From a virus, in IMG/VR virus record IMGVR_UViG_3300044613_002467, positions 1-24,305 of that record: a DNA stretch of 24,305 bases. The stretch is one strand, 5' to 3'. The notes beneath the pieces were generated by a model. It was not told the origin of the DNA. It saw only the letters and a program-made list of their open reading frames with translations, and ran no database searches. Shown here one piece after another: positions 1 through 24,305 of the stretch. The first letter of the stretch is position 1, and each line of letters opens with the position of its first letter. Made by a program: the position numbers and the translations under genes.

Positions 1-67
1 TTGAAGCATTAAAGTGATGCTCAGGACTTTTAATCCTGAGAAGAAGGAGCGTTACCTTCCAGTCCTA
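1..67 (+). tRNA. tRNA-Lys (TTT), 5' end cut by window edge
   Basis: A cloverleaf can be folded by eye. The D arm is at 6-20 (GCAT/ATGC, 7-base loop), the anticodon arm at 22-38 (CAGGA/TCCTG) with loop CTTTTAA, giving anticodon TTT at 29-31, and the T arm at 43-59 (GAAGG/CCTTC, 7-base loop). Bases 60-66 form the 3' acceptor strand and base 67 the discriminator. Only the last three bases of the 5' acceptor strand (1-3) are inside the window, so the gene begins about 4 bases upstream. No CCA is encoded. The two bases after the acceptor are AA rather than the usual U at position 8, which is slightly odd. Confidence 0.8.
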
Positions 68-73
68 CGTATC

Positions 74-82
74 TGATATGAT
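74..82 (+). promoter_or_regulatory. extended -10 promoter, probably leaderless
   Basis: TGA-TATGAT (extended -10 form TGnTATAAT, one mismatch) lies six bases before the ATG at 89, so transcription would start at that ATG. I see no convincing -35 box. It lies directly after tRNA-Lys and is the only candidate start for the plus-strand operon visible here. The same layout recurs on the other strand at 19654 and 17842. Confidence 0.45.
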
Positions 83-88
83 ATACAT

Positions 89-190
89 ATGTTCTGTGAA
101 TATTGTGGGAGTAGATTAATAAATAAGGATTGTAATAATTGCTTTAAAAATATTAATGCTTTAAAAGAGTTTGAGGAGGAAGATGACTAA
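89..190 (+). CDS. 33-residue zinc-ribbon-like microprotein
   Basis: ATG at 89 to TAA at 188-190 encodes a 33-residue protein with two CxxC pairs (C3-x2-C6 and C15-x2-C18) followed by an acidic tail ending EFEEEDD. Two closely spaced CxxC pairs at this length suggest a single zinc-knuckle or rubredoxin-like site; there is room for little else. The gene overlaps the next one by 8 bases in a different frame, and that gene's ribosome-binding site lies inside this one, which argues that the pair is translated together. No ribosome-binding site precedes the ATG, which fits a leaderless start from the -10 box at 74-82. Function unknown; it may be an adaptor or a small regulator. Confidence 0.6.
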   Translation: MFCEYCGSRLINKDCNNCFKNINALKEFEEEDD

Positions 191-398
191 CTGGACTGAC
201 GAACTTAACGATAAACAAAAAGAAGATGTTTGGAACTTTATTGTTTTTACCGTTAAAGAAATAAGAGAACAGATTGCTAAAGATATTGAGGCAACTATTC
301 CTCTTTGGAAATCAAAAGGACTATTGAAATCTCGTAGAACAGAAAAAGCATTTGAGGCTTCTGCTGCAATTGCTAGAGGGGAAAACGAAAAAATATAA
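183..398 (+). CDS. small helical phage protein, unknown function
   Basis: 71 residues starting MTNWTDELNDKQ. The ATG at 183 is chosen over the TTG at 171 because AGGAGGA sits at 174-180, directly upstream. The product is predicted mostly alpha-helical, charged and soluble (a stretch rich in E, R, K and I around residues 20-40), without cysteines or membrane segment. It resembles short conserved phage orphan proteins that I recognise only by general appearance. The stop overlaps the next start as TAATG (398), so the two are translationally coupled. No function can be assigned. Confidence 0.75.
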   Translation: MTNWTDELNDKQKEDVWNFIVFTVKEIREQIAKDIEATIPLWKSKGLLKSRRTEKAFEASAAIARGENEKI

Positions 399-1099
399 TG
401 TCTATAACTATTTATTGGGCTTGTAATGAAAATGAATGGCTAAGGGCTGAGGCTCCAGAACCAATATATAAAAATTTTGTAAAAAATTCAAAAAATCAAA
501 ATAATAATATAATTATGTGTCCAGCAACAAAAAATTACATGCAAAATATCTTTTCAATAAAATCTTTTTACGAATATGATTTTACAGTAGATCTTAGTGA
601 TAAAACAAAAGAAGTATCTACAAATAAATATACTCAAAATTTTTTTGATAATCACGTCACGGTTCGTTCAAAAGAAGATAAGTTATTTTCATTTTTACAA
701 AGGTTTGTTTTTTTTACTGAAGAAAAATCTTTATTAATGTCTGGAGGAATTTTTCCATTTTTAGAAAATAATAATATAACTAATCGTTGTATTGTAATTC
801 CTGGGACTTTTGATATTGGAAGATGGTTTCGGCAATTAGAGTTTGCATTTTATTTAAAAAATGAATATAATGAATTTAAAATTGAAGAAAATGAAATACT
901 TCAATACATCAAGTTTCATACTAAAGAAAAAATTATTTTTAAACAATTTAAGATAAACAATCAAATACAATATTTTTTGAACGATGTTGATAATGCAAAA
1001 TCATTTAGAAAATTAAAACCAAGAGTATTAGAAGATTATTATTTAATGATGAAACATAAACAACAAATAATTAAAGAAATTAAAAAGAATTTAATCTAG
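398..1099 (+). CDS. phage protein, remotely similar to DUF6065-type protein at 9360-10067
   Basis: 233 residues. The centre has the signature RCIVIPGTFDIGRWFRQLEF (about residues 131-150), followed by FYLKN and an acidic FKIEENEI segment. A protein encoded at 9360-10067 shows a parallel arrangement (GIVDCD, then FPFFIKKNF, then IIEKGTPITQI). I read the two as distant relatives of one phage family (DUF6065-like), mostly beta-structured with repeated aromatic residues. No catalytic motif is visible. Position next to the glycan cassette suggests a link but does not prove one. Codon use is extremely A+T rich (many AAA, AAT and TTT). The start overlaps the upstream stop as TAATG. Confidence 0.7.
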   Translation: MSITIYWACNENEWLRAEAPEPIYKNFVKNSKNQNNNIIMCPATKNYMQNIFSIKSFYEYDFTVDLSDKTKEVSTNKYTQNFFDNHVTVRSKEDKLFSFLQRFVFFTEEKSLLMSGGIFPFLENNNITNRCIVIPGTFDIGRWFRQLEFAFYLKNEYNEFKIEENEILQYIKFHTKEKIIFKQFKINNQIQYFLNDVDNAKSFRKLKPRVLEDYYLMMKHKQQIIKEIKKNLI

Positions 1100-1109
1100 G
1101 GGGATTGTA

Positions 1110-2069
1110 ATGTTAAACATAGTTTTTCTTGGTAACTTTGAGGTGCCTTACAGCAGTGAGAATCATCATGCTAAATCTTTAGAATCTCTTGGGCATACCG
1201 TTGAAAAACTGCAGGAAAAAAAAGCAGGTAGCACAGAAATATTAAACAAAGCATTAAAGTCTGATTTATTTGTATGGGTACATACACACAGATGGCAAAC
1301 TCCAGGATCTAGGTCTATGACTGATGTATTGAAAGAATTAAAGGCTGCTGGAATACCAACTATGACTTATCATTTAGACTTATGGTTTGGCATTGAGCGT
1401 GAAAAAGACTTAAAGAATGATGACTTTTACACAAACATAGGCCATTTCTTTGCTACAGATAAGTTAATGTGCGATTGGTTTAATGAAAACACACAGGTTA
1501 AGGGACACTTTTTACCTGCTGGCGTATATGATAAAGAATGTTATATACACCAAGAATATGATCCATATAACTTTGAGCATGACATAATCTTTGTTGGTAG
1601 TAAAGGTTATCATCATGAACATAAATACCGTCCAGAATTGATAGACTTTTTGAAAAGCACATATGGCAAAAGATTCTTACATGTTGGCGGAGACGGTGAC
1701 ACTGGAACTGTACGTGGTCATGAGTTAAACCGTATCTATGCAAGAAGTAAGATAGCAATAGGTGATAGTTTAAACATTAACTTTAACTATCCCTACTACA
1801 CTAGCGATAGGTTGTTTGAGAGTACTGGTCGTGGTGGTTTTACTATCTACCCTCGCATTAAAGGACTTGAAGAATACTTTAAAGACGAAAATGAAATTGT
1901 GTTTTATGAGCATGGCAATCTTGCCGATCTAAAAAATAAAATAGATAAGTATTTATTAGACGGAGTATCAAGAGAAACAATTAGACTTAATGGACATGAA
2001 AGAACTAAAAAAGAACATACATACGTTAATAGATGGGCAAGCATACTAGAAACCCTAAATATAAAATGA
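1110..2069 (+). CDS. glycosyltransferase, GT-B fold, CgeB-like
   Basis: 319 residues. The N-terminal half begins with a Rossmann-like strand (MLNIVFLGNFEVPYS) and contains a DLFVWVHTH segment (about residues 52-60). The C-terminal half has HDIIFVGSKGYHHEH and SDRLFESTGRGGFTIYPRI (about 231-249), then an acidic/hydrophobic stretch ending in a helix. This matches the Glyco_trans_1_2 / CgeB type, where the conserved E-x-x-G-G binds the nucleotide-sugar. It probably moves a sugar from a nucleotide donor to a glycan or protein in the cytoplasm. AGGGGGA at about 1098 gives a good ribosome-binding site. The stop overlaps the epimerase start (ATGA). The acceptor is unknown. Confidence 0.8.
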   Translation: MLNIVFLGNFEVPYSSENHHAKSLESLGHTVEKLQEKKAGSTEILNKALKSDLFVWVHTHRWQTPGSRSMTDVLKELKAAGIPTMTYHLDLWFGIEREKDLKNDDFYTNIGHFFATDKLMCDWFNENTQVKGHFLPAGVYDKECYIHQEYDPYNFEHDIIFVGSKGYHHEHKYRPELIDFLKSTYGKRFLHVGGDGDTGTVRGHELNRIYARSKIAIGDSLNINFNYPYYTSDRLFESTGRGGFTIYPRIKGLEEYFKDENEIVFYEHGNLADLKNKIDKYLLDGVSRETIRLNGHERTKKEHTYVNRWASILETLNIK

Positions 2070-2953
2070 AATATTTAGTTACAGGTGGTGCTGGCTTTAT
2101 TGGGTCAAACCTTGTTGATAAGTTAATCAGTCTTGGTCACGATGTTACTTGTATTGATGATGAGTCTGCAGAATGTCATGAGCAATTCTATTGGAATAAT
2201 AAAGCACAAAACTATAAATATGACATCTGTGATTATGATTTAATTGCGCCACTTTTTGGTGGTGTTGATTGTGTGTTTCACGTTGCATCTGATGCAAGAA
2301 TACAACCAGCAATATTAAATCCTAAAAAATCTATTCAATCAAACGCAGTAGGAACGGCAAACATTCTTGAACTTTGTAGGGTTAACAAGGTAAAAAGATT
2401 GGTTTATTCAAGTACATCTTCTGCTTATGGCAAGAAAGCAGTTCTTCCAAATCAAGAGATACAAACCTCTGACCCACTAACACCATACTCTGCTGCCAAA
2501 GTTTTTGGTGAAAACCTTGCAAGAGTTTATTACAATCTTTACGGACTAGAAACAATATCTCTTAGATATTTTAATGTGTATGGAGATAGACAGCCATTAA
2601 AGGGTCAGTATGCACCAGTAATAGGATTATTTTTAAAACAGTATCACAAAGGAAAGCCATTAACAGTGGTCGGAGATGGATCTCAGCGCAGAGATTTTAC
2701 TCACGTATCAGACGTAATAGAAGCAAACATTATTGCATCTGAAGTTAAAAATGGATTTGGTGAGGTATATAACATTGGGTATGGAAGTAACTATTCTATA
2801 CTTGATATTGCTAATATGATATCAAATGATGTTAAGTTTATACCGTCAAGAATTGGTGAAGTGCAAGAAACTCTTGCATCTAATCAAAAGTTTAAAGATT
2901 TAACTGGATGGGTTCCAAAGGTATCTTTAATAAATTGGTTACAAAATGACTGA
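2066..2953 (+). CDS. NAD-dependent sugar epimerase/dehydratase (extended SDR)
   Basis: 295 residues. TGGAGFIGS (residues 6-14) is the glycine-rich NAD-binding loop of extended short-chain dehydrogenases. YSSTSSAYG (114-122) and Y141-x3-K145 (YSAAK) form the catalytic Ser/Thr-Tyr-Lys set, and RYFNVYG follows as in UDP-glucose 4-epimerases. RRDFTHVSDV near the C terminus is also typical. The enzyme most likely inverts or dehydrates a nucleotide-hexose to supply the neighbouring glycosyltransferases. ATG at 2066 is chosen because it makes an ATGA overlap with the preceding stop and places the Rossmann strand right at the N terminus. Slightly shorter than typical GalE (about 330), mainly at the C terminus. 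Confidence 0.9.
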   Translation: MKYLVTGGAGFIGSNLVDKLISLGHDVTCIDDESAECHEQFYWNNKAQNYKYDICDYDLIAPLFGGVDCVFHVASDARIQPAILNPKKSIQSNAVGTANILELCRVNKVKRLVYSSTSSAYGKKAVLPNQEIQTSDPLTPYSAAKVFGENLARVYYNLYGLETISLRYFNVYGDRQPLKGQYAPVIGLFLKQYHKGKPLTVVGDGSQRRDFTHVSDVIEANIIASEVKNGFGEVYNIGYGSNYSILDIANMISNDVKFIPSRIGEVQETLASNQKFKDLTGWVPKVSLINWLQND

Positions 2954-3659
2954 AATGATTAATGCTAAATTAAATAATGAATTTGAAATGATATTGCCAA
3001 AACATCGTGCTGATAGACCAGAATGGTATACAGAAAAAGGTTGGGAAAAAAACAGATTACGATCAATGCATAAAAATCTTGGAACCAATGACGTAATTTA
3101 TTATGTTGGTGGAGAAGAAGGCGAGATGGTTGCCTTATGTCAAATTTGGGGAGCAGAGACTGTAATATTTGAACCCAATCCAAAAGTTTGGTCACATTAT
3201 CCATTGATATGGGAAAGCAATAACCTTAACAAACCACTAGCCTGTATTCCTGGATTTGCATCTGATAAGATAAACAATCTTTCACGCATATACTATAATG
3301 AATGGCCACCAGAAGTTAATAGTCAAATTGAAGCAGCCCATGGATTTAAAGAATTGTATTTAGAAGGCGACAGTTATGGTCAAATAACAATAGATTCTTG
3401 TGTTTATGAACATAACATTGAGCCTCCTACGGCAATTTCTTTAGACGTAGAGGGCAGCGAAGGTCGTGTTTTAAAGGGCGCAGAGGCTGTTTTAAAGGAG
3501 TTTAAGCCTAAGATCTGGCTATCTGGTCACCCAGAATTTATGATGCAACAATGGAATGAATACTTATATGATTTAAGATTTTGGTTATGGAGTTTGGGCT
3601 ATAAAGAAACATTGTTAGATTATCAACATGAAGTACACTTATATTATGAGCCAATCTAA
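2946..3659 (+). CDS. FkbM-type SAM methyltransferase
   Basis: 237 residues. The segment DVIYYVGGEEGEM (about residues 49-61) is the SAM-binding glycine loop, TVIFEPNPKVW holds the acidic end of strand 2, and ISLDVEGSEGRVLKGAE (about 163-179) is the hallmark of the FkbM family, followed by KPKIWLSGHPEF. FkbM enzymes O-methylate sugars and small molecules, and phage versions often sit in glycan clusters. Here the gene lies between an epimerase and another methyltransferase, so methylation of a sugar in the same glycan is the natural reading. The start overlaps the epimerase end by 8 bases (ATGACTGA). Confidence is high for the family and low for the substrate. Confidence 0.85.
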   Translation: MTEMINAKLNNEFEMILPKHRADRPEWYTEKGWEKNRLRSMHKNLGTNDVIYYVGGEEGEMVALCQIWGAETVIFEPNPKVWSHYPLIWESNNLNKPLACIPGFASDKINNLSRIYYNEWPPEVNSQIEAAHGFKELYLEGDSYGQITIDSCVYEHNIEPPTAISLDVEGSEGRVLKGAEAVLKEFKPKIWLSGHPEFMMQQWNEYLYDLRFWLWSLGYKETLLDYQHEVHLYYEPI

Positions 3660-4194
3660 AATATTTTGGGATAATGCTGCAGCAGATCCAGATGTAAGGT
3701 ATAAGTATGTTGCAGATGAGTGGGCATCTACTGAAATATTTTTAAATCTTATAGAAAATAACAACAACTCTTGGAATAATGTTTTAGAAATTGGATGCGG
3801 AATAGGAAGATTGTTAGTTCCTTTGGCAGACAAGCATAACGAATGTAATTTTTATGGAATAGATATCTCTGATGAAATGATAAGCCTTGCACCTAAAAGA
3901 AATAATATAAAGTATCAAGAAGTTACAGACAAACTTGATTTAGTATATTCTATGTTGGTTTTTCAACACATTGAACATCAAGAAAAAATTAATTATATAA
4001 AACTTGCATATGATAAATTAAAAAATGGAGGAAGTATATTTTTTCAGTTTGTTGTTGGAGAAGAAAACTCTCCTTACTCTTATCAGACATCACAGTTTGA
4101 AATTGAAAAGATATTGACTAACACAGGATTTAGTAACTCAGTTTTTGAAAATCATATGCATCCGCAATGGATGTTTGTCAGGGCTACAAAATGA
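3646..4194 (+). CDS. class I SAM-dependent methyltransferase
   Basis: 182 residues from the chosen ATG at 3646; an in-frame ATG at 3628 would add six residues. VLEIGCGIGRLL (46-57) is motif I for SAM binding, FYGIDISDEMI is the acidic motif with D contacting the SAM ribose, and DLVYSMLVFQHIEH is a typical motif IV region. It resembles Methyltransf_11/25 enzymes acting on small molecules or sugars. The start overlaps the FkbM gene by 14 bases and the stop overlaps the next gene as ATGA. Neither candidate start has a clear ribosome-binding site, so translation is probably coupled. Confidence 0.85.
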   Translation: MSQSKIFWDNAAADPDVRYKYVADEWASTEIFLNLIENNNNSWNNVLEIGCGIGRLLVPLADKHNECNFYGIDISDEMISLAPKRNNIKYQEVTDKLDLVYSMLVFQHIEHQEKINYIKLAYDKLKNGGSIFFQFVVGEENSPYSYQTSQFEIEKILTNTGFSNSVFENHMHPQWMFVRATK

Positions 4195-5039
4195 TAAACG
4201 CATATCTTTATTCAGTTAAACAAGAAGATTGTGCTGCTGATAAGTGGGATTACGGTTTATTAAAACAATTTTTTAATAAAAACAACATTAAACCAGACAG
4301 GGTAACAACTTTACCCAGTGTGGACAGAGCCTTTGTTGTCATTCCTGGACCACAAAATGTAGACTTTGAAGATCAAATATCTGAAGAGTTAAATAAGATA
4401 GGCAGAGTAGTTTTATTTATTACTGGAGATGAAAGTGCTACATTTAAAGTTGATAAGATAGAGCATAGTAATATTGAGATTTGGATTCAATACCCGCACA
4501 GAAAACATTCACAATATAATAAATTAGCATTAGGTGTTCCTCAACATTTATCAAATAATTTACCAGAGTATCAAGATAAATCGTATGATGTATTTTTTTC
4601 AGGACAGATAACTCATCAAAGAAGGCAAGAACTTGCAACCGTTATGCCTGAAATACCAAATTCTTTTTATAATCCAACTAATGGTTTTGCAGAGGGCTTG
4701 AGTCCAAAATCATATTACGACAAAATGTTTTTATCAAAGATTGTTCCTTGCCCAAGCGGAGCAATGGTTGTTGATTCATTTAGATTCTATGAAGCAATTG
4801 AAATGCTTTGCTTACCCATAGGAGATAAGTTAGACCCAAGAATGCGAAATACAGACTTTTTTAATTTTTTATTTGATGGCAATCACACAATAAAAACTTT
4901 TGAAAATTGGCAACAGTTTCCTGAATTGCTACCTGAATTATTAAATGATTACACATCCGATATGCATCAAGTTGTTTGTTGGTGGATTAAATATAAAAGA
5001 GATCTTTTTATTGAGTTAATGAGGCAAGTAAATGCATAA
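4191..5039 (+). CDS. exostosin-like glycosyltransferase
   Basis: 282 residues. DVFFSGQITHQRRQEL (mid-protein) and the C-terminal stretch VPCPSG...DSFRFYEAIEMLCLPI match the pattern of exostosin/GT47-like GT-B enzymes, in which the 'R-x-x-E' helix binds the nucleotide-sugar diphosphate. No signal peptide or membrane segment, so a cytoplasmic transferase. ATG 4191 is preferred over 4167 because it makes an ATGA overlap with the upstream stop. The end overlaps the next gene by 8 bases (ATGCATAA). Family assignment is by motif only; donor and acceptor are unknown. Confidence 0.7.
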   Translation: MINAYLYSVKQEDCAADKWDYGLLKQFFNKNNIKPDRVTTLPSVDRAFVVIPGPQNVDFEDQISEELNKIGRVVLFITGDESATFKVDKIEHSNIEIWIQYPHRKHSQYNKLALGVPQHLSNNLPEYQDKSYDVFFSGQITHQRRQELATVMPEIPNSFYNPTNGFAEGLSPKSYYDKMFLSKIVPCPSGAMVVDSFRFYEAIEMLCLPIGDKLDPRMRNTDFFNFLFDGNHTIKTFENWQQFPELLPELLNDYTSDMHQVVCWWIKYKRDLFIELMRQVNA

Positions 5040-5793
5040 AAGAGATATAACAATTGTCATGGCTACTTCTGTAATTCCAGATCACCCAAGTACAAATATG
5101 ATAGAGAAAACAATTAGTGATATTCGTGTGCACTTCCCAGACAACGAAATTATTATGCAAATAGATGGTCTTAGAGAAGAACAGCAAAACCGTAAAAAAG
5201 ATTACGATGAATATAAAAATCGTATTTTATGGAAATGCTTGCATGAGGATAAAAACATATTGCCTTTTATATTTAAAGAGCATAGCCATCAAACCAACAT
5301 GATGCGTCAAACAATTAATGAAATTAAAACACCGCTATTGCTTTACATTGAAGGGGATGCCCCATTGACTCCAGATGTAGCAATAGACTGGGATAAATGC
5401 TTGGACATGTTTGAGTATAATAAAGCAAATACTATTCGTTTTCATTTTGAATCATTTATACCGAAAGATCATGAACATCTAATGTTTGGTTTAGAAGATG
5501 GGTTTATGAAAACTATACAATGGAGTCAAAGGCCACATTTGAGTAGAAAAAAATATTATAAAAATATTGTGCTTCCAAGATGTAAAGATAAATTTTTTAT
5601 AGAAGATACATTCCATGGAGCAATTCAAGACGATATATCTCCGTATGAAGTGTTTAATCAAGAAGGTTGGGAGATGCACAAACTTTGGATATATCACCCT
5701 GAAGGTAGCATTAAGCGTTCGTATCATTTAGATGGTCGCCAGGGTACCCGCAAATTTACAGTAGATGATGAAATTTGGGGATATAAAGAATGA
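5032..5793 (+). CDS. GT-A type (family 2-like) glycosyltransferase
   Basis: 253 residues. The start RDITIVMATSVIPDHPST (residues 4-21) resembles the first strand and donor-base site of GT2 enzymes; TPLLLYIEGDAPLTPD (around residue 105) supplies an EGD in place of the metal-binding DxD, followed by a conserved acidic/aromatic region. The C-terminal third (GWEMHKLWIYHPEGS) is also seen in cytoplasmic phage glycosyltransferases of this kind. No membrane segments. The gene overlaps both neighbours (8 bases upstream, ATGA downstream), so it is an integral part of the cassette. The EGD variant means that activity needs to be shown. Confidence 0.65.
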   Translation: MHKRDITIVMATSVIPDHPSTNMIEKTISDIRVHFPDNEIIMQIDGLREEQQNRKKDYDEYKNRILWKCLHEDKNILPFIFKEHSHQTNMMRQTINEIKTPLLLYIEGDAPLTPDVAIDWDKCLDMFEYNKANTIRFHFESFIPKDHEHLMFGLEDGFMKTIQWSQRPHLSRKKYYKNIVLPRCKDKFFIEDTFHGAIQDDISPYEVFNQEGWEMHKLWIYHPEGSIKRSYHLDGRQGTRKFTVDDEIWGYKE

Positions 5794-6827
5794 GATTAGG
5801 AATCATAGCAAGATCAGACAACACTGGTCTTGGTAATCAAACTAGGGAATTAGTTAGTATGCTTAATCCTGACAAGATTCTTTTAATTGACTCTACCCCT
5901 TTTAATAAAAATAAACAACATCCAGAATGGTATGAAAAATATAGTTGTATTAGAAGCAATGGATTTCCATCTGTTCAACAGGTTAAAATATTTTTAAACG
6001 ATGTAGACGTTGTATTAAGTTGTGAAACATTTTATGATCAAAATCTTATAAGGTTTGCAAATAAAAGAAATGTAAAAACTATCCTTCAGTATAACTACGA
6101 ACTGTTTGGCCATTTAGCAAATCCTAACCAACCATTACCAACAGTACTTTTATCTCCAAGTGTATGGCAAATTGAACACATAAAAAAAATGTTTGGTGGT
6201 CAAACAAAAGTTATTCATCTTCCACCACCAACAAATGAAGAATTATTTAGTAAAGTAAAAGAAAATAATTTATCTAAATCACATAATAGAATATTACACA
6301 TTGCTGGTAAAAAGGCAGCCAAGGATAGAAATGGTACCGAAACTGTAATTGATATGCTTAAGCATTCTAAAGCAGATTACGAACTAGTAATTAGAAGCCA
6401 AAGCGAAATAGAAACAAACATTAAAGATTCAAGGCTTAAGGTTGAAATTGGAAATCCAGACAATAGAGAAGATATGTATGATGGGTTTGATGCTATGGTA
6501 TTACCAAGACGATACGCTGGATTATGTTTGCCAATGAATGAGGCTTTGCTAAGTGCCCTGCCAGTTTTTATGACAGATGTATCCCCAAATAATTTTATTT
6601 TACCTTCAGAGTGGTTAGTAAAAAGCGATTCAATAGGAACAATTAGAACTAAAATTAGACTTGAATTATTTGAAGCAGATCCAATGGCTTTAGCAAAAAC
6701 AATTGATAACTATATTAACATTAAAGATAAAACTTCTTATAAAGAGCAAGCATATAATATTGGCATTTCAAATTTTTCTCCAGTTATTTTAAAAGAAAAA
6801 TATTTAGAACTTATCTCTCAAATTTAG
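5790..6827 (+). CDS. GT4-like glycosyltransferase, GT-B fold
   Basis: 345 residues. The N terminus MRLGIIARSDNTGLGNQT gives the glycine-rich acceptor-side loop. LLSPSVWQIEHIKKMFG and KVIHLPPP mark the domain linker, and PRRYAGLCLPMNEALLSALP (about residues 236-255) corresponds to the E-x7-E donor site of GT4 enzymes, with the first glutamate apparently replaced. The product therefore probably binds a nucleotide-sugar. The start overlaps the preceding gene as ATGA. Its last 17 bases overlap the end of the minus-strand gene at 6811-7503, and I see no terminator for the operon. Confidence 0.75.
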   Translation: MRLGIIARSDNTGLGNQTRELVSMLNPDKILLIDSTPFNKNKQHPEWYEKYSCIRSNGFPSVQQVKIFLNDVDVVLSCETFYDQNLIRFANKRNVKTILQYNYELFGHLANPNQPLPTVLLSPSVWQIEHIKKMFGGQTKVIHLPPPTNEELFSKVKENNLSKSHNRILHIAGKKAAKDRNGTETVIDMLKHSKADYELVIRSQSEIETNIKDSRLKVEIGNPDNREDMYDGFDAMVLPRRYAGLCLPMNEALLSALPVFMTDVSPNNFILPSEWLVKSDSIGTIRTKIRLELFEADPMALAKTIDNYINIKDKTSYKEQAYNIGISNFSPVILKEKYLELISQI

Positions 6828-7503
6828 TTTTTTGTTTAAACTGAATTTTAAGTATGTTATTCCAAATAATATCAAAAGAACTATCTGCGCTAGATAAATA
6901 TGTGTGATTATCTATATCTAAATTATAAGACTTGAAAACTAAAGGACCTCTAGTATAAACCTTAACATCTTGCATCTCTGATCCACCAACTTTAAATATA
7001 TTTCCATACATGGATCTCCATAAAAACTGGTCATTTTTATCTAACACCTCTTGTAATTTTTGTTTTTCCATAACCATGGGTACGTGTAGTTCATAGTCTA
7101 ATGGATCATCAATTCCAATGGCTTTTAATCTTTTATATGTGGCATTAAGTTTTCTAGTATAGTTAGAATTACCATTTAATTTTTGATATAAGTTTATTTT
7201 ATTTAATAGATACCCGCCATGAAAAGTGTTTATGCTATCTATTTTTTTAATAATATAAAAATCGTCATTCATCAAAACAAATTCATCAGATATTTGTGGT
7301 GAAGAACAGATCATTTTTAAATTTTCTACAGCATTTTTATACTTAGTATGTACCTGATGAACCTCAATATAATTTCCTATGTACCAATCAGGCTTACCAC
7401 CAACAACCCATATATTTGAGTTTGGAAAACTTTCAGCAACAGACCTAATAGAATACTTTAGTTCTTCGTTAACGCCTTCTTTGCAAATATATACAAAGTC
7501 CAT
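6811..7503 (-). CDS. Stealth-like sugar-phosphate transferase
   Basis: 230 residues. The N terminus (FVYICKEG, then LKYSIRSV) and the acidic motif MNDDFYI (78-84) are typical of the Stealth family, whose members transfer hexose-1-phosphate onto capsular polysaccharides; DYELHVPMVM with H140 corresponds to the conserved histidine region. The family is used by bacteria for capsule and by actinobacteria for glycan phosphates. It is a shorter version than most Stealth proteins. GGGG at about 7508-7514 gives a ribosome-binding site, and a terminator precedes it, so it may have its own promoter, which I could not find. It faces the glycan cassette tail to tail and probably acts on the same polymer. 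Confidence 0.75.
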   Translation of the reverse strand: MDFVYICKEGVNEELKYSIRSVAESFPNSNIWVVGGKPDWYIGNYIEVHQVHTKYKNAVENLKMICSSPQISDEFVLMNDDFYIIKKIDSINTFHGGYLLNKINLYQKLNGNSNYTRKLNATYKRLKAIGIDDPLDYELHVPMVMEKQKLQEVLDKNDQFLWRSMYGNIFKVGGSEMQDVKVYTRGPLVFKSYNLDIDNHTYLSSADSSFDIIWNNILKIQFKQKTKFER

Positions 7504-7514
7504 GTTTCCCCCAT

Positions 7515-7557
7515 TATAAAAAATAAAGAGGGCAAGTTTTTAGGTTTGCCCCCTCTA
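7515..7557 (-). terminator. Rho-independent terminator
   Basis: On the minus strand, AGAGGGGG-CAA pairs with TTG-CCCTCT (7527-7556, one bulged base, 10-base loop) and is followed by TTTATTTTTT. It lies directly downstream of the holin-like gene at 7568-7852 and ends that transcript. Reverse use for plus-strand transcripts is less likely because the A-rich side has no clean T run there. Confidence 0.8.
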
Positions 7558-7567
7558 TCAAAATAAA

Positions 7568-7852
7568 CTACTTCTTTTTAGCAGCAGCCTTCTTTTTTGC
7601 TGGAGCCTTCTTAGCAGGTACAATCTTGCTAAGTGCATCTGAAACAGCACCAGTATCTGGCAGTACGCCAAACGCTTTATCATTAGGATTAAGCGCTCTC
7701 AATGCGACGGGTGCTAGAGCAGCAACTAGTGCAGCCCATAGATCTTTTGGATCTGTTACGCCAGCCATATAAAGTGCAATTACTGAACCAAGAACGGATC
7801 GTCCATATGATGCTAGCATTGCCTTTGTCTTATCATTTAGTAAGTTATTCAT
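7568..7852 (-). CDS. holin-like membrane protein with Lys/Ala tail
   Basis: 94 residues from ATG 7852, which has GAGG at the right spacing; the longer reading upstream lacks one. There is a hydrophobic stretch SVLGSVIALYMAGV (about residues 20-33), then DPKDLWAALVAALAPVALRAL (35-55) as a second membrane helix. The tail, about residues 79-94, is a run of KK, AKK and PAKK, giving a strongly positive cytoplasmic end. Two helices plus a charged tail in a short phage protein fit class II or LL-H-like holins of actinophages. It is 10 kb from the endolysin, so it may be a second or accessory holin. Last gene before a terminator. Confidence 0.6.
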   Translation of the reverse strand: MNNLLNDKTKAMLASYGRSVLGSVIALYMAGVTDPKDLWAALVAALAPVALRALNPNDKAFGVLPDTGAVSDALSKIVPAKKAPAKKKAAAKKK

Positions 7853-7860
7853 TATTCCTC

Positions 7861-8019
7861 CTAGGATATAATTCGTGTTAGTGTTGTAAAACCAATCCAT
7901 AAACCAATAATTCCTGCGACTCCCGCAAAAACTGGTGGTGCTGGTACTGGCAATTTGAATGCAGCAAACACGATACCGCATCCAAAACCTGTTAGTGTTG
8001 ATAGTAAAACATCTTTCAT
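7861..8019 (-). CDS. XapX-domain small membrane protein (DUF1427-like)
   Basis: 52 residues from ATG 8019. Two hydrophobic segments (about residues 9-20 and 30-47) are separated by FKLPVPAPPVFAGVAG, which contains the conserved LPVPAPP and G-x-x-G turn of the XapX family, known from small bacterial membrane proteins of unknown role. GGAAG lies about ten bases upstream of the start. The gene follows a membrane-anchored protein and precedes a holin-like one, so three consecutive genes make membrane proteins. An auxiliary lysis role or protection of the membrane is possible but not shown. Confidence 0.75.
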   Translation of the reverse strand: MKDVLLSTLTGFGCGIVFAAFKLPVPAPPVFAGVAGIIGLWIGFTTLTRIIS

Positions 8020-8020
8020 A

Positions 8021-8380
8021 TTATTTTTCTTCCATAGTTGGTGGCAATAATGATAAAAGTTTGTCGGAGTAATCATTGAGACCCCTGTTTTTAAGTTCTT
8101 CTGATACTTCTTTAATAGTTTTTTGTGACGTTTCAATATACTCAAAAGCCCAATTTCTTGAATCAGAAAGAAATTTAATAAAATTTTCCTTATGTATTGA
8201 ATCATCTGAGATTCCAGTATCATCTTTTATTTTAGATGTTAATTCTTCAAGCGCTGCATTTTTTATAAAAAGTTCGGCCATTAAAATATTAGACTTGTTT
8301 AGTCTATTGAGAGTAGCCCAATACGCTATAGAAAAAGAAAGGGATAGAGTAGCAAAAAATATTACAAGCATCATTTCCAT
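8021..8380 (-). CDS. membrane-anchored helical protein, unknown
   Basis: 119 residues. Residues 4-24 (LVIFFATLSLSFSIAYWATL) form one N-terminal membrane helix; the rest is charged and likely helical or coiled coil (NKSNILMAELFIKNAALEEL and SEELKNRGL). No cysteine, no catalytic motif. It looks like an anchored scaffold or an i-spanin-like protein, but spanins are not needed in hosts without an outer membrane. It may be translated together with XapX, as its stop is two bases before that ATG. There is no ribosome-binding site; a TACAAT seven bases before the ATG (8388-8393) may be a -10 box of a leaderless promoter. Confidence 0.6.
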   Translation of the reverse strand: MEMMLVIFFATLSLSFSIAYWATLNRLNKSNILMAELFIKNAALEELTSKIKDDTGISDDSIHKENFIKFLSDSRNWAFEYIETSQKTIKEVSEELKNRGLNDYSDKLLSLLPPTMEEK

Positions 8381-8385
8381 ACTAA

Positions 8386-8880
8386 CTATTGTACTCTATC
8401 TCTAATGGCATGGGTTGCCCAATAATATAAACACTTATCACAGCAAGGTTTATTATTTTTATTTTTTGTATCAATATAAAATTCAGCATAAAAATCTGGA
8501 TCTTTGCGATATAGGTTAGCCCTATGAGTAATGTTAATTCTATCTATATGTGGACCAGAAGAGTTAGCCCAGAAGGGCTTATTAGTGCCCCATATAGGGC
8601 CACAAAGGGTTTCTAGGGCTTCTATGTTAGACTCGTTCTTGTCTGTCTTTATACCCCTTGATTTAGCCTCTGTAATCATGGTTTTAGCATAAGTTCTCAG
8701 TGAGTACTCTGCATTTTTCCACATTAATACTGCAGGATGATTTCTCCATGCCCCCGAAGGTGACTGACCAGACAACACCTTAAGTATTTGGTAGGCTTCA
8801 AGTATTTGCTTATTTAAACGTTTATTGTCTAAGGACTTTGCAGATTCTGCATAATTTTGAAATGGTAAAAATGTTTGCAT
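8386..8880 (-). CDS. pyrimidine-dimer DNA glycosylase-like (MSMEG_6728 family)
   Basis: 164 residues. The N terminus MQTFLPFQNYAESAKSL, then DNKRLNKQILEAYQIL and GAWRNHPAVLMW (about residues 43-54), are hallmarks of the MSMEG_6728/Pyr_excise family, related to T4 endonuclease V, which cuts the glycosyl bond at UV-made pyrimidine dimers. The central residues L-D-x-x-R-L-x-K-Q and W-R-x-H-P are well kept. C-terminal CCDKCLYYWATH adds a C-C-x2-C zinc-like cluster. The gene starts inside TAATG with the preceding microprotein, so the two are coupled. A repair role against sunlight damage would suit a surface-water phage. Confidence 0.75.
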   Translation of the reverse strand: MQTFLPFQNYAESAKSLDNKRLNKQILEAYQILKVLSGQSPSGAWRNHPAVLMWKNAEYSLRTYAKTMITEAKSRGIKTDKNESNIEALETLCGPIWGTNKPFWANSSGPHIDRINITHRANLYRKDPDFYAEFYIDTKNKNNKPCCDKCLYYWATHAIRDRVQ

Positions 8881-9005
8881 TAATCTTCTTCTATATTAAA
8901 AATATCTAAGTTAGACATTTTTTTAAAATTAGAGGCTGCCCAAAGAGATATGGCAGTTAAGAAAGATAATATTATTAATACCAATACCTTTGTTTTCTTT
9001 TTCAT
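8880..9005 (-). CDS. 41-residue single-pass membrane microprotein
   Basis: ATG at 9005 to TAA at 8880-8882 gives 41 residues: MKKKTKVLVLIILSFLTAIS, then LWAAS and an acidic end NIEED. Three lysines followed by about 17 hydrophobic residues make a membrane anchor with an N-in topology. Its start overlaps the upstream stop as ATGA and its stop overlaps the next start as TAATG, the strongest evidence that it is a real gene. Too small to assign a function. Confidence 0.65.
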   Translation of the reverse strand: MKKKTKVLVLIILSFLTAISLWAASNFKKMSNLDIFNIEED

Positions 9006-9133
9006 ATTGCTATCATTGCTCCACATCTTGTACATGCATTATAAGATTTTTCAGTAAAAGGGCACGATCCAGCACTGACTATTTCATGATTTTTAAATAT
9101 ACAGGTAATAATTTTAAACAATTGCTTTATCAT
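9002..9133 (-). CDS. 43-residue zinc-binding protein, DUF1660-like
   Basis: ATG at 9133 (ribosome-binding site AGGGAGG at 9140-9146) to TGA at 9002-9004. C11, H16, C24 and C34-x2-C37 (ending ACTRCG) match the C-x4-H...C-x-R-C-G pattern of short DUF1660-type phage proteins, which coordinate a zinc ion. It overlaps its upstream neighbour (stop TGA at 9130) and its downstream neighbour (ATGA). Function unknown; it may be a small protein-binding adaptor. Confidence 0.7.
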   Translation of the reverse strand: MIKQLFKIITCIFKNHEIVSAGSCPFTEKSYNACTRCGAMIAI

Positions 9134-9360
9134 TTAATTGCCTCCCTAGTTACTAGAACAACTGCTCCACAATCTTCTAGTGCTTTTTTAAGTTTTATAA
9201 CATATTGAAGTGCTGATATTTTATCATCATGCCCCATATATAAAAACTTTTTTTCATCTAATTTTATCGTAAGAAAGTGGTCATTGTCAATAATTTGCAC
9301 CCCAAAACCTTTTGGAGAAGAAATAGAGTGAACTATTTTACGCATATAATCTGTATACAT
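9130..9360 (-). CDS. small conserved phage protein, unknown
   Basis: 76 residues. It has alternating hydrophobic beta-like segments (FGVQIIDNDHFLTIKL, then FLYMGHD) and a C-terminal helix-strand (LEDCGAVVLVTREAIK). No membrane segment or recognisable motif. Start overlaps the upstream DUF6065-like gene's stop at 9360 by a base, and the end overlaps the zinc microprotein (ATGA). The dense packing supports it as a real gene; I cannot name it. Confidence 0.65.
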   Translation of the reverse strand: MYTDYMRKIVHSISSPKGFGVQIIDNDHFLTIKLDEKKFLYMGHDDKISALQYVIKLKKALEDCGAVVLVTREAIK

Positions 9361-10067
9361 TATCTATATTCTTTTTTAAACCAATAATTATTTTTATAAG
9401 ATCTTTTTATTTTTGAAAAATATTTTCTTTCTGCTACACTATGTTGTATTTCATTATATTTATCAATTTCTCTATCCCAACTGTCTCTTTTAACTGGAAT
9501 TATTTGTGTAATTGGGGTCCCTTTTTCTATAATGCCATAAAAATTTTTTTTAATAAAAAATGGAAAATGAACTGCTAAATCATATAAATCGCAGTCAACT
9601 ATACCAGTAATTGTTTGAAAAGGTAAATCAAACCTATTTATAGGATTTAAAAATAACAAAGAATAATTTTTTGGTAATTTTAAAATTAAATCATTATGCC
9701 ATTTATATACAAAAGGAAAATAACCGTCTGGAACTGGTAAACCTTCCCATTGATTATTATCATGTGTTGTAATTATAGTATTTTTAGTTCTCCATAAAAT
9801 ATGTGGACAATCGTTTTGATTAATTACTTCTATATCTGCAGACAAATAAATAATATATCCTGCAGTAAGTGCATCATAAAATGGAGTACATTTTTTGTAA
9901 GTTGATGTTGTTACACTTGGATTATGTTTTAACAAAGAAGTTTTTTGATTTTCAATTGTTAAATTAGATTTTCTATACCATTCAGGTATAAAATCACTTG
10001 CTGGAGAAATATTCACAAAACTTTCATCTAACTCTAATGCTGGTATTATTTTTATTTTTTTACTCAT
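9360..10067 (-). CDS. DUF6065-like phage protein
   Basis: 235 residues from ATG 10067, preceded by GGGG. The longer reading starts within the DUF2061 gene and is rejected. FIPEWYRKS (about residues 26-34), then TYKKCTPFYDALTAGYIIYL, then GIVDCDLYDLAVHFPFFIKK and IIEKGTPITQIIPVKR follow the DUF6065 family layout known from phages. Members are thought to be beta-rich; no catalytic residue set is established. The C-terminal tail is very rich in K, R and Y. It shares features with the plus-strand protein at 398-1099. It overlaps DUF2061 by 8 bases (ATGAGTAA). Confidence 0.75.
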   Translation of the reverse strand: MSKKIKIIPALELDESFVNISPASDFIPEWYRKSNLTIENQKTSLLKHNPSVTTSTYKKCTPFYDALTAGYIIYLSADIEVINQNDCPHILWRTKNTIITTHDNNQWEGLPVPDGYFPFVYKWHNDLILKLPKNYSLLFLNPINRFDLPFQTITGIVDCDLYDLAVHFPFFIKKNFYGIIEKGTPITQIIPVKRDSWDREIDKYNEIQHSVAERKYFSKIKRSYKNNYWFKKEYR

Positions 10068-10266
10068 ATCTACCCCATTGTATATAGTTCCAACCACGCT
10101 CATGGAAGTAATAAAGAATTGTTTTTGTAAATACCTCAAAACTTGCAATAGCACCTGCTGTTACTGGCTCTTTGGTTATGGCCCAAGAGATAACAAAGGT
10201 ATCTGCTGTTCCAATGACACGCCATGTAATTGCTTTTAGTGCTGATCTTTGTTTGGTTACATTCAT
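10060..10266 (-). CDS. DUF2061 membrane protein
   Basis: 68 residues from ATG 10266, with GAGTGG six bases upstream. ALKAITWRVIGTADTFVISW (residues 9-28) followed by FEVFTKTILYYFHERGWNYI is the classic DUF2061 pattern: K-x-x-x-W-R-x-x-G/A-T-x-D-T, a membrane helix, then K-T-x-L-Y-Y-x-H-E-R-x-W. The domain is a small inner-membrane protein, often found beside sulfur or adenylylsulfate genes; its activity is not known. Here it lies directly downstream of the APS kinase-like gene, which keeps that association. The GTG at 10275 is another possible start. Confidence 0.85.
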   Translation of the reverse strand: MNVTKQRSALKAITWRVIGTADTFVISWAITKEPVTAGAIASFEVFTKTILYYFHERGWNYIQWGRYE

Positions 10267-10311
10267 GACGGCCACTCAATATTGTTTGGCTTAGTTATAA
10301 AGTTCCATACC

Positions 10312-11067
10312 TTAGATACCCATCTCTTTACGTTTTTGCGTAGCCGAAATAGCATGAATGTCTGCCCCCAAATCTACTTGCTCAATCTTATATCCAACAT
10401 CACGACCATATACAATGTTGGTAATGTTAGGCATTTTAATTACCATTGCTTTATCCATATATGAATCTTTTGATATATATTCTTTTACCTCATCAAAGGT
10501 AAGAGGATCTTTTTCTGTTGTTCCATGTGTATTTCTAACACCAACCATTACTTGCTCTGTACGATTTTGTGCTTCTTTATAAAGTGCATGATGTCCTTCA
10601 TGCCATGGTTGATAACGACCAAGCATTAGTGTAGTTGGTTTACTCCAGTCATGAAGACCAAAGCCTTCGGTAATAATATTAATTCTTTCTTCCATTGGAA
10701 TTGTTTTATCAAAACACATATCAAAAGTTTCTGGATATTGAAACATTTTATCTGTATCTGGATATTTACTTTTTTCAAATGTATTCATCCAAATCAGCCT
10801 ATCTGGTTTTCCAAAAGCATTTCTTGTTTCTTTTGTAGGATTAACAAAATCTACAACAATATGATGTCCTTGATTTGAAAGAAGTCTAGAAATTGCTCCT
10901 AAACGACGAGCCTGCTCAATTCTATCTTCTGTTGTAAATCCTAAATCTTTGCTTAAGTCAGATCTTACTTCATCAGCATTAAGATGAATTGCATTAATTT
11001 TTTTTGCTAACTCTTTTGCTAATGTTGTTTTACCAGATCCTGGTAAACCTATAATTTGTATAATCAT
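10312..11067 (-). CDS. fused APS kinase-like and nucleotidyltransferase protein
   Basis: 251 residues. N-terminal half: Walker A GLPGSGKTT (7-15), NADEVRSDLSKDLGF (30-44) and DRIEQARRL (48-56) match adenylylsulfate kinase (CysC), which phosphorylates APS to PAPS. C-terminal half: GRYQPWHEGHHAL (150-162) with H156-x2-H159 and ISATQKRKEMG (240-250) are the signature motifs of the HIGH-type nucleotidyltransferase fold; GRDVGY (221-226) recalls the GRD motif of ATP sulfurylase. The domain is only about 105 residues, shorter than ATP sulfurylase (about 390) and nearer to NMN adenylyltransferase in size. It may be a compact PAPS synthetase-like enzyme or a different kinase-transferase pair. Upstream is WhiB and downstream DUF2061. 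Confidence 0.75.
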   Translation of the reverse strand: MIIQIIGLPGSGKTTLAKELAKKINAIHLNADEVRSDLSKDLGFTTEDRIEQARRLGAISRLLSNQGHHIVVDFVNPTKETRNAFGKPDRLIWMNTFEKSKYPDTDKMFQYPETFDMCFDKTIPMEERINIITEGFGLHDWSKPTTLMLGRYQPWHEGHHALYKEAQNRTEQVMVGVRNTHGTTEKDPLTFDEVKEYISKDSYMDKAMVIKMPNITNIVYGRDVGYKIEQVDLGADIHAISATQKRKEMGI

Positions 11068-11071
11068 TTTA

Positions 11072-11359
11072 TTACCCTTCCATTGTTAACGATTGCCATG
11101 TTTCAGACCAATCTTTTTTAGTTTTATGCTTATTAAACTCTCTTGAAATTTCTCCACCCTCTAAGTATATACCACCCCATACACCCCATTCTTTTCCAGA
11201 AACACCATTGGCAAAACATATTTTTTTTACTGGGCACTGCTTACAAAGCGCATCAATTTTTTTAGATACTTCGTTAACATTATCTTCATATTTATCAAAA
11301 AATAAGTCTGTATCCATCCCTAAACATACGGCTTGATCTTTCCATAAGTGCTGTTTCAA
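11072..11359 (-). CDS. WhiB-family iron-sulfur transcription factor
   Basis: 95 residues. C12, C39, C42 and C48 (C-x26-C-x2-C-x5-C) bind the [4Fe-4S] cluster, and GVWGG (59-63) is the conserved turn that contacts the sigma factor. This family occurs in Actinobacteria and their phages, where it may redirect host RNA polymerase or control superinfection. The start is a TTG at 11359 (M of MKQHLWKD); no ATG lies upstream of C12, and AGGGAT precedes it by 7 bases. The C-terminal end carries a short basic segment (KHKTKKDW) that may touch DNA. Adjacent to the APS kinase gene (4 bases between). Confidence 0.92.
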   Translation of the reverse strand: MKQHLWKDQAVCLGMDTDLFFDKYEDNVNEVSKKIDALCKQCPVKKICFANGVSGKEWGVWGGIYLEGGEISREFNKHKTKKDWSETWQSLTMEG

Positions 11360-11361
11360 GA

Positions 11362-11571
11362 TTAATCCCTATACTTATTTGGTATATCCCAGCCAATACG
11401 AGAAGGACTGTAAGTTCTATGTAAATACCATTTATTTTTTACTCTAATTCCTAATGGCGAAGTTCTTGCTATTTCTGATTCTTTTAAATCAATAACATCC
11501 CAGCCACTCCAAATTAAATTCTCATTTTTGTTTACAATTTTTTCCATAGTATTCAAACTTTTAATAATCAT
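11362..11571 (-). CDS. small phage protein, unknown
   Basis: 69 residues from ATG 11571 with GGAG seven bases upstream; M9 is a possible later start. The central part LIWSGWDVIDLKESE and the C-terminal stretch NKWYLHRTYSPSRIGWDIP are rich in Trp, Tyr and Pro and look like a compact beta-domain. Resembles short actinophage proteins with a conserved TSP-x-G-I-R-V-K pattern; I have no function. It sits two bases before the WhiB start. Confidence 0.6.
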   Translation of the reverse strand: MIIKSLNTMEKIVNKNENLIWSGWDVIDLKESEIARTSPLGIRVKNKWYLHRTYSPSRIGWDIPNKYRD

Positions 11572-11579
11572 TTTTTCTC

Positions 11580-11930
11580 CTAATATCTAAAAAGACCAAC
11601 ATCAATATTATTTGCTTCTGCGGTTAAAACCAATTTTGATTTTGGTTCTTTTGGATTACTTAAAAAAGCAAAGTAGTTAACTTGATTCATATTATCATTT
11701 AGCCAAGCAGGTGCCACATTATAAAATTTAATTTTTTTGCCTCTTGCTTTCATGCCACGTTCTGACAAATTAGAAAATTCTGAAACAAAATTATTTATTT
11801 TTAATGGCCCAGCAGAATAAATAATAAACTCATCATCCTGATCTTTCATTTCAGAAAGGGCAACCCCCATAGCACGTAAGAATACGTTATATGCGTTAAA
11901 CTCTTTGGTTCCCTGTACTGCCACTATCAT
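11580..11930 (-). CDS. possible SLOG/Rossmann-like nucleotide-binding protein
   Basis: 116 residues. MIVAVQGTKEFNAYNVFLRA opens with a hydrophobic strand, a GTK loop and a helix, and FIIYSAGPLKINNFVSEF and KKIKFYNVAPAWL give further strand-loop-helix units. This alternation, with a small-residue turn after strand 1 and a 'Y-S-A-G-P' turn after strand 2, resembles the SLOG fold, which binds nucleotides. The catalytic or ligand residues cannot be identified by eye. The gene overlaps the upstream one by 35 bases, more than is usual here. Confidence 0.5.
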   Translation of the reverse strand: MIVAVQGTKEFNAYNVFLRAMGVALSEMKDQDDEFIIYSAGPLKINNFVSEFSNLSERGMKARGKKIKFYNVAPAWLNDNMNQVNYFAFLSNPKEPKSKLVLTAEANNIDVGLFRY

Positions 11931-12324
11931 TTGGACCTACCCCTTGTTTTAAGTCATCAAGTATTGACAACATCTTATCTAACTCTTTTGTTGACATATT
12001 TTCAATATCTAATGGTTTTATTGTTTCTTCATCTACTCTGCCATTTATGGCATTAGCAGTATAAAAAACATTATTTAATATCCAATATGCTTTTCCTTCT
12101 GTTATTACTACCTTTAGCATATTTTTTTGAATATGTTTTTCAGATTGTGTTATAACTTTAGGTTTATCAAACACTTGTTTTGGAACAATGTTTTTGGTTA
12201 TTTCATAAATATAACTTTGTCTATACTTATGTTTTCCTAAAAACATCATTCGTTTTTTGTTTGATATTTTAATTATAGACCAAGAAGCAATCAATGTCAA
12301 GCCTATAACTAACAAATATTCCAT
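11896..12324 (-). CDS. membrane-anchored phage protein, unknown
   Basis: 142 residues. MEYLLVIGLTLIASWSIIK (1-19) is a single membrane helix with a short N-terminal end; it is followed by a basic stretch (KKRMMFLGKHKYRQ) and a soluble domain with EGKAYWILNNVFYTANAING (around 73-92). The C-terminal part is helical and polar. A type-II membrane anchor with a cytoplasmic domain is suggested. Start ATG directly follows the stop TAA of the coiled-coil gene at 12325-12486. No recognised family. Confidence 0.6.
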   Translation of the reverse strand: MEYLLVIGLTLIASWSIIKISNKKRMMFLGKHKYRQSYIYEITKNIVPKQVFDKPKVITQSEKHIQKNMLKVVITEGKAYWILNNVFYTANAINGRVDEETIKPLDIENMSTKELDKMLSILDDLKQGVGPNDSGSTGNQRV

Positions 12325-12486
12325 TTATTTAGTTTTTTTCTCTGGTTGTTTATTTAAAGTTAAAATCATTGAGTTAAGTTTATTAATCTCAAGTTGTAAC
12401 TTTAATGACTCTAATTCTGTGTCAGATAGTTTTTGTTTATAAAATGTGATCAATTGAATTAATTCATTTTTTTCTAAATTATCCAT
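12325..12486 (-). CDS. 53-residue coiled-coil microprotein
   Basis: ATG at 12486 with AGGGGGG five bases upstream, stop TAA at 12325-12327, immediately before the next ATG. The protein reads MDNLEKNELIQLITFYKQKL, then repeats of L-x-x-x-L (ESLKLQLEINKLN) typical of a coiled coil, and ends in PEKKTK. It is too short to have been listed as a large ORF, but packing and ribosome-binding site support it. Possibly a dimerising partner of a neighbour. Confidence 0.65.
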   Translation of the reverse strand: MDNLEKNELIQLITFYKQKLSDTELESLKLQLEINKLNSMILTLNKQPEKKTK

Positions 12487-12494
12487 ATACCCCC

Positions 12495-12863
12495 CTACTT
12501 TCTTAAATCAAATGCAGTTCCCTGCCAAACCTTTTCTACCTGTTTCTTTTCTCTTTCAACAATAGCACGACTCCAGTCAAAACCTGCATCTCCGCCCCAC
12601 GCATCCCACATAATGCGACCATTGGATGGAAATTCTGGACCATCGTAAAAACCTTTTCCTTTTTTATCTACTTCATGACGTGAGAAAAAAGAAAACATGC
12701 GTTTAACAGTACTTAAAGACATTGCTCTGCCAGCAACTATATCTGTTGCTCTACCCCAGCCTACAGGTGTGCCTGCTCCAGTAGCCTTGCCATCTTCTTT
12801 CCATTTTAAAGCACGTCTTGCAGCAGCCTTCATTCCTGCATTTGGGATATATGTATCAGCCAT
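12495..12863 (-). CDS. conserved phage protein (AARRALKWKE... type), function unknown
   Basis: 122 residues. It belongs to a widespread phage domain: GMKAAARRALKWKEDGK (10-26), GTPVGWGRATDIVAG (31-45), TVKRMFSFFSRHEVDKKG (52-69), NGRIMWDAWGGDAG (81-94). The repeated Trp-Gly-Gly, Arg and His-Glu positions are highly kept, which suggests a binding or enzymatic role, but I know of no established function; it is often found at the end of larger phage proteins. Here it stands alone. The start overlaps the preceding 46-residue gene by 8 bases. Confidence 0.75.
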   Translation of the reverse strand: MADTYIPNAGMKAAARRALKWKEDGKATGAGTPVGWGRATDIVAGRAMSLSTVKRMFSFFSRHEVDKKGKGFYDGPEFPSNGRIMWDAWGGDAGFDWSRAIVEREKKQVEKVWQGTAFDLRK

Positions 12864-12996
12864 GATTAACCTTCTTTTGTGATTTATTTAGATATGGACC
12901 AAGATCTGCTTTAACTGTTCCGTCTTTTCTAAGACGAACAATTCTTCCATTCTTAATCTGCGTTGGATTAAATGCAGTTGCTTTTCTTTTTGGCAT
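12856..12996 (-). CDS. 46-residue basic phage protein
   Basis: ATG at 12996 to TGA at 12856-12858. The product is strongly basic (MPKRKATAFNP at the start; RLRKDGTVKADLGPYLNK in the second half, residues 21-38). The RKDGTVKxDLGPY pattern recurs in small phage proteins that I recognise by general look. It is joined to both neighbours: TAATG upstream and an 8-base overlap downstream. Charge suggests nucleic-acid or phage-protein binding. Function unknown. Confidence 0.65.
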   Translation of the reverse strand: MPKRKATAFNPTQIKNGRIVRLRKDGTVKADLGPYLNKSQKKVNHG

Positions 12997-13793
12997 TATC
13001 TTATAAAATTCTTTGGATCTAATAAACCATCATCCCAGATAGTTTTAGTTATTGTTTTTTCTGATTTATATGTTCCACCACGACGCTTGTATTCTTGAAC
13101 TACCCAAGAATTAGCAACTGCAGATGGATATACATCAAACTTATCTTTTGCTTCTTGAATAATACGTGCATATAATCTAGCATTTGATGGCTCACTTCCG
13201 CTACTGCGTGGCTTAATCATTTCACCATAGTTTGGCTTTTCTGCTTTGCCCATTTGTGCATCATACATTGCCATACCGATTTCGCTATCATATTCAGGAA
13301 TTCCAGAACCATTTGATCCCATTTCAACAACTAAATCAACTGCTACTGATAATGATTCAATCTTAACAACTTCAGACATTCTTTGATAAACAACCTCTTC
13401 AGTTTCTTCCCAAGCATCATCTTCTTCTTCATATAGTCTTACAATAATTGGCTTATCATCTTCAGCATATTCTAATGCATACTCTGATCCTTCAAGTCCA
13501 AGCATTCCTGGATTTGTCATTACATACTCAACACGTCCAACTTGAATCTCTTCTTCTCCAGAAAACATAACAAAGTCACCCTCTGTGACCATTGATTTTT
13601 CTACTGATGTAATTGATTTACGAGCAGTACTTGCCCAGATAGCACGAGCCTGTGCTTGTGCACGAGCCTTTGTTGGATGACAACCGTGAACTGTTCCATC
13701 AGCACTTACGGTTGGGAATCCATCACATCCATAACTACCTCTTGCACCTGCACGATAACCACCTGCTGGCTTTCCGCCTCCGCCTACTGGCAT
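12996..13793 (-). CDS. multidomain phage protein, possible virion-associated
   Basis: 265 residues. The N-terminal module has a glycine-rich lead, GCDGFP (22-27) and HGCHPT (36-41), a C-x14-C-H motif recurring in phages. A small beta-barrel-like segment follows, EGDFVMFSGEEEIQVGRVEY (71-90), resembling a Tudor/KOW-type strand set. The tail contains YPSAVANSWVVQEYKRRGG (about 222-240), close to the DUF5872 pattern. AGGAGG nine bases before the ATG gives a strong ribosome-binding site, and a promoter candidate lies at 13821-13829. A structural or DNA-associated role is plausible, not shown. Confidence 0.65.
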   Translation of the reverse strand: MPVGGGGKPAGGYRAGARGSYGCDGFPTVSADGTVHGCHPTKARAQAQARAIWASTARKSITSVEKSMVTEGDFVMFSGEEEIQVGRVEYVMTNPGMLGLEGSEYALEYAEDDKPIIVRLYEEEDDAWEETEEVVYQRMSEVVKIESLSVAVDLVVEMGSNGSGIPEYDSEIGMAMYDAQMGKAEKPNYGEMIKPRSSGSEPSNARLYARIIQEAKDKFDVYPSAVANSWVVQEYKRRGGTYKSEKTITKTIWDDGLLDPKNFIR

Positions 13794-13820
13794 AACAAAC
13801 CTCCTAAGTTTCTATATTGA

Positions 13821-13829
13821 TTATATCAG
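13821..13829 (-). promoter_or_regulatory. extended -10 promoter upstream of 12996-13793
   Basis: On the minus strand TGA-TATAAT (perfect -10 with extended TG) lies 27 bases before the ATG at 13793, predicting a start near 13814. No -35 match (TTGACA) is found at 16-18 bases, which fits extended -10 use. It is the only gap in this part of the minus strand and would start the transcript of the group 12996-7568. Confidence 0.5.
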
Positions 13830-13832
13830 ATT

Positions 13833-14174
13833 TTAGTTGTTGGGATGTTTACCAGACAACCTCTTGAGTTCTTCAATGGACCATTTTTCACGTTTATTTA
13901 GTTTAGATATTTCTGCTTCATCAAATGATTTTGAGGCTAGCGTAACTATTGGATCTTTAGATAAGAGGTCTATGTCCACATACCCTCTTTCCCATAAAGA
14001 AAGTATTTCGGAGTTTACAGAATTTATATGGTCTTCATATAATTCTGGCATCAATTCTTTAATTTTTGGAGTAAAGGCATATAACAATGATCCATCTTCA
14101 GAGTCAATCCCAGCGACTTCTAAGCCACCTTCAAGAATAAGTTTTTCAATTATTTTATCTTCTTCTTTATCCAT
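13833..14174 (-). CDS. conserved phage protein, unknown (helical)
   Basis: 113 residues, acidic, starting MDKEEDKIIEKLILEGGLEV. The first 60 residues contain helix-turn-like segments ending with GSLLYAFTPKIKELMPELY, then YEDHINSVNSEILSLWERGY. It resembles actinophage proteins with the VAGIDSE...LYAFT core, which may fold like a winged helix, but I have no function. Its start overlaps the thioredoxin end by 8 bases (ATGGATAA). Its stop lies 3 bases from the promoter candidate at 13829. Confidence 0.6.
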   Translation of the reverse strand: MDKEEDKIIEKLILEGGLEVAGIDSEDGSLLYAFTPKIKELMPELYEDHINSVNSEILSLWERGYVDIDLLSKDPIVTLASKSFDEAEISKLNKREKWSIEELKRLSGKHPNN

Positions 14175-14418
14175 TGATAAACTTTTCTATTTGTTCTTTG
14201 GTTTTTGCACCATTCATACGTCTGATTTCTTTACCATCTTCAATTAATATAAAAGTAGGTATTGCTTTAATTTCAAACTTCCTACAAAGTTCTCCATTGT
14301 CATCAGCATCTATAAATTGAATTTTAATTACATTGTCTCTATTAAATTCTTCAGCAATGGGTCTGGTGCGCTTACATGGATTGCACCACTCTGCTGTAAA
14401 ATAAAGTATATGTTTCAT
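14167..14418 (-). CDS. phage thioredoxin
   Basis: 83 residues. The active site reads WCNPC (residues 11-15) after the strand ILYFTAE; the cis-proline is P54 in AIPTF (52-56). Classic thioredoxins use WCGPC; the Asn in place of Gly is seen in variants. At 83 residues it is shorter than the usual 105, lacking the first strand and helix. A role as cytoplasmic disulfide reductant for phage ribonucleotide reductase or for a polymerase is plausible; neither is in the window. ATG overlaps the stop of the thermonuclease gene as TAATG (14418). Confidence 0.9.
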   Translation of the reverse strand: MKHILYFTAEWCNPCKRTRPIAEEFNRDNVIKIQFIDADDNGELCRKFEIKAIPTFILIEDGKEIRRMNGAKTKEQIEKFING

Positions 14419-14825
14419 TACTTGCCAGACTTTGCTCTAGCCTTTTTAAGTGCCTCAAAATCTTTAATCTTAGTTTCGCCAAGGTAGCCCCAAGCATATC
14501 CATCATTAATCATTTTATTATTTAATGATTCAGAATCACCATTAACATAAACCCAGCCAAGAATACGACCATACTTTTCAGACGAATCCATTTTTTCTGT
14601 ACGAATAACTACAGACTTTGCATCCTTAAGTTGTTTCTTTAAATATTCTTTAGCCTCAATACCAAGAGCCTTTTCGGCCTTGTCTGTTGTGCGTGATTCT
14701 GGTGTATCAATTCCAGCAAGTCTGACACGAGATGAAAACAAAATATCAAACCCTAAATCAATAATTACATCAATGGTGTCCCCATCAACTACGTTCTTCA
14801 CTTCTTTTACAAAATACTCATACAT
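14418..14825 (-). CDS. thermonuclease-family nuclease (SNase-like)
   Basis: 135 residues. VVDGDTIDV (12-20) supplies the calcium-binding aspartates, RLAGIDTPE (35-43) the catalytic R35, D40, T41 and E43, and KYGR (84-87) the second arginine R87, with positions equal to staphylococcal nuclease numbering. The full active-site set is present, so a Ca-dependent DNase/RNase is likely. There is no signal peptide; it would act in the cytoplasm, perhaps on host DNA. GGGAG seven bases before the ATG is the ribosome-binding site. The gene overlaps thioredoxin by TAATG. Confidence 0.9.
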   Translation of the reverse strand: MYEYFVKEVKNVVDGDTIDVIIDLGFDILFSSRVRLAGIDTPESRTTDKAEKALGIEAKEYLKKQLKDAKSVVIRTEKMDSSEKYGRILGWVYVNGDSESLNNKMINDGYAWGYLGETKIKDFEALKKARAKSGK

Positions 14826-14836
14826 TATATTGCTCC

Positions 14837-15097
14837 CTAACCATTTTCTTTAGCCAATTTTTCACGCTCATCAATGATTGTAAGCATAAAAGCCATCATT
14901 TTAGCGTAGCCTTCTTTATTATCCATAATCTTGTTGTAGTGATGACCACAAAACATTAGGTCTCCAGTTAGGCCAGTAACTTTGACAAGGGCTTGTGCTG
15001 CACATGAATCACAGCGATCATTTGCACTTAAAAGCCATTCTTTTGGTTTAACACTTGGATGATCTTTAATTGCACTATTCATAATCATATTATACAT
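14837..15097 (-). CDS. DUF7455-type zinc protein of Actinobacteria
   Basis: 86 residues from ATG 15097, which directly follows the TAG of the FmdB-like gene. DRCDSCAAQALVKV (27-40) with C29-x2-C32, and MFCGHHYNKI (48-57) with C50, H52, H53, match the short DUF7455 proteins of Actinobacteria and their phages. It probably binds one zinc ion; the role is not known. A TATAAT lies within codons 2-3, six bases before M6 (15082), so an alternative leaderless start at MNSAIKDHP is possible. The C-terminal region is helical. Confidence 0.85.
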   Translation of the reverse strand: MYNMIMNSAIKDHPSVKPKEWLLSANDRCDSCAAQALVKVTGLTGDLMFCGHHYNKIMDNKEGYAKMMAFMLTIIDEREKLAKENG

Positions 15098-15271
15098 CTA
15101 CTTTCTGTTATCGGTGCTATAAAAGCCACGGCCATTAAAAATTATACCTGGAGAACTCCATACTCTTTGCATGGATTCATTACAACATATTGGATATTGC
15201 TCATCGCCAATTAATTTTTCAAATTCAATTTGTGCACTACAAACAGAACATTTGTAATCATATCTTGGCAT
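15098..15271 (-). CDS. FmdB-family zinc-ribbon protein
   Basis: 57 residues from ATG 15271 (MPRYDYKCSVCSAQIEFEK). The first knuckle C8-x2-C11 is intact, and the second is C29-C30 rather than the normal C-x2-C, so metal binding may be altered. SPGIIFNGRGFYSTD (43-57) is the conserved C-terminal tail of the family. FmdB-type proteins are small and suspected regulators; phage copies exist. The longer reading upstream (to 15352) has no ribosome-binding site and would lie within the methyltransferase gene, so the internal ATG is chosen. It overlaps that gene by 14 bases. Confidence 0.8.
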   Translation of the reverse strand: MPRYDYKCSVCSAQIEFEKLIGDEQYPICCNESMQRVWSSPGIIFNGRGFYSTDNRK

Positions 15272-16157
15272 AGTTGTTTTCTTTCTTAATAAATATAAAA
15301 TTTTTATATTGTTTAAAAGTTTTATTTTCTCCAAAATATTTTGTTTCATCATTGCTCATTATTATTGATTCTGAAAAAGATATATCCATAAATCTAGACT
15401 TTGAAATACAACAACCCATCCTAACATTTTTTGTTATATTTTTTTTATCATATAAAACAAGACCATTATTTAAAAAAGTATCTTCCATAATCTTTTCTTG
15501 TTTTTCTGTTAAATCTGCAGATATTAAAAGTTTGCCATTATCTTTTAAAACTCTGAATGCCTCTTGTGCAAACTTTGACATTGGATCATAATAAAATATA
15601 GATTCAACAGAAGTTATGACGTCAACAGTGTTGTCATTTATTGGCAAATTTGTTGCTGAAGCAATAAAAAAATTAACCTTTTTTTCGTGTTTTTTTGCTA
15701 CATCTATGTTAACTCTAGTTAAGTCAATTCCTATGCAATAATCAAAATTATAAAAATTTTTATAAAATGAAACTCCTCCGCCTTTACCACATCCAATATC
15801 AACTAAAACTTTTATATCATTATTATTTTTTATTTTTGCAAAGTCTAGCAGTTGTTTATATAAAGCAACTTGATATTTAAAATTTTTATATTTTGTATTT
15901 AATATAAAATTTTTTACTTCTATGTCATCAAATGGATAGCCATCATCATCAATTTCTGCATAGCCATCATTCATAAAAATTAAAGAGTCTGGATCTAAAT
16001 AATTAAAATTTTTTATTTTTTCGTTTACTTTTAAATGATAAAAATCAGTATATTTATTTATAACTATTTCTTCATCTTTTGTAAAAAAAATCTGATCTTC
16101 ATTATTTTTTATAATTTGATTTATTAAATTTGTCACAATATTAGTTTCTCCATTCAT
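15258..16157 (-). CDS. class I SAM-dependent methyltransferase
   Basis: 299 residues. The first 110 residues are A/T-coded, rich in N, I, K and D, and contain NDGYAEIDDDGYP. Then VLVDIGCGKGGGVSF (about 117-131) is motif I; CIGIDLTRVNIDVA is motif II; ATNLPINDNTVDVITSVES (about 168-186) is motif III-IV, and FRVLKDNGKLLISADL is the post-motif region. It resembles methyltransferases of lipid and natural-product type (Methyltransf_11-like). The N-terminal 110 residues are not a standard part and may bind the substrate. A promoter overlaps the start (16166-16194). Confidence 0.85.
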   Translation of the reverse strand: MNGETNIVTNLINQIIKNNEDQIFFTKDEEIVINKYTDFYHLKVNEKIKNFNYLDPDSLIFMNDGYAEIDDDGYPFDDIEVKNFILNTKYKNFKYQVALYKQLLDFAKIKNNNDIKVLVDIGCGKGGGVSFYKNFYNFDYCIGIDLTRVNIDVAKKHEKKVNFFIASATNLPINDNTVDVITSVESIFYYDPMSKFAQEAFRVLKDNGKLLISADLTEKQEKIMEDTFLNNGLVLYDKKNITKNVRMGCCISKSRFMDISFSESIIMSNDETKYFGENKTFKQYKNFIFIKKENNYAKI

Positions 16158-16165
16158 ACATAATT

Positions 16166-16194
16166 AGTATATCAGAGTTTGGGCAGTTTTACAA
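16166..16194 (-). promoter_or_regulatory. promoter with -35, -10 and extended TG, near-leaderless
   Basis: Minus-strand TTGTAA (16189-16194), a 17-base spacer and TATACT (16166-16171), with TGA upstream of the -10 (TGATATACT). The predicted start (about 16159) is only two bases before the ATG at 16157, so the transcript would be nearly leaderless; there is no Shine-Dalgarno sequence. It would drive the methyltransferase and the genes down to 13833. It lies in the only gap (55 bases) after Hsp20. Confidence 0.65.
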
Positions 16195-16212
16195 CATACC
16201 CAGGTTTTATTA

Positions 16213-16632
16213 TTATTTTATTTTAATAACTTTTGGTTTCTTATCATCTGGAATAATGCGATCAATGTCAATGTGTAACATACCATCTTTCATTTCAGCA
16301 CCAGTTACTTCCATATATTCACCAAGAGCAAATGTGCGGGTAAACTTACGACCAGCAATTCCTTTGTGAACAATTTCTGCATCTGATACCTCCGCAAGTT
16401 CTCCTTTGACAATTAATGTTCCATTATCTACGGACACATTGATATCATCTTTAGAGAATCCAGCAACTGCTAAAGACAACTTATATGTGTCTTCATCTAA
16501 TTTAAAAATGTCATATGGCGGATATGCCTGACGAGTTGCTAGATTGTGTACTGCGTTTAAGCGGTCCAACTCTCTGTTGAAACCAATAAAAAATGGATCC
16601 TTAAAAAGATCCAGTGTAAATGAACTTACCAT
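16213..16632 (-). CDS. small heat-shock protein Hsp20
   Basis: 139 residues. The alpha-crystallin domain runs from AYPPYDIFKLDEDTYKLSL (about 36-54) through VAGFSKDDINVSV (55-67) to GRKFTRTFALG, then MKDGMLHIDID. The I-x-I tail motif is weak (KVIKIK at the end). It is an ATP-independent chaperone that holds unfolded proteins; phage versions are known from cyanophages and others, where they support virion assembly. AGGAG at 16637-16643 and ATG 16632 give a clear start. A short upstream ORF (16661) overlaps it. Gene order: promoter, leader ORF, Hsp20. Confidence 0.92.
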   Translation of the reverse strand: MVSSFTLDLFKDPFFIGFNRELDRLNAVHNLATRQAYPPYDIFKLDEDTYKLSLAVAGFSKDDINVSVDNGTLIVKGELAEVSDAEIVHKGIAGRKFTRTFALGEYMEVTGAEMKDGMLHIDIDRIIPDDKKPKVIKIK

Positions 16633-16661
16633 ATTATATTCTCCTTTTCAGCGAGTTTCAT
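16626..16661 (-). CDS. possible 11-residue leader ORF before Hsp20
   Basis: On the minus strand ATG at 16661 reads MKLAEKENIIW and stops at TAA 16626-16628. It has an AGGGGG sequence eight bases upstream and its last two codons, TGG TAA, overlap the Hsp20 start (ATGGTAA). Its body contains the Hsp20 ribosome-binding site. It may couple translation or serve no purpose; the length gives little statistical support. Confidence 0.25.
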   Translation of the reverse strand: MKLAEKENIIW

Positions 16662-16692
16662 TTTTGTACCCCCTTTTGGCAGGCACAATTCT

Positions 16693-16701
16693 ATTATACC
16701 A
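16693..16701 (-). promoter_or_regulatory. extended -10 promoter of Hsp20
   Basis: TGG-TATAAT on the minus strand lies between tRNA-Thr and Hsp20, giving a start near 16686 and a leader of about 54 bases. No good -35 is seen, as that position lies within the tRNA-Thr 3' part. The same AAATGGTATAAT sequence occurs upstream of the 885-residue surface protein at 22539-22547. Confidence 0.5.
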
Positions 16702-16708
16702 TTTGTTG

Positions 16709-16780
16709 AGCCTCCTGTAGGATTTGAACCTACGACAACCCGCTTACAAGGCGGGTACTCTACCCCTGAGTTAAGGAGGC
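16709..16780 (-). tRNA. tRNA-Thr (TGT)
   Basis: A full cloverleaf of 72 bases. Acceptor GCCTCCT pairs with AGGAGGC; anticodon stem CCCGC/GCGGG with loop CTTGTAA gives TGT, reading ACA. T arm TAGG-TTCAAAT-CCTA is normal. No CCA is encoded. It precedes Hsp20 in the direction of transcription and may be co-transcribed with the other two. Confidence 0.93.
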
Positions 16781-16782
16781 AG

Positions 16783-16854
16783 TACCCCCAAGGGGAATTG
16801 AACCCCTGCTACCACCGTGAAAGGGTGATGTCCTAACCACTAGACGATGAGGGC
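16783..16854 (-). tRNA. tRNA-Glu (TTC)
   Basis: 72 bases. Anticodon stem TCACC/GGTGG (one U-G pair) with loop CTTTCAC gives TTC, reading GAA. The T arm AGGGG-TTCAATT-CCCCT is intact. Acceptor 5' GCCCTCA pairs with TGGGGGT through two G-U pairs. Only two bases separate it from tRNA-Thr, so both come from one precursor. Confidence 0.93.
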
Positions 16855-16858
16855 ATAG

Positions 16859-16929
16859 AGCGGATAGCGGGAATCGGACCCGCACATTAACCTTGGCAAG
16901 GTTACGCACTACCACTATGCAATATCCGC
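16859..16929 (-). tRNA. tRNA-Gly (GCC)
   Basis: 71 bases. Acceptor GCGGATA/TATCCGC is fully paired; anticodon stem TAACC/GGTTA with loop TTGCCAA gives GCC, reading GGC and GGU. T arm GCGGG-TCCGATT-CCCGC is strong. No CCA. The GC-rich arms differ from the AT-rich background, as expected for tRNA. It is the first of the three in transcription order. Confidence 0.93.
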
Positions 16930-16941
16930 AACATTAATTTA

Positions 16942-17613
16942 TTACTTTTTTATCCACTCATCTAAAAGTAGTAAAAGTCTATTAATTTTTGATTGTAGTA
17001 AAGTAAGATTTCTTTGCAAAAGTATAGATGATATTTCTTGCTCTGTTTTTCTTTCTTCAAAAACAACAGTTTCTTTGATAGTATTTGTATTATTTATAGT
17101 AGAACCAGATGCTACTGTATTAGAATTAATAGTTTGAGTTGCATCAACTTTTACAGAGCCAGTAGTAGTATCAATAAACTGTGCCTGCATAGATGTTATT
17201 GTTATTGTTGTTGTATTGTTTACATTTTGAGTTTGAATTTCTGGTACTGCAATAGTTTGAACAACAGTTTCATCTTTTTTTACAGTAAAAATACCATTAT
17301 CTGAATATGTAACAACTTTATTTTCATCTGGCCTTGTCATTTGACCACTTGTTCCACTTGGATCATTTGTTTGTGGGTTAGCAGCAACTTGCAAAATAAC
17401 ACGATTACCTGCAAAAGTTCCACTACCGCAAACTGATGGTTGACAAACAATAACATTAATAACGTTATTTGCGTTATCTAACACTGCATAAGTTTGACAA
17501 GGATCTGATGCTGAACATTCTCCTGCATTTGCTACAACTGGAACTGAAATAAATACAAAAGATGAAGCAATTACTCCAAAAATTGTACCAATAACTTTAC
17601 TTTTTATTTTCAT
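16942..17613 (-). CDS. secreted Thr/Val/Asn-rich protein, unknown
   Basis: 223 residues. The signal peptide has KIKSK at the N terminus, a hydrophobic core IGTIFGVIASSFVFISVPVV and an ANA cleavage site (28-30). The mature part has C33 and C39 near the start, VCQPSVCGSG, then a Thr/Asn-rich beta-like stretch (TTTITITSMQAQ), and a C-terminal helical segment rich in Leu (ILLQRNLTLLQSKINRLLLL). GGGG precedes the ATG. No anchoring motif is seen. It lies beside the tRNA cluster. A role as an exported surface-active or decoy protein is possible. Confidence 0.7.
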   Translation of the reverse strand: MKIKSKVIGTIFGVIASSFVFISVPVVANAGECSASDPCQTYAVLDNANNVINVIVCQPSVCGSGTFAGNRVILQVAANPQTNDPSGTSGQMTRPDENKVVTYSDNGIFTVKKDETVVQTIAVPEIQTQNVNNTTTITITSMQAQFIDTTTGSVKVDATQTINSNTVASGSTINNTNTIKETVVFEERKTEQEISSILLQRNLTLLQSKINRLLLLLDEWIKK

Positions 17614-17628
17614 TTTACCCCTTATTTT

Positions 17629-17835
17629 TTAAGATATCATCAATCTGATGACATGACAACACGGGTCGCCCCCTGCTTCCCACTCTTCTTGTTCTTCTTC
17701 TCCCATATATTCGTATCCACCATCATGGGTATTGCAGTAAGGTGGTGTTACCCAACCTCTTTCAATACCGTTTTCAAGCCAGATACCAAACTCTGTTTCT
17801 TCTGGAGATAAATCTTCCTTATATGAATGATTCAT
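17629..17835 (-). CDS. acidic actinophage protein with Cys/His pairs
   Basis: 68 residues. EFGIWLENGIERGWVTPPYC (15-34), CNTHDGGYEYM (34-44) and EWEAGGDPCCHVIRL (51-65) give a Cys-x2-His and Cys-Cys-His arrangement that could bind zinc. The strong acidic middle (GEEEQEEWE) is notable. Actinophage proteins of this shape are common, without a known function. The transcript seems to start right at the ATG from the TTGACG/TATACT promoter at 17842-17870, so no ribosome-binding site is needed. Confidence 0.7.
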   Translation of the reverse strand: MNHSYKEDLSPEETEFGIWLENGIERGWVTPPYCNTHDGGYEYMGEEEQEEWEAGGDPCCHVIRLMIS

Positions 17836-17841
17836 ATTATA

Positions 17842-17870
17842 AGTATACCTTTAAATACTTACCACGTCAA
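17842..17870 (-). promoter_or_regulatory. -35/-10 promoter, leaderless start
   Basis: TTGACG (17865-17870), 17-base spacer, TATACT (17842-17847). The predicted start falls at the ATG (17835), with six bases between -10 and ATG. The -35 lies within the end of the proteasome-like gene. It would produce a leaderless mRNA for the acidic protein and continue into the secreted protein and tRNAs. Confidence 0.6.
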
Positions 17871-18381
17871 CTGGACCCATGCAGGTTGGACTAAATTTAA
17901 TAGCAGCATTTACTGCTCCTACAACTCTTTTACGAGCATCTTTAGATTTTTCTGTAGCATGCAAATAACCATAAGCATATTCAGCCCCAGAACCCATTGC
18001 TAAATAATCTAAATTATATTTAGATAAAGACATATCAACTGCATTGTGTTCATATATTTGTCCTTTTATACAAACAATTAGACCAAGATCAGCCTCTTTA
18101 CCAGTATCAACCCACCAATCATTATAAAAATTTTTTAGTTGTTTAATAAATTTAGTTTGCATAAATTTATCTGTGTCTTTTATATCTGGTACATAAGGAT
18201 TAAAATTATAACGAATACGTTCTCCATCCAAAGATCCAGCATATCCAATTAAATATGGTCCAAGTTTCCAAACTTTTGGAGCGGTCAAAGAAAGTATAGT
18301 GTTATCATCTGAGGCACCACGTTCACCAGCCATATAGATTTTATTAGTTGCTGAATCACGAACAACGGCCAGAACAGTCAT
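17851..18381 (-). CDS. Ntn-hydrolase resembling HslV/proteasome beta subunit
   Basis: 176 residues. The protein begins MTVLAVVRDS; after removal of Met1, T2 would be the N-terminal nucleophile. IYMAGERGASDDN (15-27) aligns with the A-G-D-G-Q/S region of HslV, PKVWKL (35-40) supplies the active-site lysine (K36), YLIGYAGS (43-50) is the G-F-A-G-S turn, and MGSGAEYAYGYL (129-140) is the conserved G-S-G-x-x-Y-A helix. The catalytic T2 and K36 are visible; the usual Asp is replaced by E20. No ATPase partner is in the window. It may join host proteasome assemblies or act alone. GGGGG lies upstream of the ATG. Confidence 0.8.
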   Translation of the reverse strand: MTVLAVVRDSATNKIYMAGERGASDDNTILSLTAPKVWKLGPYLIGYAGSLDGERIRYNFNPYVPDIKDTDKFMQTKFIKQLKNFYNDWWVDTGKEADLGLIVCIKGQIYEHNAVDMSLSKYNLDYLAMGSGAEYAYGYLHATEKSKDARKRVVGAVNAAIKFSPTCMGPVDVVSI

Positions 18382-18398
18382 AAAAAATCCCCCTAGAA

Positions 18399-18415
18399 TA
18401 TACTATTTAAGTATA
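18399..18415. promoter_or_regulatory. 17-base perfect dyad overlapping promoter
   Basis: TATACT-ATTTA-AGTATA reads as a 6-base inverted repeat around a 5-base centre. It overlaps the -10 and predicted start of the promoter at 18410-18438, which is where an operator would lie. Part of the dyad is the -10 itself, so chance is a real alternative. Confidence 0.35.
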
Positions 18416-18438
18416 CCAAACCCTTTTTACTTAGTCAA
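18410..18438 (-). promoter_or_regulatory. strong -35/-10 promoter of the proteasome-like gene
   Basis: TTGACT (18433-18438), 17-base spacer, TGG-TATACT with -10 at 18410-18415. Five of six bases match the -35 consensus and five of six the -10, plus the extended TG. The start would be near 18403, with a leader of about 22 bases containing the AGGGGG ribosome-binding site of the gene at 17851-18381. This is the best promoter in the window. Confidence 0.7.
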
Positions 18439-18444
18439 ATACCT

Positions 18445-19020
18445 TTATTTAATGCTTTGGCCACACGCTGAGCATGTTTTAGGCTTACTAGCAGTCTTTT
18501 TAGCAGTACCCGCAGGGGTAGAGCCAAATTTAGGTCTACCAAATCCTACTATTGATATCATTTCGCCTTGTTTATTTTTCTTAAATGCACGAAGTTTCTT
18601 TGAAACCTGTCCGCCATTTCTTTGGCTTCCTTTTTTATCTGGGCTAGTATTTCCTTCAATGCACCAGACTGTTCCATCTTCATTGTCTTTTACAACAATT
18701 CCAACATGAGAAATTCTATCAACACCATCTGAAGGGAAATCAAAATAGGCTATATCCCCTGGCTCTGGGTCTGCTAAATCTCCATCAATCCATGACCCCG
18801 CTTTTTTAAATGCTTGTGCTCCACCTGGAGTATAAACAGTATTAGGAACCTTTACACCAGCCTCATTAGCGCACCAGTTTACAAAAGATCCGCACCATGG
18901 TTGAAAGTTAGCCTTTGTGTAAGCCCCGTACTTAGTTTCATTATCTTTAGGACCTTCAATGGTTCCTACCTCTGCTGTAGCAACTTCAATTAAACGTTCT
19001 GCTGTACCTTGTTCTGCCAT
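18445..19020 (-). CDS. CHAP-domain endolysin
   Basis: 191 residues. PWCGSFVNWCANEAG (41-55) holds the catalytic C43, DRISHVGIVV (101-110) the catalytic H105, and IEGNTS (121-126) the third active-site group. The CHAP domain cleaves peptide bonds of the cell wall as an amidase or endopeptidase. After a Thr/Ala/Lys linker (about 164-181), the tail ends in CSACGQSIK with a C-x2-C knuckle. There is no signal peptide, so export must rely on a holin. The start makes TAATG with the holin candidate just upstream (19020). Confidence 0.9.
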   Translation of the reverse strand: MAEQGTAERLIEVATAEVGTIEGPKDNETKYGAYTKANFQPWCGSFVNWCANEAGVKVPNTVYTPGGAQAFKKAGSWIDGDLADPEPGDIAYFDFPSDGVDRISHVGIVVKDNEDGTVWCIEGNTSPDKKGSQRNGGQVSKKLRAFKKNKQGEMISIVGFGRPKFGSTPAGTAKKTASKPKTCSACGQSIK

Positions 19021-19430
19021 TATTCTTTATCCCAATCTGTATCAACTGGTTGTGCTTCTGGCATTGCTCCATCTGGTTTTGCTGCCAAACGTGCTGCAGT
19101 TGCATCAATCTCTGCTTCTAGTTTTTTATCTGCTTGTGTATTCTTAGCATCCATTTCTTTATTGGCTAATTGTGCTGACATTACATCTTTTGCACCAGAT
19201 TGACCAATTAATAAACCTGCAAGTGTTCCTGTAATAAATGTTGCAACTGAACCAAGTACATTAAAAAACATTTTATCATTTTCTGATTGTGCACCAATTG
19301 GTTGACTTACAAAAAGAAGACCATACAGAATTCCTACTGATGTAAGAAATAGGATTGATCCTAATGTAATACCTAAAATAAATTTTAATCTTGCATCTAA
19401 ATCTTGTGGAGTTAATTTTTGTTTACTCAT
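19020..19430 (-). CDS. two-helix holin candidate
   Basis: 136 residues. FILGITLGSILFLTSVGILY (17-36) and NVLGSVATFITGTLAGLLIG (57-76) form two membrane helices with a short loop, followed by a long helical charged tail (AQLANKEMDAKN, then KKLEAEIDATAARLAA). This hairpin with a cytoplasmic tail is usual for actinophage holins. The gene sits directly upstream of the endolysin with TAATG overlap, the normal lysis-cassette order. The tail is longer than in most holins and may be a coiled coil. Confidence 0.7.
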   Translation of the reverse strand: MSKQKLTPQDLDARLKFILGITLGSILFLTSVGILYGLLFVSQPIGAQSENDKMFFNVLGSVATFITGTLAGLLIGQSGAKDVMSAQLANKEMDAKNTQADKKLEAEIDATAARLAAKPDGAMPEAQPVDTDWDKE

Positions 19431-19647
19431 TTGTTGTTCCCCCTGTTGTATTTAAGTTTGAATCTCTATCTATTTTAATCATATCTTTTGTGCATGTTCC
19501 AGATGCCTCACAAATTGGAGGATTACATTCTGCCTTTTCCCAATTTTCTGGATTTTGGCATGGATATCTATAAAAACCCTGATAGCCACAGGATGTTAGT
19601 CCTAGGGCTAAAGTAGTTGATAATAGGAATATGCGTAGTTTTGACAT
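19423..19647 (-). CDS. phage lipoprotein
   Basis: 74 residues. The N terminus KLRIFLLSTTLALGLTSC is a signal peptide with lipobox LTSC (17-20), lipidated at C20. The mature part reads YPCQNPENWEKAEC, then NPPICEASGTCTKDMI, four cysteines that could make two disulfides outside the cell. I recognise this pattern from lipoproteins of phages from aquatic bacteria. Without an outer membrane, it would be anchored in the cytoplasmic membrane. It overlaps the holin candidate by 8 bases. A possible role is exclusion of superinfecting phages. Confidence 0.8.
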   Translation of the reverse strand: MSKLRIFLLSTTLALGLTSCGYQGFYRYPCQNPENWEKAECNPPICEASGTCTKDMIKIDRDSNLNTTGGTTNE

Positions 19648-19653
19648 ACTCCT

Positions 19654-19662
19654 ATTATAGCA
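19654..19662 (-). promoter_or_regulatory. extended -10 promoter, leaderless position
   Basis: TGC-TATAAT on the minus strand, six bases before the ATG at 19647. The intervening six bases are AGGAGT, which could also act as a ribosome-binding site for read-through mRNA. The box can therefore start a leaderless lipoprotein mRNA that continues into the lysis genes. No -35 match is present. Confidence 0.5.
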
Positions 19663-19668
19663 AACTTA

Positions 19669-19842
19669 TTAGTCTTCTTTACGAATACCAATGGTTGCAA
19701 ACCATATGGCTACTGATGCCAGGGTTACGTACCCTACCACCGTCTTTGCGCTACCCTCTAAAACCACCCATGCTACAAAGAAGCCAAGAAATGTAAAGTT
19801 TTCATTGAGGATTGCCATACCCCATTCTTTTAACTTTTTCAT
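19669..19842 (-). CDS. 57-residue two-helix membrane protein
   Basis: ATG at 19842 with AAGGAG seven bases upstream; TAA at 19669-19671. The product reads MKKLKEWGMAILNENFTFLG, then FFVAWVVLEGSAKTVVGYVT and a second hydrophobic stretch VASVAIWF-like, ending GIRKED. Two short helices suggest a membrane protein near the lysis genes. It starts two bases after the stop of the 885-residue protein, so it is in the same transcript. Similar small proteins occur in tailed phages without a set role. Confidence 0.7.
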   Translation of the reverse strand: MKKLKEWGMAILNENFTFLGFFVAWVVLEGSAKTVVGYVTLASVAIWFATIGIRKED

Positions 19843-19844
19843 TT

Positions 19845-22502
19845 TTATCTCCTTCTTCTAGGTGCAGTAGCAATAATTACCTGACCAGCAATAATTGTTA
19901 CTACCACAATATCTTCTGCTTTTTCACGTTCTGGTATAGACATATCAGCACCTATATTAAGTAGGGCTTTACCCAACTCACATTTTTGCTCTTCTGTCAA
20001 ACCTTCAATTGCTTCATCTGGATTAAAACAAGTAGCAACTGCACCCAACAATGCTGCTGGATTTTCTAAAACTAATAGGGCTGATGCTACCTCTGCCTCA
20101 ATAACTACGGGATTACCATTAGCGTCTTCTCTTACCTCTACTGGTATTGTTGGTGGAAGATCACGATATTCAAGTCCCGCTGCCTGTATGGCTGCTGCTT
20201 CAACTGGTGCACCTTCTGCTGAAGTCACCAATACATCTGCAACCAAATCTTTTTCTGCCAAAGTAAATTTTCCATCTTCAGACAATGTTTCCGATAGATT
20301 AATAACTTCTGCTGTTGTTATTTCTCCATCTGAAGATAACATTTCTGTAATAAATTCTGCCTCTGATTCGGTTAATCCACCCTCAGATAATGTAGATGAA
20401 ACTTCTGCAGCAACTTCTTTAGATATTTCTCCACCTTCAGCAATTGTTTCTAAAACTTCTGCAACTTCAGATGCATCTAAACCACTATCTGAAACTAAAT
20501 CACTAACGATATCTTTTACTTCTTCTGCAGATAAGGTATCATTATCTTGTGTTATTTCTTCAAAAAAATCCTGATTTTCTTCAAGAATATTTTCTAGTTC
20601 ATCGTTGGATGAAGGCTCATCAGATTCAGGTGTATCCGTTTCGGGAGATTCAGGCTCTTCGGAAGGCACTTCTTCAACAGGAATATCCTCAACAGGAACA
20701 TCCTCAACAGGAACTTCTTCAACTGGAATTTCCTCAACAGGAATCTCTTCAACAGGAACATCTTCTATCACTGTATTATCCTCTTCAGTTGGAATGGTCT
20801 CGTCTGGTACAGTTTGTTGAGGAATATCAGGCACAGAAATAAAAACTGGTTGTGATGGAGCAACAACAACTGGTTCTGGTGCGGGTATAGAAACAATAAC
20901 TTCTGCGTATTCACTTACAGGTCCAGACCAGTTAGCAACTCTAATAGAATATGTAGCACCTTCTGTTAAACCAGTCAACTCAATAGATTCTGGAGCGCCA
21001 TCTGTATTATAGGTGCCACCTTCATATGGGTTTGCTGCATTTGGATCTTCAGTTACTACTTGATAAAACCAAGTATTTGCTGCATACCCAGTTGGAAGTT
21101 CTGGCGCTATAGTAACGGTAGTACCCTGAACAACTGTTTCTGAAATTACTGGAGCAGGAGTAGGAATGTGAGTGCTAATTGCTGTAGTTAGTTCTTGAGC
21201 ATTTGTATTTAATTGTGTTTGTAAATTTGTTTTAGTAGATACCGCTGCATTTAATGTATTAGTTAATGAAGTAGTATCAATAGCATTTATTGCTGATGTG
21301 TTTGTGGTATTTTGAGCAACTACTGGTGTAAGGCTTGAATTTAATTGGACAATAGTTGCATTTGCTGCATCTACTGCTGCCTGTACTGTTGATGTATTTG
21401 GATCTACATACGGGGTAAATTCTGCACCTTGACTTACCTGCCCAGCAAATCCTGAACCTACATTTGTATCCTCAATAAGAGTGATGGCTCCATTAGTTGT
21501 TTCTCTATAATTAAATCTTGCTTGATTTGGTATTGGACCTACAGCGGTTACATTTGCTATCCATGCTCCATCGTTTGGATTAACATCAGCATTAAATCTA
21601 ATTTGTACCATTTGTGTAGAGGCATCTTGTTGAGGATATGGTCTTAAGTCCCAAGCAATATCTAAACTTGTTCCAGTAGTTGAATATGTAATTCCTGTTC
21701 CTGTACTCCAAGTAGTCCAGTCCCATCCAGCAATAGATACTGAGGGGGCATCTGGAGTTTGGTAGTAGACCCATCCTTGATCTACACCAAATGTTATTGT
21801 TGCATTTGATCCAACATAAACATCATTATATAAAATTCCACCCATCTGCATTCCAAAAGGAAGATTCATTCTTACTCCAGCATCATCTACGCCAGCCAAA
21901 ACATTTGTGGTTGTTCCAATAGTTGCTTGAAGATTATTAACTGCTGTTTGGGCATTATCAATAGCAATGTTTGCTTGAGTTAACTCTGTTTGAGCAGTTG
22001 TTCGTGCTGTTACTGCTTCAGTTTTTGCTGCAATAGCCTCAGATATTTGAACCTGTGCTGTTGATGTGTCAATGTTATTTATAGAAGTTTGGGCTGTAAC
22101 AATAGTATCTTTAGCATCTTGAACTACCTGCGAACTTTGATCTACTTGTGTAACAGATAAGTCTATAGCACTAATTGTGGCTGTGGCTGTGTCTACTAAG
22201 GCTACGCTTGATTGTGCTACTACTACTGTGGCTGTTACTGTATCTACCGCTGCTTGAGCCTCTAGCCTTTCAGCAACTGCTACTGCTATGGTAGCGGTGG
22301 CTGTGTCTGTGGCTGCAATTGCCTGTTGAACCTCTGTAGTAGCCGTTGCAAGGGCTGTATTGACTGCTTCCTGGGCAGGACTAACCACTACCTGTTCTTG
22401 GTTATCATTAGCATAAGCCTCGTTAGGAGCCATAACACCAAAAATTGTTAGGCATAATCCCACCCCAAAGGCTAATATTAGTCTTCGTTTGAGATTTGTC
22501 AA
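19845..22502 (-). CDS. large multidomain surface protein (885 aa)
   Basis: TTG start at 22502 (AGGAGA eleven bases upstream; no ATG or GTG before the signal peptide). Residues 1-31 form a signal peptide (KRR, hydrophobic core, AYA). Residues 40-195 are an Ala/Thr-rich coiled coil; 205-345 a beta domain with LPFGMQMGGILYNDVYVG and a S-N-A-T-I-T-F-G turn typical of adhesins; 370-445 coiled coil; about 450-540 a fibronectin type III-like domain; 582-616 seven VPVEE-like pentads; 657-764 six tandem 18-residue repeats; 864-880 a C-terminal membrane helix with RRRR. There is no LPxTG. It should be held in the membrane with the long body outside. Confidence 0.8.
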   Translation of the reverse strand: MTNLKRRLILAFGVGLCLTIFGVMAPNEAYANDNQEQVVVSPAQEAVNTALATATTEVQQAIAATDTATATIAVAVAERLEAQAAVDTVTATVVVAQSSVALVDTATATISAIDLSVTQVDQSSQVVQDAKDTIVTAQTSINNIDTSTAQVQISEAIAAKTEAVTARTTAQTELTQANIAIDNAQTAVNNLQATIGTTTNVLAGVDDAGVRMNLPFGMQMGGILYNDVYVGSNATITFGVDQGWVYYQTPDAPSVSIAGWDWTTWSTGTGITYSTTGTSLDIAWDLRPYPQQDASTQMVQIRFNADVNPNDGAWIANVTAVGPIPNQARFNYRETTNGAITLIEDTNVGSGFAGQVSQGAEFTPYVDPNTSTVQAAVDAANATIVQLNSSLTPVVAQNTTNTSAINAIDTTSLTNTLNAAVSTKTNLQTQLNTNAQELTTAISTHIPTPAPVISETVVQGTTVTIAPELPTGYAANTWFYQVVTEDPNAANPYEGGTYNTDGAPESIELTGLTEGATYSIRVANWSGPVSEYAEVIVSIPAPEPVVVAPSQPVFISVPDIPQQTVPDETIPTEEDNTVIEDVPVEEIPVEEIPVEEVPVEDVPVEDIPVEEVPSEEPESPETDTPESDEPSSNDELENILEENQDFFEEITQDNDTLSAEEVKDIVSDLVSDSGLDASEVAEVLETIAEGGEISKEVAAEVSSTLSEGGLTESEAEFITEMLSSDGEITTAEVINLSETLSEDGKFTLAEKDLVADVLVTSAEGAPVEAAAIQAAGLEYRDLPPTIPVEVREDANGNPVVIEAEVASALLVLENPAALLGAVATCFNPDEAIEGLTEEQKCELGKALLNIGADMSIPEREKAEDIVVVTIIAGQVIIATAPRRRR
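20211..20534 (-). repeat. six 18-residue helical repeats within the 885-aa protein
   Basis: Residues 657-764. Each unit fits hydrophobic-[ST]-x2-E-x3-[IVL]-x3-L-x2-[DE]-G-x, for example ITTAEVINLSETLSEDGK and LTESEAEFITEMLSSDGE. Unit lengths are 18, 18, 17, 18, 18 and 19. DNA is well diverged, so this is protein-level repetition. A DG turn followed by a T-x-x-E helix resembles half of an EF-hand but lacks the full calcium-ligand set. Confidence 0.7.
20656..20760. repeat. 15-bp tandem repeat (seven units) in a coding region
   Basis: Seven head-to-tail 15-base units with plus-strand core TCYTCAACAGGAAYN; the one at 20656-20670 is diverged. On the minus strand each unit encodes a pentad of the kind [VI]PVE[ED] at residues 582-616. 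The near identity of units at DNA level suggests slippage and possible length variation. Confidence 0.9.
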
Positions 22503-22523
22503 TTGAGTGGTGGTCTCCTATGT

Positions 22524-22547
22524 GTAATTATATAAGTAATTATACCA
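22524..22547 (-). promoter_or_regulatory. tandem -10 boxes before the 885-aa gene
   Basis: GTAATTATA occurs twice on the plus strand (22524-22532 and 22536-22544), giving two TATAAT boxes on the minus strand, 12 bases apart. The first has the extended form TGG-TATAAT. They predict starts near 22532 and 22520, upstream of the ribosome-binding site at 22514-22519. No -35 is clear because the upstream terminator occupies that region. Confidence 0.45.
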
Positions 22548-22554
22548 TTTTATG

Positions 22555-22590
22555 CAAACAAAAAAGGGAGCCAAATTAATGACTCCCTTA
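22555..22590 (-). terminator. Rho-independent terminator after S-layer-like gene
   Basis: AAGGGAG (minus) pairs with CTCCCTT (22564-22570 with 22583-22589), 12-base loop, followed by TTTTTTGTTT. It lies 15 bases after the stop of the 560-residue gene and isolates it from the next promoter. Confidence 0.85.
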
Positions 22591-22604
22591 GTTGTTGGAT
22601 TAGT

Positions 22605-24287
22605 TTACTTCTTTAGAAGTGCAACCTTTGCCTTTGGATTCTTCTTGTTCCACTTTGTAGCAAGTGTGTTGTACTGTTTTACAAAAGCAGCACGATCAGC
22701 AATTGCTTTAGCCTTTTCAGCAGCAAGTTCTGCTTTAAGACTATCAAAGATTCCCTGCATTGCGGTAATCTGTGCAACCAATGTTGCAAGAGTAGCATTT
22801 GTGCTAGATGAAGAATTTGATACCTTTGCTGTTGCAGATACTGCTACCTGACCAGCAAGTGGCAATGATGTTCCACCTGTTGCAGAAATTGTTACAGTGT
22901 TTTCTGTCAATGGCATAAATACCTTGTATGACTTTACTGTTTCTGTATCAGTTGTAACTGATGTTGCTGTAAGAGCATCTGAACCTGAACCAAATGCATA
23001 AGTAGAAGAAATTCCACCTGTAGCAAATAGTGCTGAGTGTGTCTTTCCAGATACTGGAAGACCTGCTGCATCAAGAACTTGTACCTTGATAGTTGCTGCT
23101 TCACCTGGAAGATATGTTTCCTTATCAAATGTCAACTTAACAGTTGCTGCTGCTGCTTCTACACGAGTAGATACTGGAGCAGAAATAATTGTTCCTGTTG
23201 CATTTCTAATTGTAATTGCAGCACCACCAGCCTTAACGCCAGTAATTGTAAATAGTGCTTCACCATTTGAAATTGCTACTGCTGTACCTGAATCAGATAC
23301 TACAGACAAGTCTGATGAATTAGCATAAAGTGTTCCAGCACCAACGGTCACGCCTGATGCATCCTTAGCAACTGCCTTTACAGTGGTTGCGTTTGAACCA
23401 ACTGAAATAACAGACTTAACTGGAGTTGCCACGATTGTAGCGATGTCTCCGTAGAATGTTACAGTCTCTGTTGCAAGAACTGTGCCTGTAAGTGTTGTAA
23501 TAGTGATTGTTCCAACTCCTGCTGTACCGTCAGCAAAAACACCAATGTAGTTGCCTGATGGTATTACAAGAGAACGACCTGCTGATCCAATTGTTGTAGC
23601 ATTTGTGCCATAACCAACAAGACCTGAACCAGTTACTGTAGCAAGAAGTGATTCTGATGTTCCTCTACCTGCTGCATTTTTCTGTGAAAGAACAATTACC
23701 GCTGCTGCATCTGACGATGCTACCTTTGGAGCAAACACTGAATCATCTGCTGTAGCAGTAATTACTTCGCCTCTATTAAGGATTGAAGTTGTTGTTGATG
23801 CTGAAGGAGTTGTATCTCCTGCACCAACTGTTACTGTCCAAGTTACAGAGGGACCACTTGATGGGCGTGTTGTAAGAATTGTTGCAACATATGTTCCAGC
23901 AACTGTTGGAGCAGCCAAAGTAACTGTAAACTTTGCTGTTACATAACCTGCTGTGTTAATTGTTGAGTTAACATTTGCAGTCAAACTATCTCCTGCAATT
24001 ACTACTGTTGCTGTATTTGTTTCAAGCAGTGTGAGTGTTGCAGACTTATTAGCCGTAGATGGCTGTGTAAACATAGCGGATAAAACTGTTGCTGTATCTG
24101 CTGATGTTTCTGAAATATATGACAATGAAACTACTGCTGTTGCAGTCTCACCTACGATAATTGAATCTGTAGCAGAATCAATTGTCAAGGTTGGTGCAAT
24201 GACAGCAGCATTTGTCGGAAGTGCTGACATGACGCCAAAGGACATGGCTGCAGCGAGTCCTAGGGCAATTTTCTTAAATGAATTCAT
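22605..24287 (-). CDS. secreted S-layer-like protein (560 aa)
   Basis: Signal peptide KKIALGLAAAMSFGVMSALP with a TNA/AV cleavage near residue 28. The mature chain is rich in Thr, Ala, Val and Ser, nearly free of Cys, with beta-strand-rich segments and Ig-like spacing (for example YLPGEAATIKVQVLDAAGLP, typical of bacterial Ig-like/adhesin domains). The last 69 residues form a Ser/Asn linker, a coiled coil (AQITAMQGIFDSLKAELAAE) and a basic tail (KKNPKAKVALLKK). This is typical of S-layer or surface-array proteins of bacteria. AAGGAG precedes the ATG. A terminator ends the transcript. Its presence in a phage is unusual: it might mimic or replace a host surface protein. Confidence 0.75.
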   Translation of the reverse strand: MNSFKKIALGLAAAMSFGVMSALPTNAAVIAPTLTIDSATDSIIVGETATAVVSLSYISETSADTATVLSAMFTQPSTANKSATLTLLETNTATVVIAGDSLTANVNSTINTAGYVTAKFTVTLAAPTVAGTYVATILTTRPSSGPSVTWTVTVGAGDTTPSASTTTSILNRGEVITATADDSVFAPKVASSDAAAVIVLSQKNAAGRGTSESLLATVTGSGLVGYGTNATTIGSAGRSLVIPSGNYIGVFADGTAGVGTITITTLTGTVLATETVTFYGDIATIVATPVKSVISVGSNATTVKAVAKDASGVTVGAGTLYANSSDLSVVSDSGTAVAISNGEALFTITGVKAGGAAITIRNATGTIISAPVSTRVEAAAATVKLTFDKETYLPGEAATIKVQVLDAAGLPVSGKTHSALFATGGISSTYAFGSGSDALTATSVTTDTETVKSYKVFMPLTENTVTISATGGTSLPLAGQVAVSATAKVSNSSSSTNATLATLVAQITAMQGIFDSLKAELAAEKAKAIADRAAFVKQYNTLATKWNKKNPKAKVALLKK

Positions 24288-24305
24288 TATTCTCCTTGTT
24301 ATTTT

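Follow-up and report, generated by a model that had tools for sequence, protein, structure and literature searches.

In the window, which is the full 24,305-nt stretch of an uncultivated phage (IMG/VR record IMGVR_UViG_3300044613_002467, 34% GC), six ATG codons are preceded within a few bases by a hexamer resembling the -10 element of bacterial promoters. The question raised by this locus is whether these elements are promoters placed so near to the start codon that the mRNA carries no leader, and whether such a layout is shared by related phages.

The -10/ATG pairs of the window

A sequence-only reading had listed four -10 boxes 6-8 bases before ATG 89, 19647, 17835 and 16157. Their coordinates proved exact, with spacings of 6, 6, 6 and 8 bases, and the further TATAAT and TACAAT that it placed before ATG 15082 (6 bases) and ATG 8380 (7 bases) are present as described (Table 1). 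Both proposed -35 elements, TTGACG and TTGTAA, can be read in the sequence as well, each 17 bases from its box. Normal ribosome-binding sites had been reported missing from three of the sites; an SD 4-mer at the usual distance was in fact found at 0/6, the GGAG ahead of ATG 19647 lying only ∼1–2 bases away, too close for an SD.

Table 1. Promoter elements, start codons and genes considered in the window.
Feature	Position	Strand	Remarks
Extended -10 TGATATGAT	74..82	plus	6 bases to ATG 89
33-aa zinc-ribbon-like ORF, predicted leaderless	89..190	plus
Extended -10 TGCTATAAT	19654..19662	minus	6 bases to ATG 19647; in 21-base gap after upstream gene
74-aa protein, predicted leaderless	19423..19647	minus
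-10 TATACT	17842..17847	minus	6 bases to ATG 17835
-35 TTGACG	17865..17870	minus	17-base spacing to TATACT; within 3' end of HslV-like gene
68-aa protein, function unassigned, predicted leaderless	17629..17835	minus
Extended -10 TGATATACT	16166..16174	minus	8 bases to ATG 16157
-35-like TTGTAA	16189..16194	minus	17-base spacing to 16166..16174 box
Methyltransferase gene (PF08241), predicted leaderless	15258..16157	minus
-10 TATAAT	15089..15094	minus	6 bases to ATG 15082; in 15-base gap after upstream gene
DUF7455 gene (PF24254), predicted leaderless	14837..15082	minus	longest ORF (15097) begins within promoter; small cysteine-rich protein, also present in Actinobacteria
-10-like TACAAT	8388..8393	minus	7 bases to ATG 8380
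119-aa protein, probably leaderless	8021..8380	minus
Comparison extended -10 TGATATAAT	13820..13828	minus	26 bases to SD-led ATG 13793
Comparison extended -10 TGGTATACT with TTGACT	18410..18418	minus	28 bases to SD-led ATG 18381 (HslV-like)
Comparison extended -10 TGGTATAAT	22539..22547	minus	36 bases to SD-led TTG 22502
Comparison extended -10 TGGTATAAT	16693..16701	minus	60 bases to SD-led Hsp20 gene 16632
Ambiguous TATAAT	7513..7518	minus	9 bases to ATG 7503; G-run usable as SD
Ambiguous TACAAT	10077..10082	minus	9 bases to ATG 10067; G-run present
WhiB gene	11072..11359
HslV/proteasome-like peptidase (phrog_1040)	17851..18381	minus

When motifs were counted anywhere in the window, no excess was seen: TATAATN6ATG with one mismatch occurs 22 times (21.4 expected), TATAMTN7ATG 40 times (30.5 expected; 5 of 100 shuffles as high) and TGNTATRMT nine times (7.5 expected), while generic sigma-70 scans gave 59 and 40 hits for 65.8 and 42.9 expected. 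Counted 6–9 bases upstream of 44 curated starts (the gene at 24287, with just 18 upstream bases, was left out), TATAMT was found at five (7503, 15082, 16157, 17835 and 19647), as compared with a mean of 0.30 and a maximum of 3 in 2000 shuffles. Addition of TATGAT and TACAAT, which were picked after the sites of interest were known, raises the count to 8/44 versus 0.47 in shuffles; two of these eight starts (7503 and 10067) are ambiguous, as an SD is present there too. Homologs of the gene at ATG 10067 are few, and most of them do not keep its TACAAT. Within 7513–7556 on the minus strand, a hairpin and a T-run are directly followed by TATAAT and GGGGG before ATG 7503, which crowds a terminator, a promoter and an SD-like run into one short stretch; some homologs of this gene retain TATAAT at 8–9 bases, and their G-rich run is variable.

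Seven of the nine TGNTATRMT sites lie upstream of genes and in gene orientation, three of them (74, 16166 and 19654) at 6–8 bases and four (13820, 18410, 22539 and 16693) at 26–60 bases from genes that are SD-led; the remaining two (5802 and 6350) fall within genes. The box at 13820 keeps a spacing of 24–26 bases in 13/13 homologs.

Five of the six sites are conserved in relatives. For three window proteins, 455, 328 and 398 candidates for relatives were found in IMG/VR, the best 80 of each being used; the phage collection gave no close cultured relative. The sequences searched for homologous upstream regions included the window itself (as locus L001, which was omitted from one clade spacing count). 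A -10-like box with an in-frame ATG at 6–9 bases is retained in 97/97 distinct upstream regions homologous to that of ATG 15082, and a -10 at 6–7 bases in 58/60 for ATG 17835 and 48/49 for ATG 19647. For ATG 8380 a -10-like box stands at 6–7 bases in 31/48; among the other 17, the box lies at 18–23 bases in 11 and is absent from six. ORFs homologous to that at ATG 89 were found in loci L280 and L283, and each has the box 6 bases before it; the same tRNA-Lys precedes one of them, and unrelated DNA with TTGACA the other. In the window, the TGATATGAT box starts 5 bases past the 3' end of a tRNA-Lys that is truncated by the contig end, and in L280 an intact tRNA-Lys, the last of a Met-Asn-Leu-Lys array, stands ahead of the box. 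The 3' portion of the truncated tRNA-Lys(TTT) occupies window positions 1–68. TTGACG is conserved too, a result confounded by its overlap with the HslV-like coding sequence. For ATG 16157 there is an identical copy only and no informative homolog, and the prediction rests on the motif. The N-terminus of the 74-aa protein behind ATG 19647 resembles, in our reading, a lipoprotein signal.

Spacing in related and unrelated phages

Nine long phage records (942 kb, 0.33–0.38 GC) plus the window served as the set of relatives; the analysis excluded records G009, G011 and G012 as well as the final 1516 bases of G007. A simple caller, blind to upstream signals, gave 1137 genes in 282 families, 401 of the 1137 starts having been shifted by homology. 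Identical sequence contexts were counted once, and the non-independence of homologs is lessened by family weighting. In family-weighted terms, TATAMT lies 6–9 bases before the start in 24.6 of 282 families versus 1.69 in 200 shuffles (sd 0.94, max 3.86). The values at 6, 7, 8 and 9 bases are 16.5, 5.3, 1.5 and 1.3, falling to about zero at 10–14, and shuffles give 0.45 at exactly 6 bases. At least one boxed member occurs in 38 of the 282 families, and at least half of the members are boxed in 10 of the 138 families with three or more.

Independently of gene calls, an ATG stands at offset 6 from 72 of 345 distinct TGnTATAMT sites, for 6.6 expected. Independently chosen starts carry the box in 114/1145 cases (6.9–12.9% per record across the nine records), and in-frame internal ATGs in 22/3835, versus 102/1137 gene starts. 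Leaderless GUG is not seen in these phages, since GTG at offset 6 from TGnTATAMT (2 sites) is at the level of chance (3.2 expected).

From control phages 80 kb each was used (60 kb for DrLupo). In T4, Staphylococcus K, SPO1, S-RIM2 and HTVC008M together, the box was present at 6–9 bases in 1/432 starts. Among phages of Actinobacteria, TGnTAnnnT at 6–9 bases precedes 3/110 starts in Streptomyces Gilson, 9/100 in Rhodococcus Grayson, 8/75 in Rhodococcus NiceHouse, 4/69 in Microbacterium Pumpernickel and 1/65 in Mycobacterium DrLupo, and TAnnnT peaks at exactly 6 bases in Pumpernickel (8), NiceHouse (9) and DrLupo (5). On the comparison proposed beforehand, that of TGnTATAMT-to-ATG spacing with shuffled sequence, the phage set differs sharply both from shuffles and from other phages, and the indistinguishable spacing that was to count against the idea was absent.

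Promoter character and competing readings

Where the box lies 5–9 bases from the start, an SD 4-mer is present at 5/122 starts, as compared with 25/36, 22/33, 41/60 and 27/47 at 15–19, 20–24, 25–32 and 33–45 bases, respectively. Few boxes (16 genes) lie at 10–14 bases, a distance that would leave no room for an SD in the leader. The TG extension accompanies 77 of the 113 distinct leaderless boxes; among the 36 without it, TTG stands exactly 17 bases upstream in 11, as against 0–4 at other spacings. Judged by these signatures (extended -10 and/or a -35 at 16–18 bases), the boxes are predicted sigma-70-type promoters, beyond mere A/T strings. The base C occupies the second position after the box in 1/117 leaderless sites, against 15/171; a C at this position destabilises open complexes, with which its scarcity agrees. 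Neither sigma-70 region 2 nor region 4 could be found in any of the 11 phage records, which makes the host sigma factor and polymerase the likely readers; the records are possibly incomplete, and a sigma factor may have gone unnoticed. In a search for single-subunit polymerases, the control gave no match anywhere.

Very probably, then, these are sigma-70-type promoters read by the host polymerase and set so that transcripts start at or near the AUG and are leaderless. Host RNA polymerase would recognize TGnTATAMT, or TATAMT with TTGnnn 17 bases upstream, and place +1 on the A of the start codon or within ∼3 bases of it. As the -10 element spans -12 to -7, a 6-base spacing would put +1 on the A of the ATG, and with spacings of 7–9 bases either the start would be shifted or the leader would not exceed ∼3 bases. 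The resulting mRNA would have neither leader nor SD, and the ribosome would initiate on the AUG that forms the 5' end, the mode used in Actinobacteria; where the gene has an SD, the same phages set the same promoter at least 15 bases off.

The position of the genes bears on this reading and on its strongest competitor. Among boxed genes 25/113 stand right after a strand switch, versus 37/1023 of the others. A box at 6–9 bases is found in 28/85 same-strand genes with an upstream gap of 12–20 bases, a length that barely accommodates box and spacer, and in 2/433 genes with a gap of 5 bases or less. By these strand-switch and gap counts the predicted leaderless genes are proximal in their transcription units. 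It might be supposed that the promoters are real, yet that coupling or reinitiation on readthrough mRNA accounts for translation in part or in the main, with leaderless initiation in a secondary role; half of the same-strand boxed genes (44/88) do lie within 30 bases of the upstream stop. This seems rather unlikely, as the shortest gaps, where coupling works best, are the ones almost never boxed, and the genes behind strand switches have no co-directional gene before them. At short gaps, coupled translation of readthrough mRNA may contribute.

It is quite improbable that the hexamer works at the RNA level, docking the ribosome as an A/U-rich element within a longer leader, with no promoter involved. 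A box at -12 is also a plausible site for such an element, and the 5' ends are here predicted only, but the frequent TG, the TTG at exactly 17 bases, the same box farther upstream of SD-led genes and the excess of boxed genes after strand switches all speak for a promoter. Somewhat less probable still are mis-assigned start codons, with true starts downstream behind an SD. Mis-assignment does occur: in 42 of the 97 homologs of the 15082 gene the first ATG in frame overlaps the -10 or directly adjoins it, and annotation needs correction where that ATG falls within the promoter. In these homologs, however, the second in-frame ATG, 6–9 bases away, restores the leaderless spacing, and a downstream in-frame start with an SD within 18 codons was found in 0/114 cases. 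Chance, by which AT-rich upstream DNA (the phages have 33–38% GC) would yield TATAAT-like strings of which six were picked out, is the least credible reading, compatible with the whole-window motif counts but already refuted by the peak at exactly 6 bases together with the controls, since dinucleotide shuffles do not reproduce the start-linked counts, T4, phage K and HTVC008M, which are just as AT-rich, are without the pattern, and the sites are conserved in homologs.

Under the preferred reading of host-read leaderless promoters, some homologs differ in the arrangement used. Families 17, 51 and 125 each combine one extended -10 with two arrangements, in which the ATG comes after 6–9 bases or after a longer SD-bearing stretch, with a similar N-terminus behind both; leaderless and promoter-plus-SD members occur together in 7 of the 282 families. 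Such homologs, differing mainly in leader and SD, offer a natural experiment on leaderless versus SD-led translation. We tentatively consider a space-saving interpretation, which is possible but on balance doubtful: a co-directional gap of 12–20 bases may constitute a complete promoter-plus-start cassette (-10 plus ∼6 bases) that splits a gene block into independently transcribed units, lineages might toggle between the leaderless and SD-led states by gain or loss of ∼10 bases in the stretch from a constant -10 to the ATG, and phage boxes nearer to consensus than those of the host could let phage leaderless genes outcompete host ones for polymerase.

Host phylum and known leaderless systems

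WhiB, a protein family that belongs to Actinobacteria and the phages infecting them, and DUF7455 are both present in 11/11 phage records. In the control for WhiB, Corynebacterium was the only one of 14 with a match. All annotated phages matching the window WhiB (193/193) or DUF7455 (19/19) are named after Actinobacteria, and among the bacterial DUF7455 loci listed as matches, 79/80 titles name actinobacterial taxa, the exception (L358) being an “uncultured bacterium”. The distribution of these two proteins therefore points to an actinobacterium as the host, an assignment that sequence comparison supports at the level of the phylum, not the species. With Ca. Nanopelagicales (acI) as a candidate host group, a scan of bacterial genomes for one protein gave no relative; the published Planktophila phages are 39 kb in size with 45% GC.

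The 80 actinobacterial DUF7455 loci represent one conserved neighbourhood, and their 6-base peak repeats the same genes; the bacterial set was other DNA, 400 kb in all, taken from seven genomes (GC 0.40–0.53) belonging to an actinobacterial family with small genomes. Here TAnnnT lies exactly 6 bases before 53/345 starts, versus 4.2 expected per position, and just one of the 53 boxes is TATAMT. The gene-call-free count, a weak test in this DNA, gave 132 ATGs at offset 6 for 102.6 expected. At GTG starts, gene calling gave 14/64, which the call-free count does not support (77 sites at offset 6 for a mean of 87.4), and hence no contrast between phage and host is drawn for GTG. Phage and host phylum thus have the 6-base spacing in common, the phage boxes being nearer to consensus (TGnTATAMT versus degenerate TAnnnT). 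The suggestion that the phage is adapted to the transcription style of Actinobacteria is supported by the host link through WhiB and DUF7455 and by the shared spacing, with two refinements: just ∼10% of phage starts follow this style, SD starts being commoner, and the near-consensus boxes depart from the degenerate ones of the host.

As outlined in the relevant part of Zheng et al. (2011, PMC3160421), the TA-led, leaderless genes of Actinobacteria have TANNNT ∼12 bases upstream, lack an SD and are operon-proximal. The phage genes resemble them in box position, missing SD, operon-proximal location and switching between orthologs. Those data, however, concern cellular genomes of high-GC Actinobacteria with TAnnnT, whereas the phages have near-consensus TGnTATAMT, and the leaderless share is given there as >20% of genes, against ∼10% of starts here. 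For Cluster O mycobacteriophages, a passage of PMC4351075 predicts leaderless SigA-like promoters (PL1, PR2 and PL2), three named promoters in one cultured group of unrelated phages, and this passage is without spacing statistics. P90 of Adephagia, likewise an actinophage promoter with a predicted leaderless transcript, concerns one gene of a cultured temperate phage in the section of PMC11373665 that describes it. Phage lambda, named in the same part of PMC3160421 as the first case of leaderless initiation, also has a phage mRNA starting at AUG, but it is an E. coli phage and appears there as a single case with no genome-wide layout. Taken together, the layout in PMC3160421 and the single mycobacteriophage cases, as those passages present them, mean that the mechanism is already known. 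Among the papers listed in searches of open-licence PMC, a scope outside which most subscription papers fall, none surveyed leaderless promoters genome-wide in phages. What seems new is the clade-wide use and its measurement, the promoter gaps of 12–20 bases and the way homologs switch between leaderless and SD-led starts. For uncultivated phages, an actinobacterial host could also be recognized from sequence alone, by a -10 that lies exactly 6 bases from the ATG.

The window further encodes a CHAP-domain endolysin, Hsp20 and the HslV-like peptidase. The last has hundreds of relatives among viral contigs; as a link to the host it yielded no relative in a single-protein scan of bacterial genomes. 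At 10312–11067 an adenylylsulphate-kinase-like domain is fused to a cytidylyltransferase-like domain. A plus-strand block (398–6827) carries glycosyltransferase and methyltransferase genes, and the remaining genes run the opposite way.
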